DNA of 64,000 bases from Anaeromyxobacter diazotrophicus (GCF_013340205.1 NZ_BJTG01000009.1:124001-188000); one strand, 5' to 3'. Shown: positions 1-64,000, numbered from the stretch's first letter. Numbers and translations are program-made. The notes: generated by a model from the letters alone, not told the origin.

Positions 1-306
1 GGTGCTGTGGGTGGCTGCGAGCCGCGCGCAGACCGCCTCCAGCTCGGCCATGACGTCGAACATCTCGCGCAGCCGCTCGGGTGGGATCTGCGCCACCACC
101 GACCCGCGCCGCGGCCTCGTGTCGACGAAGCCCGCCGAGGCGAGCTGGATGAGCGCCTCGCGGATGGGGGTGCGCGACACGCCGAAGGTGCTCGCGAGCT
201 CCATCTCGTCGAGGCGCGCGCCGGGCGGGTACTCGCCGACCACGATGCGCTCCTCGATCCGCTCCCGAAGCTGCTCCGAGAGCTTCATCCCGATGGGCTG
301 ATTCAT
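1..306 (-). CDS. GntR-family transcriptional regulator (FCD type likely), 5' part only
   Basis: Reading leftward from an ATG at 306, the protein opens MNQPIGMKLSEQLRERIEER and continues through a GntR winged helix (VSRTPIREALIQLASAGFVDTRPRRGSVVA). It then enters the first helix of what looks like an FCD effector domain (LREMFDVMAELEAVCARLAA). The gene runs off the left edge, so only about 100 residues are visible. An alternative start is the ATG at 288. GntR regulators of this type bind short palindromes and respond to small organic acids or amino acids. A near-palindrome upstream at 335-347 suggests autoregulation. The ligand cannot be read from this fragment. Confidence 0.85.
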   Translation of the reverse strand, partial: MNQPIGMKLSEQLRERIEERIVVGEYPPGARLDEMELASTFGVSRTPIREALIQLASAGFVDTRPRRGSVVAQIPPERLREMFDVMAELEAVCARLAATHST

Positions 307-334
307 TGAGGTTTCGGCGGGCGGCATAGGCTAG

Positions 335-347
335 GTATACAGCATAC
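335..347. promoter_or_regulatory. Candidate GntR operator
   Basis: The 13-mer GTATACAGCATAC is an imperfect inverted repeat (GTATrC with GyATAC) lying 29 bases upstream of the GntR start. It resembles the GTATAC-type half sites bound by FCD/VanR-type GntR proteins. The assignment rests on position and symmetry only. Confidence 0.4.
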
Positions 348-383
348 AATCCCTGCCGCGCCCGGGGTCCGAATGGGGCTGCG

Positions 384-1499
384 TCACGGCGCCGCGCTGG
401 CCGCCGCCGCCCGGAACTTGAGCTCGAGCACCGTCCCGCCCGAGGCGGCCGCGCGCGCCGAGCAAGAGCCGCCCTGCCGCTCGACGAGCGCCGCCGCCAC
501 GGCGAGGCCGCGCGCGCCCGCCGCCGGGGCGACGCCGCTCGGGAGCTTCAGCGCCAGGTGCCGGAGCGCGGGGTCCGCCGCGGGCTGCGGGACGTCGTCC
601 TCGACCTCGATCACCACCGCCTCGCCGCTGCGCGCCGCCCGGACCTGCAGCGGCGCGCGCCGGCGGCCCGCCGCCGCGATGGCGCGCGCCCCGCGCGCGA
701 GCACGTGGAGGAGCGCCTCGGTGAGCGCCCCCTGGTTGGCGAGCGCGTAGAGGCCCGGCGGCACGTCCACCAGCACCTGCGCGTGCGCGACGATCTCGGC
801 GCGGCCGATGCGGAGCGCCGCCTGCACCGCCTCGGAGACGTCGGCCGGCGCCAGGGCCGCGGGGTCGGCGCGGAGCACCGAGCGCAGGTCGCGCGCCAGC
901 ACCTTGAGCCGCTCCGCCGCCGCCGAGGCCTCGTCGGCGGACTCGCGCGCCTGCTCGAGCGCCCGCCACGAGCCGCCGAGCGGCGTGCGCGCCGCGGCGT
1001 CGAGCCCGTCGGCCACGCCGGACATCGCGGAGAGGATCACCGCCACCGGGTTCGCGATCTCGTGCGCGAGGCCCCCCGCCAGCCGGCCCAGCTCGGCCGA
1101 GCGGCCCAGCTCGTCCGCCTCGCGCGCCGCCGCCCGCGCCATCACCCGATCGACCGCGCGCGCGACGGCGTCGCGGAGCGCCCCCGCCTCCACCGGGGCG
1201 GCGAGCAGATCGGCGGCGCCCTGGCGGAGCGCGCGGACCGCCGCCGGGAGCTCGTCCGCGCCGGCCACCACCACGAACTCGAGGTCGCGGTGCCGGCGGC
1301 GCGCCTCCATGGCCCAGCTCGCGTTGCCCGAGAAGTCCGCCAGCTCGACCACCGCCACGTCGAGGCGCTCCAGCTCGGCGGCGCCAGCGGCCGGGCCCAG
1401 CGTGACCTCGACCCCGGCTTCACGCAGGGTCTCGGCCAGCCCGTCGCTCCGCTCCGGTCCCCCCAGCGAGAGGAGCACGCTGGCGATGCGCTCGCCCAA
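384..1499 (-). CDS. Degenerate receiver/histidine kinase-like protein (pseudokinase)
   Basis: About 371 residues. The N-terminal ~115 residues fold like a response-regulator receiver (RIASVLLSLGG onward), but the position expected for the phospho-acceptor Asp reads VAVVELADF, with Glu where Asp normally sits. A HisKA-like segment follows with an intact H-box (GRLAGGLAHEIANPVAV). The C-terminal region should be a HATPase domain but lacks a recognisable N-box Asn and the DxGxG box (VEVEDDVPQPAAD instead). It may therefore be a phosphotransfer or scaffold protein rather than an active kinase. The start is a TTG preceded by GGGGGAGG. The open frame continues upstream into ssrA antisense and is probably not coding there. 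It lies divergent from ssrA and convergent with nothing obvious. Confidence 0.7.
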   Translation of the reverse strand: MGERIASVLLSLGGPERSDGLAETLREAGVEVTLGPAAGAAELERLDVAVVELADFSGNASWAMEARRRHRDLEFVVVAGADELPAAVRALRQGAADLLAAPVEAGALRDAVARAVDRVMARAAAREADELGRSAELGRLAGGLAHEIANPVAVILSAMSGVADGLDAAARTPLGGSWRALEQARESADEASAAAERLKVLARDLRSVLRADPAALAPADVSEAVQAALRIGRAEIVAHAQVLVDVPPGLYALANQGALTEALLHVLARGARAIAAAGRRRAPLQVRAARSGEAVVIEVEDDVPQPAADPALRHLALKLPSGVAPAAGARGLAVAAALVERQGGSCSARAAASGGTVLELKFRAAAASAAP

Positions 1500-1666
1500 G
1501 AGGCCTCCCCCGAGCGGCGCGCCAGCCGACCGTGCGCCGCCCTCCCACCTCGAACCTTGAAGGCAGAGGCGCCAGGAGGCACTCCCCCGGAGAAGGGAGG
1601 CGACGAATGGCCACAGCCCCGACCGGTGCCGTCCCCGCCAGCCCCTGCCGCACGAGGCGACGCCGC

Positions 1667-1695
1667 TTGACTCCGGACCCCCAGATCTTACTAAT
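1667..1695 (+). promoter_or_regulatory. Likely ssrA promoter
   Basis: TTGACT at 1667-1672 and ACTAAT at 1690-1695 are separated by 17 bases, and the predicted start lies a little upstream of the mature tmRNA 5' end at 1719. This fits a processed tmRNA precursor. The -10 match is only 4 of 6. Confidence 0.5.
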
Positions 1696-1718
1696 GACGG
1701 CAGGTTCGCAGTCTTCAA

Positions 1719-2066
<348 letters not shown>

Positions 2067-2090
2067 CCTAACTACCGGATCGCACTCGAT

Positions 2091-2729
2091 TTACCCTCCG
2101 GGGGGCGGGTGCGCCTCCAACCCGACGAGCACCTCCGACGGTGGCCGGTCGAGCAGCCGGATCGCGTCGTCCTTCGCCTCGGGCGTGAGGTGCCTGTACC
2201 GCTGGGTCACGCCGAGCGTCGTAGGGCCGGCGAGCGCCTGGATCGCGGTCGGCGTCGCGCCCCGCATCGCGAGGTGCGAGCAGAACGTGTGCCTGAGGAC
2301 GTGCACACGGTCCGTGACTTCGAGGCCCGCGCGCTTCTGCGCCCGCTCCATCCAGCGCCGGACGATCTTGTTCGTCGGCGTGGAGCCGTCGTTGGCGTAG
2401 AGCACCCTCGGCCCGCGCAGATGCCGGTGTGTCCGGAGCGCCGCCGCGAGCGCCTCGGTGAGCGGGACGTAGCGGTCACGCCCGCCCTTCGGAACGGTGA
2501 CCTTGCCGTTCCACTCGCTCCGCCGGACGTGAAGCCGCTTCCGGCCGAGATCAACGTCGCTCCATTCGAGCGCGATGATCTCGCCACGCCGCAGCCCGGC
2601 GTGTACCAGGTGGCTCGTAGCCAACGCAGACACTGCGCGAACGCTCCCGCAGATCGGCGCTACGAAGAAGGCGGCACACCGCAGGATCGCTCGACGAGGG
2701 ATAGCAGCAAACTTGCGGCTGAGGCGCAC
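2091..2729 (-). pseudogene. Tyrosine recombinase (phage-type integrase), N-terminally truncated and probably inactive
   Basis: The conserved catalytic half is present: HAGLRRGEIIALEWSDVDL with the first Arg, HVLRHTFCSHLAMRG with the HxxR box, and the tyrosine in TQRYRHL. The position normally occupied by His or Trp in the LGH motif reads LAGPTTLGVTQRY, with Pro instead. The recognisable match starts only near nucleotide 2620. The preceding ~45 residues do not look like a core-binding domain, and there is no room for one before the ATPase gene on the other strand. It lies 25 bp from the end of ssrA, as expected for the enzyme that inserted the island. Likely a decayed integrase rather than a working gene. 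Confidence 0.75.
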
Positions 2730-2802
2730 TGCCGGTCTACTTCGGTGTCGAGCCGCTGCGCTAAAGGTACAACACGCACAGACACCGGGGGGGGGAGACT
2801 CA

Positions 2803-5400
2803 GTGCCCGAGACCTTCGATACATGGATGGGCTCTCAGCCACAATGGCTCCAGAGCGCCGCAGCAGACCTCCTGGCGAGCCAGAAGAGTCCAGACGAAGA
2901 GCGGATCACAAAGTTTGCAGATCTGTGCCTCCTTGAGGCGGCCGGATCGAAGGTCGACTTCCCGGCTTTTCCGGCGAACGCTTTCGACCCAGCATCACAG
3001 GGAGTCCAGGTACGCCTGAAGCGGATCGAGTCTGTGGCCGGCGTGAATGCGCTTGACCCAACCGCAAAGCTCGACTTCGCCCCCGCAGACCTTGCGATCG
3101 TGTACGGGCATAACGGCACCGGAAAGTCGGGTTTCGCGAAGCTGACAAAACACGCCGCCAGCTCTCGCGTCAGCTCGACGCTACTGACCAACGTCTTCAC
3201 CGCCGAGCAGCCGGACACCAGTGCCGACTTCGTTCTTGAGCGCGACGGCGCAGAAACGAAGGTGAGCTGGAAGGCAACTGCGGGTCCCCTCCCAGAGATG
3301 AAGCAACTGCACGTCTTCGATGCGGATGTCGCTCGCTTCTACGTGACAGAGAAGGCGGAAGCGAGCTACGAGCCGCGGCGCCTGCGGTTTCTGACGGGGC
3401 TTGTAGACGTCTGCGACCGAGTGAGGGCAGAGCTGCAGCGGCGTAAGGGCAACCTAGTGTCCGCGCTCCCTGCCATTCCCGTGGCAGTGAAGCCGACACA
3501 GGCAGGGACCTACGTTGCCAACCTGAAACCATCGCTGACAGCGGACGCCGTTCAACTCAGGCTCAAGCGCTCGGCCACCCATGACGAACGCGTGAAGAGC
3601 ATTCAGCAGGCGCTGGCGGCGCCGGACCCAGCAACCAGGACTGCGCAGATAGACGCTACGCTGACAACCCTCAAGAACCTAGCAGAGAAGGTAGATGCCA
3701 TCGCGCTGGCTCTAGCCGACGAGCAAGCCAGCACATTGCTCAAGACAGCTAGTGCGGCTCAGAGCTTGCGCAAGGCGGCGCAGGCGTTCGCATCGAAGAC
3801 GTTCGACCAAGCCGGCCTCCCGGGGGTTGGAGGGGAACCGTGGAGACTGATGTGGGAGGCTGCGCGAACCTACTCCAACACGGTAGCGTATCCGGAGCAC
3901 ACGTTCCCGTATTTAGAGGGAGACGGGTTGTGCCCGCTGTGCCAGCAGTCCTTCTCCCAACATGCACGTAGCCGGATCATCAGCTTCGAAGCCTTTGTGC
4001 GAGGTGAGGTGGAGGCCCAAGCACGTGCAGCCGAACACCTTCACCAGCAACTGCTTGAAGCACTCCCGTCGATCCCGAAGCCGGACGATTGGGCTGCACA
4101 CTTTTCGCAGATCCCAGACTGCGGGCCAGCAACGGAGGTGTTTCGAAGCGCGGCCACCGCTAGGGTGAATGCACTCGCGGCGGCATCCGGTCCCGCGAGC
4201 GTCCCCGCCCTCGACAGCAGCACTATCAAGACGGCACTGGAAGCTCGGCGGCTGACACTGCAGAACGAACGCGAGCTGCTGCAGAGTGCTCAGAATGAGG
4301 GCGAGCGAGCCAAGCTCGAAGCCGAACTGGCAGAACTGAAGGCGCTGGATTGGTGCAGTGAGAACTTGGCCGCGCTCCTCAGCGAGCTCAATCGACTCAA
4401 GCAAGTCGCGGCAGTCGATGCAGCCGCCAAGCTAACCAACACCGCCCCGCTCACGAAGAAGAAGAACGAACTCGCCGAAGAGGAGCTGATCGGCGGCTAT
4501 CGCAACCGCTTCGAAAAGGAACTGGTGGCGCTAGGGGCGCAGCGACTCCAGGTGGCGCCCGTTGAGGCTGGGAAGCTCAAGGGCCGAATCACTTTTAGCT
4601 TAGCGATCGTTGGCGCCAAGAAGCCTGCTCAGCCTGGACAGGTACTTAGCGAAGGAGAGGCTCGCGTCGTAGCACTTGCAGCGTTCCTCGCGGACGTGAC
4701 CGTTGCGGGAGCGCGCACCCCGTTCGTTTTCGATGATCCCGTGTCGTCCCTCGATATCGAATTCGAGGAACGGGTCGCAGAGCGACTCGTAGCGTTGTCG
4801 AAGACACGACAGGTGATCGTGTTCACCCATCGGCTATCTCTAGTCACGCTTCTGAAAGAAGCGGCGAAGAAGGAGAGCACTGCGGCGAAGCAGATCGAGA
4901 GTGGGAAGGCAGTGGAGCTCAAAGAGCTGTCGCTCCGTCGCTTGGAAGGCCGCATCGGTCTGGTAACCGAGACCAATGTGCTCGAAAGCAGGGTCGACAA
5001 GGCCCTCAACGATCTAATCGGCAGGCGCCTGGCGGAGGCCAAGAAGCGCGCCGAAGCCGGAGACGTTGAGTCGTACTCGGCATTCATGAAGGGATGCTGC
5101 AGCGACCTGCGGATTCTGACCGAACGAACGATCGAGGAGGAGCTGCTCGGCGGCGTGGTCCTTCGCTTCCGCCGCGCGCTCGTAACCAAAGACAAGCTAA
5201 CCCTGCTGGCGAAGATCACGGTCGAAGACTGCGCGCTGCTCGATAAACTCATGACGCGCTTGTCATCCTTCGAGCACTCTCAACCGCCAGAGCTGGCAGC
5301 CGGGTTGCCGAAATTCGATGAGGTGCTCGCGGATGCGAACGCCCTGAAGTCCTGGGTGGCTGCGTTCCGTGCGCGCACGGTGCCTGCTACGAAGAGCTGA
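2803..5400 (+). CDS. RloC-like SMC/AAA_13 ATPase with zinc hook, putative phage-defence protein
   Basis: 865 residues from a GTG at 2803 that is preceded by a G/A-rich Shine-Dalgarno stretch. The frame is open further upstream but overlaps the integrase and is not protein-like there. Walker A is GHNGTGKS (102-109). A long helical insertion carries a rubredoxin-like zinc hook CPLC (377-380). The ABC-type signature is LSEGEAR (615-621), Walker B is FVFDDP (641-646), and the H-loop His is 676. This is the layout of the RloC/AAA_13 family, in which an ATPase with a zinc-hook coiled coil controls a C-terminal nuclease. The tail holds R770-x3-E774 and H825 (FEHSQP), resembling the Arg-Glu-His triad of PrrC/RloC anticodon nucleases. 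That resemblance is an inference. It is followed after 96 bp by a TIR gene in the same orientation. Confidence 0.8.
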   Translation: MPETFDTWMGSQPQWLQSAAADLLASQKSPDEERITKFADLCLLEAAGSKVDFPAFPANAFDPASQGVQVRLKRIESVAGVNALDPTAKLDFAPADLAIVYGHNGTGKSGFAKLTKHAASSRVSSTLLTNVFTAEQPDTSADFVLERDGAETKVSWKATAGPLPEMKQLHVFDADVARFYVTEKAEASYEPRRLRFLTGLVDVCDRVRAELQRRKGNLVSALPAIPVAVKPTQAGTYVANLKPSLTADAVQLRLKRSATHDERVKSIQQALAAPDPATRTAQIDATLTTLKNLAEKVDAIALALADEQASTLLKTASAAQSLRKAAQAFASKTFDQAGLPGVGGEPWRLMWEAARTYSNTVAYPEHTFPYLEGDGLCPLCQQSFSQHARSRIISFEAFVRGEVEAQARAAEHLHQQLLEALPSIPKPDDWAAHFSQIPDCGPATEVFRSAATARVNALAAASGPASVPALDSSTIKTALEARRLTLQNERELLQSAQNEGERAKLEAELAELKALDWCSENLAALLSELNRLKQVAAVDAAAKLTNTAPLTKKKNELAEEELIGGYRNRFEKELVALGAQRLQVAPVEAGKLKGRITFSLAIVGAKKPAQPGQVLSEGEARVVALAAFLADVTVAGARTPFVFDDPVSSLDIEFEERVAERLVALSKTRQVIVFTHRLSLVTLLKEAAKKESTAAKQIESGKAVELKELSLRRLEGRIGLVTETNVLESRVDKALNDLIGRRLAEAKKRAEAGDVESYSAFMKGCCSDLRILTERTIEEELLGGVVLRFRRALVTKDKLTLLAKITVEDCALLDKLMTRLSSFEHSQPPELAAGLPKFDEVLADANALKSWVAAFRARTVPATKS

Positions 5401-5496
5401 AGCGCTGATGTCCGGGGCGCACTTGCCTGCACGTTTGTGACGCGGGCGTCGGAGTATAAAACGGCAACACTGACCTGAGGTTCGTCGGAGACCCCT

Positions 5497-6642
5497 ATGG
5501 CCGCCCGCTCCGCGCGCAAGAGCCAGAAGTCAGCGCGCCCGGATACATTCGAGTTCGACGTTGCTCTGTCATTCGCCGGCGAGGACCGCCACTACGTCGA
5601 GAAGGTTGCGAGAGACCTTCGCACCATGGGGTTCAAGGTCTTCTACGATAAGTACGAACAAATCACGCTCTGGGGCAAGGACCTGTACGTTCACCTCAGC
5701 GAGATCTACTCCCGACGAGCCAGGTACTCCGTTCTGTTCATCTCGCGGCACTACGCGAGGAAAGTCTGGACGAACCACGAACGCAGAGCGGCTCAGTCGC
5801 GGGCATTCTCGGAAAGCAGTGAAACGATTCTTCCGGCGCGGTTCGACGCAACAGAAATTCCCGGCCTCTTGCCGACCGTCGGATATGTGAGCCTGCAGAA
5901 CCTGCCGGCACTTGAGCTCGCGCGCATGATCCGGGACAAGATCGGGCGTTTCGAACGTGCCGAATTCCTGCCGACGCTCCCTGATCGCGTGATCGAATGG
6001 CTGCTGGCCGGAGACGATCCCGAGCACAACGGATACCTACGCGCGTTCCGAAAGTTCCTTCACAAGGAGGCCGAAGGAAACGCGGAAACAGCGGTGCATC
6101 TTATCGAGGCGGCCGTTCGCGATGCGTTCGCCCAGCTCCGACTCATGAGAGAAGAGGAACGGAAGGCACTTGGCCTGCTGCTCTACCACGCCTGTCCCGC
6201 TAGCCTTCCCCGGAACTTGCACATCGACCTGGAGCTTCTCTGCCGCCTAACTGGGCTTGACGAGCGGACCCTCCTGGGTCAATTCGAGCGCCTAGACTGC
6301 CTCGGGTTCAACGCCAAGACTGCCTACCATAAGACACATTCCCGCAAGGCAGTTCGCAAGAAGTACAACGTTCTCGAACTCGAGTTCAGGCCGGCGAAGA
6401 GCGAACTCATCGGCAACTGGACAATGGCCTTGGACGCGATTGCCTATTGTATCGCGAAAGATTTCTGCTCGCAGCACTTCCTCTCGTCATTCGTGCGTCT
6501 CGATTTTTCGTCGCTAAGCAACGCGACAAGACTCCCAGAGCGTATCGACGAGCACCCGACCGCCAAGCTTGAAGGAGCGAGCAGAGCTCCACGACGACCG
6601 GGTAAGTCGCGCGAACCCCGAGAAGGTGGGCGGAGACGTTGA
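5497..6642 (+). CDS. TIR-domain protein, putative defence effector
   Basis: 381 residues. Residues about 17-150 form a bacterial TIR domain: FEFDVALSFAGEDR at the start, KVFYDKYEQITLWG, then YSVLFISRHYARKVWTNHERRAA. Glu95, after Trp91, lies where NAD-cleaving TIR domains carry their catalytic Glu. The C-terminal ~230 residues are not recognisable to me. They contain predicted helices and possibly a winged helix near 200-260 (LLYHACPASLP, LELLCRLTGLDERTLLGQFERL). No signal peptide is present, so it is cytosolic. A GGAG ribosome site precedes the ATG, and TTGTGA/TATAAA elements at 5435/5455 could give it its own promoter, though the 14-bp spacing is short. Its neighbour is the RloC-like ATPase, suggesting a sensor-effector pair in which the TIR degrades NAD or makes a signal nucleotide. 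Confidence 0.85.
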   Translation: MAARSARKSQKSARPDTFEFDVALSFAGEDRHYVEKVARDLRTMGFKVFYDKYEQITLWGKDLYVHLSEIYSRRARYSVLFISRHYARKVWTNHERRAAQSRAFSESSETILPARFDATEIPGLLPTVGYVSLQNLPALELARMIRDKIGRFERAEFLPTLPDRVIEWLLAGDDPEHNGYLRAFRKFLHKEAEGNAETAVHLIEAAVRDAFAQLRLMREEERKALGLLLYHACPASLPRNLHIDLELLCRLTGLDERTLLGQFERLDCLGFNAKTAYHKTHSRKAVRKKYNVLELEFRPAKSELIGNWTMALDAIAYCIAKDFCSQHFLSSFVRLDFSSLSNATRLPERIDEHPTAKLEGASRAPRRPGKSREPREGGRRR

Positions 6643-6923
6643 GTCGCGTGCCCCACAGTCCGACCGAGGGGGCTCGAAGGCCCGATGGATGCTGGCCCCT
6701 AGGAGCGCACCGTCGCAGACACCGACGGGCACGGCATCGAGGGAGACCGGACAGCAGAACCGCGCTCGCCTCCAACCCCGCCTCCACGACTCCGGGCGAT
6801 TCCTGTCAGGTCGCGTCGGCTCGCGTTGGAGGCGGAGGCGCCGGAACCGGCTGGGGCACAGCGGCTTCGATGAAAATGGCGTGCGTCATCAGACGTTTAC
6901 GTCACCATGCCCCGGCAGGTTCC
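6643..6923. other. Non-coding right end of the island with a foldable element
   Basis: No convincing gene lies here; open frames lack protein-like composition. From 6834 the sequence GGAGGCGCCGG is the exact reverse complement of 6929-6939 inside the right repeat. Nested pairs follow (GGGGCA with TGCCCC, GATGA with TCATC, GACG-TTTA-CGTC), so the stretch 6834-6939 could fold as one branched hairpin. It also contains GGCTTCGATG...TGCGTC, which resembles the 5' portion of tmRNA. It may be a decayed ssrA fragment or recombinase-binding structure. Confidence 0.4.
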
Positions 6924-6941
6924 GATTCCCGGCGCCTCCAC
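6924..6941 (+). repeat. Right attachment-site repeat (attR)
   Basis: Exact 18-base copy of ssrA 2047-2064. It is followed 7 bases later by a strong intrinsic terminator that reads on the ssrA strand, which marks this as the original chromosomal side of the ssrA 3' end. Confidence 0.85.
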
Positions 6942-6948
6942 TTCACGT

Positions 6949-6974
6949 CTCCGGAAACGGAGGCTTTTTCTTTT
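6949..6974 (+). terminator. Rho-independent terminator, originally that of ssrA
   Basis: CTCCG-GAAA-CGGAG followed by GCTTTTTCTTTT: a five-base-pair stem with a GNRA-type tetraloop and a T-rich tail. No gene ends immediately upstream on this strand. Its natural owner is ssrA, from which the island has separated it by about 4.9 kb. Confidence 0.85.
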
Positions 6975-7049
6975 CCCGGCCTTGGTCTCGCGTGGTCTCC
7001 GGGGCTTGGTCTCCACCCACTCGCAGTTCAACTCGGGCAGGATGAGCAT

Positions 7050-7616
7050 GTGACCGACACCTCGAAGCCCCTCCGGTACATCGACGGCTGGTACACCGAT
7101 GACCCCGACGAGTTCCGCTTCTACACGCGCGACGCTCGGCGCTGGTCGTACCGCGCTCAACTTGCCACCGATGCCCGAAGCTGGAAGGCGTGGGCGTGGT
7201 GGTGCATGGCCCTTCTGCCCACCGGCCTCGGGGCGCTCCGCAGTTCGCCGTCACTTACGATTGGCGGGTTGCTGTGGGGCGCCGTCGTTCTCCAGAAGTA
7301 CGTCCACATGCTCCGAACCATCGTGCGGGGCTACCAGCATTCCGTCCTCCTCGACGGTGTCGTTCCCACCTTCGACCGCCGCCATCCTCTGCGTCGTTCT
7401 CTGCTGACTGGCGAACTCCGACATGGGGACAAGGCAGTCCAAGAGCGGGTGGTTGCCATACTTCCCGAGTGGGCCGCGAAATCGCACGCGGGTCGCGATG
7501 GTTCGCTGCGCGTGCTCGTCGCGCACTCACCGTCCGCAGAGTACAGCCCCGTCATCGGAATCCGGCCCGCCCATGAACCGGAAGGCGTGGGCCGGCCGAA
7601 TGAGGCGGTTCGGTAA
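7050..7616 (+). CDS. Small membrane protein, cassette gene A
   Basis: 188 residues from a GTG at 7050 preceded by an AGGATGAG-like ribosome site. A hydrophilic N-terminus (DGWYTDDPDEFRFYTRDARRW) is followed by two hydrophobic stretches (AWAWWCMALLPTGLGAL and LTIGGLLWGAVVLQ), so it probably spans the inner membrane twice. A soluble C-terminal part includes LDGVVPTFDRRHPLRRSLLTGELRH. I do not recognise the family. It is followed 18 bp later by gene B, and a decayed second copy of its C-terminal half lies at 8367-8582, so it belongs to a duplicated module. Function unknown. Confidence 0.6.
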   Translation: MTDTSKPLRYIDGWYTDDPDEFRFYTRDARRWSYRAQLATDARSWKAWAWWCMALLPTGLGALRSSPSLTIGGLLWGAVVLQKYVHMLRTIVRGYQHSVLLDGVVPTFDRRHPLRRSLLTGELRHGDKAVQERVVAILPEWAAKSHAGRDGSLRVLVAHSPSAEYSPVIGIRPAHEPEGVGRPNEAVR

Positions 7617-7634
7617 CTGCTGGCGGGAGCCAAG

Positions 7635-7937
7635 GTGGCGACGAAGAAGTTCTCCAAACGCACGGCCACTCCGAAGCCGGGCCGGAGGACCGAGAACCTC
7701 GGATGTCTGGTCCTTCTCGCCATCCCGAGCGCCTTCGCTGTCGGAGCCTGGAGAGCGGGTAACTCGGTCGCGGCCGCTCTGTTGGCGGCGTTGGCAGTAC
7801 CCGCTGTCGCGTACCGGATCTGGGGACGCCTCTTGGTCGCGCTGGCACTCATGCAGTGGCGCGGCCAGGCATCGAGGGGGTTCTGGTCCTATCGGACTTG
7901 CCATTACCAGCTTGACCGCCAACACCGAACCGGTTGA
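7635..7937 (+). CDS. Small two-helix membrane protein, cassette gene B
   Basis: 100 residues from a GTG preceded by GCGGGAG. A basic N-terminus (KKFSKRTATPKPGRR) is followed by two membrane-spanning segments, GCLVLLAIPSAFAVGAW and a longer one ending VAYRIWGRLLVALALMQW. No known domain was recognised. A decayed copy of its second helix (AVAYWLWGRLLVALALLRWRG) lies near 8590-8695. It sits between genes A and C in what looks like one transcription unit. Function unknown. Confidence 0.55.
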   Translation: MATKKFSKRTATPKPGRRTENLGCLVLLAIPSAFAVGAWRAGNSVAAALLAALAVPAVAYRIWGRLLVALALMQWRGQASRGFWSYRTCHYQLDRQHRTG

Positions 7938-7981
7938 CGCTCGCGGCACGTCATCTGCACGCGCAGAGAGAGAGCGATTGC

Positions 7982-8302
7982 ATGATCGCCATTAGGGTCA
8001 CAGTCGAGCGATTCACGGACGGAGCTCAGCCGGGCTGGGTACTGTGCCGGCTTGTCGACGCTTCGGGCACGCATCACCTGTTCGAGGAGAAGGTGCCCGT
8101 CGTGAGCCGCGATCATCTGGCCGCCGACAGCGCGTACCCGTGCGCTGCGTTCATCGACTGTACCGTCGTCGGTTCGCGACGCGCAGACGACGGCCGTGAA
8201 CTCGTGGAAGTGGACACGGCATCGCCGTGGAGCATCCAGTCCACAGCGGGCGCAACTCGGTTTGTGGTCTTTCGAGAGCAGCTGACCGACTCCAACCCGT
8301 AA
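7982..8302 (+). CDS. Small soluble protein, cassette gene C (immunity-like)
   Basis: 106 residues. The ATG at 7982 is preceded by AGAGAGAGAG, a better start than the in-frame ATG-equivalent 48 bases upstream. The sequence opens MIAIRVTVERFTDGAQPGW and alternates short strands, with FEEKVPVVSRDHL and STAGATRFVVF. This suggests a compact beta-rich cytosolic protein of the size and look of polymorphic-toxin immunity proteins. That is only a resemblance, because no toxin is evident here. It closes the A-B-C set and is followed by the decayed A-B copy. Confidence 0.6.
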   Translation: MIAIRVTVERFTDGAQPGWVLCRLVDASGTHHLFEEKVPVVSRDHLAADSAYPCAAFIDCTVVGSRRADDGRELVEVDTASPWSIQSTAGATRFVVFREQLTDSNP

Positions 8303-8366
8303 CCGCCTGGCGGCGATGCCGTGGGCGCGGCGCGTACCGTCAAGACGGCCTCGCTCGGGCGGTTAC

Positions 8367-8695
8367 CTCGACGGCGTCGCTTGCGCGTTCGACCGGCGGC
8401 ATCCGCTGAGCCGTTCAGTTCTGGCTGGCGAACTTCGGCACGAGGACCAGAGGGTCCGAGAGCGCGTGACCGCCATGCTGCCAGACTGAGCGGTGAAGTC
8501 GCTCGCCCGACCGGACGGTTCGCTCCTCGTGCTCGTAGCCCATTCACCGACAACCGAGTTCAGCCCGGTCATCGCAATCCGGTTGGAACTGCCGTTCTAC
8601 TGCTGGCGCCGGTGGCGCCAGCGGTTGCGTACTGGCTGTGGGGACGCCTCTTGGTCGCACTCGCCCTCTTGCGATGGCGCGGCCACGGCATCGAG
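8367..8695 (+). pseudogene. Decayed second copy of cassette genes A and B
   Basis: Translating from 8367 gives LDGVACAFDRRHPLSRSVLA and then GELRHEDQRVRERVTAMLPD, a stop at 8487-8489, then DGSLLVLVAHSPTTEFSPVIAIR. This aligns without gaps to the C-terminal half of gene A at 7050-7616. Immediately after it, a shifted frame encodes AVAYWLWGRLLVALALLRWRG, matching the end of gene B. The N-terminal half of A is missing and A is interrupted by one stop, so both copies are vestigial. The B remnant happens to be in frame with the downstream eamA gene. Confidence 0.85.
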
Positions 8696-8725
8696 AACCC
8701 GCCGGCGTGCTATGCCTCGCCCCCC

Positions 8726-9649
8726 ATGCTCTTCGCCTTCCTCACCACCCTCTGCTGGTCGACGAGCTCCGTCGCCGCGCGGCGCCTGGTGGAGGCGCTC
8801 GGCACGCTGACCGCCAACCTGGTGCGCCTCGCGCTGGCCGCGGTCCTCCTGGCGGTTCTCGCCTTCACGGTGGGGCGCGGGCTCGAGGGGGCGGGGATCT
8901 GGTGGTTCGCGGCGAGCGGCGTGATCGGCTTCGGCCTCGGCGACCTGGGGCTCTACTTCGCGCTCTCCACCCTCGGCTCGCGCCTCACCGTCCTCATGAC
9001 ACAGACCCTGGCCGCCCCCATCGGTGCGCTGGTGGAGTGGCTCTGGCTGGGCACCTCGCTCGCGCCGGCGGAGCTCGCCTGCGGGGCCGGGGTGCTGGGA
9101 GGCGTGGCGCTGGCGCTGGTCCCTTCCGACAACCCGCACGTCGCCCCCGGGAATCTGCGGCGCGGCCTGGCCTGGGGCCTGCTCGCCGCGAGCGGCCAGG
9201 GGGTCGGGGCGGTCGTCTCCCGGCGGGCCTTCGAGCTCTCGGCGGCGGGTGGCCTGCGCGTCGATGGCCTCACCGCCGCCTTCCAGCGGATCCTGGGCGG
9301 CCTGGTCGTGGGGCTGCTCGCCTGGCTCCTCTGGCGCGCCCGGGCCGGGAAGGACGCCGCGGCCGGCGCGCTCGACGCTCCCCGCCCCCGCGCGCCGATC
9401 CCCGCCGGGCGGCTCGCGGCCCTCATCCTCGCGGTGGTGCTCCTCGGTCCGGTGGTCGGCGTGGCCTGCTACCAGGCGGCCCTCTCCTCGGCGCCGAGCG
9501 GCGTGGTGCTGCCCATCGTGGCGCTCTGCCCGGTGGTGATCATCCCCTTCAGCGCCCGCTTCGAGGGTGATCGGCCGGCGCTCCGCTCGCTCGTCGGCGC
9601 CGCGCTGGCGGTGGCGAGCGCCATCGCGCTGGCGACGGTGCGGCGCTGA
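8726..9649 (+). CDS. EamA/DMT-superfamily transporter
   Basis: 307 residues with about ten hydrophobic segments arranged as two EamA repeats. The first starts MLFAFLTTLCWSTSSVAARRL, and the second starts near LAWGLLAASGQGVGAVVSRRAF and ends SLVGAALAVASAIALATV. Members export or import small metabolites across the inner membrane, and the substrate is unpredictable from sequence. The ATG at 8726 matches the usual N-terminus of the family. The long in-frame extension upstream is the decayed cassette copy, not part of this protein. The Shine-Dalgarno is weak. Confidence 0.85.
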   Translation: MLFAFLTTLCWSTSSVAARRLVEALGTLTANLVRLALAAVLLAVLAFTVGRGLEGAGIWWFAASGVIGFGLGDLGLYFALSTLGSRLTVLMTQTLAAPIGALVEWLWLGTSLAPAELACGAGVLGGVALALVPSDNPHVAPGNLRRGLAWGLLAASGQGVGAVVSRRAFELSAAGGLRVDGLTAAFQRILGGLVVGLLAWLLWRARAGKDAAAGALDAPRPRAPIPAGRLAALILAVVLLGPVVGVACYQAALSSAPSGVVLPIVALCPVVIIPFSARFEGDRPALRSLVGAALAVASAIALATVRR

Positions 9650-9685
9650 GGAGGAGCTGGCCGCCAAACGCTTTCCGCCGCGTCG

Positions 9686-9703
9686 ACGCCGACACGTCGG
9701 CGT
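9686..9703. terminator. Hairpin between convergent genes, possible bidirectional terminator
   Basis: ACGCCGAC and GTCGGCGT form an 8-bp inverted repeat with a two-base centre, located between the end of the EamA gene and the end of the sigma-54 regulator. There is no T-run, so termination activity is uncertain. Confidence 0.35.
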
Positions 9704-9737
9704 GGGTGCCTGACAGAACCGTCTACGGGGCCCGCAG

Positions 9738-11495
<1,758 letters not shown>

Positions 11496-11557
11496 CGCGC
11501 CGAACGCCCCCGATCGTGAATGCCCCTGATCCCGGGTGATTACCCGACGCCCGCCGC

Positions 11558-11573
11558 TGGCCCGCGCGCTGCA
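11558..11573 (+). promoter_or_regulatory. Sigma-54 (-24/-12) promoter of the YceI operon
   Basis: TGGCCCG-N4-CTGCA has GG (11559-11560) and GC (11571-11572) separated by exactly 10 bases. This is the defining spacing of sigma-54 promoters. It lies 45 bp before the YceI ATG and next to a divergent sigma-54 activator gene. Confidence 0.65.
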
Positions 11574-11617
11574 CACCTCTTCGCCGAGAGACGAAACCCG
11601 AACTCCCGGAGACGAAC

Positions 11618-12166
11618 ATGGCGAACGAGAGCTGGCAGGTCGATGGCGCGCACTCCTCGGTGAACCTCACCGTGCGGCACATGGTGATCTCGAAGGTGCG
11701 GGGGCACTTCGCGAAGTGGAGCGCGAAGCTGGCGCTCGACACGGCAGACCTGGCGCGGTCGTCGGTCGAGGTCGCGATCGACGCCGCGAGCATCGACACG
11801 GGCGTCGCCGACCGCGACCAGCACCTCAGGTCCCCCGACTTCCTCGACGCCCAGAAGTACCCGGCGCTCACGTACAAGAGCCGCCGCGTCGAGGTCCTCT
11901 CGCCCGAGCGCCTGCGCATCGTCGGCGACCTCACCATCCGCAACGTCACCCGCGAGGTCGCGCTCGAGGTCGAGTACGGCGGGCAGGGCAAGGACCCCTG
12001 GGGCAACCAGCGCGCCGGCTTCACCGCGACCGCCTCGCTCAACCGCAAGGACTTCGGCCTCACCTGGAACCAGGCGCTCGAGACGGGCGGCGTGCTCGTC
12101 GCGGACCGCGTCGACGTCGAGATCGAGCTGCAGGCCATCAAGCAGGCGGCCGCGCAGGTCGGGTAG
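11618..12166 (+). CDS. YceI-family lipid-binding protein
   Basis: 182 residues matching the YceI lipocalin-like fold throughout: WQVDGAHSSVNLTVRHMVISKVRGHF, then DRDQHLRSPDFLDAQKYPAL, and FGLTWNQALETGGVLVADRVDVEIELQA at the end. The family binds polyisoprenoid or other amphiphilic ligands inside a beta-barrel. No signal peptide is visible, so this copy is probably cytosolic, like some family members. The start is set by CCGGAG upstream of the ATG. It is the first gene of a three-gene operon (YceI, hemerythrin, SnoaL-like) behind a sigma-54 promoter. Its co-occurrence with hemerythrin suggests a stress or redox role, by inference. Confidence 0.93.
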   Translation: MANESWQVDGAHSSVNLTVRHMVISKVRGHFAKWSAKLALDTADLARSSVEVAIDAASIDTGVADRDQHLRSPDFLDAQKYPALTYKSRRVEVLSPERLRIVGDLTIRNVTREVALEVEYGGQGKDPWGNQRAGFTATASLNRKDFGLTWNQALETGGVLVADRVDVEIELQAIKQAAAQVG

Positions 12167-12177
12167 CGGAGCCACCG

Positions 12178-12675
12178 GTGACCCTCTGCCCCCAGCTCCG
12201 GCGCCTCTCGGCCGAGCACGCGCGCTGGCTCGCGGACGTCGCGGGGCGGGCGGGCGCCGGGGAAGAGGACCGCACCTCGCGGCTGCTGGCGCTCTGGGAC
12301 CTCGAGGTGCTCCCGCACTGCCGCGCCGAGGAGGAGGTGCTCATCCCCGAGCTCGCCAGGCGGCTCTCGGAGGCGGACGCCGCCATCGTGTTCACGCTCA
12401 GCGACCACGTGGCGCTCCGGCGCCTCGCTCGCGAGCTCCGGGAGGCCCGCGGCGGAGCGCGCGCAGCAGCGCGCGCCGCGCTGGAGAAGAAGCTCGAGGA
12501 GCACGCGCGGTTCGAGGAATCGACGCTGTTCCCCGCCGTCCAGGAGGCCCTCGGCTGCGACCGCATCGCCGGGCTCGCGCCCGACCTCGCCGCCGCCGCC
12601 GAGGCCTCGAGACCGCGACCGACCTCGTCGGCCGCTCACGCAGCATCCACCGCAAAGAAGGGAAGGAAGCCATGA
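12178..12675 (+). CDS. Hemerythrin HHE-domain protein
   Basis: 165 residues from a GTG 11 bp after the YceI gene. The histidine and acidic ligand pattern of HHE domains is visible (SAEHARWLADVAGR, EVLPHCRAEEEVLIPELARR, FTLSDHVALRRLARELRE, LEEHARFEESTLFPAVQEAL), consistent with a di-iron four-helix bundle binding O2, NO or related species. The C-terminal ~35 residues are low-complexity (AAHAASTAKKGRKP). The stop overlaps the next gene's ATG (ATGA), which indicates translational coupling. Confidence 0.88.
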   Translation: MTLCPQLRRLSAEHARWLADVAGRAGAGEEDRTSRLLALWDLEVLPHCRAEEEVLIPELARRLSEADAAIVFTLSDHVALRRLARELREARGGARAAARAALEKKLEEHARFEESTLFPAVQEALGCDRIAGLAPDLAAAAEASRPRPTSSAAHAASTAKKGRKP

Positions 12676-13253
12676 AGAAGCTGAACCGCATCACGCTGCT
12701 CACCGGCGCGGCCCTCGCCGCGCTCCTCGCGGCGGCGCCCGCACAGGCCGCGGAGAACGCCTGGCCCGGCACCAAGGTCGGGGAGCCCACCCCGAAGCCG
12801 AAGGGAGTCCCCGCCGCGCTCGCGAAGAACCTCGCGAACTTCGACGACCTCGACTTCCGCGTCTACACCGGCCAGCAGTGGCAGGACCTGCACAAGAGCC
12901 ACACCAAGGACGTGGTCGTGCACTGGCCAGACGGCCACCAGACGAAGGGCCTCGAGAAGCACATCGAGGACCTGAAGTACATGTGGACCTTCGCGCCCGA
13001 CAACCGGATCAAGGAGCACCCGGTGCGCTTCGGCACCCCGGACGGCGAATGGACGGCCGTGACCGGCTGGCTCGAGGGGACCTTCACGAAGCCGATGGTG
13101 CTGCCCGACGGGAAGACCCTCCAGCCGACGGGCAAGGCCTACCGCATCCCGATGGCGACCATCGGCCACTGGAACAAGGACGGCATCATGTTCGAGGAGT
13201 ACCTGTTCTGGGACAACGGCGAGTTCATGAAGCAGATCGGGCTTGCGCAGTAG
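12672..13253 (+). CDS. Exported SnoaL-like (NTF2-fold) protein
   Basis: 193 residues. A Sec signal peptide (MKKLNRITLLTGAALAALLAAAPAQA) ends with an AQA cleavage site. The mature part looks like the SnoaL-like ester cyclase group, as in the motif HTKDVVVHWPDGHQTKGLEKHIEDLKYMWTFAPDNRI, with GKAYRIPMATIGHWNKDGIMFEEYLFWDN near the end. These small NTF2-fold proteins are cyclases, hydrolases or binding proteins, and the activity here is unknown. It overlaps the hemerythrin gene by 4 bp, so it is the last member of the operon and the periplasmic one. Confidence 0.85.
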   Translation: MKKLNRITLLTGAALAALLAAAPAQAAENAWPGTKVGEPTPKPKGVPAALAKNLANFDDLDFRVYTGQQWQDLHKSHTKDVVVHWPDGHQTKGLEKHIEDLKYMWTFAPDNRIKEHPVRFGTPDGEWTAVTGWLEGTFTKPMVLPDGKTLQPTGKAYRIPMATIGHWNKDGIMFEEYLFWDNGEFMKQIGLAQ

Positions 13254-13384
13254 CAGCGCGGACGCTGCCGCTGCGTGCCGCCTGGAATCTCGTCGCGAGG
13301 CACGGGTGACCACCGGGGAAGCACCGCGGACGCGCGGGCCGTGGCTGGCGGCGGCGCGCGCGTCCGCCGCTCGCGATCGACCGC

Positions 13385-13540
13385 TCAGACGTTCTCGACC
13401 AGCCGCTGCGTGAGGTCGTCGATGCCCTTCTGCGTGGCCTCGAGGAGCATCGGGTAGAGGTGGTCGAGAACTTGTACCCGCCCGCGGGGACGAAGGTGAT
13501 CGTGAGGTAGCTCGGATCCTTCTCCGGCAGCGCGCGGTAC
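13385..13540 (-). pseudogene. Frameshifted 3' remnant of a small-domain gene (SRPBCC-like?)
   Basis: The minus strand reads PEKDPSYLTITFVPAGGYKF in one frame and then, after a shift, DHLYPMLLEATQKGIDDLTQ followed by a stop. The two pieces together look like the end of a START/SRPBCC-type protein of about 150 residues, but I am not certain of the family. No start or N-terminus is present, and the 5' part appears to have been lost. Confidence 0.4.
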
Positions 13541-13614
13541 GTTTTTGACCTGGGGTGAGCTTGAGAATCGGGGCCCAGCGACTAGACTGCCGCGCCTGGA
13601 AGGAGGTGAACAGC

Positions 13615-13653
13615 ATGCGCTCCGTCGAAGCACGCAGCCCGCTCCAGCGCTGA
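13615..13653 (+). CDS. Predicted 12-residue leader peptide upstream of yedE
   Basis: ATG at 13615 preceded by AAGGAGGTGA, the strongest Shine-Dalgarno match in the neighbourhood. It encodes MRSVEARSPLQR and ends at TGA 13651-13653. It lies 88 bp before the YedE start. The sequence downstream of it can pair (GGCCGAAAGGCC). Position and ribosome site suggest a regulatory uORF controlling the sulfur/selenium transporter. It contains no Cys codons, so ordinary cysteine attenuation is not indicated. Confidence 0.45.
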   Translation: MRSVEARSPLQR

Positions 13654-13741
13654 GGCCGAAAGGCCGGGAGGCCGGCGGCTTCCCCGACACAGCCCCGACG
13701 TCCACACACCGCGCCCCGAGCCGCGCTCGGAGGGAGCACGC

Positions 13742-14968
13742 ATGCACGCACCGTCGTTCCGCGAGAAGTACCTCGTTCGCTTCTGGTCCCCCACCCCCGC
13801 CGTCGCCGTGGCGGGGGTGCTCTCCGCCTACTACTTCGGCGTCACCGGCACGTTCTGGGCGGTCACCGGCGAGTTCACACGCTGGGGCGGCCACCTGATG
13901 CAGCTCGCCGGCGCCCACCCCGAGCGCTGGGGGTACTTCCGCGCCATCGGCCTGCAGGGGCTGCCCTGGGATCGGGTCGACGGCTGGGTGGTCCTCGGGA
14001 TGTTCGCCGGCGCGTTGGCCGCCGCGCTGTGGGCCAACAACGTGAAGCTGCGCGCGCCACGCCACGGCGTTCGGTGGGTCCAGGGCTTCCTGGGCGGGTT
14101 CGTGGCCGGCTTCGGGGCTCGGCTCGCCATGGGCTGCAACCTGGCCGCCTTCTTCACCGGCATCCCGCAGTTCTCGCTCCACGCCTGGATGTTCACCGTC
14201 GCCACCGCCGCCGGGAGCTGGGCCGGGGTCCGCGTCGCGCTCCACCCGGTCTTCCGCGCTCCGGTGAGGGTGGAGAAGGTGACCGCCGCGGCGCAGGTGC
14301 GCGCACCCGCCGCGGGACGACGCTTCTGGCTCGGTGCGCTGCTCTTCGCCGCCTTCGCCGGCGTGGCGCTGGTGGTGGCGACCCGCCAGCTCAAGCTCGG
14401 CCTGGCGGGCCTGTTCGGGCTCGCGTTCGGCCTGCTCATCGAGCGGGCGCAGATCTGCTTCACCGCCGCCTTCCGCGACCTCTGGATCACGGGCCGCACG
14501 CTGATGGCCAAGGCGATCCTCGCCGGGATGGCGGCGAGCGCCGTCGGCACCTTCAGCTACGTCCTGCTCGGCGTCGCCCCCAAGATCTTCTGGGCCGGCC
14601 CCAACGCGCTGGTGGGCGGGTTCCTGTTCGGGCTCGGCATCGTGGTGGCGGGCGGCTGCGAGACCGGCTGGATGTATCGCGCGGTGGAGGGGCAGGTGCA
14701 CTTCTGGGTGGTGGGCGTGGGCAACATCGCCGGCGCCACCGTGCTCGCCTGGCTCTGGGATCGGGTCGCGCCGGCGCTGGCGCTCGCCTACCCCAAGGTG
14801 AACCTGCTGCAGGCGCTCGGCCCGGTCGGCGGGCTCGCCATCACGTACGCCGGCCTGCTCACCTCGTTCCTGCTCCTCGTCTGGTGGGAGCGCCGATTCT
14901 TGACGCGCGCTGGCGGCGAGCGCGCCCGCTCCACCTCACCCGCGGCCGCCACGGGGGTGCTCGGATGA
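13742..14968 (+). CDS. yedE: YedE/YeeE-family sulfur or selenium transporter
   Basis: 408 residues with about ten membrane segments in two related halves. Conserved small-residue/cysteine motifs of the family are present: GFGARLAMGCNL in the first half, AQICFTAAFRD, and VAGGCETGWMYRAVEGQ in the second. YeeE/YedE proteins move thiosulfate or selenium-related sulfur species through a line of cysteines. This copy is coupled by an ATGA overlap to a TusA/YedF-like gene, the partner typical of YedE-type proteins. A tiny leader ORF lies upstream. Confidence 0.9.
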   Translation: MHAPSFREKYLVRFWSPTPAVAVAGVLSAYYFGVTGTFWAVTGEFTRWGGHLMQLAGAHPERWGYFRAIGLQGLPWDRVDGWVVLGMFAGALAAALWANNVKLRAPRHGVRWVQGFLGGFVAGFGARLAMGCNLAAFFTGIPQFSLHAWMFTVATAAGSWAGVRVALHPVFRAPVRVEKVTAAAQVRAPAAGRRFWLGALLFAAFAGVALVVATRQLKLGLAGLFGLAFGLLIERAQICFTAAFRDLWITGRTLMAKAILAGMAASAVGTFSYVLLGVAPKIFWAGPNALVGGFLFGLGIVVAGGCETGWMYRAVEGQVHFWVVGVGNIAGATVLAWLWDRVAPALALAYPKVNLLQALGPVGGLAITYAGLLTSFLLLVWWERRFLTRAGGERARSTSPAAATGVLG

Positions 14969-15240
14969 GCCCGCTGACTCCGGGGGAGCTCGACCTCCTC
15001 GTCCCCACCCACCGGCTCGACATGCACGGCGAGCCCTGCCCCTACCCGGCGGTCGCCACCCTGGAAGCACTGCCGCAGCTCGCGCCCGGTGACGTGCTGG
15101 AGGTGATCAGCGACTGCGCGCAGTCGGTGAACACCATCCCCCACGACGCCCGGAACCACGGCTACGAGTACCTGGGGATGAGACAGGACGGCCCGACGCT
15201 GCGCTACTACATCCGAGTGCCAGCCCAGCCGCGGCCGTGA
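14965..15240 (+). CDS. yedF: TusA/YedF-family sulfur carrier protein
   Basis: 91 residues with the hallmark CPYP motif in LDMHGEPCPYPAVATLEALPQL, whose first Cys carries persulfide or selenium-bound sulfur. Also present are the typical GDVLEVISDCAQSVNTIPHDARNHGYEY and a C-terminal strand YYIRVP. It is cytosolic. The start overlaps the stop of yedE, so the imported sulfur species is probably handed directly to this carrier. YedF is the likelier name over TusA because of the YedE partner. Confidence 0.9.
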   Translation: MSPLTPGELDLLVPTHRLDMHGEPCPYPAVATLEALPQLAPGDVLEVISDCAQSVNTIPHDARNHGYEYLGMRQDGPTLRYYIRVPAQPRP

Positions 15241-15434
15241 GCGCGACGGCCGGGGGCGGCGCCGGCAGCCACGCCGCCCTCGGCCTCACTCGAGGCGCAC
15301 TCACTTCGGCAAAGGATCGACTGGCCAGGTGCGGGCGAGACACCCCGCCGTCTTCGCGGCGGTGGCCCCTGCGGGTCTGCCGGTTGCGCGCGCCTCGATG
15401 CGGGGAAATGACAGGGCGCTCCGGAGGAGTGCCC

Positions 15435-16220
15435 ATGCACGGGACCAAGTGGGTGATCGCCGCCTTCCTCGCGCTCGCCGGCGCGACCGCGCGCGCCGAG
15501 GTGAAGACGAAGGTGATCGACTACCGCCAGGGCGACACGGCGCTGGAGGGATTCCTCGCCTGGGACGACGCCGCCCAGGGGAGCCGGCCGGGCGTCCTCG
15601 TCATCCACGAGGCGTGGGGGGAGAACCAGCACGCCCGCGACCAGGCGGTGCGGCTCGCCAGGGCGGGCTACGTCGGCTTCGCGCTCGACATGTACGGCAA
15701 GGGCAAGGTGACGAAGCACCTGGAGGACGCCAAGGCGTTCATGGCGGAGGCCTCGAAGGACCCCGCGGTGGTCCGGGCGCGCTTCGAGGCGGCGAGGAAG
15801 CTCCTCCAGGCGCAGCCGCAGGTGGACCCGAAGAAGATCGGCGCCGTCGGCTACTGCTTCGGCGGCAACGTCGCGCTGAACATGGCGCGCGCCGGCGAGG
15901 ATCTCGCCGCGGTGGCGACCTTCCACGCCGCGATCCCGTCGGCGGACCAGCCCGTGCCGGGCAAGGTGAAGCCCCGCATCCTCATCAACACGGGCGGCGA
16001 CGATCCGCTGGTCCCGAAGTCGCAGATCGACGCGTTCGTCAAGGAGCTGAAGGACGCCGGCGCGGACATCAGCGTCATCACCTATCCGCACGCGAAGCAC
16101 AGCTTCACCAACCCCGAGGCCGCCCAGGCGGGGATGGACGCGCTCGGCTACGACGCCGACGCCGACCGGAAGTCATGGGAGGCGTCCATGAAGATGTTCC
16201 AGGCAGCGTTCAAGGGCTGA
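15435..16220 (+). CDS. Exported dienelactone hydrolase family protein
   Basis: 261 residues from an ATG preceded by CCGGAGGAG. A signal peptide (MHGTKWVIAAFLALAGATARA) is followed by an alpha/beta hydrolase of the dienelactone hydrolase type. Nucleophile Cys141 lies in GAVGYCFGGN, acid Asp189/190 in NTGGDDPLV, and His222 in HAKHSFTNP. Substrate is unknown; family members hydrolyse cyclic lactones or other esters. A second copy of this gene, with its whole middle deleted, survives as a scar at 22754-22918. Confidence 0.92.
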   Translation: MHGTKWVIAAFLALAGATARAEVKTKVIDYRQGDTALEGFLAWDDAAQGSRPGVLVIHEAWGENQHARDQAVRLARAGYVGFALDMYGKGKVTKHLEDAKAFMAEASKDPAVVRARFEAARKLLQAQPQVDPKKIGAVGYCFGGNVALNMARAGEDLAAVATFHAAIPSADQPVPGKVKPRILINTGGDDPLVPKSQIDAFVKELKDAGADISVITYPHAKHSFTNPEAAQAGMDALGYDADADRKSWEASMKMFQAAFKG

Positions 16221-16226
16221 GGCCGC

Positions 16227-17063
16227 TCACGCGCCGGCCGGCAGCGCGCGCCCGTTGATGGCCGCCCAGGCCCGGGCTGCCGCCGGTAGCGGCAGGGCCG
16301 GGAGGCCGGCGAGGCCGGGCAGCCGCGCCCAGGCGCCGGGCGCCTCGACCGGCGCCGTCGCCTTTCCGGCCGGCGTGAAGCGCGTGAGCTTGAACTCGCG
16401 GAAGGAGACCACCTCGTCCTCGTGGCAGCGGACGAGGACCATGGAGTTCGTGACCCACGTCTCGCCGGCGCGGTGGTGGCGCTGGTAGGCGACCTCGCGA
16501 TCCGCCCGCGACTGCGGCCGCAGCCAGAAGCGGCAGAACGGCTTCCAGCTGCCCTCGAGCGCGCGCTCGAGGAGCCAGACCCCGGCGTCGGCCGGGTCGG
16601 ACTTGAACCGGAAGCCGAGGCCCGCCCGCCGGACCTCGAACGCGCGGTCGAGCGGGATGGGCTCGAGGAGCGGCGAGCCCTCCCCGACGTCGAGCAGCCA
16701 GCGCGCGCCGCCGGCCTCCACCAGCAGCGCCTGGTGCGAGCCCGGAAACGAGATCTCGCCGGCGATGGGCGTGACGGGGTACCCGAGCTCGGCGAGGAGC
16801 AGCCCGAACGCCTCGGTGTGCTCGAAGCAGACGCCGCCCGCGCGGCGCTGCTCCCACGCGGCGAGGAGCGCCTCGGGGTCGAGCGGCGGCACCGGCCCCG
16901 CCCCGGCGGCCTGGCGCCGGAGGAGCGACCCCGAGTTCTCGAAGGGCACCGTCAGCACCTGCGCCCGGACGAGCTGCCGGAGCTGCTCGAGGCTCGGCGC
17001 CGCGTGCTCGACGCCGAGCAGCGCGAGGTAGCGGCTAACCCAGGTCGGGGAAGGGGCAGGCAT
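16227..17063 (-). CDS. Arylamine N-acetyltransferase family protein
   Basis: 278 residues from an ATG at 17063. The catalytic triad is visible: Cys79 in RAGGVCFEHTEAF, His110 in PGSHQALLVEA and Asp125 in LLDVGEGSP. VPFENSG near residue 40 is also a family signature. These enzymes transfer acetyl groups from acetyl-CoA to arylamines, hydrazines or biosynthetic amines in the cytosol. It ends 6 bp from the convergent dienelactone hydrolase gene and is divergent from the BI-1 gene. Confidence 0.93.
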   Translation of the reverse strand: MPAPSPTWVSRYLALLGVEHAAPSLEQLRQLVRAQVLTVPFENSGSLLRRQAAGAGPVPPLDPEALLAAWEQRRAGGVCFEHTEAFGLLLAELGYPVTPIAGEISFPGSHQALLVEAGGARWLLDVGEGSPLLEPIPLDRAFEVRRAGLGFRFKSDPADAGVWLLERALEGSWKPFCRFWLRPQSRADREVAYQRHHRAGETWVTNSMVLVRCHEDEVVSFREFKLTRFTPAGKATAPVEAPGAWARLPGLAGLPALPLPAAARAWAAINGRALPAGA

Positions 17064-17190
17064 GGTGGACGCTGCGTCGAGACTATCTTCAAGTCTGGCC
17101 CGAGGCGAGCCTCGCCGCCGCCGGGCTTGCTGGAGCGCCGCGCGACACCCGCGCACGGCAGCGACGCCCGCCGCGTGTTAGGTTCCGTTC

Positions 17191-17901
17191 ATGCCCTTCG
17201 ACTCCGCCCGCTTCCCCGCTCGCGAACAGGTGCTCGTCCGCGCCGGCTCCGACGTCGAGCGCCGCTTCATGGCGTCCGTCTACCGCTGGATGACGCTCGG
17301 CCTCGGCCTCACCGCGCTCGTCGCCTACTCGGTGGCGGGCTCGGAGGACGCGCTCCGGTTCGTGATCGGGAACCGCTTCGTGTTCTTCGGCCTCCTCATC
17401 GCGGAGCTCGGGCTGGTCATCGCCATCTCGGCGGCGGTGAACCGGCTCTCCGCCGCGGCTGCCGGTGGCCTCTTCCTCGTCTACTCCGCCCTCAACGGCG
17501 CGACCTTGTCGGTCGTCCTCCTCGCCTACACCGGCAGCTCGGTCGCGCTGGCTTTCGTGACCACCGCCGGGACGTTCGGCGCCATGAGCGTGTTCGGCAC
17601 GGTCACGCGCCGGGATCTCTCGAGCTGGAGCAGCTTCCTCTTCATGGGCCTCATCGGCATCGTCATCGCGAGCGTGGTGAACATCTTCCTGCACTCGAGC
17701 GCGATGTCGTTCGTCATCTCGTGCGCGGCGGTCGTCGTCTTCACCGGCCTCGCCGCCTACGACACCCAGAAGCTCCGGGCGCTGGCGCGCGCGGGCGGCG
17801 GGAGCGCGGCGATGCCGGTCAACGGCGCCCTCGCCCTGTACCTCGACTTCGTGAACCTGTTCCTGGCGCTCCTGCGACTGCTGGGCAACCGGCGGAGCTG
17901 A
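17191..17901 (+). CDS. Bax inhibitor-1/YccA family membrane protein
   Basis: 236 residues with about seven transmembrane helices. It opens with the family pattern SDVERRFMASVYRWMTLGLGLTALVAY and ends with the signature FTGLAAYDTQKLRALARAG and ALALYLDFVNLFLALLRLLGNRRS. The family forms pH-sensitive leak channels, often for calcium. Its last codons are duplicated at 20042-20064, bracketing the next two genes. Confidence 0.95.
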   Translation: MPFDSARFPAREQVLVRAGSDVERRFMASVYRWMTLGLGLTALVAYSVAGSEDALRFVIGNRFVFFGLLIAELGLVIAISAAVNRLSAAAAGGLFLVYSALNGATLSVVLLAYTGSSVALAFVTTAGTFGAMSVFGTVTRRDLSSWSSFLFMGLIGIVIASVVNIFLHSSAMSFVISCAAVVVFTGLAAYDTQKLRALARAGGGSAAMPVNGALALYLDFVNLFLALLRLLGNRRS

Positions 17902-17903
17902 GC
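17881..17903 (+). repeat. Direct repeat, left copy (3' end of BI-1 gene)
   Basis: The 23 bases covering the last codons and stop of the BI-1 gene recur identically at 20042-20064. The preceding ~20 bases are also similar (CCTGGCGCTCC at 17862 and 20023). The two copies are 2161 bp apart and enclose a two-gene insert. Confidence 0.85.
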
Positions 17904-17916
17904 ACGCAGGAGCTAC

Positions 17917-19107
17917 ATGGCCGGCACGGGCTGGCGTTTCGGAGCGTACGAGCTCGACCTGGCGCGCCGCGAGCTGCGTGTCGAAGGGGAGCCGCGGCCG
18001 CTCCAGCCGCAGGTCTTCGCGGTGCTCGCCTATCTCGTCCGGAACCGGCATCGCGTCGTCCCCAAGGATGAGATCCTGCGGGAGCTCTGGCCGGACGCGG
18101 TCGTCACGGACGCATCGCTCCAGCGCGCGGTGAGCCTCGCGCGCCGCGCGTTCCGTCCGGCAGATCGCGGGCTGCTGCGCACCCACGCGCGGCAGGGATA
18201 CCGGTTCGTGGGCGAGCTCGCGGAGGTCGACCCGGACCCGGCCGACGCAGCCGCGGAGGCGCCCCCGAAGTACGTCCGCTCCGGCGACGTCCACATCGCG
18301 TACCGCACGGTCGGGCGGGGTCCCCTCGACATCGTCCTGGTGCTCGGGTGGGCGCTCGGCATGCGCACCGCGCTCGAGCTGCGGGGGGTATCCGACCTCG
18401 TCCGCACGCTCTCCGCGCGCGCCCGGGTGCTCCTGTTCGACAAGCGCGGGACGGGCGCGAGCGACCGCGTGAAGGCGCTGCCGCAGCTGCCGCAGCGCGT
18501 GGAGGACCTCGAGGCCGTCCTCGACGCAGTGCGGTCTCCCGGGGCTGTGCTGGTCGGGTTCTCGGAGGGAGGTCCGCTCGCGCTCACCTTTGCCGTGACG
18601 CGGCCGATCCGCGTGCGCGGCCTCGCCCTCGTCGGCGCCTTTGCCCGCATGTCGGCCGCGCCGGACCACGCTGCCGGCTGGAGCGACGTCGAGGTCGCAA
18701 CGCTTCGCGCGTACATCGCGAGCGGCTGGGGCTCCGGCGCGACGATGCGCGCGTTCGTCCCCGCCCGCCACCTCACCCCGCCGCTGCGCGCCTGGGCGGC
18801 CCGGGCCGAGCAGGAGGGCGCGAGCCCAGGCGCGGCCCTCGAGCTCCTGGAGATGAACATCGGGATCGACGTCCGGCCGCTGCTACCGCGCGTGCGGACG
18901 CCGTCCGTCGTGCTGCACGCGACCGGCGACCGCGTCGTACGCGTCGGGAACGGGCGCGCGCTCGCTGCCGCGATCCCGGGCGCGCGTCTCGTCGAGCCCC
19001 CCGGCGAGGATCACGCGTTCCTGTTCGGCGGCCGCCCGACCCTCGAGCGTGAGCTCGTGGCGCTCCTCGAGCGGGCGGCCGCCCGGCCCCATGCGGCGCT
19101 CACCTGA
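17917..19107 (+). CDS. Winged-helix DNA-binding domain fused to alpha/beta hydrolase
   Basis: 396 residues. Residues about 5-100 are an OmpR/CadC-type winged helix (FGAYELDLARRELRVEGEP, PQVFAVLAYLVRNRHRVVPK, QGYRFVGEL). From about 118 there is an alpha/beta hydrolase with nucleophile Ser216 in VGFSEGGPL and a late His in GEDHAFLFGG, similar to the hydrolase part of adenylate-cyclase-like or lipase regulators. It is cytosolic, with no membrane segment between the domains. Probably a one-component regulator whose ligand-binding unit is a hydrolase fold, but enzymatic activity is possible. It overlaps the convergent methyltransferase gene by 8 bp and lies inside the BI-1 3' repeat pair. Confidence 0.85.
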   Translation: MAGTGWRFGAYELDLARRELRVEGEPRPLQPQVFAVLAYLVRNRHRVVPKDEILRELWPDAVVTDASLQRAVSLARRAFRPADRGLLRTHARQGYRFVGELAEVDPDPADAAAEAPPKYVRSGDVHIAYRTVGRGPLDIVLVLGWALGMRTALELRGVSDLVRTLSARARVLLFDKRGTGASDRVKALPQLPQRVEDLEAVLDAVRSPGAVLVGFSEGGPLALTFAVTRPIRVRGLALVGAFARMSAAPDHAAGWSDVEVATLRAYIASGWGSGATMRAFVPARHLTPPLRAWAARAEQEGASPGAALELLEMNIGIDVRPLLPRVRTPSVVLHATGDRVVRVGNGRALAAAIPGARLVEPPGEDHAFLFGGRPTLERELVALLERAAARPHAALT

Positions 19108-19765
19108 CCGCGACTGCCGCGATCTGCGGCCGGATCGGCAGAAAGACCGTGCGCAGCGTGAACGGCGTGATCTCGACGGCGGCAAACCCGGCGTCCCGCA
19201 AGAGCTCGGCCACGTCGCGCTGGGTGTCGCAGCCCTCGAAGAACCACCGCCACGGCCGCTTCACGAGCCGCTGCACGCGCGCTACCCAGCTCCCCTCCGG
19301 CGCCGCCACGTGCTCCACGCACCAGAAGCGGCCATCGGGGCGGAGCACGCGCCGGACCTCCGCGAGCGCGCGCTCCGGATCGGTCACGGTGCAGAGCACG
19401 AGGCTCGAGATCACCGCGTCTACGCTCCCGTCCGGCACCGGCAGGCGCTCCGCGACCGCGGCGCGGACGTCCACCGTGACGCGGTGCCGAGCCGCCGCCG
19501 CCCGCAGGTTCGCGTGCATGTGCACGTTCGGCTCGACCGCGATGACGTGCGTTCCCGCGTCGAGGTAACGAAAGTTGCCGCCGTCCCCGGGCCCGATCTC
19601 GAGGACTGTGCGCGGCAGTCCTCCGAAGAGCTCGCGCTTGATGTGCCGGTACTTCCGGTGGACATAGCCGTCCATCGCGCGGAAGAACCACGCGTTCATC
19701 CGGTCGCGGATGGGGTGACCGAGCATCTCGCTCGCGCTCCCGGTGTCCGTCAGGTGCAGGTACAT
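19100..19765 (-). CDS. Class I SAM-dependent methyltransferase
   Basis: 221 residues from an ATG preceded by GAGGAGGA. Motif I is VLEIGPGDGGNFRYL, followed by IAVEPNVHMHANLR, the post-I region AERLPVPDGSVDAVISSLVLCTV and RVLRPDGRFWCVEHV. The C-terminal half (RPWRWFFEGCDTQRDVAELLRDAGFAAVEI) resembles small-molecule or phospholipid methyltransferases of the METTL7/UbiE-like group. Substrate is unknown. It is convergent with the winged-helix hydrolase, and both lie between the BI-1 repeats. Confidence 0.9.
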   Translation of the reverse strand: MYLHLTDTGSASEMLGHPIRDRMNAWFFRAMDGYVHRKYRHIKRELFGGLPRTVLEIGPGDGGNFRYLDAGTHVIAVEPNVHMHANLRAAAARHRVTVDVRAAVAERLPVPDGSVDAVISSLVLCTVTDPERALAEVRRVLRPDGRFWCVEHVAAPEGSWVARVQRLVKRPWRWFFEGCDTQRDVAELLRDAGFAAVEITPFTLRTVFLPIRPQIAAVAVR

Positions 19766-20108
19766 GTCCGTCCTCCTCGTGCGCACGTCGGCGTCACGGG
19801 CGAGAACGTACGCAGGGCGTTCCTCCCGCGTCCTGACCAAACCCTGATCCCGCGCCGCCGAGTCCGTCCCGCGGGCGCGCTCCTGCACGAGGGCTCTCAG
19901 TCGTCCTCGTCTGGCCACAGGGAGGGCCAGCGCCAGTGCATCCTCCGCGCCGCACCTTCCGGCGACCGGGCGGGTACACTCTTCGTGGAGGAGCCATGCC
20001 CGGGTGGCGAGTCCCGTTCTTCCCTGGCGCTCCCGCGGCTCCTGGGCAACCGGCGGAGCTGAGCGGCAGCTGACGCCGGCGTCGTTGCCCTCGCGGCGCT
20101 GCGCGCGT
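19766..20108. other. Intergenic region ending in the BI-1 3' repeat
   Basis: No gene can be supported. The start-like GGAGGAGCCATG near 19996 opens only a short frame without protein character. The right copy of the BI-1 3' repeat occupies 20042-20064. The rest may hold the promoter of the methyltransferase. Confidence 0.5.
20042..20064 (+). repeat. Direct repeat, right copy (BI-1 3' end duplicate)
   Basis: Identical 23-base copy of 17881-17903, encoding the C-terminal LGNRRS and stop of BI-1 but detached from any BI-1 gene. It marks the right boundary of a 2.1-kb islet. Confidence 0.85.
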
Positions 20109-21041
20109 TCAACGCCTGCGGGCGCGCAGGAGCCCGTACACGTACAGCGCCAAGAAGGCCGCGGCGCACGCCGTGCCGAGCCCGACGTACGCTCCCGTGA
20201 TCCGGTGCAGGCTCCACCCGTGGACCTGCATGAGGGCGCTCGGGTCGGACAGCCCCACGCCCTCGATCTCTCCCAGCGGAGCGGCGTCCGGGTCGGAGCG
20301 CGCGCCCAGCCACGTGCGGAACGCGTCGACGAAGCTCGCCGCGCCGATGGCGAGGAATCCCCAGCGGAGCGCGCCCTGGCGGATGCGGCTCTCCGGAGGC
20401 ACGTAGATCGTCGACATGAGCAGCGTCCCCAGGACGAGCGCTCCTCCATCACCGGCGAACGTGATGAACGCGCGGGCCGGCCTCGCCGGGAGCAGCACGC
20501 AGACCAGCTGCGCCACGAGCCCGGCTGCCCCGGTCACGATGAGGCTCGGAGACCGCGCCGCCCACCCGCGCCAGGCGACGTACGCGAAGGACGCAGCGAC
20601 CACCAGGACGACGAGGGCATGTCGGCTGTCCGAGATGGGGGTACGCCAGGGGCCAGGGAAGGCCAGGTGGCCGCAGAGCCAGGCCGCCGCCGCGTGTCCC
20701 AGCTCGTGCACCCACATCGACAGGAACGTCCGGACCAGCATGTGACCGGTCGGGGATGAGACGAGGAGCCACGACACGAGCAGCGCCACCGGAGGACCGA
20801 TGGCGCGGAGCGTGAGCTCGGTGCGCGCGTCATCGGCCGCTCCGCCCCAGACCACTTGCGTGCCTGGCGTCGATGCCAGCGCCGCCGTCGAAGGCGCGTC
20901 CGCCGTGCGCAGGTCGACGCCGGCGGGGGTCCCGGAAGCTGGCGCGCGCCGGTGCGCCCGAGCGTAGATGACGCCACAGCGCGGGCACTCCGGACCGTCC
21001 ACGCGGGGAGCATCGCAGTGCGGGCACGCGGCGGGGTTCAT
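20109..21041 (-). CDS. Zinc-ribbon membrane protein with HELGH metalloprotease-like motif
   Basis: 310 residues. An N-terminal zinc ribbon is formed by CPHC (6-9) and CPRC (19-22), followed by a ~50-residue linker and six or so hydrophobic segments. WVHELGH (110-116), at the edge of the second membrane segment, matches the HExxH zinc motif of M50-type intramembrane peptidases. A possible third ligand is not obvious to me. It might be a site-2-protease-like enzyme or an inactive relative. It stands alone, convergent with the islet's right repeat. Confidence 0.7.
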   Translation of the reverse strand: MNPAACPHCDAPRVDGPECPRCGVIYARAHRRAPASGTPAGVDLRTADAPSTAALASTPGTQVVWGGAADDARTELTLRAIGPPVALLVSWLLVSSPTGHMLVRTFLSMWVHELGHAAAAWLCGHLAFPGPWRTPISDSRHALVVLVVAASFAYVAWRGWAARSPSLIVTGAAGLVAQLVCVLLPARPARAFITFAGDGGALVLGTLLMSTIYVPPESRIRQGALRWGFLAIGAASFVDAFRTWLGARSDPDAAPLGEIEGVGLSDPSALMQVHGWSLHRITGAYVGLGTACAAAFLALYVYGLLRARRR

Positions 21042-21129
21042 CTCGGCCAGTGTAGCCCGTGCGTCCCGAAGACGTGACAGGGGCCTCGGTCATGCCCCGG
21101 AACCACCTGACCCGGCTCGTCCGGGCACA

Positions 21130-22056
21130 TCACCTGGAGAGGAACTTCAAGAGCGCGTCCATCGTCTCCTTCGGGCGCTCCTCCATCACCCAGTGCCCGG
21201 TCTCCGGCAGGACGACCGCCGTCGCGTCGACCGCGACGGCCTTGGCCTGCTCGGCCAGGGCGGCTCCATTCGCCTTCTCGCCACCGAGGGCGAGCACCGG
21301 CATCGGCAGCTTCGTCCGGGCGAGCTCCTCGAAGTCCTTCGCCGTCTGGGGGAACGAGACGAAGTACGCCCAGCCCGCCCGCATCCGCCCCGGCCGAGCG
21401 TAGGCGGCGGCGTAGGCCGCCCGATCGCCCTCGCCGATCGAGCGCCGCTTGTCGGCGGCGAAGTCGTTCCAGAAGTGCTCGAAGTAGATGCGCTCGCGCC
21501 CCTTCACGAGGGCCTCCGGCGTCGGGCCGCTGAACCGGAAGTGCCAGATGGCCGGGTCGTCGTAGATGGCGCGCCACCCCTCGACCCCGGGGAGGAAGGC
21601 GTCCATCAGCACGAGCTTCTCGACCTCGGCGGGGTACTGCGCCGCGTACGCGTATGCCACCATGAGCCCGATGTCGTGGCCCACGACCCTCGCCTTCTCG
21701 ACGCCGAGCGCCCGGGCGAGCGCGTGGACGCGGACGGCGGCGGTCTTCATGTCCAACCCGTCCTTCGGGATCTCCGAGTCGCCGATCCCCGGCAGGTCGG
21801 GCGCGATGACTTTGAAGTTCTCGGCGAGCCGCGGGATGAGCGGCCTCCACATCCGCGACGTCTCCGCGTAGCCGTGCAGCAGGATCACGGTCGGGCCGTG
21901 CCCGGCCGTGAGGTAGTGGAGCCTCAACCCCTCGATCTGCGCCGACCGCGATGCGACCCCGCTTCCGGGCACCGCGCGCCCATCCGAGCTCGCGCTCAGC
22001 GCGGCGAGCGGCACGAGCGCGCAGCACCGGATGAGCCAACCGTGAATGCCCTTCAT
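21130..22056 (-). CDS. Exported alpha/beta hydrolase, epoxide hydrolase/haloalkane dehalogenase type
   Basis: 309 residues. A signal peptide covers roughly the first 28 residues (GWLIRCCALVPLAALSASS). The core has the oxyanion motif HGYAETSRMW, nucleophile Asp128 in VVGHDIGLMVAYAYA (Asp rather than Ser, as in epoxide hydrolases and dehalogenases), and His in ETGHWVMEERPKE. It is periplasmic by the signal peptide. The substrate is not predictable. The start is the ATG at 22056; an upstream in-frame extension lacks a ribosome site. Confidence 0.88.
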   Translation of the reverse strand: MKGIHGWLIRCCALVPLAALSASSDGRAVPGSGVASRSAQIEGLRLHYLTAGHGPTVILLHGYAETSRMWRPLIPRLAENFKVIAPDLPGIGDSEIPKDGLDMKTAAVRVHALARALGVEKARVVGHDIGLMVAYAYAAQYPAEVEKLVLMDAFLPGVEGWRAIYDDPAIWHFRFSGPTPEALVKGRERIYFEHFWNDFAADKRRSIGEGDRAAYAAAYARPGRMRAGWAYFVSFPQTAKDFEELARTKLPMPVLALGGEKANGAALAEQAKAVAVDATAVVLPETGHWVMEERPKETMDALLKFLSR

Positions 22057-22304
22057 CGTTCCCCCTGCGCCGCCCCGGTTCGCTCGAGCAGACGGAGCGG
22101 CGCCGCGCACCGAGGGCGTCCAGCGCGTGCCGCTCCGGTGGCTCCTGTGGGCCCGCGCCTACGACTCCGCGCCGCCAGGATGGGTAGCCGTCCCTGCGTG
22201 GGGTCAGCGACTGTTCTCCGCCGCTGGGGCACGTCACCCGAGGCTGTCGCCCTGGCGCGAGGGCCTCGCGCCGCACGCGGGGGCGCCGCGAAGGGCGCCG
22301 CCGC

Positions 22305-22649
22305 TCACGGTTGCCTGACGATGTCGACCGAGATCTCCACCGCCGGAATCGGCCCTCGGTTCTCGAGCCAGTGGGTGGTGTGCCGGTCCTCGGGCCAGCC
22401 CGCCCCCGGCCCGTAGTCCGTGGCGACGCCATCTCGGTGATCGGTGATCGTGCCTTGCAGGATGTAGACGGCGCCGGGTCGGTCCTTGTGGTCGTGAACC
22501 GGGCCGAAGACGCCTCCCGGCTCGATCGTCACCATGCGCATTCGCAGCTGGCGCCCTGCCATGCCCTCGATCTCGGGACCCAGGTCGATGGTCGAGATCA
22601 TCTTGACCGCCACTCCCTTCGTCTCGGGCGCCACGCGCTCCTCGCTCAT
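22305..22649 (-). CDS. Small cupin-domain protein
   Basis: 114 residues with one cupin barrel. Metal-ligand pattern GGVFGPVHDHKDRPGAVYILQG (motif 1) and EDRHTTHWLENRGPIPAVEISVDI (motif 2) are clear. Single-cupin proteins of this type are dioxygenase-, isomerase- or binding-like. The function here is unknown. The start at 22649 is followed upstream by GGAGGGAAGC on the minus strand, a good ribosome site. Confidence 0.85.
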   Translation of the reverse strand: MSEERVAPETKGVAVKMISTIDLGPEIEGMAGRQLRMRMVTIEPGGVFGPVHDHKDRPGAVYILQGTITDHRDGVATDYGPGAGWPEDRHTTHWLENRGPIPAVEISVDIVRQP

Positions 22650-22753
22650 CGTGCTTCCCTCCAGGGTACGTGAGACCTCTCCGGCGTACCTGGCATAGCC
22701 GCCGGCGACGCCGCTGGCGCCCCTCAGCCTCCTTCCGAGCCGCTCACGGCGAA

Positions 22754-22918
22754 GTTGCGCGCGCCACCCCGGCGCGAAATGACAGGACGCTCCGGGGGAA
22801 CGCATGCACGGGATGAAGTGCCGGCATGGACGCGCTCGCCTACGACGCCGACGCCGACGCCGACCGGAAGTCATGGGACGCCTCCATGAAGCTGTTCAGG
22901 GAGGCGTTCGAGGATTGA
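22754..22918 (+). pseudogene. Scar of a second dienelactone hydrolase gene (central deletion)
   Basis: The upstream region (GTTGCGCGCGCC, GAAATGACAGG, CGCTCCGG), the start (ATGCACGGGATGAAGTG) and then directly the last ~85 bases (GGCATGGACGCGCTCGCC to the TGA at 22918) match the intact gene at 15383-16220. Roughly 670 bases of the middle are missing. The junction lies near 22823. The remnant ends 16 bp before the ABC ATPase start and may still supply its promoter. Confidence 0.9.
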
Positions 22919-22934
22919 CGGGGCCGGCGCCGCG

Positions 22935-23897
22935 ATGACGAACGCGATCGAGACGGTGGGGCTCTCGAAGCACTTCGGTCCGACCCGGGCGCTCGACGGC
23001 GTGGACCTCCGCATCCGCCAGGGCACCGTCTACGGCCTGCTCGGCCCGAACGGCGCCGGGAAGACGACGACCATCCGCATCCTCGCCACCCTGCTGCGGC
23101 CGACCGCCGGCCGCGCCGCCGTCCTCGGGCACGACGTGGTGAGCGAGGCGAGCGAGGTCCGCAGGAAGGTGAGCCTGACGGGGCAGTTCGCCTCGGTGGA
23201 CGAGGATCTGACGGGCCAGGAGAACCTCGTGCTCGTCGGCCGGCTGCTCGGGCTGTCGTGGCGCGACGCGCGGCGCCGCGCGTCGGAGCTGCTGGAGGCC
23301 TTCGAGCTCGCGGCCGCCGCCGGGCGGCAGGTGCGGACCTACTCCGGGGGGGAGCGGCGGCGCATGGACATCGCGGCGAGCCTCGTCGCGATCCCGGAGA
23401 TCCTCTTCCTCGACGAGCCCACGACCGGGCTCGACCCGCGGAGCCGCGCGCAGGTCTGGGAGCTCGTGCGCCGCATCGCCGCCGAGGGCACGACGGTGCT
23501 CCTCACGACGCAGTACCTCGACGAGGCGGACCGACTCGCCGAGCGGATGGCGGTCGTCGATCACGGCCGCGTGATCGCAGAGGGCACGAGCCGGGAGCTG
23601 AAGGCGTCGGTCGGCTCGAACTCGCTCCACGTGCGCCTCGTCGAGCCCGGCCAGCGCGGCGAGGCGCAGCAGCTCGTCACCCGGGTGCTCGGCGGCGGGG
23701 TGCTGCCGGCGTCGGACCCCGCGGAGATCGCCGCGCGCCTCGAGACGGCCGCGCAGGCCGCGGCGGTCCTCTCTGCGCTGAGCGAGCGCAGCATCGAGGT
23801 TGCGCAGCTCTCGGTGGGGAGCCCCAGCCTCGACGAGGTCTTCCTCGCGCTCACCGGTCGGGCGGCGGGCCCGGCGCAGGGGGAGCCGGAGCGATGA
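22935..23897 (+). CDS. DrrA-type ABC exporter ATP-binding protein
   Basis: 320 residues. Walker [10 protein letters not shown], signature [15 protein letters not shown], Walker [17 protein letters not shown], and an H-loop region [19 protein letters not shown] typical of the daunorubicin-resistance DrrA group. The C-terminal ~90 residues are the DrrA regulatory domain. It powers export of a drug or lipid-like molecule with the permease encoded downstream, whose ATG overlaps this stop (ATGA). Confidence 0.93.
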
Positions 23898-24697
23898 ACG
23901 GGCCCCACGAGGTCCTCGCGATCCGCGCGCGGCCGCGCCCGGCCTCGGCTCCGTCCGCGGTGCTGACGCTCGCGTGGCGGGCGCTGCTGAAGATCAAGCA
24001 CGTCCCCTTCCAGCTCTTCGACGTGACCGTCACGCCGATCATGTTCACGCTGCTCTTCACGTTCATCTTCGGCGGGGCGCTCGCCGGGACCCCACGCCAG
24101 TACGTGCAGTACCTCCTGCCCGGCGTCCTCGTCCAGACGGTGCTCTTCATCACCGTCTACACGGGCGTGGGGCTGAACTCGGACATCCACAAGGGCCTCT
24201 ACGACCGGTTCCGCTCGCTCCCGATGTGGCAGCCGGCGCCGCTGCTCGGCGCGCTGGCCGGCGACGTGTTCCGGTACTCGATCGCGTCGGCGCTGATCCT
24301 GGTCGTGGGGTTCATCCTGGGGTTCCGGCCGCAGGGCGGCGCGGCGGGCGTCCTCCTCGCGATCGCGCTGGTCCTGACCTTCAGCTTCGCGCTCTCGTGG
24401 CCGTGGATCATCGTGGGGATGCTCGTCCGGACGCCCGAGTCGGTCATGACCACGAGCTTCCTCTTCCTGATGCCGCTCACGTTCGCGAGCGACATCTTCG
24501 TCGACCTCGGGACGATGCCAGGTTGGCTCCGGGCGGCCGTCGCGCGCAATCCGGTGACGCACCTGGCCCGCGCGTCCCGCCACCTGATGCACGGGCAGCC
24601 GGCCGGCGGCGACGTGCTCTGGACGCTCCTCGCGTCGACGCTGATCGTGGTCGTCGCGTCGCCCATCGCGATGCGGCTCTACCGCAAGGAGCGCTGA
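23894..24697 (+). CDS. DrrB-type ABC-2 permease
   Basis: 267 residues with six membrane segments (for example [60 protein letters not shown]). The last of these is the conserved ABC-2 signature before the final helix. It pairs with the overlapping DrrA-type ATPase to form an exporter. The substrate is unknown; no biosynthetic cluster is adjacent. Confidence 0.93.
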
Positions 24698-24737
24698 GCC
24701 GCACCCAGGCGCGGCCAGGGTCCTTCCCAGACCTCGC

Positions 24738-25097
24738 TCAGATGCGCTCGGGCACGGCCACCGTCCGCTCGTCGCGGACGTTCCCGGTGTTGAGCGTGCT
24801 GGCGGGCTCGAACAGGAGCACCTCGACCTCGTCTTCGGCCACGGGTCGGTGCTCCGTGCCGCGAGGCACCACGAGCAGCTCTCCAGCCTGGAGCTCGACC
24901 ACCCGATCCCTGAACTCCAACCGCAGGCTGCCGCGGACCACCAGGAACATCTCGTCTTCACGCTCGTGGTGATGCCACACGAAGGGGCCCCGGAGCTTCA
25001 CGACCTTCACGTGCTGCCCGTTCAGCTCCGCCACCACGCGCGGCTTCCAGAGGTCCTGGAACCGCGCCAGCTTCTCGGCGACGTTCACCTTCTCCAT
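24738..25097 (-). CDS. Cupin-domain protein
   Basis: 119 residues, one cupin barrel with VWHHHEREDEMFLVVRG (two His plus Glu) and LLVVPRGTEHRPVAEDE. It is a metal-binding beta-barrel of unknown activity, similar to mannose-6-phosphate-isomerase-like cupins. It lies convergent with the DrrB gene, 40 bp away. Confidence 0.88.
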   Translation of the reverse strand: MEKVNVAEKLARFQDLWKPRVVAELNGQHVKVVKLRGPFVWHHHEREDEMFLVVRGSLRLEFRDRVVELQAGELLVVPRGTEHRPVAEDEVEVLLFEPASTLNTGNVRDERTVAVPERI

Positions 25098-25155
25098 GCC
25101 CTCGAGCTAGCGCCGTCGGCTCCCAGGCGCCACCGCCGGGCGCCACGATGCGCGC

Positions 25156-25458
25156 TCAGTGCGGCAGCTTCGCCGCCAGGACGTCCGCCCGGTCGATGGT
25201 GGGCGGGGCCGCGAACAGCTCGCCGCCCTTGCTCTTCAGGGCCGCCGCCACCTGGCCGGCGAGGTGCGCCTGCCGCCCCGCCTCGTTGGGGAACGCGTCG
25301 AAGATGCCGAAGGAGGTCGGGCCGAGGCGAAGCGCGAACCAGGCCTGGGTGTCTCGCTCGCTCTCCACCACCGGCAGGGCGTCCTTCAGGAACTTCGTGA
25401 CGGCCTCCTCCTTCCCCGCCTTCGCCTCCAGCCGTACGTAGAGCGCTTCCGTGACCAT
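25156..25458 (-). CDS. Antibiotic biosynthesis monooxygenase (ABM) family protein
   Basis: 100 residues with the ABM/YgiN-like ferredoxin fold: EALYVRLEAKAGKEEAVTKFL at the start, ERDTQAWFALRLGPTSFGIFDAFPNEAGRQAHL in the middle. Such dimeric alpha-beta proteins include quinol monooxygenases and haem-degrading enzymes, though many have no known activity. The ATG at 25458 is preceded by GGAGGTGCACCCC on the coding strand. Confidence 0.88.
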   Translation of the reverse strand: MVTEALYVRLEAKAGKEEAVTKFLKDALPVVESERDTQAWFALRLGPTSFGIFDAFPNEAGRQAHLAGQVAAALKSKGGELFAAPPTIDRADVLAAKLPH

Positions 25459-25568
25459 GGGGTGCACCTCCGTCCGCTGACGTTGGGGCTGCTCGCCGCG
25501 AACCGCACGGCGGTCACGCTGCGGCCCTTCCGGCCCACGCACGGCTGGCCTTCGCCCGGACGAGCCGC

Positions 25569-26204
25569 CTACCCCGCCTGCATCCACCGCTTCAGCGCCG
25601 GGACCGTGCGCTTTCCCCACGCGCGGCTGGCGCGCTCCTCGAGGAACGCCGCGACGAGCGCGTCCACGAAGCGCGAGAGCTGCGCCGCGAGGGACAGCCG
25701 CTCGAGCATCCGGTCGTCGCCCTCCTCCGCCATCAGCTCCGGCAGCTTCGCCGCGCGGACGTCGAGGTGCTCGGCGTCGAGCGTCGCCTCGTAGACCTTC
25801 TGGGCGTCGTCCTCGCCGTGCGTGAAGCGGAGCCGCGCCTGGTGCACGAGCAGCCCCGCGTCGAGCGCGCGCCGGACCTGCGCCGCGTAGGGCGCCTCGG
25901 CGCCGCGCGCGGTGAGCTCCGTCACCTCGCCCGCGATCCCGCGCAGCGTGATGCGGCCGGTGAAGAGGACCACCAGCCCCGCCCCCTCCACCTGCACGAG
26001 CGGATCGCCCGACTCCGACCGCCAGAGCAGCCAGGTGAGCAGCTCGCGCCCCAGCCAGGTCCGGCCGCGGAGGACCTCGTCGCGCGCCTTGTCCCGCTCG
26101 ATCTCGACCGCGTCGCGCTGGTCCGCGTCGGTCGCCGCGCCGTCCACGCCGGCGTCGCCGCGCAGGAAGGCGGCCTCCGCGCGCGCCGCATCACGCTTCG
26201 CCAC
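25569..26204 (-). CDS. Conserved-looking protein coupled to RdgC-like gene
   Basis: 211 residues from a GTG at 26204, overlapping the end of the RdgC-like gene by 14 bp. This implies translational coupling. The protein is helical and charged, with a central segment WLGRELLTWLLWRSESGDPL and a beta-rich part VEGAGLVVLFTGRITLRG. I do not recognise the family. By association it probably acts with the RdgC-like protein in recombination or DNA-end handling. Confidence 0.7.
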   Translation of the reverse strand: MAKRDAARAEAAFLRGDAGVDGAATDADQRDAVEIERDKARDEVLRGRTWLGRELLTWLLWRSESGDPLVQVEGAGLVVLFTGRITLRGIAGEVTELTARGAEAPYAAQVRRALDAGLLVHQARLRFTHGEDDAQKVYEATLDAEHLDVRAAKLPELMAEEGDDRMLERLSLAAQLSRFVDALVAAFLEERASRAWGKRTVPALKRWMQAG

Positions 26205-26823
26205 GCGACACCCCCTCACCCTGCAGGCCTACGAGCGCCGCCGTCGGGCCGAGCGCGGCCTCCGGCAGCTTGGCGCGCGACGCGGTGGCGCCGACGGACA
26301 CCGGGTGGAGCGTCACGCCGAAGACCTCCTCCATGGCCGCGGTGATCTCGTCCACCGTCTTCCGCGAGGTGACCCAGATCGCGACCTCGCCGGTCTCCAG
26401 GTTCCAGCTCACGTCGGCGACCCTCGAGGACGGCTCCACCCGCTGCCGCAGCAGCTGCCGCGCCTCCTCCTTGCGGACGGCCTTCTCGCGGCGGCCCGGC
26501 GGCCGGCCGTGCTCGGCCGCGAACGCCGCGGCCCAGCGATCGACCTCCGCCTTGAGCGCCTTGGCCGGCACCTTGAGCTGGTCGATGCGCCACGCGAACA
26601 GGGCGTGCTCACCCTCGAACAGCCCGGCCTCGAAGCCGGTGGCGTCGTGGTCCGCCAGCTCCACGAACCCGGCGGCCCGGTCCAGCTCCGGCTTGCGCGC
26701 CTCGAGCGGCGTGAAAGCCCGCTTCCGCAGGCCGCGGACGAGCCACCGCTTCGCGTCGGCGCGCGCGCCGGCGGGCTCGGAGCTGAAGCGCGCGAAGGTG
26801 ACCGCACCACTCTGGACGGGCAT
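26191..26823 (-). CDS. RdgC-like recombination-associated protein
   Basis: 210 residues from an ATG at 26823. RdgC-like features are HALFAWRIDQLKVPAKALKAEVD, REKAVRKEEARQLLRQRVEP and the region DVSWNLETGEVAIWVTSRKT followed by FGVTLHP. Escherichia coli RdgC is about 300 residues and forms a DNA-encircling dimer, so this is a short form lacking the C-terminal third. Its gene overlaps a downstream partner, suggesting that the missing function may be supplied in trans. Confidence 0.75.
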   Translation of the reverse strand: MPVQSGAVTFARFSSEPAGARADAKRWLVRGLRKRAFTPLEARKPELDRAAGFVELADHDATGFEAGLFEGEHALFAWRIDQLKVPAKALKAEVDRWAAAFAAEHGRPPGRREKAVRKEEARQLLRQRVEPSSRVADVSWNLETGEVAIWVTSRKTVDEITAAMEEVFGVTLHPVSVGATASRAKLPEAALGPTAALVGLQGEGVSRGEA

Positions 26824-26885
26824 GGGGCGCGCACCATGGTTCGAGAGGCGCCCCGGCGTCAAGCCGGGTTAGCCTCTCGGCACCC

Positions 26886-28172
26886 ATGGCACCCCGCCCC
26901 ACCCTCACCGCCGCCCAGGCCCGCGCGCTCCACCTCGCCGCCCAGGGGCTGCTCACGCCGCCGGCCCGCGCGGCTCGCCGCGAGGACGTGCTCGCCGCGG
27001 TGCGGCGCATGGCGCTCCTCCAGCTCGACACCATCCACGTCGTGGCCCGCAGCCACCACCTGGTGCTGCACGCCCGGCTCGGCGAAGCCTACCGACCCGA
27101 GTGGCTCGACGAGCTGCTGGCGGAGGCGGCGCTCTTCGAGACCTGGGCCCACGAGGCCTGCCTGGCGCCGGTGGAGGAGCACGGGCTGCACCGGCGGGTG
27201 CTGGCGACGAGCCAGCACTGGTTCGTCAAGCGGGCGCGCAAGCTCCTCGCCGACGAGCGCGAGGGGATGGCGGCCCTGCTCGAGGAGGTGCGCCGGCGCG
27301 GGCCGGTCAAGACCTCGGACTTCGCGAGCGCGCGGCCGCGCCACGGCGGCTGGTGGGGGTGGAAGAAGGAGAAGGCGTGGCTCGAGGCGTGGCTCGCGCT
27401 CGGCGAGCTGATGGTCGCGCGGCGCGAGCGGTTCCAGCGCGTCTACGACCTCGCGGAGCGGGTGCTGCCCGCCGCGGCGCGACGCGAGCCGCCGGACGAG
27501 GCCGCCGCGCGGCAGGCGGTGATCGAGCAGTCGGTGCGGGCGCTGGGCGTGACCCAGGCCCGCTGGATCCACGACTACTTCCGCACCCGGCCCCGGCTCA
27601 CGCCGGAGGACCTCCGCCCGCTGGTCGAGGCGGGCCGGCTGCTCGAGGTCCGCGTCCGGGGCTGGGCGGCGCCCGGCTTCGTCCACCGCGACCACGCGCC
27701 GCTCCTGCGCCGCGCCGCGGGCGGGGAGCTCGCGGCCACGCACACCGCGCTCCTCTCGCCCTTCGACCCGGTGGTGTGGGACCGCGAGCGCGCGCTCGCC
27801 ATGTTCGGCTTCGACTACCGGCTGGAGTGCTACGTGCCGGCCCGCAAGCGGCGCCATGGCTACTTCGTCCTGCCCATCCTGCGGCGCGGGGCGCTGGTCG
27901 GCCGGCTCGACGCCAAGGCTCACCGGGTCCGCGGCGTCTTCGAGGTGAAGGCGCTGCACCTCGAGCCGGGGGTCGCGGCCGGCCCGGCGCTGCTCGGCGA
28001 CCTGGCGGCCGCGCTCACCGCCAGCGCCCGCTGGCACGGCACGCCCCAGGTCCGGTTGGGGCGGCGGGTGGCGCCGCCGCTGCGGGCGGCGCTCGGGGCG
28101 AGGCTGGCGGAGGTCCCGTCCCCGGGGGCGGGAGGCCGCGAGCGCCCTGCAAAACTCGCCCGTCCGGTGTAG
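26886..28172 (+). CDS. ycaQ: YcaQ-family DNA glycosylase (winged-helix, crosslink repair)
   Basis: 428 residues of the HTH_42/YcaQ family. The N-terminal signature LLQLDTIHVVARSHHLVLHARLG contains the QxD motif typical of YcaQ-type glycosylases, which unhook DNA interstrand crosslinks and remove N-alkyl purines. The body contains LLSPFDPVVWDRERALAMFGFDYRLECYVPA, strongly conserved in the family. It acts on DNA in the cytosol. It is divergent from the RdgC pair with a 62-bp gap, making this a small DNA-repair neighbourhood, and it lies just upstream of the infA promoter. Confidence 0.9.
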   Translation: MAPRPTLTAAQARALHLAAQGLLTPPARAARREDVLAAVRRMALLQLDTIHVVARSHHLVLHARLGEAYRPEWLDELLAEAALFETWAHEACLAPVEEHGLHRRVLATSQHWFVKRARKLLADEREGMAALLEEVRRRGPVKTSDFASARPRHGGWWGWKKEKAWLEAWLALGELMVARRERFQRVYDLAERVLPAAARREPPDEAAARQAVIEQSVRALGVTQARWIHDYFRTRPRLTPEDLRPLVEAGRLLEVRVRGWAAPGFVHRDHAPLLRRAAGGELAATHTALLSPFDPVVWDRERALAMFGFDYRLECYVPARKRRHGYFVLPILRRGALVGRLDAKAHRVRGVFEVKALHLEPGVAAGPALLGDLAAALTASARWHGTPQVRLGRRVAPPLRAALGARLAEVPSPGAGGRERPAKLARPV

Positions 28173-28175
28173 AAT
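28147..28175 (+). promoter_or_regulatory. Candidate infA promoter
   Basis: CTGCAA at 28147-28152 and TAGAAT at 28170-28175 with a 17-bp spacer. The transcript would carry a ~70-base leader with a GAGGCC/GGCCTC hairpin before the IF-1 ATG. It overlaps the end of ycaQ. Confidence 0.5.
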
Positions 28176-28250
28176 GGAGGCCGGTGTCTTACCGGCGGCC
28201 TCGGTCCAAGGGGCCGTTTACTTTTTTCACACGTACTTTCAGGGAGTTGA

Positions 28251-28469
28251 ATGAGCGAGAAGGAAGCTGGCATCGAGGTGCAGGGCCGGGTCGAGGAGTC
28301 GAGCGGCGGCATGTACCGCGTGAAGATCGACCAGGGCCCCGTCGTCCTGGCGTACCCGTCCGGCAAGATGAAGCGGTTCCACATCCGCATCATCACGGGC
28401 GACCGGGTGAAGGTGGAGCTCTCGCCGTACGACCTGACGCGCGGCCGCATCACCTACCGCGACAAGTAG
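28251..28469 (+). CDS. infA: Translation initiation factor IF-1
   Basis: 72 residues with the S1/OB fold of IF-1: [40 protein letters not shown] and [18 protein letters not shown], the canonical C-terminus. It binds the 30S A-site during initiation. AGGGAG precedes the ATG. The gene is monocistronic here, away from ribosomal protein operons, ending convergent with a sensor kinase. Confidence 0.98.
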
Positions 28470-28475
28470 CGCGGA

Positions 28476-28492
28476 GCGCGGGCGCCCCGCGC
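28476..28492. terminator. GC-rich hairpin between infA and convergent kinase
   Basis: GCGCGGG-CGC-CCCGCGC: seven-bp stem, three-base loop, located 7 bp after the infA stop and 8 bp before the end of the opposing gene. It lacks a T-tail, so it may act only as a weak bidirectional terminator. Confidence 0.45.
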
Positions 28493-28499
28493 GCCCTCG

Positions 28500-31427
28500 T
28501 CAGCCCTGAGCCCTGCTGGACCCGAGCACGCGGCTCAGCACCCGCCGCAGGTCCTCGGCCAGGTAGGGCTTCACCAGCACGCCGCGGAAGCCGTGGTCGG
28601 CGTGATGCGCCATCACCGGGTCGGTCGAGTAGCCCGACGAGACGATGGCCACCACGCCCGGATCGAGCGCGCGGAGCTTCGCGATGGCCTCCTTCCCGCC
28701 CATGCCGCCGGGGATGGTGAGGTCCATCAGCACGGCCGCGAAGGGGCGACCCTCCTCCTGCGCCCGGGCGTATTGCGCGAGCGCCTCCTGCCCGTCGCGC
28801 GCCCCCACCACCTCGTAGTCGAGCGGCCGCAGCGTCCGCGCCACCAGCGCCCGGATGGCGTCCTCGTCGTCCATCACGAGCACGCGCCGGCCGCCGGCAG
28901 GCGCGGGGGGCTCCGCCGCGGCGGCCTCGAGCGGCTCCGCCGCCGCGTCGCTGGCGGGGAGGTACACGTGGAACGCCGCCCCCTCGCCCGGCCGCGACGC
29001 CGCCTCGATGTGCCCGTCGTGCTTGAGGACGATGGAGTGGCAGATGGAGAGCCCGAGGCCGTTCCCCTCGGCCTTGGTGGTGAAGAACGGGTCGAAGATG
29101 CGGGGCAGCACCTCCGGGGCGATCCCGGGGCCCTGGTCCTGGACCGTGAGGCGCACGTACCGTCCAGGCGGGAGCGCGAACGGGTTCACCGCCGGCACGG
29201 CGCAGGGCGCGCCCGAGATGCGGAGCGTCCCGCCGGAGGCCATGGCCTGGATGCCGTTCAGCACCAGGTTCTGCACCACCTGCCCGATCTGCCCCGCGTC
29301 CACCACCGCCGCGAGCCCGGGGGCGAGGTCGAACTGGCACGCCGTGCCCGAGCCGTGCGCCGCGAAGCGGGCGGTCTCCTCGACGAGCTCCGCCAGGTCC
29401 ACCTGCTCCTTGACCGGCGCGCCGCCCCTCGCGAACGTGAGCAGCTGCTGCGTCAGGGAGCGCGCGCGCAGCGAGGCCCCCTCGGCGTCCGCCAGCGCCT
29501 CCGCCACCTCCGGCGGCCCGGCCACCGCCTCGCGCGCGTACGAGAGGTTGCCGAAGATGCTGGTGAGCAGGTTGTTGAAGTCGTGGGCGATCCCGCCCGC
29601 CAGCACCGCCAGCGACTCCACCCGCTGCACGCGAGCCAGCTCCTGCTCCGCGCGCTCCTGGACGGTGATGTCGCGGAAGACCAGCACCGCGCCGATGATG
29701 CGGCTGTCGCGGTCCCGGATGGGCGAGCCGCTGTCGGCGATGACGCACGAGCGCCCGTCCCGACGGAGGAGCGAGGTGTGGTTGGCGAGCTCGACGATCC
29801 TGCCGGTCGCGAGCGCCTTCGCGATCGGGTTCTCGACCGGCGCCCCCGTCTCGGAGTGGACGATCCGGAAGACCTCCGCCAGCGGCCTCCCCTCCGCCTC
29901 CGCGGCGGTCCAGCCGGTCAGCCGCTCCGCCACGCTGTTGAGGAGCACCACCCGCTGCTCGAGATCGGTGGCGATGACGCCGTCGCCGATGCTCCGCAGC
30001 GTGACCGCCAGCCGCTCCTTCTCCTGCGCCAGCGCCTCCTCCGCCAGCTTGCGCGTGTGGATGTCCTGGTAGCTGCCGCGCAGGCCGAGCGGCTGCCCCG
30101 CCGCGTCCACCACCGGCTTGCAGCGGTGCTCGATCCAGCGCGCCTGCCCGTCGGGCCGCACGAGCCTGAACGTGAGCTGCGTCGGCCCCGGCCGCGCCTT
30201 CACCTCGCGCTCGTGCGCCTCCACCACCGCCCGGTCGTCCGGGTGGACCAGCCGGCGCAGCAGGCCGGGGTCCGCCAGGAACTCTTCGGCGGTGTGCCCG
30301 CTGATGGCGAAGCAGGACGGCGACACGTAGCTCGGGCGGCCGTCCGTCCCGGCCCAGAACTCCCAGTCGTGCGTGTTGTCCGCCACCACCCGGTAGCGCT
30401 GCTCGCTCGCGCGCAGCCGCTCGGTCCGCTCCACCAGGAGCCGCTCGTACTGGAGCCGCTGCCGCCAGGCCCGGTGGACGAACCAGGCGCCGGCGATGGT
30501 CCCGCACCAGAACAAGACCACGAGCCCGCCGGCCAGCTGGGACTGCCGGCGCCAGGCGGCGAGGTAGTCCGCGGGCGCGAGCCCGACCAGCACGTAGAAC
30601 GGGTAGCGCGACAGCTTGCGGAAGGCGAACGAGCGATCGAAGCCGTCGGCGCCCGCGCGCGCGTCGTAGGTCCCGTGGGCGAGGCCGGCGTCCACCACGC
30701 GCCGCAGCTCGGGCGAGACGCTGGTGCTGCCGAACTCGACGTGGTCGCCGGGGGGGCCGCTGCGCGCCACCAGGCTCAGGTCCCGGGCGCGCACCGACAC
30801 CGAGCCGTGCGGGCCGACGTCGAGGGTGGAGAGGAGGACGGAGAGGCGCTCCAGGGCGAAGGTGCCCGCCACCGCTCCGGCGAAGCGCCCGTCGGGCGAG
30901 GCGAGCTGGCGCGCCACGGCCAGGATCTGCCGGCCGCTGAGCCGCCCCAGGTACGGCTTGGTGACGAACGTGCCCGCCGGGGCGCCGGCCTGGAGCGGGC
31001 CGAAGAACTCCCGGTCGGCGAGGCTCACGCCCACGCCGGCGAGGGCCTTCGGCGCGCCGTGCCGGATCACCCCGGCGCCGTCGGTGATCCGCAGGCCGGC
31101 GAGGTCGGGGACGCGCGCCCGCTCGCGCTCGAGGAACGCGTCGAGCGCCGGACCGGCGCGCTCGGCCTCCGGCGTCCGCTCCCACTCGTCCGCGGCCGCG
31201 TGGACCGCCAGCTCGATCTTGTCGAGGGCGGCGGTGAGGTCGTCGTCGAGCAGGTGCGCCAGGTTCCCGGCCGACGCCAGCGCCGCCGCGCGCTGCTGCG
31301 CCAGCTCCTGCCGGAGGGGATAGGCGACCAGCGCCGCGACGCACAGATCGATGGCCAGCACGCCCGCGGCGAGCCGCCACGCCAAGGAGCGCGCGCTCGT
31401 GCTCGCTCGTAGCTCGCCGTTGCTCAT
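28500..31427 (-). CDS. Membrane hybrid histidine kinase (dCache, two PAS, HisKA, HATPase, receiver)
   Basis: 975 residues from the ATG at 31427. Two membrane helices (LAAGVLAIDLCVAALVAYPL and GGLVVLFWCGTIAGAWFVHRAW) bracket a ~270-residue periplasmic dCache-like sensor. Next come PAS domains starting near QRYRVVADNTHDWEFWA and LAVTLRSIGDGVIATDLEQR. The HisKA H-box is LAGGIAHDFNNLLTSI, the N-box QNLVLNGIQAM, and the G boxes DQGPGI and GNGLGLSI. The C-terminal receiver has MDDED, phospho-Asp in VLMDLTIPG and Lys in LVKPY. The HDFNN box places it in the NtrB-like HK4 group. No cognate regulator is adjacent. Confidence 0.95.
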   Translation of the reverse strand: MSNGELRASTSARSLAWRLAAGVLAIDLCVAALVAYPLRQELAQQRAAALASAGNLAHLLDDDLTAALDKIELAVHAAADEWERTPEAERAGPALDAFLERERARVPDLAGLRITDGAGVIRHGAPKALAGVGVSLADREFFGPLQAGAPAGTFVTKPYLGRLSGRQILAVARQLASPDGRFAGAVAGTFALERLSVLLSTLDVGPHGSVSVRARDLSLVARSGPPGDHVEFGSTSVSPELRRVVDAGLAHGTYDARAGADGFDRSFAFRKLSRYPFYVLVGLAPADYLAAWRRQSQLAGGLVVLFWCGTIAGAWFVHRAWRQRLQYERLLVERTERLRASEQRYRVVADNTHDWEFWAGTDGRPSYVSPSCFAISGHTAEEFLADPGLLRRLVHPDDRAVVEAHEREVKARPGPTQLTFRLVRPDGQARWIEHRCKPVVDAAGQPLGLRGSYQDIHTRKLAEEALAQEKERLAVTLRSIGDGVIATDLEQRVVLLNSVAERLTGWTAAEAEGRPLAEVFRIVHSETGAPVENPIAKALATGRIVELANHTSLLRRDGRSCVIADSGSPIRDRDSRIIGAVLVFRDITVQERAEQELARVQRVESLAVLAGGIAHDFNNLLTSIFGNLSYAREAVAGPPEVAEALADAEGASLRARSLTQQLLTFARGGAPVKEQVDLAELVEETARFAAHGSGTACQFDLAPGLAAVVDAGQIGQVVQNLVLNGIQAMASGGTLRISGAPCAVPAVNPFALPPGRYVRLTVQDQGPGIAPEVLPRIFDPFFTTKAEGNGLGLSICHSIVLKHDGHIEAASRPGEGAAFHVYLPASDAAAEPLEAAAAEPPAPAGGRRVLVMDDEDAIRALVARTLRPLDYEVVGARDGQEALAQYARAQEEGRPFAAVLMDLTIPGGMGGKEAIAKLRALDPGVVAIVSSGYSTDPVMAHHADHGFRGVLVKPYLAEDLRRVLSRVLGSSRAQG

Positions 31428-31612
31428 CGAACGCGCCCCGCGCCGCGCCAGGCCGCCAGGTCCTGCCACCGCTCGAACCGCCTCGATCCGCCCACGGGGC
31501 CTCTCTCGCTCCCCGCGAGGAGGCCTCTATACGCCCCCGCGCCCCGGACGGATGTGCCTTGTCCATGGCGCAACGCCGGCAGCCGGCCGGCGCGCGCTGG
31601 GCCGGGCGGAGG

Positions 31613-32287
31613 TCAGGTGGCCGTCACGCCCTGCAGCATCCAGCCGCCGTCGGGCTCCCCGTCCGGCCGATCCCACCGATCCGTCACGAGGAGCCACTCG
31701 AGGGCGAGCCGCCGGTTCATCGCCGAGTACCCGGTGGCTCGGACGCCGGGGCGGAGCGGCTTCAGGAGGAGGCCCGAGCGGAAGGCGTGACCCTCCAGGC
31801 AACGGAACAGGTCGCACGCCGCGATGAGCTCCGCCTCCCCTCGCAGCCCGGGCAGCTCGAGCTGCGGCGCGGCCTGCGGCTGCCTCGGATCGGGGAACCA
31901 GGTCGCCAGCTCGTCGGAGCAACACTCCAGCGGGTCGAGCGCCGGCGCGCGCCCCGCCGCCCACGCCAGCGCCCACAGCGCCTCCACCCGATGCATGAGG
32001 CGCACGCCAAGGTCGCGATCGGAGCGGGCCACCAGCTGGCGCTCGCCCGGCGAGAGGTGGAGCCCCAGGCCGGCGCGCTCCACCCAGCCCTGCGTCGCCT
32101 TGCGCGTCATGCCGCGGTAGGCGAGGACCAGCGCCGTGTGGATGCACAGCATGCGCGCCCGAACCTCAGGGAGCGTGCGGCGGACGCGCGCGCCCTCGAG
32201 CAGCGGGACCGCCGGGAGGTCGCGGAAGCCGAGCGCGGCGAGGCGCTCCAGGGTCGCGCGGCGGACGTCTTCGGGCGAGGCGCTCAT
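31613..32287 (-). CDS. DUF4272-like protein
   Basis: 224 residues, no signal peptide. The pattern RRTLPEVRARMLCIHTALVL near the N-terminus, HRVEALWALAWAAGRA in the middle and AMNRRLALEWLLVTDRWDRPD at the C-terminus fits the DUF4272 family of predicted cytosolic proteins. Function unknown. It is transcribed in the same direction as the neighbouring kinase but is separated by ~185 bp. Confidence 0.7.
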   Translation of the reverse strand: MSASPEDVRRATLERLAALGFRDLPAVPLLEGARVRRTLPEVRARMLCIHTALVLAYRGMTRKATQGWVERAGLGLHLSPGERQLVARSDRDLGVRLMHRVEALWALAWAAGRAPALDPLECCSDELATWFPDPRQPQAAPQLELPGLRGEAELIAACDLFRCLEGHAFRSGLLLKPLRPGVRATGYSAMNRRLALEWLLVTDRWDRPDGEPDGGWMLQGVTAT

Positions 32288-32410
32288 GCCGCGGAGTATC
32301 CCACGGCCTCGAGCGCGGCGGCGGCGCCCCGCCCTGCGCCGCCGCGGCCGCCGGCCGCCCCCGGCCGAGCCTCCCTGGGCCGGCGGGGGCGGGACGGCTC
32401 ACGCTGCCGT

Positions 32411-32761
32411 TCAACGCGCCGTGTCGGCCGGCGCGGCGCCCTCGGTGGTGGTCGTGGTGGTGTGCTTGCGGACCGCCTTCTTGTGGTGGCGCGCCTCCTT
32501 CTTGGCCGCCTTCGCGTCCGCCTTCGCCTCGGCCTTGGCGGCCTTCGCGTCCGCCTTGGCGGCGTCCGCGCTGGCGTCGGCCTGCGCCTTCATCCTGTCC
32601 TTCTCCGCGTCGGCGTGGGCCTTCTTGCGCTGCGCGTCGGCCTCGGCCCGATCCTTCACCGCCTCCGCGCGGTCCTTGGCCGGTTGCGCTTCGTCGGCCG
32701 CGCGCGCCTGCGTGAGCGGTGCGGCGAGGAGCGCGAGCGCCATCCAGTGAGCCTTCTGCAT
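32411..32761 (-). CDS. Exported Ala/Lys/Asp-rich repetitive protein
   Basis: 116 residues from the ATG at 32761, with a signal peptide (MQKAHWMALALLAAPLTQARA). The mature part is repetitive: AKDRAEAVKDRAEADAQRKK, then ADAAKADAKAAKAEAKADAK, giving an almost uninterrupted charged helix or coiled coil. It ends in a basic patch and TTTTTT. It resembles small periplasmic helical or histone-H1-like tails. Its role is unknown. The in-frame extension upstream has no better start. Confidence 0.75.
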   Translation of the reverse strand: MQKAHWMALALLAAPLTQARAADEAQPAKDRAEAVKDRAEADAQRKKAHADAEKDRMKAQADASADAAKADAKAAKAEAKADAKAAKKEARHHKKAVRKHTTTTTTEGAAPADTAR

Positions 32762-33004
32762 GGTGAGTTCCCCCTTCGTGAGCGGCGGGCGCCTCTCGCC
32801 CGCGGCCGGCAGACGTCCAGGTGAAAAGCTATTCATTCCGCGCAGCGGGGAGGGCGGGCCAGGGCTCGCCGGGCCGCCGGTGGAGGGGGCGATCGGCGCG
32901 CCTCTCCGAGGGGCGCCCGCGCGGCGGCGCTCTCCAGGTGACGCTGCGTCCGTGGCCTGCTAGCGTCCGGAGGCTCGCACGGATCCGCGAGCAGCGGGGG
33001 CTGC

Positions 33005-34486
33005 GTGCCTGAGAGGCCCGACGAGGCGGCGGCGACCGGCGGCCTCGATCGCGTCGACGCGCTCGTCCGCGCCGAGTGCGTCCGCGCGCTCTTCGAGCGG
33101 AACGCGGTCGCGCAGGCGACCGTCTTCCTGAACTCCGCGATCGTGCTCGTGGTGCTGTGGGGTCACGCTCCCTCCGTGCGGCTCCTCGCGTGGGCTGGAG
33201 CGCTGTGGCTCGTCGCGGGGGGCCGGCTCGCGATCGGCGCCGCTTTCCTCGCCGCGCCCGCGCCGGTGGACGCGGAGCGGTGGGCGCGGCGGGCGGTCGC
33301 CGGAGCGGCCCTCAACGGCGCGCTGTGGGGCGCGGCCCCGGTCGCCCTCCTCGGCCCCGGCAGCTCGCTCGCGCACCTCGTCTTCCTCGCCTTCGTGCTC
33401 GGGGGCATGGCCGCGGGCGCCGCGCTCAGCAGCTCCAGCCGGCCCGCCGCCTTCCTCGCCTTCACCGTCCCGGCGCTCCTGCCCGTGCTCCTGCTGCTGC
33501 TCTCGGGCGGGGACCGGCTCCGCGTCGGGATGGGGATCCTGGTCGCGGTCTTCGGGGCGGCGGCCACGGCCATCTCGCGATCGGCGGGGCGGGCGCTGGC
33601 CGACGCGGTGCGGCTCCGGTTCGCGAACGCGGAGCTGGCCCAAGGGCTCGCCGAGCTCAACGCGGCCCTCGAGGCGCGGGTGGCGGAGCGCAACGCCCAG
33701 CTCGACGCCTCCCGCGCGCGGGAGCGCGAGGCGGAGGGGCAGCTCGCGAGCGCGGCCCGGCTGGCCATGCTGGGGACGCTCGCGGCCGGGGTGGCGCACG
33801 AGATCAACAACCCCCTCACCTACCTCCGGTCCAACCTGAGCTTCGTGCGCGAGGAGTGGGCCCGGGCCCGCGCCGACGCCGAGGCGCAGGCCGCGCTCGA
33901 CGAGGCGCTCGCCGACGCCAGCGAGGGCGTGGAGCGCGTGCGCGAGATCGTCCGCCACCTCATGGCGCTCTCCTGGTTCGAGGCGCCCGGCGGCGCGCAG
34001 GAGGTGGATCTGCACGGCGCGCTCGACCTGTGCCTCGACATGGCCCGCCCGGAGCTCCAGCCCCGCGCCGCCATCCAGCGCTCGTACGGGGCGATCCCTC
34101 CGGTGCTGGGCGATCGGACGCGCCTCGTGCAGGTGTTCCTGAACCTCCTCCTCCACGCGGCGCACGCCGTGCCGCCCGGCGACCCGGCCCACCACGAGGT
34201 GCGCGTCGCCACGCGCCTCGACGCCGTGAGCCGGCGGGTGGTGGTGGAGGTCTCGGACACGGGCCTCGGGATCCCCGAGGCGAGCCTGGAGCGGATCTGG
34301 AATCCCTTCTTCACGGCGCCGGCCGAGCGCGGCATCGGGCTCGGGCTCTCCATGTGCCAGGGCCTGGTGAGCGCGCTCGGCGGGACCATCTCGGTGCGCA
34401 GCCAGGAGGGCGCGGGCAGCACCTTCACGGTGTCGCTCAAGGCGGCGGAGGGCGCCCCCGCCGGCGCGCGGCGCGGCGCCGGGTGA
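33005..34486 (+). CDS. Membrane sensor histidine kinase with atypical N-box
   Basis: 493 residues from a GTG. Five or six membrane helices (about residues 35-200) form an N-terminal sensor. A coiled coil (AQGLAELNAALEARVAERNA) follows, then HisKA with LGTLAAGVAHEINNPLTYL and a HATPase domain. G1 is DTGLGIP and G2 GIGLGLSMC. The N-box reads QVFLNLLLHAAHAV, so the usual NA pair is HA: the Mg-coordinating Asn appears replaced by His. No receiver domain or adjacent regulator is present. Confidence 0.9.
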   Translation: MPERPDEAAATGGLDRVDALVRAECVRALFERNAVAQATVFLNSAIVLVVLWGHAPSVRLLAWAGALWLVAGGRLAIGAAFLAAPAPVDAERWARRAVAGAALNGALWGAAPVALLGPGSSLAHLVFLAFVLGGMAAGAALSSSSRPAAFLAFTVPALLPVLLLLLSGGDRLRVGMGILVAVFGAAATAISRSAGRALADAVRLRFANAELAQGLAELNAALEARVAERNAQLDASRAREREAEGQLASAARLAMLGTLAAGVAHEINNPLTYLRSNLSFVREEWARARADAEAQAALDEALADASEGVERVREIVRHLMALSWFEAPGGAQEVDLHGALDLCLDMARPELQPRAAIQRSYGAIPPVLGDRTRLVQVFLNLLLHAAHAVPPGDPAHHEVRVATRLDAVSRRVVVEVSDTGLGIPEASLERIWNPFFTAPAERGIGLGLSMCQGLVSALGGTISVRSQEGAGSTFTVSLKAAEGAPAGARRGAG

Positions 34487-34613
34487 GGGCGGCCGAGCGC
34501 GGGCGCGGCACCCATTCGAGCCTCGCTCCGCGCGGGCTCGCGCCGCCGCGCTCGCCTCGAGGACGGCGTATCCTGGCCGCCACCCGGGCCCCTCGCCCGC
34601 CAAGGAGAGCGCG

Positions 34614-35426
34614 ATGGCCTTGAAGGAGCTGCTCGTGCACGTGGACTCCGGCGCGCGCACGACCGAGCGCCGCGACCTCGCCTTCCTCCTCGCGCGGAGG
34701 TTCGGCGCGCAGGTGAGCGGCTGGTTCGCCGAGAACGAGGCCCTGGGCGCGAGCCTGGTGGGGCGCCGCGGCCGGAGCGACATGGATCGCGCCGCGGAGG
34801 CGGCGCGGCTCGCGTTCGAGGCGAGCGCCCGAGCGGCGGGCCTCGAGGCGGGGTGGTGGCGGCTCGAGCCCGGCGAGCCCCGGCACCTCATCGACCACAC
34901 CACCATCCGCTGCCGCTACACCGACCTCGCGATCTTCGGCCAGCACGACGACCGGGAGTCCTGGGTCCCGGAGGAGCTCGTCGAGGAGGTCGTGGTGGGC
35001 TGCGGGCGGCCCGCCCTCGTCGTCCCCGCGTTCGGGCGCTTCCCCGACGTGGGGAAGCGGGTGGTGGTCGCCTGGGACGGGAGCCGCGAGGCCGCGCGCG
35101 CCCTGCACGACGGCCTGCCGCTCATGCGCGAGGCGCAGAGCGTGACCCTCCTCGCCTTCCAGAGGCCCAGCGCCGGCCCGCCGGGACCGCTCCCGCACCT
35201 CGACGTCGCGGCGCACCTGGCCGCGCACGGCGTGACCGCCCGCTACGAGCGCGTCTTCGTGGGCGAGCTGGGGCCCACCGACACGCTGCTCAACCGCTGC
35301 GCCGAGGTCGGCGCCGACCTGATCGTCATGGGCGCCCGCCCGCAGCGCGGGCTCCCGCTGCAGGACGGCGGCAGCCTGCGCGAGCTCCTGCGGCAGATGA
35401 CGGCGCCGGTCCTGCTCTCGCACTGA
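34614..35426 (+). CDS. Universal stress protein with two UspA domains
   Basis: 270 residues. The N-terminal Usp half begins MALKELLVHVDSGARTTERR and is degenerate. The C-terminal half begins KRVVVAWDGSREAARALHDG and ends with the ATP-loop pattern LIVMGARPQRGLPLQDGGSLRELLRQMTAPVLLSH (G-2x-G-9x-G type, modified). It is cytosolic. The start ATG is preceded by AAGGAGAGCG. It lies between a sensor kinase and an ABC importer and is apparently monocistronic. Confidence 0.9.
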   Translation: MALKELLVHVDSGARTTERRDLAFLLARRFGAQVSGWFAENEALGASLVGRRGRSDMDRAAEAARLAFEASARAAGLEAGWWRLEPGEPRHLIDHTTIRCRYTDLAIFGQHDDRESWVPEELVEEVVVGCGRPALVVPAFGRFPDVGKRVVVAWDGSREAARALHDGLPLMREAQSVTLLAFQRPSAGPPGPLPHLDVAAHLAAHGVTARYERVFVGELGPTDTLLNRCAEVGADLIVMGARPQRGLPLQDGGSLRELLRQMTAPVLLSH

Positions 35427-35543
35427 CCGGAGCGCGCCGCCCGCGCTTGCCCCACGCCCGCGCGCGTGCGAAGGTCCGCGGCGCTTCGAGCGGCGGCGCG
35501 GCCACGCCCGCCCGGCCGCTCGCCTCAGCCAAGGAGCCGCCAG

Positions 35544-36335
35544 ATGAAGAGGATCCTCCTCGCCGCGCTGTGCCTCGCGGCCGTCCACGGAAACGCGCTC
35601 GCGGCCGACAGCTCGCTCGCCGCCGTGAAGGCGAAGGGCAAGCTCGTCCTCGGCCTCGACGACTCCTTCCCGCCCATGGGCTTCCGCAACGACGACAACC
35701 AGATCGTCGGCTACGACATCGACCTGGCCCGGGACGTCGCCCGGCGGCTCGGGGTCGAGCTCGTCCCGCAGCCCATCGACTGGAACGCCAAGGAGCAGGA
35801 GCTCAACACCGGCAAGATCGACTGCATCTGGAACGGCTTCACCATCACCGACGAGCGCAAGCAGGCGATGGCCTTCACCCAGCCCTACCTGCGCAACGCG
35901 CAGGTGGTGGTGGTGAAGAAGGGCTCGCCCTACTCCACCCTCGCCAGCCTCAAGGGCAAGAAGGTGGGCCTCCAGGCCGGCTCCTCGGCCGCGGGCGCGC
36001 TCGAGGCCGCCACCGCCTTCCGCGGCTCGCTGGCGCAGGTGGTGGAGTTCAAGGACAACCTCACCGCCCTCATGGACCTCGAGGCGCGCGGCGTCGACGC
36101 GGTGGTGATGGATCTCATCGTCGCCGAGGACAACATCAAGCGCTCCGGGAAGGCCTACCGCGTCCTGCAGGAGTCGCTGGCGCCCGAGGTCTTCGGGGTC
36201 GGGTTCCGCAAGAACGACCTCGCCCTCCGCGACGCCGTCCAGGGCGCGCTCCAGGCGATGGCCGCCGACGGCACCCTCGCCAAGGTCACCACCAAGTGGT
36301 TCGGCAAGGACATCTCGGTCGTCGGGAAGAAGTGA
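35544..36335 (+). CDS. Amino-acid ABC transporter substrate-binding protein
   Basis: 263 residues with a signal peptide (MKRILLAALCLAAVHGNALA) and the SBP_bac_3 fold: GKLVLGLDDSFPPMGFRNDDNQIVGYDIDLARDVARRLG, WNGFTITDERKQAMAFTQPY and GKKVGLQAGSSAAGALE. It captures a polar amino acid in the periplasm and delivers it to the two downstream gene products. AAGGAG precedes the ATG. The exact amino acid cannot be told. Confidence 0.95.
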   Translation: MKRILLAALCLAAVHGNALAADSSLAAVKAKGKLVLGLDDSFPPMGFRNDDNQIVGYDIDLARDVARRLGVELVPQPIDWNAKEQELNTGKIDCIWNGFTITDERKQAMAFTQPYLRNAQVVVVKKGSPYSTLASLKGKKVGLQAGSSAAGALEAATAFRGSLAQVVEFKDNLTALMDLEARGVDAVVMDLIVAEDNIKRSGKAYRVLQESLAPEVFGVGFRKNDLALRDAVQGALQAMAADGTLAKVTTKWFGKDISVVGKK

Positions 36336-36354
36336 GCCCGGGGAAGCCGCCTCG

Positions 36355-36990
36355 ATGCTGAAGCTCCTGGGGGCGATGCTCGAGGGGTCCGTCGTCTCCC
36401 TCGAGATCTTCTTCCTCACCCTGCTCTTCGCGCTGCCCCTGGCGCTGCCGATCGCGCTCGGCCGCATGTCGGCGAGCGCGATCGTGCGCGGCCCGGTGCA
36501 CGTCTACACGCTGGTGATGCGCGGGACGCCGCTCATCCTCCAGATCATCTTCGTCTACTTCGCCCCGTACTACCTGTTCGACGCCTCGTACGACCGGTTC
36601 ACCGCGGTGATCGTCGCCTTCACCATCAACTACGCGGCGTACTTCGCCGAGATCTACCGCGGCGGAATCCAGTCGATCCCGAAGGGCCAGTACGAGGCGG
36701 CCAAGGTGCTCGGCTTCGGGCGCGCCGACACGTTCTTCCGGATCGTCCTGCCCCAGGTCGTGAAGCGGATCCTGCCCGCCAGCGCCAACGAGGTGATCAC
36801 GCTGGTGAAGGACACCGCGCTGGCGCAGACCATCGGCGTGGCGGAGCTGTTCCGGGTGGCGCAGAACGCCTCGGCGCGGCAGTTCTCCACCACGCCCATC
36901 TTCGTCGCCGGCGCGTTCTACTTCGTGCTGAACTGGGCGGTCTCCGAGCTGTTCCTCCGCCTGGAGCGGCGCCTGGCGTACTACAGCTGA
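36355..36990 (+). CDS. Amino-acid ABC transporter permease (HisM/GlnP type)
   Basis: 211 residues with five membrane segments. Family motifs are RGTPLILQIIFVYF in the front half and the EAA loop EIYRGGIQSIPKGQYEAAKVLGFG. It is an inner-membrane homodimeric or single-permease component. It starts 19 bp after the binding-protein gene and ends 14 bp before the ATPase gene, so the three form one operon. Confidence 0.95.
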   Translation: MLKLLGAMLEGSVVSLEIFFLTLLFALPLALPIALGRMSASAIVRGPVHVYTLVMRGTPLILQIIFVYFAPYYLFDASYDRFTAVIVAFTINYAAYFAEIYRGGIQSIPKGQYEAAKVLGFGRADTFFRIVLPQVVKRILPASANEVITLVKDTALAQTIGVAELFRVAQNASARQFSTTPIFVAGAFYFVLNWAVSELFLRLERRLAYYS

Positions 36991-37004
36991 GGAGCCCGGC
37001 GCAC

Positions 37005-37763
37005 ATGGACGTCGTCACCGTCGAGCACCTCTCGAAGTCGTACGGCGACCTCCAGGTCCTGTCGGACATCTCCTTCTCGGTGCGCGAGGGGGAGGTGCTG
37101 GCGATCATCGGGCCGTCCGGCTCGGGGAAGTCCACCCTGCTGCGCGCCGTCACCCACCTCGAGCCTGCCACCGGCGGGAGCATCGCCGTCTGCGGGACCC
37201 GCATCCTCGACGGCGGCGTCTACGCGGACCCGGCCACCCTGCGCGCCGCGCTCCTGAAGCTCGGGCTGGTGTTCCAGGACTTCAACCTGTTCCCCCACTT
37301 CTCGGTGCTGCGCAACATCACCGAGGCGCAGGTGCGGGTGCTGCGGCGCGGGAAGGACGAGGCGCGGGCGGTCGCGCTGGCGCTGCTCGACAAGATGGGG
37401 CTCGCCGACAAGGCGGCCGCCTACCCCTGCGAGCTCTCCGGCGGCCAGAAGCAGCGCGTCTCCATCGCCCGGGCGCTCGCGCTCGACCCGAAGGTCCTGC
37501 TCTTCGACGAGCCGACCAGCGCGCTCGATCCCGAGCTGACAGGCGAGATCCTCAAGGTCATGCGCACCCTGGCCGCCGAGAAGAGGACGATGGTGGTGGT
37601 CACCCACGAGATGGGCTTCGCCCGCGAGGTCGCCGATCGCGCCATGCTCATGGACGCGGGCGTCATCGTGGAGGAGGGACCGGCCCGGGAGCTCATCGAC
37701 AACCCCAGGAACGAGCGCACCCGGGCGTTCCTGAAGCGCTTCTCCCGGGGCGGCTCCAGCTAG
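37005..37763 (+). CDS. Amino-acid ABC transporter ATP-binding protein (GlnQ type)
   Basis: 252 residues. Walker A GPSGSGKST, Q-loop FQDFNLFPH, signature LSGGQKQRVSIARAL, Walker B VLLFDEPTSALDPE, H-loop VVVTHEMGFA: complete and typical for the polar amino-acid family. It is cytosolic and energises the importer encoded by the two preceding genes. Confidence 0.97.
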   Translation: MDVVTVEHLSKSYGDLQVLSDISFSVREGEVLAIIGPSGSGKSTLLRAVTHLEPATGGSIAVCGTRILDGGVYADPATLRAALLKLGLVFQDFNLFPHFSVLRNITEAQVRVLRRGKDEARAVALALLDKMGLADKAAAYPCELSGGQKQRVSIARALALDPKVLLFDEPTSALDPELTGEILKVMRTLAAEKRTMVVVTHEMGFAREVADRAMLMDAGVIVEEGPARELIDNPRNERTRAFLKRFSRGGSS

Positions 37764-37782
37764 GCGCCTGCGCCTCCGCCGC

Positions 37783-38403
37783 TCACCTCGAGTACCCGTA
37801 GCTCCCGGTCCGGATCCGGACCAGACGCCCGCCCTCGAGCTCCACGTAGCGCACGAAGCTGCTCGGGCCGAAGTCGTACGTCCACACCTCGATCACGGTC
37901 TCCCGCCGGCGCAGGTCGCGGAAGACCGGTTCGCCGCACTTCGCCAGCACGTCGAAGGTCCGGTCGCCGAGCCGCAGCGCGTCGGAGGCACAGCGCGCCC
38001 GGGGGATCGCGGCGGCGTCCCTCGGCGCCCCCCTCGGCGGTTCCGGGAGCTCGTAGCCGTAGCCTCCCCGCTCGATGGCGAGGACCTTCCCTCCCCTCAG
38101 CTTCACCACGTGGATGAAGCGCTGCGGGCCGAAGTTGTACGTCCACCACTCGAGCAGCAAGCTGAGATCCCCGCTCGCGGTGACGAGGATGGGCTCCGCC
38201 TCCTGCAGCGCCGGCGGTCCGCACTTGGCGAGGAGGTCGAGCCGCGAGTCTCCGGCCGACACGATGCCGCCGGCGCAGTCGATCGAGTCCGCCGACGCCG
38301 CGGCGCTCCCGAGGGCCAGGGCGGCGGAGATCACCCAGCGGACGGCCCTGCTCCGGTTCGGCGCGAGCCGTCGCGGGGCGGCGCGCAGCACACGGTTCCC
38401 CAT
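37783..38403 (-). CDS. Exported protein with two DUF2845-like repeats
   Basis: 206 residues. The signal peptide spans about residues 20-39 (VRWVISAALALGSAAASA). Two tandem repeats of about 75 residues follow. Each has a leading Cys, a GDSRLDLLAKCGPP or GDRTFDVLAKCGEP motif, a WTYNFGP or WTYDFGP motif, and a closing GGYGY or GSYGY. DUF2845 proteins are small periplasmic proteins of unknown function. Here the duplication has given a two-domain form. The upstream GAGCGT-TG-ACGCTC palindrome (38465-38478) may be regulatory. It is convergent with the ABC operon. Confidence 0.8.
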   Translation of the reverse strand: MGNRVLRAAPRRLAPNRSRAVRWVISAALALGSAAASADSIDCAGGIVSAGDSRLDLLAKCGPPALQEAEPILVTASGDLSLLLEWWTYNFGPQRFIHVVKLRGGKVLAIERGGYGYELPEPPRGAPRDAAAIPRARCASDALRLGDRTFDVLAKCGEPVFRDLRRRETVIEVWTYDFGPSSFVRYVELEGGRLVRIRTGSYGYSR

Positions 38404-38744
38404 GGATCCCCCCTGCGCTCCTCGAGCGGAGCCGCCGGGAAGAGTACCGCACGCTCGGTGATTCGAGCGTTGACGCTCCGCGAAGAAACGTGAAGCCCGG
38501 GTCCGTGCGCCCCCTGCCGGGCACCGGCGAACCTGCCCGGAGCGCCGGGCGGGACGGGCTGGGCGGAGACCGTCGCACACGGGCGCCCGTACGGCGCGCG
38601 CGGCTTTGTGATATCTCCGGGCGCGGTGCGAGGCCTTCCGGGCGGCCCGCCGGCCGTCCTTGAATCCGCCGCCGGCCCGGCCGTCAGGAAACCACCCCGC
38701 CCGGTGCGCGGCGGGCCGACACCGGGCCACGACCTCGCACCACG

Positions 38745-40736
38745 ATGGCCCGAACCGCTCGCGACCCGATGACCATGCGACTCCTGCCGCTCTGCGCCCT
38801 CCTCGCGCTCCTCGCCTCGCCCGCGCGCGCCGCGGCCGACGAGGCCGCCGAGCTCACCGTGCTCAGCTACCACGAGGTCGCGGACGCCGCCCAGGCGCGG
38901 GTGCCGTCGTACGCGGTGACGCCGACCAACTTCGTCCGGCAGATGGACTGGCTGCGCAACCACGGCTACCGCTTCGTGGCGGTGGACGACGTGCTCGCCG
39001 CCCGCGCCGGGAAGCGGCCGCTGCCCCCCAAGGCGGTGCTCGTCACCTTCGACGACGGCTACCAGTCGGTCTACGAGCACGCGTGGCCGGTGCTGAAGCT
39101 GTTCCGCATCCCCGCGGTGATGAACGTCGTGGCGGGCTGGCTGGAGGAGAAGGAGAAGGTCCACTTCGACGGCCGCGACCTGCCGCGGCGGGACTTCATG
39201 TCCTGGGCCGCGCTCCGCGAGATGGCCGAGAGCGGGCTGGTCGAGATCGGCAGCCACTCCTTCGACCTGCACCGCGGGCTCCAGGGGAACCCGCAGGGGA
39301 ACGTGGAGCCGGCCGGCACCGTCCGCCGCTACGACCCGGCGACGAGGCGCTACGAGGACGAGGCGGCCTACCGCAAGCGCATCCAGTCCGACCTCGAGCG
39401 CGGCAGCGCCCTCATCCGCCGCCACACCGGGCGGGCGCCGCGCGTCATCGCCTGGCCGTACGGGCGCTACAACACCATCACCCGCGAGGTCGCCCAGCGG
39501 CTCGGCATGCCCATCGGCCTCACCCTCGAGGACGGCGCCAACGTGCGCGACACGCCGCTGTGGGGGCTGCGGCGCATCCTGGTCGAGAGCGGCATGCGGC
39601 TGTGGGACCTCGAGCGCGAGATCGCGACCCGCGAGCAGAACCTCTCGGACAACGACCGCCCGCAGAAGACGATGCACGTCGATCTCGACTACCTGTACGA
39701 CCCGGATCCCGCCCAGCAGGACCGGAACCTCGGCCACCTGCTCGACCGCATCGAGAAGATGGGCGTGAACACCGTCTACCTGCAGGCGTTCTCCGATCCG
39801 GACGGCAACGGCTCCGCCAACGCCGTCTACTTCCCCTGCCGCCGCGTCCCCATGCGCGCCGACCTCTTCAACCGGGTGGCCTGGCAGATCCGGACCCGCA
39901 CCGCGGTGCGGCGGCTGTACGCCTGGATGCCGGCCCTCGCCTGGGAGCTGCCCGCGAGCGATCCCGCCGCCGGGGATCGGGTGACGGCGGTCGCCGGCGA
40001 CCGCACCGACCGCGTGAACATGGGGTACCTGCGGCTCTCGCCCTTCTCGGCCCGCGCCCGCCAGGCCGTGCGCGAGATCTACGAGGACCTGGCGCGGTCG
40101 GCGCGGTTCGACGGGCTCCTCTTCCACGACGACCTGACGCTCTCGGACTACGAGGACGCCAGCCCGGCCGCCCTCGCCGCCTACCGCGCCTGGGGGCTGC
40201 CCGGCTCGGTGGAGGAGATCCGCAAGAGCGACGACCTCCTCGGCCGGTGGACCATCCTCAAGATCAACGCGCTCGACGACTTCGCCCTGGAGCTGGCCGC
40301 GATCGTCCGGGCGGAGCACCCCGCGCTCAAGACCGCGCGGAACCTCTACGCGCAGGTGGCCCTCAACCCCAAGGCGGAGGTCTGGTACTCGCAGTCCCTC
40401 GACAACTCCGTCGCGCGCTACGACTTCACCGCCGTCATGGCCATGCCGTACATGGAGAAGGCTCGCGACCACGCGGCCTTCTTCCACGACCTGGTCCGGG
40501 CGGCGGACGACCGCGGCGCCCTGCGCAAGGTGGTGTTCGAGCTGCAGGCGGTGGACTGGCGGGAGGACAACCGGCTCATCCCGACCGAGGAGCTGGCCGA
40601 CCGCATCCGCGACCTCTACCGCCTCGGCGCGACGCACGTCGGCTACTATCCCGACGCGCTGTTCCGCGACCACCCGGTGCCCGGCGTCATGAAGGCCGCG
40701 TTCGACGCCGCGCCCAACGCCGTCCAGGCGCGCTGA
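38745..40736 (+). CDS. pgaB: Poly-beta-1,6-N-acetylglucosamine N-deacetylase PgaB
   Basis: 663 residues; starts at 38745, 38769 or 38775 are all in frame, and the signal peptide proper is MRLLPLCALLALLASPARA. The polysaccharide deacetylase domain has VTFDDG (Asp103, Asp104) and EIGSHSFDLH (His171, His176), the metal-binding set. The C-terminal half is the PgaB-type TIM-barrel hydrolase domain (MHVDLDYLYDPDPAQQDRNL, FDGLLFHDDLTLSDYEDAS). It deacetylates PNAG in the periplasm before export. It is followed 13 bp later by pgaC. Confidence 0.95.
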   Translation: MARTARDPMTMRLLPLCALLALLASPARAAADEAAELTVLSYHEVADAAQARVPSYAVTPTNFVRQMDWLRNHGYRFVAVDDVLAARAGKRPLPPKAVLVTFDDGYQSVYEHAWPVLKLFRIPAVMNVVAGWLEEKEKVHFDGRDLPRRDFMSWAALREMAESGLVEIGSHSFDLHRGLQGNPQGNVEPAGTVRRYDPATRRYEDEAAYRKRIQSDLERGSALIRRHTGRAPRVIAWPYGRYNTITREVAQRLGMPIGLTLEDGANVRDTPLWGLRRILVESGMRLWDLEREIATREQNLSDNDRPQKTMHVDLDYLYDPDPAQQDRNLGHLLDRIEKMGVNTVYLQAFSDPDGNGSANAVYFPCRRVPMRADLFNRVAWQIRTRTAVRRLYAWMPALAWELPASDPAAGDRVTAVAGDRTDRVNMGYLRLSPFSARARQAVREIYEDLARSARFDGLLFHDDLTLSDYEDASPAALAAYRAWGLPGSVEEIRKSDDLLGRWTILKINALDDFALELAAIVRAEHPALKTARNLYAQVALNPKAEVWYSQSLDNSVARYDFTAVMAMPYMEKARDHAAFFHDLVRAADDRGALRKVVFELQAVDWREDNRLIPTEELADRIRDLYRLGATHVGYYPDALFRDHPVPGVMKAAFDAAPNAVQAR

Positions 40737-40749
40737 GGAGGGCCGCCGC

Positions 40750-42015
40750 GTGACCGCCGTCGAGACGCTGTGGAACGGCCTCGTGGCGTTCGTCTTCTAT
40801 TACCCGCTCTTCATGTCGTTCCTGTGGATGACGGGCGCCGCGCTGTTCTGGTGGCGCTTCGAGCGCCACGAGGCCCCCTGGGATCGGCCGGTGCCGCTGC
40901 GCGGCGCGCCGCCGGTGAGCGTCCTCATCCCATGCTTCAACGAGGCCGACAACGCCGAGGAGACCCTCGGGCACGCGCTCGCGATCGACCACCCCGAGTT
41001 CGAGGTGGTGGCCATCGACGACGGCAGCACCGACGGCACCCCCGCCATCCTGGACCGCCTGGCGGCGCGCCACCCGCGGCTGCGCGTGGTGCACCTGGCG
41101 GAGAACCAGGGCAAGGCGATGGCGCTGCAGGCGGGCGCCCTCCTGGCGCGCCACGAGATCCTCGTCTGCATCGACGGCGACGCGCTCCTCGACCGGCACG
41201 CCGCGCACTGGCTCGTGCGCCACTTCGTGGAGTGCCCCGAGGTCGCGGCGGTGACCGGCAACCCGCGCATCCGCAACCGCTCGACCCTGCTCGGGCGCGT
41301 GCAGGTGGGGGAGTTCTCGTCCCTGGTCGGCATCATCAAGCGGGCGCAGCGCTTCTTCGGCCGGATCTTCACCGTCAGCGGGGTCATCACTGCCTTCCGG
41401 AAGTCCGCCGTGCACGGGGTCGGCTACTGGAGCGCCGACGTGCTCACCGAGGACATCGACATCACCTGGAAGCTGCACCGCGCGGGCTGGGACGTCCGGT
41501 TCGAGCCGAACGCGCTCACCTGGATCCTCATGCCCGAGACGCTGCGCGGGCTGTGGAAGCAGCGGCTCCGGTGGGCGATGGGCGGCGCGCAGGTCCTGCT
41601 CAAGAACCTGGACGCGCTGATCCGGCCGGGGCAGCGCTTCCTGTGGCCGCTCCTGCTCGAGATGTGCGCCAGCCTCACCTGGGCCTACGCCATGCTACTC
41701 CTGGCGGTGATGTGGCTGCTCGGGTTGGCGCTGCCCGCCGGCCTCATGCCGGACGTCGGCTCGCCGCTCAGCCCCCAGGGCTGCGGCGTGCTCCTGGGCG
41801 CCACCTGCCTCCTGCAGTTCGCCTTCAGCGCGTGGCTCGACGGCCGCCACGACCGCGGGCTCGCGCGGAACCTGTTCTGGATGATCTGGTTTCCCGTGGC
41901 GTTCTGGGCGATCAGCTGCGCCGCGACGGTGGCGGCCTACCCGAAGGTCATCGCCCGCGGCCGGGGAGCGCGGGCGAGGTGGGTCAGTCCGGACCGCGGC
42001 ATCCGGCCCGACTGA
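40750..42015 (+). CDS. pgaC: PNAG synthase, family-2 glycosyltransferase PgaC
   Basis: 421 residues from a GTG. Domains: an N-terminal membrane helix, a GT2 domain with SVLIPCFNEADNAEETL, VAIDDGSTDG, CIDGDALLD, TEDIDITWKL (acceptor Asp/catalytic TED) and QRLRWAMGG (QxxRW), then three or four C-terminal membrane helices. It polymerises UDP-GlcNAc into poly-beta-1,6-GlcNAc across the inner membrane with PgaD. It is translationally close to pgaB. Confidence 0.95.
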   Translation: MTAVETLWNGLVAFVFYYPLFMSFLWMTGAALFWWRFERHEAPWDRPVPLRGAPPVSVLIPCFNEADNAEETLGHALAIDHPEFEVVAIDDGSTDGTPAILDRLAARHPRLRVVHLAENQGKAMALQAGALLARHEILVCIDGDALLDRHAAHWLVRHFVECPEVAAVTGNPRIRNRSTLLGRVQVGEFSSLVGIIKRAQRFFGRIFTVSGVITAFRKSAVHGVGYWSADVLTEDIDITWKLHRAGWDVRFEPNALTWILMPETLRGLWKQRLRWAMGGAQVLLKNLDALIRPGQRFLWPLLLEMCASLTWAYAMLLLAVMWLLGLALPAGLMPDVGSPLSPQGCGVLLGATCLLQFAFSAWLDGRHDRGLARNLFWMIWFPVAFWAISCAATVAAYPKVIARGRGARARWVSPDRGIRPD

Positions 42016-42074
42016 CTCGTTCGCGTGAATACCGGGCGGGCGCTGGCCGTCCAGCCACTGGACCGGGCAGCCAG

Positions 42075-42101
42075 GTTCGGGTACACCGCCTGCACCCGAA
42101 C
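42075..42101 (+). other. Perfect hairpin in the pgaC-pgaD spacer
   Basis: GTTCGGGT (42075-42082) and ACCCGAAC (42094-42101) pair over 8 bp with an 11-base loop in the 134-bp gap between pgaC and pgaD. It could attenuate or process the transcript to set PgaD levels, but there is no T-run for termination. Confidence 0.5.
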
Positions 42102-42149
42102 GAGCACCCGCGGTGGGTTCACTCGACTCGCCCGGCGCCAGACACGACC

Positions 42150-42608
42150 ATGAGCTGCTCACTCATCATCGACGCACGCCGCCAGCTCCGGTGGCACGAG
42201 CGCCTGCTCTCGGACGCCTCCACGGCGATCCTCTGGAGCGGCTGGCTGTGGCTGTGCCTGCCGCTGCTCCGCGCCTACGCCTCGCTCGCCCAGCTCGGTC
42301 CCCGCCTCAGCCCGGCGCTCCCGGACCTCCTCGCGCTCGGCTCGGAGGACGTCCTCGGGCAGTCGGTGGTGGCGCTCATCGGCGCCTCGGGCACCCTCAT
42401 GGCGTGGAACCGCCTCCCGGCGCGGCGCGCGCGCGCGGCGCCGGCGCTGTCGCCTCGCGAGCAGGCGCAGTACTTCGAGCTGCCCGAGCAGGAGCTCCGG
42501 GCCGGGCGCGAGGCCGCGGTGGTGGTGGTGCACCACGACGCGCAGGGCCGCATCGTCCGGCTGGAGCAGCGCGCGCTCTGCGCGCACGCCGAGGATCGGG
42601 CGGCGTAG
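42150..42608 (+). CDS. pgaD: PNAG biosynthesis protein PgaD
   Basis: 152 residues. Small membrane protein with two helices (TAILWSGWLWLCLPLLRAYASL and GQSVVALIGASGTLMAWNRL) flanked by cytosolic parts, with a ~60-residue soluble tail containing SPREQAQYFELPEQELRAGR. PgaD stabilises and activates the PgaC synthase, with c-di-GMP control in E. coli. Identification rests on gene order and topology, as PgaD is poorly conserved. Confidence 0.8.
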   Translation: MSCSLIIDARRQLRWHERLLSDASTAILWSGWLWLCLPLLRAYASLAQLGPRLSPALPDLLALGSEDVLGQSVVALIGASGTLMAWNRLPARRARAAPALSPREQAQYFELPEQELRAGREAAVVVVHHDAQGRIVRLEQRALCAHAEDRAA

Positions 42609-42813
42609 CCCGGCAACGCGGCCGGCGCAGTCCGCGAAGTCAAGAGGCGGGCCCGATCGCACCGCGGACCGGCCGTCCGCTTCGTCGTCAAATGTTTTTC
42701 CCGGCCGCCGGGGTCGCGCTGTCCCGCTCTCCCAGGACACCGTCGTTCACCGAGCGTCCGCGCGACCCCGTCTTGGTCGAGCGCCCGAGCGAGCGGACGA
42801 TCAACGGTCGTGC

Positions 42814-43839
42814 ATGCCACTGCCTGACTGCTGCCAGGAGCCTTTCGGCGCGGGACCCGAGCGCTGCAGCGCCTGCAGCCACCAGGTGACGAGCGAGGGG
42901 CTCCGCACCTGCACGCGGTTCGCGGCCCAGAGCCCCGCCATGCAGGCCGTGCTGCGCCGGGCGCGAGCCATCGCGCAGTCGAGCGCCCCGGTGGTGCTCC
43001 TGGGCGAGACCGGGACGGGCAAGGAGGTGTTCGCCCGCGCCCTGCACCACGGCGGCGCGCGCGCCGCGCGGCCGTTCGTCCCGGTGAACTGCGGCGCCAT
43101 CCCGGGGGAGCTGCTCGAGAGCGAGCTCCTCGGGCACGTGCGCGGCGCCTTCAGCGGCGCGGTCGCGGACAAGGCGGGCCTCTTCGAGGCGGCCGCGGGT
43201 GGGACGCTGCTGCTCGACGAGGTCGGCGACCTCCCGCTCTCACTCCAGGTCAAGCTCCTGCGCGTGCTGCAGGACGGCGAGGTGCGCCGCGTCGGCTCGA
43301 ACCACTCGCTCGCGCTCGACGTCCGCGTCATCGCCGCCACGCACAAGGACCTGGGCGCGCTGGTGGAGCGGGGGCTGTTCCGCGAGGACCTCTACTACCG
43401 GCTCAAGGTGCTCACGCTGCGGCTGCCCCCGCTCCGCGAGCGCCTGGCGGACATCCTGCCCCTGGCCCGCCACTTCCTCGCCCTGGAGCGCACGCCGCCA
43501 CGCCGGCTCACGCCGGCCGCGGAGGAGCTCTTGCTCGAGTACCGCTGGCCCGGGAACCTCCGCGAGCTGTCGAACGCCATGCGGTGCGCCTCCGCGGTCG
43601 CGGAGGGCGCCGCCCTCGAGCCGGAGCACCTCCCCGAGGAGCTCCTCCGCGCGCCCACCCGTCTGGCCCCGGCCGCCCCGCTCCGCACGCTCGCGCAGGT
43701 CGAGCGGGAGCACGTGCTCGCGGTGCTGGCCGCGTGCGGCGGGGTGCAGGCGGAGGCGGCCCGGATCCTCGGCATCGGCCGGAACACCCTCTGGCGCAAG
43801 CTGCGGGAGTACGGCGAGGCCGTCGCCCTGAGCTCGTGA
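42814..43839 (+). CDS. Sigma-54-dependent activator with Cys-rich N-terminus
   Basis: 341 residues. There is no conventional sensor domain. The first 35 residues hold five cysteines (Cys6, 7, 18, 21, 33; PERCSACSHQ), suggesting a metal- or redox-binding switch. The AAA+ module has Walker A GETGTGKE (64-71), Walker B GGTLLLDEVG, and a loop reading GAFSGA (111-116) where GAFTGA is standard. A Fis-type helix-turn-helix ends the protein (VQAEAARILGIGRNTLWRKLREYG). It lies 0.5 kb upstream of, and in the same direction as, a multicopper oxidase operon with a sigma-54 promoter and enhancer-like palindrome. This makes it the probable regulator of that operon. Confidence 0.92.
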   Translation: MPLPDCCQEPFGAGPERCSACSHQVTSEGLRTCTRFAAQSPAMQAVLRRARAIAQSSAPVVLLGETGTGKEVFARALHHGGARAARPFVPVNCGAIPGELLESELLGHVRGAFSGAVADKAGLFEAAAGGTLLLDEVGDLPLSLQVKLLRVLQDGEVRRVGSNHSLALDVRVIAATHKDLGALVERGLFREDLYYRLKVLTLRLPPLRERLADILPLARHFLALERTPPRRLTPAAEELLLEYRWPGNLRELSNAMRCASAVAEGAALEPEHLPEELLRAPTRLAPAAPLRTLAQVEREHVLAVLAACGGVQAEAARILGIGRNTLWRKLREYGEAVALSS

Positions 43840-43863
43840 GGCGGCGCCCGCGCGCGCGCTGGA

Positions 43864-44121
43864 TCAGTCCTCCTGGTCGGCCCGCCGGGCCGTGGCTTCC
43901 TTGAACTCCTCCCACGATCGCTCGAACTCCTGCACCAGCCGCGGCCGGTGCCCGGCGGGCGCGCGGACGAGCTCGTCGAGGAGCCGGTAGAGATCGGCCC
44001 GCAGCAGGTCGAGCCCCACCGGGCGCACCTCCGCCGCGGGCGGCTGCGCGGGCGGCTGCGCGGACGGGGGCCGCGGGCCGCGGGGCGGCGGTCGCCGGTG
44101 GTGCCAGTGGAGCTGGGCCAT
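43864..44121 (-). CDS. Small Pro-rich hypothetical protein
   Basis: 85 residues. A proline- and His-rich N-terminus (MAQLHWHHRRPPPRGPRPPS) is followed by a helical C-terminus (LLRADLYRLLDELVRAPAG, QEFERSWEEFKEATARRADQ). It is divergent from the multicopper oxidase operon, with the enhancer-like site between them. It may be co-regulated. I do not recognise it. Confidence 0.5.
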   Translation of the reverse strand: MAQLHWHHRRPPPRGPRPPSAQPPAQPPAAEVRPVGLDLLRADLYRLLDELVRAPAGHRPRLVQEFERSWEEFKEATARRADQED

Positions 44122-44221
44122 GGTTCCTCCGTGCCCGCGGACGAAGCATGCGGTGTGCCGCGATCACCGGACACGCCGGCGCACGTCCCGCGCGCGCTTC
44201 TCCGCGGGCCGCGCCGGCGCC

Positions 44222-44251
44222 GGTGTTCCACGCGCTCCAGCCTGGAACACC
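44222..44251. promoter_or_regulatory. Candidate enhancer (UAS) for the sigma-54 activator
   Basis: GGTGTTCCA (44222-44230) and TGGAACACC (44243-44251) form a perfect 9-bp inverted repeat with a 12-base spacer. Its centre is ~110 bp upstream of the -24 element at 44347, the usual position and symmetry for binding by a dimeric Fis-type activator. Confidence 0.7.
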
Positions 44252-44346
44252 ACTCGACGCTCCGTCCGTGCCGGCGGCGGCGCCGCGCGTGCCTTGGCGG
44301 CCGTCGATTGGCGCGCGATTGCGCGCGCGCGCCGCGGCCCGAGGCG

Positions 44347-44362
44347 TGGCACCTGCGATGCA
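44347..44362 (+). promoter_or_regulatory. Sigma-54 promoter of the multicopper oxidase operon
   Basis: TGGCAC-CTGCG-ATGCA: GG (44348-44349) and GC (44360-44361) are separated by exactly 10 bases, and the -24 box matches the consensus TGGCAC fully. It lies ~32 bp before the first ATG of the operon and has an enhancer-like palindrome upstream. Confidence 0.85.
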
Positions 44363-44393
44363 CCGCAGCTCGAGCATCCGAGGAGCCGAACCC

Positions 44394-45875
44394 ATGCGCA
44401 CCACGCACCCCCGCACGTTCCTGGCGCTCGCCGTCGCCCTCTCCGCCGCCTCCGCCCACGCCCAGTCGTTCCGCGTGCAGTGCCCGGCCACGACCGACCT
44501 GCACCCCAACGGCAGCAGCGTCGACCCCGCGCACCCGGGCCTCATCAAGTGCCAGCACGTCGGCGGCGGCGACGGGTACGCCACGATGGCCGACGGCCAC
44601 CAGATCTACCTCTTCGCCTTCAGCCCGCTCTCCGGCCTGAAGGACATCCAGGCCGGCCTTCCCGGCACGCAGACCGCGGACGTGTTCAACGGCGGGTACG
44701 TGGGGCCGAACTACTCCTCGATGGGCGCCAGCGGCCCCAACGCCGCGCCTGCCCCCAACAACGGGGCCATCACCGAGCCGGCCGGCATCATGGACCTGGG
44801 CGTGCTCGCCGGGAACGCGCCGGCGCCGCTCATGGCGATCGACGAGGACGACGAGCTCTTCCTCACGCTCAGCAACCCCGGCATGATCATGCGGCCGGAT
44901 CTCTTCGAGCAGCACACCGTCCACTTCCACGGCTACCCCAACGCCTCCGCCTTCTTCGACGGCGTGCCCGACGCCTCGGTGGCGATCAACATCGCCGGGA
45001 GCTTCACCTACTACTACACGGCCCCCGACGCGGGGACGTACTTCTGGCACTGCCACATCACCCCGCCCGAGCACCTGCAGATGGGCATGGTGGGCCAGCT
45101 CTACGTGCGCCCGCGCCAGAACCGCCTGACCTCCTCGGACGACCTGGGCGCGGCGCTGCAGGCCGCGAACCGGCGGGCGGCGGTGGACCCGCTCGCCAGC
45201 GGGCGCTCGTGCAGCGACATCCTCTGCACCGGCCAGACCCCACTGCCGAGCGGCGCCGCGCCCACCGGCGCGACCGGCATCACCGGCGGCGGCCGCTACG
45301 CCTACAACGACGGCGACGGCTCCACCCGCTACGACGTCGAGTACCCGATCCAGCTCATGGGGTTCGACCCCAACTTCCACTACGTCGGCATGACCTTCAA
45401 CCCGGAGGCCTTCGCCGACATGAAGGACAAGTACTTCCTCCTGAGCGGCCGCGGCTATCCGGACACCGTCAACGCCGGGCCCATCTCCACCCTCTCCTCC
45501 GACGGCGTCGCGCGCCCCTCCCAGCCGCTGCCCAGCCTCATCACCATCGCCAAGTCCGCGGGCCAGACGCGGGCGCTGCTGCGCCTGTCGATGCTCAGCG
45601 TGACCGAGCACGTGACCCTCGGGACGGTGGGGATCCCGATGAAGGTCATCGCGCAGAACGCCCGCCTGCTGCGCGACCTGGCCGGGGGCGACACCACCTT
45701 CCTGACCAACTCCATCACCCTCGGCGGCGGCGAGTCGGCCGACGTCATCCTCGACGTGAGCGACCCGCGGTACACGCCGGGTCAGACCTTCTTCCTCTAC
45801 AGCACCAACCTCGACCACCTGTCGAACGACGCCGAGAACTTCGGCGGGATGATGACCGAGATCCGGATCAACTAG
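44394..45875 (+). CDS. Exported multicopper oxidase subunit 1 (type-1 copper half)
   Basis: 493 residues with a signal peptide (MRTTHPRTFLALAVALSAASAHA). The front cupredoxin carries HTVHFHG (His174, 177, 179) and WHCHITPPEHLQMGM (His219, Cys220, His221, His227, Met232). That is a full type-1 site plus four trinuclear-cluster histidines. The rear ~250 residues are a second cupredoxin-like part without copper motifs. The two-residue insertion in HCH-x5-H with MGM resembles, as I recall it, MofA/MnxG-type manganese oxidases more than laccases. It should act in the periplasm or outside the cell. It is the first gene of the operon, with the next ORF 8 bp downstream. Confidence 0.88.
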   Translation: MRTTHPRTFLALAVALSAASAHAQSFRVQCPATTDLHPNGSSVDPAHPGLIKCQHVGGGDGYATMADGHQIYLFAFSPLSGLKDIQAGLPGTQTADVFNGGYVGPNYSSMGASGPNAAPAPNNGAITEPAGIMDLGVLAGNAPAPLMAIDEDDELFLTLSNPGMIMRPDLFEQHTVHFHGYPNASAFFDGVPDASVAINIAGSFTYYYTAPDAGTYFWHCHITPPEHLQMGMVGQLYVRPRQNRLTSSDDLGAALQAANRRAAVDPLASGRSCSDILCTGQTPLPSGAAPTGATGITGGGRYAYNDGDGSTRYDVEYPIQLMGFDPNFHYVGMTFNPEAFADMKDKYFLLSGRGYPDTVNAGPISTLSSDGVARPSQPLPSLITIAKSAGQTRALLRLSMLSVTEHVTLGTVGIPMKVIAQNARLLRDLAGGDTTFLTNSITLGGGESADVILDVSDPRYTPGQTFFLYSTNLDHLSNDAENFGGMMTEIRIN

Positions 45876-45883
45876 GACCCGCC

Positions 45884-47344
45884 ATGACGCCCTCCTCGAC
45901 GAAGCAGAGCCGCGGCTCCGCCCTGGTGCTCCTCGCCTCGCTCGCGCTGGCCGGCCTGGTGCCGGCGCACGGCGCGCGGGCGGCGGTCCCGGGCATCACC
46001 GGCCCGTCGTTCAACCTGGTCGCGAGCGCCGACTTCATCAGCCAGCCCGACGGCGCGTCGATCTACTCCTGGGGCTACGGCTGCGATCCGGCCAGCGCGC
46101 CCTCCTTCGCGCCGTTCCCGGGCAACTGCCCCGAGATGCAGCTGCCGGGGCCGACCCTGATCGTCACCGAGGGCCAGGTGGTGACGGTCACGCTGCGGAA
46201 CAACCTGCCCCCCGCCGCGGGCAACACCTCGATCCTGTTCCCGGGCTTCCAGGTGACCACGCAGGGCACCGGCGTGGCCGGGCGCTTCACCCAGGAGGCC
46301 GCCAGCGGCGGCGGCTCGGTCACCTACACCTTCACGGCGACCACCCCCGGCACGCACGCCTACTACAGCGGCACGCAGGCCGACCTGCAGGTGGAGATGG
46401 GGCTCTTCGGCGCGCTGGTGGTGCTGCCGGCGGCGCCGCCCGCGGGCTGCGCCCGGCGCCCGTTCTCGCTGGCGGCCTCGGCCTACGACCACCCCTCGAC
46501 CTGCTACGACCGCGAGTACATGTTCCAGCTCAGCGAGCTCGACTCGCGCATCCACGACCGGGCGCTGGCGCAGGTGCAGGCCTGCGCGGCGGCCCCCTGT
46601 CCTCCCATCGTCGCCGTCACCGAGCCCTACCGGCCCAACTACTTCCTCCTCAACGGGCGCTCGATGCCCGACGACATGGACACCCCCTACGCGCCCGGGT
46701 ACGTCCACCAGCCGTACAACGCCAACCCGCACATGCACCCCGGCGAGAAGGTCCTCATGCGGATCATCGGCCAGGGGCGCTGGCAGCATCCGTTCCACTT
46801 CCACGGCAACCACGCGCGCGTGCTGGCGCGCGACGGCAACCTGCTCCTGAGCGCGGTCGACGGGAGCTCGCTGGCCGGCCCGCTGCTGTTCACGACCCCC
46901 ACCGTCTCCGGCCAGACGCAGGACCAGATCTTCACCTGGACCGGCAAGGGCCTGAACTGGGACGTGTACAACCACCGCGCCGGCGACGGCAGCCGGTGCA
47001 CCCCGGACGCGAGCGGCTACCACGCCGTCGCCACCGACCCGAACTACGGCGAGTGGTGCGCCGACCACCTGAAGCCGATCCCGGCCAACCCGCCCGACCC
47101 CAACATCGTCGCCATCGGGCAGTGGTACGGCGGCACCCCTTACCTCGGCCTGCAGACCACCGGCGGCTTCACGAGCACCAACGAGCCGCCCGGCACGCTC
47201 AACCAGAACCCGCAGGCCGGCTACGCGTACATGTGGCACTCGCACAACGAGCGCGAGATCACGACCAACGACGTGTTCCCCGGCGGGATCATGTCGATGC
47301 TGCTGATCGATCCCCCGGCGTGGTTCATCGACGAGACGCTCTGA
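45884..47344 (+). CDS. Exported multicopper oxidase subunit 2 (no type-1 copper)
   Basis: 486 residues with a signal peptide ending near AHGARA. The N-terminal cupredoxin (QLPGPTLIVTEGQVVTVTLRNNLPP, GTHAYYSGTQADLQVEMGLFG) has the multicopper-oxidase fold but lost all His motifs. The C-terminal one has QHPFHFHGNH (His302, 305, 307) and MWHSHNEREI (His452, 454) with PGGIMSML. This supplies four trinuclear histidines, but with Ser in place of the type-1 Cys. Together with subunit 1 exactly eight HxH histidines and one type-1 site are present, so the two probably form one active heteromer. Confidence 0.85.
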   Translation: MTPSSTKQSRGSALVLLASLALAGLVPAHGARAAVPGITGPSFNLVASADFISQPDGASIYSWGYGCDPASAPSFAPFPGNCPEMQLPGPTLIVTEGQVVTVTLRNNLPPAAGNTSILFPGFQVTTQGTGVAGRFTQEAASGGGSVTYTFTATTPGTHAYYSGTQADLQVEMGLFGALVVLPAAPPAGCARRPFSLAASAYDHPSTCYDREYMFQLSELDSRIHDRALAQVQACAAAPCPPIVAVTEPYRPNYFLLNGRSMPDDMDTPYAPGYVHQPYNANPHMHPGEKVLMRIIGQGRWQHPFHFHGNHARVLARDGNLLLSAVDGSSLAGPLLFTTPTVSGQTQDQIFTWTGKGLNWDVYNHRAGDGSRCTPDASGYHAVATDPNYGEWCADHLKPIPANPPDPNIVAIGQWYGGTPYLGLQTTGGFTSTNEPPGTLNQNPQAGYAYMWHSHNEREITTNDVFPGGIMSMLLIDPPAWFIDETL

Positions 47345-47361
47345 AGGCGGCGGGTCATCCC

Positions 47362-50300
47362 ATGCGAACCCATCTCTCCCTGCGCAATCGCTGCTCCTCG
47401 CTGGCCGTCCTCGCCCTCCTGCTCGCCGCCGGCGCGGCGTGCGGCTCGAAGAGCCGCGCCGCCCGCGCCACGGCGGCCACCGCCCGCGGCCGCGCGACGC
47501 CGCTCACCAACGTGGCCGGCACGCCCATCCACCTCACCGCGCGGCGCATGACCACCACCCTGCGCGACGGCACGCCTTCGCCGATGTGGGGCTTCTGCGA
47601 GACGAGCGCCTGCCCCGCGAGCGGCGCCTGGGCCCCGGGCCCGACCATCTACGCCCGGGCGGGCGACGCGCTGCAGATCGACCTCACGAACGAGCTGCCG
47701 GTGCCGACCTCGCTGGTGGTGCTGGGGCAGCTCGGCGGCGGCCTCGGCTCGCCGCAGAAGATGGACAGCCCGGCGCACCCGGGCCAGGCGTTCACGACCT
47801 TCCCCGGCAACGCGCCGGCGCCCATCCCCTTCGTGCCGCCGGTCCAGGGGCAGCGGGTCCGCTCCTTCGGCGCCGAGGTGCCCGCCGCCACCACCAGCAT
47901 CCTGACCTGGTCGAGCCTGCGGCCGGGGACCTACCTCTACGAGACGGGCACGCTCCCGTCGCTCCAGGTGCCGATGGGCCTGTACGGCCTGCTCGTCGTG
48001 ACCACCGCCCCGTCGGGCTCGGGCGGGAGCTTCACGCCCGGCACGGCGTACCCCGGCGTGAGCTACGACGACGACGCGGCGCTCCTGTTCAGCGAGATCG
48101 ACCCGGCGCAGAACGCCGCGGTCGACGCCGCCGCCGTCGCCGGGACCGACCTCAACCGCCGCTTCGACGACCCGGCCTGCTCCGCCGCCTCGCCCTGCTA
48201 CCCGGCGGCCGTGAACTACACGCCGACCTACTTCCTCATCAACGGGCAGCCGTTCGACGAGACGGCCCCCCAGGGCTCCGCGTTCACGGTCGGAGACACC
48301 GCCGCCTACCGTAGCGGCAACGTCCTGCTGCGGCTCGCGAACGCGGGCTCGCGCACCCACGTCCCGACCGTCGTCGGGCTGAAGCTGGCGCTGGTGGGCG
48401 AGGACGGGAACCTCGCGCCCGGGAACCCCAAGGTCCAGGACGTGGCCCTGCTCACCGCCGGCAAGACCTACGACGTGGTGGTGAAGCCACCGGCGGCCGC
48501 CGGCGGGGCGTCCTACGCCGCCGGCACCTACCCGGTGTTCGACCGCGCGCTGAGCCTCGGCACCGCCAACCACCCCGACGGCGGCATGCAGGGCTTCCTG
48601 CTGGTGAACCACGCGGCCGCCCCGACCGTCACCTCGCTCGTCGACGGCGTCTCGGTGACCGTCCCGGTGGCGGGCGCGCCGGGGAACCTGCCCACGGCCG
48701 TCACGCCCGCCGCCAACCCGGACAGCTTCAACGTCCCGTACGGCCGTAGCTTCAGCGCCAGCGTGACGGCCAACGACGTCGCCATCACCCGCGTGGCGCT
48801 GGGGAGCGGCCCGAGCCACGGCCTCCTCGCCCTCGCGCCGGACGGCGGCTTCACCTACACGCCCTCCTCCGGCTTCAGCGGCGCCGACCAGTTCACCTAC
48901 GTGGGCAACGGCGTGCCCGCGCTGACGGCGACGGTGACGCTGAACGTCGCCGCGAAGCTCACCGGCGACGCGAACCGCCCGGTCGCGGCCCCCGACAGCT
49001 ACACCAGCAGCCTCGCCACCAAGCTCAGCGTCCCCCGGCCCGGCGTGCTGGCGAACGACGCCGATCCCAACGGGTTCCCGCTCACCGCGGGCGGGGTGAG
49101 CGGCAGCACCTGCGACTCCGTCGCGCTCGCGCCGGACGGCTCGTTCAGCGTCACCGTCGCAGGGACGCCGCCCCCGCCCTCCTGCCAGTTCTCCTACACC
49201 GCGACCAACTCCCAGCAGACCTCGAGCGCCCCCGCCCTGGTGACGGTGAGCTTCGGCCTCGCCGGCGGGGTGTCGGGGCTGGCCGTCTCGGTGGTGGACG
49301 CCGCCAGCGGCGCGGCCATCCCCGACTACCGCTGGACCCTGCAGGAGGACCTCACCTTCAAGCACGACCCGAGCGGCACCCCGGCGCTCAGCACGCGCAC
49401 CATCGGCACGAGCTTCCACCGGAGCCACATGCCCATCGTGGCGACCGGCTGCGTCGGCCCGGTGAGCTGCGGCAGCGGCCAGTCCGCCGGCGGCGTCACG
49501 ATCTCGGACGCCGACGCCCTGGCGCGCCAGACGACGCCGGACCAGGTCGTGCTCGATCCGACCAAGAGCTACTACCTCTCGATCCTCCCCGGGGACGGCA
49601 GCCCCCCGGGCCACGCCATGGGCGGCGGCCAGGTCACGCTCGCTCACGGCGCCTGGGCGAAGCTCACCGTCAAGCTCCAGGCGACGCCGCTCGTGCCGGC
49701 GCAGCTCAGCGTCTACATCTACGAGGACAGCGCCCCGACGAACGGCCAGAACGAGGACACCGAGAGCGGCCTCGGCGGCTTCAACATCATCCTCGTGGAT
49801 CCGGCCGGCCGCACCGGCGATCCGGCGGGCCAGCAGACCTACGACGCCTTCAACATGCCGCTCTCGAACGCGCTCCTCGGCACGCCGGGCTGCCCGGACG
49901 AGCAGAACCCCGGCACGAACGGCACCGGGACGTCGGCGGCGGGCAACCTCGTCGGCGCCGTCTACACCTGCCCCAACGATCCGAACGCCGGCACCCCGGC
50001 GGCCAATCCGGCCCGGTACGCGCTCGCCGGGCACGCGCTCATCAAGAACCTCACCCCGGCCCGCTACGACGTCATCGCGCACCCCGGCGCGGCCCGCGAG
50101 GGCGCGGGCGAGGTGTGGTGGCAGACCGAGACGCTGGAGGGCACGCCCGCCCAGGACGCGTTCGTCGGCATCAACGAGCCGGTCTACTTCCAGGAGTTCG
50201 GCCCGCCCGGCCCGCACACCACCGTCGGCTTCGTGAACCCGGCGCGCGTCGCGAGCTACGCCGCCGCCCACGGCCTGACGGGCAGCCACGTCGTCACCGG

Positions 50301-53300
50301 CAAGGTGACGAACCAGCACATGTCCCGCCCCTCCGACGTGACGCTGTGGGACTCGGGCTCCTACGACCTCCTGTCCTCCACGACCTGTCGGGTGGTGCTC
50401 AACTCCCAGGCCGGGAACGGGCCGGCCATCGCCGCCGCCCAGTGCAACCCCGACGGCACCTTCACGCTGAGCGGCGTCGCGGCCGGCGAGTACGACCTGG
50501 CGGTCTTCGACCAGTGGCTCGACCAGATCATCCAGAACGTGGCGGTGAGCGTCCCGGCCGCGGTGGCGACCGTCGCCCTCGGCGATCTGCCGGTGCTGAG
50601 CTGGTTCACGCAGTACGACCAGAACATCTTCATGGACACCAACGGGAACGGGAAGTACGACCCCGGCGAGCCCGGGATCTCCAACGTCCCGCTCACCGTG
50701 CGCTACCGCAACGGCGCGCCCTCGAACGTCACGCTCAGCGACAGCAACGGGAACGGCATCCTGGTCGAGCTCTTCCCGCTCTTCAACTGGTACGTCGCCG
50801 AGGCCGACACCACGCGCTACAAGCAGACGGGCGTCCACGTGGTCGTCGACGGCGGCGGCAAGCCGGACGCGAGCGGCCCCGGCGCCGGCCTGTGGACCTC
50901 CACCTACGCCAACCCCGACGACGGCTCGACCGAGCGGACGGAGCAGCCCGGCGCGCTCAGCTACGGCCTGCAGGGCTTCATCAGCCAGCGGAACCGCGTC
51001 GACTGGGGCCGCGCGCCCTACGCGAAGGGGGAGAACGGCGGGATCGTCGGGACGGTCGTCTACTCCTCCACCCGTCCCTTCGACGACATGCGCTTCAACG
51101 TGCAGACCATCTGGGAGCCGCTCGTCCCGCGCGTCCCGGTGAACCTGTACCAGAAGCGCACGCTGCCCGACGGCACCGAGGCGCTGACGCTCGTCGACTC
51201 GACCACCACCTCCAGCTTCGACGACTACGTGAACCGGGTGTACGGCGCCGACGGCGGCCAGTACCTCCTCGGCTCCGACGGCAAGCTCCGCGATCCCGAC
51301 AGCGGCGCCCCCGCGCCCGCCGCGGCCTACCCGGCCGGCCGGCAGGTCAACCTGCAGTGCCCGGGGCAGGTCGCCACCGATCCCTTCGTCGGCTATACGC
51401 TGGGCGCCGGCGACCGCCAGCGCTGCTACGACGGCTGGCACGCCTGGAACCAGGTGCAGGCCGCGCCCTACGACGGCCGCTACACCTTCCCCAGCCCGGC
51501 GTACGCCGCCGCCCACCCGCTGACCGCGGCGCAGCGCGCCGCCGGTCAGACGCTGGTGAGCCTGCCGACCGGCACCTACGTGGTCGAGATCGTCCCGCCG
51601 CCCGGCTACCAGATCGTCAAGGAGGAGGACAAGAACATCCTCATCGGCGACACCTTCGTGGCGCCCGCCACCCAGCAGTTCGGCGCCCTCGCCAGCGTCT
51701 TCATCCTGCCCGACCAGGCCACCCTCGGGAACGCCAACCCGAACAACCCGGGCACCGGCGACCCCGGCTTCCAGAGCAACCCGACCACGAACCTCGGCGT
51801 CTACGGCCTGTCGAACGCCACCACCTTCCCCGAGTGCGTGGGCAACCTCCACCGCGTGCCGGACTTCCTGAGCCTCTACCCGCAGGCGCAGCAGGTCGCG
51901 CCGTTCGCCGGGATGGACCGGCCGCTCTGCGACCGCAAGCAGGTGGTCCTCAACGACCAGATGCAGGCGAGCGCGTACTTCTTCGTCTTCACCGAGGTGC
52001 CCGCCGCCTCGAACAACACCGGCATCATCCTCGACGACGCGTCCTCCGAGTTCAACGCGGTGTCGCCGGACTTCGGCGAGAAGGCCTCCGTGCCCTTCGT
52101 GCCGGTGTCGATCAAGGACTTCACCGGCCTCGAGATCAGCCGCACCTACAGCGACCAGTGGGGCGCGTACAACATGATGACGCCCTCGAGCTGGCTGGTG
52201 AACCCGCCCACGCCGTCCGGCTACGGGCCGAACATGCTGGTCACCTGCATCAACGACCCGGGGCCCATCGCCGATCCCGCCACCGGCCAGCTCGTGACCG
52301 ACCCGCACTACAACCCGGCCTACAGCAACTTCTGCTACACGAACCCGTACATGCCGGGGCAGACCACCTACCTCGACACCCCGGTGCTGCCCATCGCCGC
52401 CTTCGCCGCCGGCTACAACCCGGCCGACTGCGCCCTGCCCGACGGCGCGCCCGCCATCCAGCGCGTGGACAGCAGCGCCGGCTTCGGGCCCTGGCTGCCC
52501 ACCGCAGGCGGCACCCTGACCATCACCGCCCAGGGCGACCAGCAGGTGCCGAACCCGGCCTACGCCGGCCCGTTCGCCGCGGGCGGGCTCGCCAGCCAGA
52601 CCACGATCGCGCGCCACTACGGCTTCGGCGACGCGCGCGGCACGCTCAAGATCGGCGACGTCGACCTCACCAGCCGGGTGACGGGCTGGACCGACGCGGC
52701 CATCACCGTGGCCGTGCCGGCCCACACGCCGAGCGGCGAGCTCGCCATCACCACCGCCGCCGGGAAGGCCTCCGTGGACACGGTCACCGTCACCCTCGAG
52801 GACCGCGCGCCGACGCGCGTGTCGAGCGGCATGGCCATCCAGGACGCCATCGACCTCGCCAACCCGGGCGAGCTGATCCTGGTCGACGCCGGCACCTACA
52901 GCGAGCTGCTCATCATGTGGAAGCCGGTGCGCCTGCAGGGCGTCGGCGCCGGCGCGGTGATCGTCAACGCCGCCAAGTACCCGACGAGCAAGCTCGCGGC
53001 CTGGCGGCCGCGCATCAACGCCCTCTTCGCCATCGACCCCGTCACCGGCAACCAGCTCGGCCCGTCGCAGGTCGATCCGCTCCCGAGCCAGGAGATCACG
53101 GGCGGCGTGGTCCTGCTCGAGCCCTCCGTGCTCGGCTCCGAGGAGGGCGCCGGCATCACCGTGCTCGCTAAGAACCTCCCCGCCTCGGCCTGCGGCGTCA
53201 CCGGCTCGCCCGGCTGGGACAGCAACTTCCGCTGCGCCCCCTCGCGCATCGACGGGATCGCCGTCACGGGCGGCGACGCCGGCGGCGGCATCTACGTGAA

Positions 53301-55623
53301 CGGCTGGGCGCACGACCTCGAGATCTCGAACAACCGCGTCTACGGCAACGCCGGCGCCTACCACGGCGGCATCCGGGTGGGCGTGCCCTACCTCGAGCTG
53401 GAGAGCCTGCCGACCGGGCCCAGGGGGGAGGTCCTCCTCGACGGGCAGCGGATCGCCGGGTTCGGGTACGACGAGCACGTGCGGATCCACCACAACGCGA
53501 TCACCAAGAACGGCACCGTCGAGGCGCCGGCCGGCAGCGGCGGCGCGGGCGGCGGGGTGTCGATCTGCACCGGCACCGACCACTACAGCGTCGACCACAA
53601 CTTCGTCTGCGGCAACTACGGCGGCTCGGACGGCGGCGGCATCGGCCACCTCGGCTTCAGCCAGGGCGGCCTCATCGCCTACAACCAGATCCTCTTCAAC
53701 CAGAGCTTCCAGCAGACGAGCTCCACCCACGGCGGCGGCATCGCGGTGGCAGGCGAGCCCCCGGTGGCGGGCGCGGTGTCGCTTGGCACGGGGGACCTCA
53801 CCATCGACGCCAACCTCATCCGCGGCAACTTCGCCGAGGGTGGCCAGGGCGGCGGCATCCGGCTGCAGCAGGTGAACGGCGCGGACGTGAGCGCCTTCGG
53901 GCAGCCGGCGCGCTGGCACAAGGTGACGCTCTCCAACAACATGATCGTCGACAACGTCGCCGGCTGGGCGGGCGGCGGCGTCTCGCTGGCCGACGCGGTG
54001 AACGTCTCCATCGTCAACAACACGGTCGCGTCGAACGACAGCGCCGGCATCGCGGGCGTGGTGCTGGCCGGCGGGGTGGCCCTCCCCGGCGCGACCCCGG
54101 GCACGGCCGGCGCGGGCCGGCCCAGCCCCTCGGGCATCGTCTCGGAGCGCACCAGCGCGGCGCTGCTGTCGCAGTTCAGGAACGCCGGCCAGCGGACCGC
54201 CAACGCCATCTCGCGGCCGGAGCTCGTGAACGACATCGTCTGGCGGAACCGCTCGTTCTACTACTCCGGGGACGGCCGGCTCTGCGTGGGCAACAGCCTG
54301 GCCGCCACCGCGGGCGCGTGCACGACGCTGCCGGATCAGGCCACGAGCGGGCAGTGCCCGGCGGGCGCCGCGTACTGGGACCTCGGGGTCCTCGGCGACG
54401 CGAGCGCGGTCCCCGGCGCGGTCCACCTCGACCCGTCCTACTCCATCCTGACCAGCCTGGCCGGCTACGGCGGGGTGGGCAACAAGGCCTCCGACCCGCA
54501 GCTCGTGCAGCCGTACTGCAACGGCTCGCGCGCGGTCCCGGAGCTGGCGAGCGTCATCAACCCGCCCAGCCCGAAGAACCTCCAGGTGGCGGCCACCGTG
54601 GACGAGGGCAACAACTACGTCAACCTGCGGTACGGACCGCTGTACCTCGCGAACCCGGTCACCGGGGCAGCCGTCGGCGACGATCACCTCGGGGGCGCGG
54701 TGGTCTCCGCGGGCGTGGTCACCGGCTCGACCTCTCCCGCCTTCAACGCCGGCACCGCGACCGACGCGCCGGACCACGACTTCGACGGCCAGCCGCGCCC
54801 GCTCGCCGGCGCGTACGACATCGGCGCCGACGAGTTCCTCGTGCCGTCGCCCATCCTGGCGGTGAGCCCGAGCCCGCTCTCCTTCTCGGCGGTGTCGGTC
54901 AACACCACCCGCACCCTCTCGGTGACGGTCTCGAACGCGGCGGCGGCGACCGCCAACCTCGTCCTGGGGGCGCCCACGCTGACCGCCGGGACCTCCGGCA
55001 GCAGCCAGCCGGCCCGCTACAGCCTCGGCACCACCTGCCCCTCCGGCGGCGCGGGCCTCGCGCCCGGCGCCTCGTGCGCCATCGCGGTGACCTTCGCGCC
55101 CACCGCGGTCACCCTGCCCTCGACCCAGACCGCCACGCTCCGCGTGGTCGCGACCAACGCCCCCTCCACCACCGTGGCGCTCTCCGGCACGGGCGTCGTC
55201 CCCGTGTACCGCATCACGCCGGGGCCGCTCACCGGCCACGGCTTCGGCAACCAGGCGGTGGGGACCGCGAGCGCGCCCTTCCAGCTCACGGTCACGAACG
55301 GCGGCTCATTCCCGCTGGCGGGGGGCGAGCTGTGGCTGACCGGCGACCCGCTCCTGACCGGCACCTACGCCGGCCAGTTCCGGGGCGCCTTCCGGGCGGG
55401 CGACACCTGCACCGCCACCACCCACCTCGCCGCCGGCGCCTCGTGCACCTTCAGCGTGGCCTTCGCGCCCACCTCCGCGGGGGCGAAGGGGACGAGCGCG
55501 CTCAACGCCGGCGCGCGGGTGGACGTGGCGCACGCGCCCGGCGCCGTGAACGGCGGCGGCGCAGGCTCGCCGGTGTGGGGCACCGGCGTCGCCACCACCG
55601 CCCTCGCCGCCCCCGCGCGCTGA
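47362..55623 (+). CDS. Giant exported multidomain protein (inert cupredoxin, Ig-like, SdrB-like, IPT, beta-helix)
   Basis: 2753 residues, starting 17 bp after subunit 2. Signal sequence with a possible but weak lipobox (LLAAGAAC, Cys27). Residues ~45-420 are a multicopper-oxidase-like cupredoxin pair without copper ligands (TNELPVPTSLVVLGQLGGG where LHxHG is expected). Ig/cadherin-like repeats lie at ~447-633 (SGFSGADQFTYVGNG) and SdrB/carboxypeptidase-regulatory-like domains around 1092 (DTNGNGKYDPGEPGISNVPL). An IPT/TIG-like domain spans ~1707-1813, a right-handed parallel beta-helix ~1815-2243 (HNAITKNGTV, GIGHLGFSQGGLIAYNQIL), and a choice-of-anchor/ASH-like tail ~2493-2747. This is the look of a large surface scaffold. 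It probably holds or displays the oxidase, and no catalytic residues are evident. Confidence 0.85.
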   Translation: MRTHLSLRNRCSSLAVLALLLAAGAACGSKSRAARATAATARGRATPLTNVAGTPIHLTARRMTTTLRDGTPSPMWGFCETSACPASGAWAPGPTIYARAGDALQIDLTNELPVPTSLVVLGQLGGGLGSPQKMDSPAHPGQAFTTFPGNAPAPIPFVPPVQGQRVRSFGAEVPAATTSILTWSSLRPGTYLYETGTLPSLQVPMGLYGLLVVTTAPSGSGGSFTPGTAYPGVSYDDDAALLFSEIDPAQNAAVDAAAVAGTDLNRRFDDPACSAASPCYPAAVNYTPTYFLINGQPFDETAPQGSAFTVGDTAAYRSGNVLLRLANAGSRTHVPTVVGLKLALVGEDGNLAPGNPKVQDVALLTAGKTYDVVVKPPAAAGGASYAAGTYPVFDRALSLGTANHPDGGMQGFLLVNHAAAPTVTSLVDGVSVTVPVAGAPGNLPTAVTPAANPDSFNVPYGRSFSASVTANDVAITRVALGSGPSHGLLALAPDGGFTYTPSSGFSGADQFTYVGNGVPALTATVTLNVAAKLTGDANRPVAAPDSYTSSLATKLSVPRPGVLANDADPNGFPLTAGGVSGSTCDSVALAPDGSFSVTVAGTPPPPSCQFSYTATNSQQTSSAPALVTVSFGLAGGVSGLAVSVVDAASGAAIPDYRWTLQEDLTFKHDPSGTPALSTRTIGTSFHRSHMPIVATGCVGPVSCGSGQSAGGVTISDADALARQTTPDQVVLDPTKSYYLSILPGDGSPPGHAMGGGQVTLAHGAWAKLTVKLQATPLVPAQLSVYIYEDSAPTNGQNEDTESGLGGFNIILVDPAGRTGDPAGQQTYDAFNMPLSNALLGTPGCPDEQNPGTNGTGTSAAGNLVGAVYTCPNDPNAGTPAANPARYALAGHALIKNLTPARYDVIAHPGAAREGAGEVWWQTETLEGTPAQDAFVGINEPVYFQEFGPPGPHTTVGFVNPARVASYAAAHGLTGSHVVTGKVTNQHMSRPSDVTLWDSGSYDLLSSTTCRVVLNSQAGNGPAIAAAQCNPDGTFTLSGVAAGEYDLAVFDQWLDQIIQNVAVSVPAAVATVALGDLPVLSWFTQYDQNIFMDTNGNGKYDPGEPGISNVPLTVRYRNGAPSNVTLSDSNGNGILVELFPLFNWYVAEADTTRYKQTGVHVVVDGGGKPDASGPGAGLWTSTYANPDDGSTERTEQPGALSYGLQGFISQRNRVDWGRAPYAKGENGGIVGTVVYSSTRPFDDMRFNVQTIWEPLVPRVPVNLYQKRTLPDGTEALTLVDSTTTSSFDDYVNRVYGADGGQYLLGSDGKLRDPDSGAPAPAAAYPAGRQVNLQCPGQVATDPFVGYTLGAGDRQRCYDGWHAWNQVQAAPYDGRYTFPSPAYAAAHPLTAAQRAAGQTLVSLPTGTYVVEIVPPPGYQIVKEEDKNILIGDTFVAPATQQFGALASVFILPDQATLGNANPNNPGTGDPGFQSNPTTNLGVYGLSNATTFPECVGNLHRVPDFLSLYPQAQQVAPFAGMDRPLCDRKQVVLNDQMQASAYFFVFTEVPAASNNTGIILDDASSEFNAVSPDFGEKASVPFVPVSIKDFTGLEISRTYSDQWGAYNMMTPSSWLVNPPTPSGYGPNMLVTCINDPGPIADPATGQLVTDPHYNPAYSNFCYTNPYMPGQTTYLDTPVLPIAAFAAGYNPADCALPDGAPAIQRVDSSAGFGPWLPTAGGTLTITAQGDQQVPNPAYAGPFAAGGLASQTTIARHYGFGDARGTLKIGDVDLTSRVTGWTDAAITVAVPAHTPSGELAITTAAGKASVDTVTVTLEDRAPTRVSSGMAIQDAIDLANPGELILVDAGTYSELLIMWKPVRLQGVGAGAVIVNAAKYPTSKLAAWRPRINALFAIDPVTGNQLGPSQVDPLPSQEITGGVVLLEPSVLGSEEGAGITVLAKNLPASACGVTGSPGWDSNFRCAPSRIDGIAVTGGDAGGGIYVNGWAHDLEISNNRVYGNAGAYHGGIRVGVPYLELESLPTGPRGEVLLDGQRIAGFGYDEHVRIHHNAITKNGTVEAPAGSGGAGGGVSICTGTDHYSVDHNFVCGNYGGSDGGGIGHLGFSQGGLIAYNQILFNQSFQQTSSTHGGGIAVAGEPPVAGAVSLGTGDLTIDANLIRGNFAEGGQGGGIRLQQVNGADVSAFGQPARWHKVTLSNNMIVDNVAGWAGGGVSLADAVNVSIVNNTVASNDSAGIAGVVLAGGVALPGATPGTAGAGRPSPSGIVSERTSAALLSQFRNAGQRTANAISRPELVNDIVWRNRSFYYSGDGRLCVGNSLAATAGACTTLPDQATSGQCPAGAAYWDLGVLGDASAVPGAVHLDPSYSILTSLAGYGGVGNKASDPQLVQPYCNGSRAVPELASVINPPSPKNLQVAATVDEGNNYVNLRYGPLYLANPVTGAAVGDDHLGGAVVSAGVVTGSTSPAFNAGTATDAPDHDFDGQPRPLAGAYDIGADEFLVPSPILAVSPSPLSFSAVSVNTTRTLSVTVSNAAAATANLVLGAPTLTAGTSGSSQPARYSLGTTCPSGGAGLAPGASCAIAVTFAPTAVTLPSTQTATLRVVATNAPSTTVALSGTGVVPVYRITPGPLTGHGFGNQAVGTASAPFQLTVTNGGSFPLAGGELWLTGDPLLTGTYAGQFRGAFRAGDTCTATTHLAAGASCTFSVAFAPTSAGAKGTSALNAGARVDVAHAPGAVNGGGAGSPVWGTGVATTALAAPAR

Positions 55624-55631
55624 GCTCGACC

Positions 55632-56159
55632 ATGCGCGGCGTGGCGACACGAGCCCTCGGGGCGGCGCTGCGGGCGTCCCTGCTCGCAGCGGCCCTCGCC
55701 GGCGCCGCGGCGCAGGCCGGGGAACCGGCGGCGGGCGCCCCACCTGCCGGCGGGCAGGCCCGGCCGCGCCCTCCGCGGGCGACCGCCGCGGCCGAGGCGG
55801 CGAGGTGGCACGCCCGCCACGGCCACTACTTCGAGCGCAACTGGGGGGTCGACGTGGTCGGCGTCCGGCGCGTCTCGTCCGGCTACATGCTGCGGTTCAA
55901 TTACCGCGTGGTCGATCCGGGCCGGGCGGCGGCGCTGACCGACCGCAAGGTGCGGCCGTACCTCATCGACGAGGCGACGCACACCGCGCTCGCGGTCCCG
56001 GCGATGGAGAACGTCGGCGAGCTGCGCCAGGTGGCCCCCCTCGAGCCGAACCGCACCTACTTCATGATCTTCGGCAACCCGGGCGGATTGGTGCGCAAAG
56101 GCGGGCACGTCACGCTCGTGATTGGTAATTTCCGAGCGGAAGGATTGGTCGTCGATTAG
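55632..56159 (+). CDS. Exported hypothetical protein of the oxidase operon
   Basis: 175 residues. The signal peptide (LRASLLAAALAGAAAQA) is followed by a Pro/Ala linker and a ~110-residue beta-rich domain (FERNWGVDVVGVRRVSSGYM, LRFNYRVVDPGRAAALTDRK, PNRTYFMIFGNPGGLVRKGG). It is periplasmic or surface-exposed and I do not recognise the family. It starts 8 bp after the giant gene and is thus part of the operon, where a folding or anchoring role is possible. Confidence 0.75.
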   Translation: MRGVATRALGAALRASLLAAALAGAAAQAGEPAAGAPPAGGQARPRPPRATAAAEAARWHARHGHYFERNWGVDVVGVRRVSSGYMLRFNYRVVDPGRAAALTDRKVRPYLIDEATHTALAVPAMENVGELRQVAPLEPNRTYFMIFGNPGGLVRKGGHVTLVIGNFRAEGLVVD

Positions 56160-56222
56160 CAATCGATCGCAACGCCGCGCGGGCCGCCCACTCCGGGCCC
56201 GCGTATCGGGAGGAGCCTCCTC

Positions 56223-57095
56223 ATGACGAGCCGCGTCCGGCCTGCCCCACCCCACGCGCCCTTCGCCGCGGCCCTCGCGCTCGCGCTGGCGCTCGCCGGC
56301 TGCCACCGCGCCAGCCCCGCCGAGCGCGCGGCGCGCCCGATCCTGGAGAAGAACGCGGCGGCGCGCGGCGGCGCCGCGGCCTGGCGCGCGGTCGAGTCCC
56401 TGGCGATGTCGGGCAAGCTCGAGGCAGGGCGGCCGCGCGACCCGGTCAAGCTGGCGGCGAGCTACCTCCGGCAGCTCCGCCAGACCAAGGGGGAGCTGCG
56501 GCGGGCCGCGGTCCAGGCCCGGGCGGCGGAGCCGGAGCAGCCCGTGCAGCTCCCCTTCGCGATGGAGCTGAAGCGGCCGCACAAGACTCGCCTGGAGATC
56601 GCCTTCCAGGGCCAGACCGCGGTCCAGGTGTTCGACGGCAGCCAGGGCCGGAAGCTGCGGCCGTTCCTCGGGCGCCGCGAGGTGGAGCCGTTCAGCGCCG
56701 AGGAGCTGCGGCTCGCCTCGCAGCAGGCCGAGCTCGACGGGCCCCTCCTCGAGGCCGCGGCCCGCGGGCACCGGGTGGCGCTGGTCGGCGAGGAGCAGGT
56801 CGAGGGGCGCGACGCGTACCGGCTCGCCATCACCTCGGCCGAGGGGCAGGTGCGGCAGGTCTGGGTGGACGCGCAGACCTTCCTCGACGTGAAGGTCGAC
56901 GGCGCCCGCCGCCTCGACGGAAAGAGCCGGGCGGTCTCGACCTACCTCCGCGACTACCGCCCGGTGCACGGGCTCATGATCCCGCACCTCCTCGAGACCG
57001 TCGTCGAGGGCGTCGAAGGCTCGGAGAAGATCACGATCGAGCGCGTCTTCCTGAACCCAGAGCTCGACGACGCCCGCTTCACCACGCCCCAGTGA
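56223..57095 (+). CDS. LolA/LppX-like exported lipoprotein
   Basis: 290 residues with a clear lipobox (LALALAGC, Cys27). The mature part has the look of outer-membrane lipoprotein-sorting (LolA-like) beta-sheets: AMSGKLEAG, KTRLEIAFQGQTAVQVFDGS, EGRDAYRLAITSAEGQVRQVWVDAQTFLDVKVDG, RDYRPVHGLMIPHLLETVVE. It probably binds a hydrophobic ligand or helps move lipoproteins or surface proteins of this operon. The role is inferred from fold only. Confidence 0.75.
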   Translation: MTSRVRPAPPHAPFAAALALALALAGCHRASPAERAARPILEKNAAARGGAAAWRAVESLAMSGKLEAGRPRDPVKLAASYLRQLRQTKGELRRAAVQARAAEPEQPVQLPFAMELKRPHKTRLEIAFQGQTAVQVFDGSQGRKLRPFLGRREVEPFSAEELRLASQQAELDGPLLEAAARGHRVALVGEEQVEGRDAYRLAITSAEGQVRQVWVDAQTFLDVKVDGARRLDGKSRAVSTYLRDYRPVHGLMIPHLLETVVEGVEGSEKITIERVFLNPELDDARFTTPQ

Positions 57096-57160
57096 GCCCG
57101 CCGCGCGCCCCTCGCCGCCGAGGCGGGGAGCCCGTTCACCCGCAGCCCCGAGAGGTCGCC

Positions 57161-57790
57161 GTGCACCCCACCCCGAGCCCGACCCACCCCGCGCTGGCGC
57201 TGGCCCTCGCCGGCGCGCTCGCCCTCCTCCCCGGCGCCGCGCGGGCGGAGGACGCCCCCGATCCGCACGCCCACCACCACCACGCGGCGGGCGCGATGAA
57301 GCGAGCGACGCGCTCCACGGCCGAGTACGCGCTGCCCTCCGTTCCGCTGGTGCGCGACGACGGCCGGACCGTGACGCTGCCCGGCGAGCTCACCGACGGG
57401 GCCCCGGTGGTGCTCGACTTCATCTTCACCTCCTGCACCAGCATCTGCCCGGTGATGAGCCGGATCTTCGCGCAGCTCCAGGATCGGCTCGCGGGCGAGC
57501 GGGTGCACCTCGTCTCCATCTCCATCGACCCCGAGCAGGACACGCCGGAGCGGCTGGCGGAGTACGCCCGGCGGTTCCACGCCGGCCCGGGCTGGCGCCA
57601 CTACACCGGCACCGCGCAGGCGAGCCTCGCCGTGCAGCGCGCGTTCGAGGCGTACCGCGGCGACAAGATGGACCACACCCCGGTCACCTTCCTGCGCGCC
57701 GCGCCGGGCCGGCCCTGGGTGCGGATCGACGGCTTCGCCTCGGCGGACGAGCTGGCCCACGAGCTCCACGAGCTGGTCGCCACGCGGTGA
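57161..57790 (+). CDS. SCO1/SenC-type copper chaperone
   Basis: 209 residues from a GTG preceded by AGAGG (an upstream in-frame GTG overlapping the previous stop is less likely). Signal peptide ALALALAGALALLPGAARA, then a His-rich stretch (HAHHHHAA, 36-43). The thioredoxin-like core has the copper site FTSCTSICPVM (Cys92, Cys96) and His172 in DKMDHTPVTFL, all three ligands intact. Sco proteins load copper into oxidases, here most likely the multicopper oxidases encoded upstream. Confidence 0.93.
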   Translation: MHPTPSPTHPALALALAGALALLPGAARAEDAPDPHAHHHHAAGAMKRATRSTAEYALPSVPLVRDDGRTVTLPGELTDGAPVVLDFIFTSCTSICPVMSRIFAQLQDRLAGERVHLVSISIDPEQDTPERLAEYARRFHAGPGWRHYTGTAQASLAVQRAFEAYRGDKMDHTPVTFLRAAPGRPWVRIDGFASADELAHELHELVATR

Positions 57791-59403
57791 GCGCCCTCGG
57801 CCTCGCGGCGCTCCTGGCGCTCGCGCTGGCGCCGCAGGCGGCGCCGGCCGGCCCGGCGGCGGGCGCCGGCGAGCGGCTGTATCGCGAGGGGGTGCTGCCC
57901 TCGGGCCGCGCGCTGCGCGGCGAGCGCGAGGGCGGGGTGGGGGTGGAGGGCGCCGCCGCCGCCTGCGCGACCTGCCACCGCCGCAGCGGGCTGGGGAGCT
58001 GGGAGGGCCAGATCGTCATCCCGCCCATCATCGGCCGCTACCTCTTCCGCCCGGGCGCGCGGAACGTGGAGGACCCCGACCTACCGCACGTGCAGGGCTA
58101 CGTCCCGCACCGCGAGCCCTACACCGACGCCACGCTGGCGCGCGCCATCCGCGACGGCGTGGACCAGCAGGGCCGGCGGCTCAGCTACCTCATGCCGCGC
58201 TACGCGCTCGACGGGGCGACCATGGCGTCGCTCGTCGCCTACCTCAGGCGGCTCACCAGCGAGCCGGTACCGGGGGTGACGCGCGACACGCTCCACTTCG
58301 CGACCGTCGTCACGCCCGACGCCGATCCGGCGGGGCGCCAGGGCATGCTCGACGTGCTCCGGCAGTTCTTCGCCGACAAGAACGCCGGCTACCGCGGCGA
58401 GAGCCCGCCCCTGCAGTCGACCCGCGGGGTGATGTACCGGGTGACGCGCAAGTGGCAGCTCCACGTGTGGGAGCTCTCGGGCCCGCCGGACGGGTGGGAG
58501 GCGCAGCTGCGGGAGCGGCTCGCCGCGACCCCCGTCTTCGCGGTGATCTCCGGGATCGGGGGCAAGACCTGGGCCCCCGTGCACCGCTTCTGCGAGCGCG
58601 CCGCCCTCCCGTGCCTGTTGCCCAACGTCGAGCTGCCGGTCGCCGCGGAGCGGGACTTCTACCCGGTCTACTTCTCGCGCGGCGTGCTGCTGGAGGCGCG
58701 CCTCATGGCGCGGCAGGTCCGGGAGGACCGCGAGCGGCTGGACCTGCGCCGGCTGGTGCAGGTGGTGCGGCAGGGGGACGTCGGGGAGGAGGCGGCGCGG
58801 GAGCTCCAGGCGGCGCTCGCGCCGACCGGGCTGGCGTTCGCCACGCGGGTGCTCGGGGCCGGCCAGGAGCCGGGGACGCTGGCGGCGGCCCTGGCGGACG
58901 CGGGCGCGCACGACGCGGTCGCGCTGTGGCTGCGGCCCGGGGACCTGGCGGCGCTGCCCGCCGCCCCGGGCGCGGGCGCCGTCTACGCGTCCGGCCTCAT
59001 GGGCCAGCTCGAGCGCGCACCGCTCCCGGCCGCCTGGCGCGGGGCGGCGCGGCTGACCTACCCCTTCGACCTGCCCGAGCAGCGGAAGGTGCGCATGAAC
59101 TTCCCGCTCGGCTGGTTCACCGTCCGGCACATCCCGGTGGTGGCGGAGCGGGTGCAGACCGACACCTACCTCGCCTGCGTGATCCTGTCGGAGACCCTCG
59201 GCCACATGCTCGACAGCTTCGTGCGCGACTACCTGGTGGAGCGGGTGGAGGTGATGCTGAGCCACCGGCTCGTGAACGGGTACTACCCGCGGCTCGGGCT
59301 CGGGCCCGGGCAGCGCTTCGCCTCCAAGGGCGGGTACCTGGTGCGGTTCGCCCAGCCCGAGGGGACGCGCGTGGTCGCCGCGAGCGCCTGGGTCGTCCCC
59401 TGA
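57787..59403 (+). CDS. c-type cytochrome fused to a type-1 periplasmic-binding-protein fold
   Basis: 538 residues from a GTG overlapping the sco stop (GTGA), so translationally coupled. After a signal peptide, one c-type haem site CATCH (Cys60, Cys63, His64) with likely distal Met136 (SYLMPRYAL) makes a ~130-residue cytochrome domain. The remaining ~390 residues look like a type-1 amino-acid-binding protein (LHFATVVTPDADPAGRQGM, FAVISGIGGKTWAPVHRFCE, PVYFSRGVLLEARLMARQV). This is an uncommon fusion. It could accept electrons from the copper oxidase or sense its product. Last gene of the operon. Confidence 0.85.
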   Translation: MSALGLAALLALALAPQAAPAGPAAGAGERLYREGVLPSGRALRGEREGGVGVEGAAAACATCHRRSGLGSWEGQIVIPPIIGRYLFRPGARNVEDPDLPHVQGYVPHREPYTDATLARAIRDGVDQQGRRLSYLMPRYALDGATMASLVAYLRRLTSEPVPGVTRDTLHFATVVTPDADPAGRQGMLDVLRQFFADKNAGYRGESPPLQSTRGVMYRVTRKWQLHVWELSGPPDGWEAQLRERLAATPVFAVISGIGGKTWAPVHRFCERAALPCLLPNVELPVAAERDFYPVYFSRGVLLEARLMARQVREDRERLDLRRLVQVVRQGDVGEEAARELQAALAPTGLAFATRVLGAGQEPGTLAAALADAGAHDAVALWLRPGDLAALPAAPGAGAVYASGLMGQLERAPLPAAWRGAARLTYPFDLPEQRKVRMNFPLGWFTVRHIPVVAERVQTDTYLACVILSETLGHMLDSFVRDYLVERVEVMLSHRLVNGYYPRLGLGPGQRFASKGGYLVRFAQPEGTRVVAASAWVVP

Positions 59404-59527
59404 AGAGGACGGAGCCCCGCGCCCTGGCCTCGCTGGCCGCGCGGCGCCCGCCGCCCGTCCGAAACATCGCCCCTCGCGCTTCCCCAGGAAGGTAGGATGC
59501 TGGGCTCGAGCCGCGGACGGAGCTCAG

Positions 59528-61846
59528 ATGACCGAGAGAGTCGGGCCAGCGACCCGCGGCGAGGGTCCGGCCGGCGCGCCGCCGGCGGCGGCGTCGAGGC
59601 CTCGCGAGCTCGGCTGGGCCGTGGCGTCCGCCAGCGGGGCGGCCCTCCTCCTCGGGCTCTTCTTCTTCGGCGCGTGGTTCGCGGGGCTTCCGGCCCGCTG
59701 GTCGGCCACCGGCGCCATCACGATGAAGACGAACGCCGCGCTCGGCGTCGCGCTGGCCGGGTTCGCGCTGCTCCTGCTCGGCCCTCGCGAGGCGGCGGGC
59801 GGGAGGCGCTGGGCGGGGACGGCGGCCGCCGCCGTCGTGCTGATCACCGGCGCGGCCACCCTCGCGGAGCACCTCCTCCAGTGTGACCTCGGGGTGGATC
59901 AGCTCCTCGCCTCCGAGCTCCCCGGAGCGGCCGCCACGGTGAGCCCCAACCGCATGGGGCCGCCCGCCTCCGCGAGCCTCGCGCTCCTCGGGGCCGGCCT
60001 CCTCGCGCTCGGCTGGAGGCGGGTCCGCTTCATCGCGCCGTACCTCGGGCTGGCGACGTGCTTCGTCAACCTGGTCCCGGCCGTCGGGTACCTCTTCGGC
60101 ATCGGCGCGTTCTACGGCCACGCCCCGCTGACCGGCATCGCCTGGCCCACTGTGCTCGCGCTGCTCACGCTGGGCTTCGGTCTGGTGCTGGCGGGCCGCG
60201 GTGACGGGCCGGCGGCCCTGCTGCTCCGGGAAGACGAGGGCGGCGCCTTCCTGCGGCGCGTGCTCCCCTGGACCCTGCTCGTCCCGCTGGCCCTCGGCCT
60301 CCTCGCCGTCGAGGGTGAGCGGCGCGGCCTGTACGGCGTCGCGACCGGCGACGGCGCCCTGGTCCTCGCGCTGGTGTTCTTCTTCTCGGTCTTCCTGTGG
60401 CGCAGCGCCGGCCGGGTGAGCCGCGCCGCCGCCGCGCAGCGGTCCCTCGCCCGGTTCCCGGAGGAGAACCCCGACCCCGTCCTGCGCGTCGACGGCGGGC
60501 TCACCGTGCTGTACGCGAACCAGGCGGCGCGGGCGCGGCTGCGACCGCTCCAGGTCGAGGTGGGGCGCACGGCACCGCCCGAGCTCGCCGCGCTGGCCGG
60601 GCGCGCCCTCGCCGAGGGGCGGCGGCTCGAGACGGAGGTGCGGTGCGGCGACGCGCTCTTCTCGATGAGCGTGGTGCCGGTCGGAGCCGAGGTGAACCTG
60701 TACGGCCAGGACGTCACCGCCCGCAAGGCGATGGAGGAGGAGCTCCGGGAGGCCGACCGCCGCAAGACGGAGTTCCTGGCCGTCCTCTCGCACGAGCTGC
60801 GCAACCCGCTCGCCCCCATCCGCAACGGCGTCTACGTGCTGGAGCACGCGGCGCCGGGATCGGAGCAGGCGAGGCGTGCGCAGCAGGTGATCGGCCGCCA
60901 GACCGGGCACCTCGCCCGCCTTGTCGACGACCTGCTGGACGTCACGCGCATCTCGCGCGGCAAGATCGACCTCCGGCGCGAGCCGCTCGACCTCCGCGAG
61001 GTGGTCCGGGCGACGGTCGAGGACCAGCGCGCCCTCTACGCGCGGGGCGGCATCGCCCTGCACCTCGAGGAGGGCGCGGACGCGGTCCGGGTGGAGGCCG
61101 ACCGGACCCGGCTCGCGCAGGTGCTCGGGAACCTGCTCAACAACGCCCTCAAGTTCACGCCGGCGGGCGGCGCGGTGGCGGTGCGCCTCGAGGTCCAGGA
61201 CGGGCGAGCGGTGCTACGGGTCCAGGACGACGGACAGGGCATCGACCCGGCGCACGTGGAGCGGATGTTCGAGCCCTTCGCGCAGGCGGACCACGGGCTC
61301 GCCAGGACCCTGGGCGGGCTCGGCCTCGGGCTGGCGCTGGTGAAGAGCCTGGTCGAGCTGCACGGCGGCGCCGTGCGGGCGCGCAGCGAGGGGCCCGGGC
61401 AAGGGGCGGAGTTCGTGGTCTCGCTGCCGCTCGCGGCCGGCGGCGGCCCCGCGAGCGCGCCCGCCGCGGGCGCGGGCGCCCGGAGGCGACTCGTGCTCGT
61501 CATCGACGACAACGCGGACGCCGGCCAGACCCTGGCCGACCTCCTGGAGCTGGAGGGCCACGCCGTCCACCTCGCGTGCGACGGGCGGTCCGGGGTGGCC
61601 CTCGCCCGCGAGCTGCGCCCCGACGTCGTCCTGTGCGACATCGGGCTCCCCGACCTGGACGGCTACGAGGTGGCGCGGACGCTGCGGCGCGAGGAGGCGC
61701 TGCGGTCGACCCGGCTCGTCGCCCTCACCGGCTACGCCCAGCCGGAGGACCGCGCCCGCGCGGCCGAGGCCGGGTTCGACGCCCACCTCGCCAAGCCGCC
61801 GCGGCTCGAGGCGCTGGCGAAGCTCCTCGGCGCAGACGGTGACTGA
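59528..61846 (+). CDS. Membrane hybrid histidine kinase with receiver
   Basis: 772 residues. Seven to eight membrane helices fill residues ~30-310, then a PAS-like segment (PDPVLRVDGGLTVLYANQAAR). HisKA is FLAVLSHELRNPLAPIRNGV, N-box GNLLNNALKFTP, G boxes DDGQGIDP and GLGLGLALVK, and the C-terminal receiver has DDNAD, phospho-Asp in VLCDIGLPDLDG and Lys in LAKPP. It follows the oxidase operon by ~125 bp. Whether it senses the same signal is unknown. No transcription-factor partner is adjacent. Confidence 0.95.
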   Translation: MTERVGPATRGEGPAGAPPAAASRPRELGWAVASASGAALLLGLFFFGAWFAGLPARWSATGAITMKTNAALGVALAGFALLLLGPREAAGGRRWAGTAAAAVVLITGAATLAEHLLQCDLGVDQLLASELPGAAATVSPNRMGPPASASLALLGAGLLALGWRRVRFIAPYLGLATCFVNLVPAVGYLFGIGAFYGHAPLTGIAWPTVLALLTLGFGLVLAGRGDGPAALLLREDEGGAFLRRVLPWTLLVPLALGLLAVEGERRGLYGVATGDGALVLALVFFFSVFLWRSAGRVSRAAAAQRSLARFPEENPDPVLRVDGGLTVLYANQAARARLRPLQVEVGRTAPPELAALAGRALAEGRRLETEVRCGDALFSMSVVPVGAEVNLYGQDVTARKAMEEELREADRRKTEFLAVLSHELRNPLAPIRNGVYVLEHAAPGSEQARRAQQVIGRQTGHLARLVDDLLDVTRISRGKIDLRREPLDLREVVRATVEDQRALYARGGIALHLEEGADAVRVEADRTRLAQVLGNLLNNALKFTPAGGAVAVRLEVQDGRAVLRVQDDGQGIDPAHVERMFEPFAQADHGLARTLGGLGLGLALVKSLVELHGGAVRARSEGPGQGAEFVVSLPLAAGGGPASAPAAGAGARRRLVLVIDDNADAGQTLADLLELEGHAVHLACDGRSGVALARELRPDVVLCDIGLPDLDGYEVARTLRREEALRSTRLVALTGYAQPEDRARAAEAGFDAHLAKPPRLEALAKLLGADGD

Positions 61847-61870
61847 CCCGGGGCCGGCGCGAGGCCGGCC

Positions 61871-62764
61871 TCAGGGAGGGTCGCGCGCCGCCAGCCGCGC
61901 GGCGAGCGGGGCCAGCAGCGCGCGCGCCCCCAGCGCCTCGCACCACGCCTCGAAGCGGGCGCGGGGGATCCCCCGCCAGCGCAGGTCCTCGAGCGACTCC
62001 GCCAGCGGGACGTCCCGCACCAGCGTCGCCAGGCGCCGGTAGAGCCCCGCCGCCTCGCGCTCCGCCTCGAGCTGCCGCGCGAGCTGCGCCGCGCCCCGGA
62101 CGCCGGCGGGCCAGGCCGCGGGATCGCGCGGGATGTGCTCGAGGTGGAGGTGCTCCGCCAGCAGGGCCGAGGCGGTCCGCTCGCCGAAGCCGGCCAGGCC
62201 GGGGATCCCGTCGGCGTCGTCGCCGACCAGCGCCAGCCAGTCGGGGACGCTCTCGGGCCGGATCCCGCGCCGGGCGAGCAGCGCCGCCTCGTCGAGCACG
62301 CGCCGGCGGATGCGGTCGACCTGCACCACCCGCTGCCCCGCCAGGCACTGCCCCAGGTCCTTGTCCGGCGTGAGGATCCGCACCTGCGCCGCGGCCTCGC
62401 CGAACCGCGCCGCGCCGGTGGCGAGGGCGTCGTCCGCCTCGACCTCGCGCATCGACCACACCACCACCCCGAGCGCCCGGGTGGCCTCCTCCGCGGCGTC
62501 GAACTGCGCCCGGAGCTCCGGCGGGACGCCCTCGTCCGACTTGTAGCCGGGCCAGAGCTCGTTCCGGAAGGAGCGGATGGGGTTGTCGAACGCCACCGCC
62601 AGGTGCGTGACCGCCTCGCCCTCGTCGTGGAGGAGCGCCAGGAGCGACGCGGCCAGCCCCACGGTGGCCTTCGCGTCCCAGCCGCCCGGCGCGCGGTGTG
62701 GGGGCCGCTTGGCGTGGTGGGCCCGGAACAGCTCGAAGGTGCCGTCGACCAGGTGCAGGCGCAT
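61871..62764 (-). CDS. 5'-3' exonuclease domain protein (FEN/T5 exonuclease-like)
   Basis: 297 residues from an ATG at 62764. RLHLVDGTFELFRAHHAKRP with DNPIRSFRNELWPGYKSDEG matches the N-terminal acidic nuclease domain. REVEADDALATGAARF and ILTPDKDLGQC hold further metal-binding acids. PDWLALVGDDADGIPGLAGFGERTASALL is the helix-hairpin-helix region that tracks DNA. It resembles the nuclease part of PolA standing alone, a likely replication/repair flap nuclease. It is convergent with the kinase gene. Confidence 0.92.
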   Translation of the reverse strand: MRLHLVDGTFELFRAHHAKRPPHRAPGGWDAKATVGLAASLLALLHDEGEAVTHLAVAFDNPIRSFRNELWPGYKSDEGVPPELRAQFDAAEEATRALGVVVWSMREVEADDALATGAARFGEAAAQVRILTPDKDLGQCLAGQRVVQVDRIRRRVLDEAALLARRGIRPESVPDWLALVGDDADGIPGLAGFGERTASALLAEHLHLEHIPRDPAAWPAGVRGAAQLARQLEAEREAAGLYRRLATLVRDVPLAESLEDLRWRGIPRARFEAWCEALGARALLAPLAARLAARDPP

Positions 62765-62775
62765 CGGCCCCTGGC

Positions 62776-63072
62776 TCACGCGCTCGGCCAGGCCTTCAGG
62801 GTGAGGAGCACGCGCGGGGCGCCCTCCGCGGTCGCGGGCGGCCACGCCTCGCTCCGCACGAGCTCGTACAGCCCGCGCCCGGCCACGTACAGCACGTCGC
62901 CGGCGTCGGAGAGGGCGCCCTCCACCACCTGCACGGTGATCACGTCGCCGCGCGTGGACACCAGCACCACCTCCAGGTCCGGCACCTCGAGCTGCTCGAG
63001 GGCCACGCGGGCGGCGATGTCGGGGCCGACGCCCCGGTCGAACGTCCACACCTTCAGGGCGTCGTTGAGCAC
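62776..63072 (-). CDS. Short hypothetical protein upstream of the exonuclease
   Basis: 98 residues, no signal peptide. Beta-rich with LEVPDLEVVLVSTRGDVITVQVVEGALSDAG and a C-terminal LLTLKAWPSA. It lies 11 bp before the exonuclease start, in the same direction, so probably co-transcribed. I do not recognise it. Confidence 0.6.
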   Translation of the reverse strand: MLNDALKVWTFDRGVGPDIAARVALEQLEVPDLEVVLVSTRGDVITVQVVEGALSDAGDVLYVAGRGLYELVRSEAWPPATAEGAPRVLLTLKAWPSA

Positions 63073-63115
63073 GCTCCCTCCCTTAACCCCGGGCGCGCCG
63101 GGCGGCCCGGCTCGT

Positions 63116-64000
63116 TCACGGCGCGGGGGCGTCCAGCGCCCGCCTCACGGCGGCGAGGAGCGCGGCCGGCGTGAACGGCTTCGGCAGGAAGGGGGCGCTG
63201 GCGGGGAGCTCGGCGCCGAGCGCGTCGCCGGTGTAGCCGGACATGAAGGCGAGGCGCACCCCCGGCCGCAGGGCGCCCACGCGGCGCGCGAGCGCGGGCC
63301 CGTTCTCGTCCGGCAGCAGCACGTCGGTCAGGAGTAGGTCGATGGGGCGGGGGTGCTCGGCGGCGATCGCCAGCGCGGCGGCCGCTGCGGACGCGTCGAG
63401 CACGGTGTAGCCGCGCTGCTGCAGCGCGCGGCGGGCGACCGCGCGCAGGGCGTCGTCGTCCTCCACGAGCAGGATGGTCTCGTGGCCGCCGGAGCCGCCC
63501 CCGGCGGCCGGGGTGACCGCCGGCGCCGCGGCGCACGGACCGTCGTGGTGCGGCAGGTAGACGATGAACTCCGACCCCTCGCCCGGCGCGGAGCGGACGC
63601 GGATGGCCCCGCCGCTCTGCGCGACGATGCCGTAGACGGTCGAGAGGCCGAGGCCGGTCCCCTTCCCCGCCGCCTTGGTGGTGAAGAACGGCTCGAAGAT
63701 GCGGGCCTGGAGCTCGGCGTCCATCCCGGCGCCGGAGTCCTTCACCGACAGCACCGAGAGCGGGCCCGCCGGCAGCCCGGGGTCGTGGCCGCTCGCCGGG
63801 ACGGCCCCCTCGCGCTCGCTCACGGTGATGGTGAGCCGGCCGCCGCCGGGCATCGCGTCCCGGGCGTTCACCGCCAGGTTCACGATCACCTGCTCGAGCT
63901 GCCCGGGGTCCGCGGAGGCGCCGCCGCGCGCCTCGAGCACCACCTCGAGCGCCACCGCCTCGCCGAGCAGGCGCCGCAGCATCTTCTCCAGGCCGCGCAC
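63116..64000 (-). CDS. Hybrid histidine kinase, C-terminal part (HATPase + receiver), cut by right edge
   Basis: 294 visible residues. The HATPase domain has the N-box [15 protein letters not shown] boxes DSGAGMD and [17 protein letters not shown]-terminal receiver contains VEDDDALR, phospho-Asp in [13 protein letters not shown] and Lys in FLPKPFTP. The open reading frame continues beyond position 64000, so the apparent first residue is not the true start. The HisKA and sensor parts lie outside the window. Confidence 0.93.

Follow-up and report, generated by a model that had tools for sequence, protein, structure and literature searches.

Oxidases with a trinuclear copper site are normally built from one chain or from identical copies of one chain. 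In Anaeromyxobacter diazotrophicus, two neighboring genes each encode a protein of the multicopper oxidase family, and each protein carries a different part of the ligands that such a site requires. The question raised by this locus is whether the two proteins are separate or are subunits of one enzyme. We examined it in a stretch of 64,000 nucleotides (NZ_BJTG01000009.1:124001-188000), referred to here as the window; positions are counted from its first letter, and all of the genes and motifs described below lie on the + strand.

Copper ligands of P1 and P2

The first gene (44394..45875) encodes P1, a secreted two-cupredoxin protein of 493 aa with Pfam matches judged by gathering score to Cu-oxidase_3 (48 bits, with a cut-off of 21) and Cu-oxidase_2 (43.7). 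Its first cupredoxin harbors the type-1 site together with four of the eight trinuclear histidines. The motif HTVHFHG provides H174 for type-1 copper and H177 and H179 for the trinuclear cluster (HTVHFH, 44913..44930), and the segment WHCHITPPEHLQMGM contains H219, C220, H221, H227, and M232. Among the latter, encoded at 45048..45089 (HCHITPPEHLQMGM), H219 and H221 are assigned to the trinuclear cluster, and C220, H227, and M232 to type-1 copper. The second cupredoxin of P1 is similar to domain 2 (D2) of laccases and lacks the ligand set. The second gene (45884..47344) encodes P2, a secreted two-cupredoxin paralogue of P1 with 486 aa and two Cu-oxidase domains above the gathering score (Cu-oxidase_3, 53.1; Cu-oxidase_2, 27.1). 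The first cupredoxin of P2 has no copper ligands, and the remaining four trinuclear histidines are found in the second one, in the motifs HPFHFHG (HPFHFH, 46787..46804; H305 and H307) and HSH within WHSH (47237..47245; H452 and H454). The type-1-like histidine H302 is retained in P2 as a putative relic, although the cysteine is gone and S453 occupies its position.

These results bear out the original prediction, made from the sequence alone, of two adjacent oxidase genes at these positions, of which the first has one type-1 site and four trinuclear histidines, all in its front cupredoxin, and the second has a ligand-free front cupredoxin and four trinuclear histidines, without a type-1 cysteine, in the rear one. 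The prediction had also counted exactly eight HxH histidines. That number is correct for the invariant HxH pairs but not as a raw count, because P2 has a third HxH (HMH, residues 283-285) whose histidines vary among the homologues, being conserved in 55/78 and 70/78.

The conservation of the ligands was evaluated in alignments of 76 P1 and 79 P2 sequences, scored where the column was present. Every ligand was invariant, from 71/71 to 79/79. In P1, the counts were 71/71 for H174, 72/72 for H177 and H179, 73/73 for H219, C220, and H221, and 74/74 for H227 and M232; in P2, they were 78/78 for H302, H305, and H307 and 79/79 for H452, S453, and H454. Since most other histidines vary while the ligands do not, the ligand pattern of the pair lies far beyond chance. 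In the most divergent set (L100), the eight trinuclear histidines are kept and H302 and S453 of P2 are lost, a pattern that suggests which of these residues selection maintains.

A profile comparison of P1 with P2 identified them as full-length paralogues with both domains in order (probability 99.6, 287 columns). In this comparison, HTVHFHG and HCH of P1 face the ligand-free segments SILFPGF and YYSG in domain 1 of P2, and HPFHFHG of P2 lies opposite a ligand-free segment in domain 2 of P1. Judged from their sequences, P1 and P2 appear to be duplicates of a single two-domain ancestor, each having lost the half of its ligands that the other kept. The full type-1 ligand set together with eight trinuclear histidines is held by P1 and P2 jointly and by neither singly. 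Because domain 2 of P1 and domain 1 of P2 are ligand-free, neither a P1 homotrimer nor a P2 homotrimer could build the site in the manner of the type C two-domain enzymes.

P1 has a full type-1 site of its own, and its sequence matches include Cu nitrite reductases. Both observations would fit a pair of independent homo-oligomers that are merely co-transcribed, with P1 as an electron carrier or a nitrite reductase-like protein and P2 as a copper-binding or structural protein. However, in Cu nitrite reductases the second histidine of each HxH pair is absent, and a single histidine per pair serves a mononuclear type-2 site. P1 differs from this pattern, as both histidines of HxH and of HCH are kept in 72-73/72-73 sequences. 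Moreover, neither chain on its own completes a trinuclear site, yet all eight histidines are invariant.

Co-occurrence, probable translational coupling, and a model of the pair

One genome scan with P2 as the query yielded 78 loci, distributed among Myxococcota, Beta- and Gammaproteobacteria, Acidobacteria, desulfuromonad and other delta lineages, Planctomycetes, Verrucomicrobia, Lentisphaerae, and Kiritimatiellae. The split arrangement is retained across at least six bacterial phyla, and the closest locus among those compared is that of Anaeromyxobacter oryzae. P1 directly precedes P2 in all 75 loci that are not cut by a contig end (75/75), and no P1-P2 gene fusion was seen in any locus read, the two always being separate genes. 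Among 195 Myxococcota genomes, a strong P1 was found in 13, and a strong P2 in the same 13 and in one more on a truncated contig.

The stop codon of P1 (TAG) overlaps the ribosome-binding site of P2 (TAGGACCCGCCATG, 45873..45886). This stop reads TAGG in 44 of the 75 loci, mostly as TAGGAG, with the start of P2 located 7-11 nt further on. As the P1 stop lies inside the P2 ribosome-binding site, translation of P2 is probably coupled to that of P1. Upstream of P1, a sigma-54 promoter search returned one site, at 44347-44362, but such matches were no more numerous than expected by chance. The short distance between P1 and P2 (8 nt) and their different reading frames would also be seen if one gene had been broken by a sequencing error or a recent frameshift. 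That explanation is refuted, its probability being negligible, by the presence of the same two genes in 75 loci, where each gene has a start and a signal peptide of its own and the junction often contains a ribosome-binding site.

Formation of the site was judged by superposition of AF2 models on known structures. A first AF2 model, of another P1-P2 pair (L006) read through as 1011 aa with a shallower alignment, had a pTM of 0.59 and low confidence around HTVHFHG, and no structural match spanning both proteins was present among the matches listed for it. Its alignment was judged too shallow, and this model was not used as support. The second AF2 model was made from the compact Geothermobacter pair (L072), a homologue of the window pair that is ~40-60% identical to the other alignment rows, and was read through the stop codons as a single chain of 851 aa in the order P1-P2. 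Its alignment comprised 73 rows (11 paired and 62 unpaired, in-frame only), whose placement was checked in a local run of the same set. The model reached a pTM of 0.81 and a pLDDT of 81, with low values only in loops and in the artificial linker.

In three-domain oxidases, the trinuclear cluster is located between the first and third domains. When 6vow, a complete three-domain oxidase, was superposed on the Geothermobacter model by VIA-align (Z 26.3, 376/409 residues, rmsd 2.6 A), the match covered model residues 21..844, from domain 1 of P1 to domain 2 of P2, so that both of these domains are placed in the model where the trinuclear site belongs. The best two-domain structural matches were the type C laccases 2zwn (Z 30.4) and 3g5w (Z 30.3). 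The sequential Foldseek match to ceruloplasmin was poor (TM 0.28), a misfit to be expected if P2 packs against P1 on the side opposite to that taken by the next domain pair of a single chain. The artificial P1-P2 chain could favor a laccase-like pose that the network had already seen.

As P1 and P2 are never found apart, and as the read-through model packs both into a whole laccase shape, we consider the chance that they are independent homo-oligomers to be slim. The complementary invariant ligands, the strict co-occurrence, the translational coupling, and the read-through AF2 model of a distant homologue all support the central idea of the original prediction, a heteromeric oxidase with a trinuclear site between the two proteins. 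We are rather confident that P1 and P2 have a trinuclear site in common, and it appears probable that together they make up a single multicopper oxidase, each gene product contributing part of its one active site.

A third cupredoxin pair and the downstream genes

The gene located 3' of P2 (47362-55623) encodes a protein of 2753 aa with a third two-cupredoxin paralogue, P3N, at its N terminus (47362..48651), a feature that the original prediction had missed. P3N is homologous to P2 (~28% identity by tblastn), carries no copper ligands and no conserved HxH, and has no invariant histidine. It is present 3' of P2 in all loci without a contig cut. The remaining, giant part of the same ORF (48652..55623) contains Big/cadherin, SdrD_B, beta-helix, and choice-of-anchor domains. 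In the group of loci to which the window belongs, the giant part is fused to P3N; distant lineages encode P3N on its own, with the giant protein either fused to P1 or specified by an independent gene upstream of P1. This swap of fusion partners between lineages points to P1, P3N, and the giant protein belonging to one complex.

Further downstream, the locus encodes a small conserved secreted protein without a Pfam match (55632..56159; found in 46 loci, usually just after P3N or the giant protein) and a lipoprotein with a weak LolA-like match (56223..57095; conserved in the group of the window, 28 loci). These are followed by a SCO1/SenC copper chaperone (57092..57790; PF02630, E 2.6e-19) and a c-type cytochrome (57787..59403) with one CxxCH and a long C-terminal part resembling a periplasmic binding protein, which makes it MofC-like by architecture. 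The match of the cytochrome to PF00034 (E 0.0021) is below the gathering cut-off, and a Paraburkholderia homologue is annotated as an ABC transporter substrate-binding protein. Many other loci of the P1-P2-P3N set likewise carry SCO1 and the cytochrome. At the loci of other myxobacteria with SCO1 and a MofC-like protein, no relative of P1, P2, or P3N was found within the stretch read.

A similar combination has been described for the ompB/mofA loci, which hold SCO1 and mofC, MofC being a cytochrome with a periplasmic binding domain (PMC5566968), and both genes were found here when the locus was compared with that description. At the loci of MofA (Leptothrix) and OmpB (Geobacter), too, the gene of an extracellular oxidase is accompanied by SCO1 and a MofC-like cytochrome, and these loci likewise belong to iron and manganese bacteria; the shared pair of genes ties the set to extracellular iron/manganese chemistry. 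The original prediction had named MofA without reference to these downstream genes, which provide other support for the link. MofA, compared by description only, is one large chain of 1661 aa with the copper motifs in the order A/B then C/D, and the MofB-like isomerase of the MofA/OmpB loci was not seen at the P1-P2 locus. Single-chain MofA, OmpB, or MnxG proteins were not recognized in the 195 Myxococcota genomes or among the plasmid matches listed.

P1-P2 might, on these grounds, be a split MofA/OmpB system acting in extracellular metal redox chemistry, possibly in Fe(III) reduction rather than in oxidation. Besides the downstream genes (PMC5566968), the motif set without type 1 comes first in MofA (PMC3618234), which is compatible with a fused order P2-P1, and the genes are present in iron-cycling genera. 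Such a system overlaps with the split oxidase proposed here, from which it differs mainly in its ancestry and in the direction of electron flow, and we regard it as possible but doubtful.

Known oxidases and the proposed enzyme

The best matches to P1 and P2 in both sequence and structure are the type C two-domain oxidases 3g5w (Nitrosomonas europaea), 2zwn (metagenome), and 3gdc (Arthrobacter). Like P1 and P2, these have two cupredoxins per chain and a type-1 site in domain 1; their trinuclear site forms where domain 1 of one chain meets domain 2 of its neighbor, as proposed for the pair. The same layout was found for P1 and P2 in the positions of the motifs, in the alignments with 3g5w and 2zwn, and in the superposition on 6vow. 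In contrast to P1 and P2, however, type C enzymes are homotrimers with three equal sites, whereas here the halves come from different genes and a third paralogue has no ligands. A search of the open-access literature found no report of a heteromeric or heterotrimeric multicopper oxidase with a trinuclear site formed by two gene products.

Ceruloplasmin and factors V/VIII, which form a six-cupredoxin ring, gave the best Foldseek E-values. Of the three interfaces in ceruloplasmin, a single one bears a trinuclear site. These proteins are encoded by one gene, have type-1 copper in even domains, and perform other chemistry, whereas the present set is distributed over several genes.

The original prediction had described the pair as MnxG-like. 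MnxG of Bacillus (9bxa) belongs to the same six-cupredoxin class, and 9bxa_A was a Foldseek match of both AF2 models; its type-1 motifs come before the others, in the gene order of P1 and P2 (PMC3618234). These likenesses would be accounted for if the pair were an MnxG-type enzyme divided between two genes, which kept MnxG's type-1 domain and trinuclear arrangement and oxidized Mn(II). Nevertheless, MnxG is a single chain of 1217 aa, and in MnxG-type proteins domain 2 carries the type-1 site and borders, together with domain 3, the trinuclear site (PMC3600357). The P1-P2 pair, in which the type-1 site belongs to the first cupredoxin of P1 and the complementary histidines to the second one of P2, shows the reverse of that layout, which we compared by description, and corresponds to the type C layout of 3g5w. 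No MnxE- or MnxF-like genes were noticed among the neighboring genes. Furthermore, the sequential superposition of MnxG was poor as a whole (TM 0.28), and type C two-domain laccases were the closest structures. We therefore consider an MnxG-type enzyme unlikely, and the proposed likeness is not supported in detail. When individual domains were used to search the PDB, MnxG was not recovered. The accompanying statement that type-1 motifs are N-terminal in both MnxG and MofA is correct for MnxG, but they are C-terminal in MofA (PMC3618234).

The enzyme that we propose is a split oxidase of type C layout. The first cupredoxin of P1 would hold type-1 copper through H174, C220, H227, and M232. The trinuclear cluster would be bound by H177, H179, H219, and H221 of P1 and by H305, H307, H452, and H454 of P2, and would form only where domain 1 of P1 meets domain 2 of P2, an interface that would parallel the one between neighboring subunits of type C enzymes, or between domains 1 and 3 of laccases. 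P3N would most likely complete a quasi-threefold ring, by which a homotrimer with three active sites would have become a heterotrimer with one; on balance, we favor such a heterotrimeric ring. Electron transfer from type-1 copper through His-Cys-His to the trinuclear cluster, where O2 is reduced, is established chemistry of the family. We infer that electrons would pass here from a reduced substrate to the type-1 copper of P1 and through His219-Cys220-His221 to the cluster, and that O2 would be reduced to water. Whether by fusion or by another link, the giant adhesin-like protein would probably anchor the ring to the cell surface or to a mineral. Copper would be supplied by SCO1, and electron transfer may involve the MofC-like cytochrome.

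The likeliest substrate is a reduced metal, either Fe(II) or another one, which may be bound in a mineral. Electrons might instead flow in the other direction, as Anaeromyxobacter and Geothermobacter relatives include metal reducers and as OmpB is required for Fe(III) oxide reduction in Geobacter (PMC5566968). In Sideroxydans lithotrophicus ES-1, the Slit_1812-1818 cluster is more abundant in late solid-magnetite cultures than on dissolved Fe(II) (Fe(II)-citrate), and the authors regard it as plausible that the cluster acts in the oxidation of solid Fe(II) and mention similar clusters in Anaeromyxobacter, Paraburkholderia, and Ralstonia (PMC12016527). Matched by gene content, that cluster resembles the present set in having three cupredoxin proteins (one of them giant and without motifs), SCO1, a cytochrome, and small proteins; a Sideroxydans MAG carries the trio of P1, P2, and P3N. 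In the parts of PMC12016527 on which we draw, two Slit proteins are given canonical multicopper oxidase motifs, and no mention of a split site was found. Metal oxidation as the role of the P1-P2 enzyme is close to an even call, leaning slightly against.

The gene cluster itself has been known since 2025 as a magnetite-induced cluster of Sideroxydans (PMC12016527); what is new, as far as found, is the split active site, the meaning of the third paralogue, and the breadth of the family. In its most complete form, our proposal is an obligate P1-P2-P3N ring of six cupredoxins, with one of three interfaces catalytic, carried on a giant adhesin and oxidizing a mineral-bound metal; it would be an extant transitional form linking the homotrimers of two-domain oxidases to six-domain proteins made of one chain, ceruloplasmin among them. 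This full picture is tentative, with the balance somewhat against it. The ancestor of the six-domain copper oxidases (ceruloplasmin, factor V/VIII, and MnxG) is thought to have had three trinuclear sites that were lost singly (PMC3600357). Three separate two-domain genes would record that loss, with one site kept and its halves in different chains, and since the subunits can be expressed one by one, this evolutionary step would become directly testable. The split oxidase also provides a concrete enzyme hypothesis for an unexplained cluster raised on magnetite by a known iron oxidizer. For annotators, it means that two neighboring "multicopper oxidases" of this kind are probably one enzyme.

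Putative regulatory and other genes flanking the set

Upstream on the forward strand lie genes that, by eye only, resemble those for poly-beta-1,6-N-acetylglucosamine synthesis (38745-42608), apparently ordered as a PgaB-like deacetylase/hydrolase, a PgaC-like glycosyltransferase and a small PgaD-like frame. A gene named by eye as an NtrC-family sigma-54 activator (42814-43839, forward strand) is located just upstream of the cupredoxin gene P1; it is 75% conserved in L004, a comparison locus, but is not general among the loci. A sigma-54-like site, TGGCACCTGCGATGCA, was observed at 44347-44362, with the P1 start 32 nt further on, and the count of such sites across the window was no higher than chance. 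Directly 3' of the MofC-like cytochrome gene, a forward-strand gene (59528-61846) was read by eye as hybrid histidine kinase-like with a receiver domain.

Conserved and divergent residues in P2

The adjacent paralogue, P2, contains a third HxH, HMH (residues 283-285, at 46730-46738), which is partly conserved (55/78 and 70/78 of the aligned P2 sequences). Elsewhere in the same domain, H395, E456 and E458 are invariant. Like HMH, these three residues may possibly serve as additional metal ligands or in a proton relay. Within the window's own family, one locus (L100, G017:C12:10000-29999) carries a highly diverged form of the set: its P2 reads SHNH where the motif WHSH would stand, and the relic type-1 His is gone, while the trinuclear His are retained.

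Related loci in other genomes

In other myxobacteria (L089-L097, L104, L105 and L107), two consecutive SCO1-like segments accompany a cytochrome with about 30-40% identity to the window's MofC-like protein, and no relatives of P1, P2 or the third paralogue, P3N, were found within the stretch read. These SCO1-cytochrome loci are a separate copper or cytochrome locus.

The entire set, comprising P1, P2, the P3N-giant, the small protein, LolA-like genes and the cytochrome, is present on the chromid of Cupriavidus metallidurans CH34 (NC_007974.2, 1331097-1360491), and the full set is likewise on the chromid in several Paraburkholderia. CH34 is a much-studied, metal-resistant strain, and it offers a tractable knock-out host for the set.
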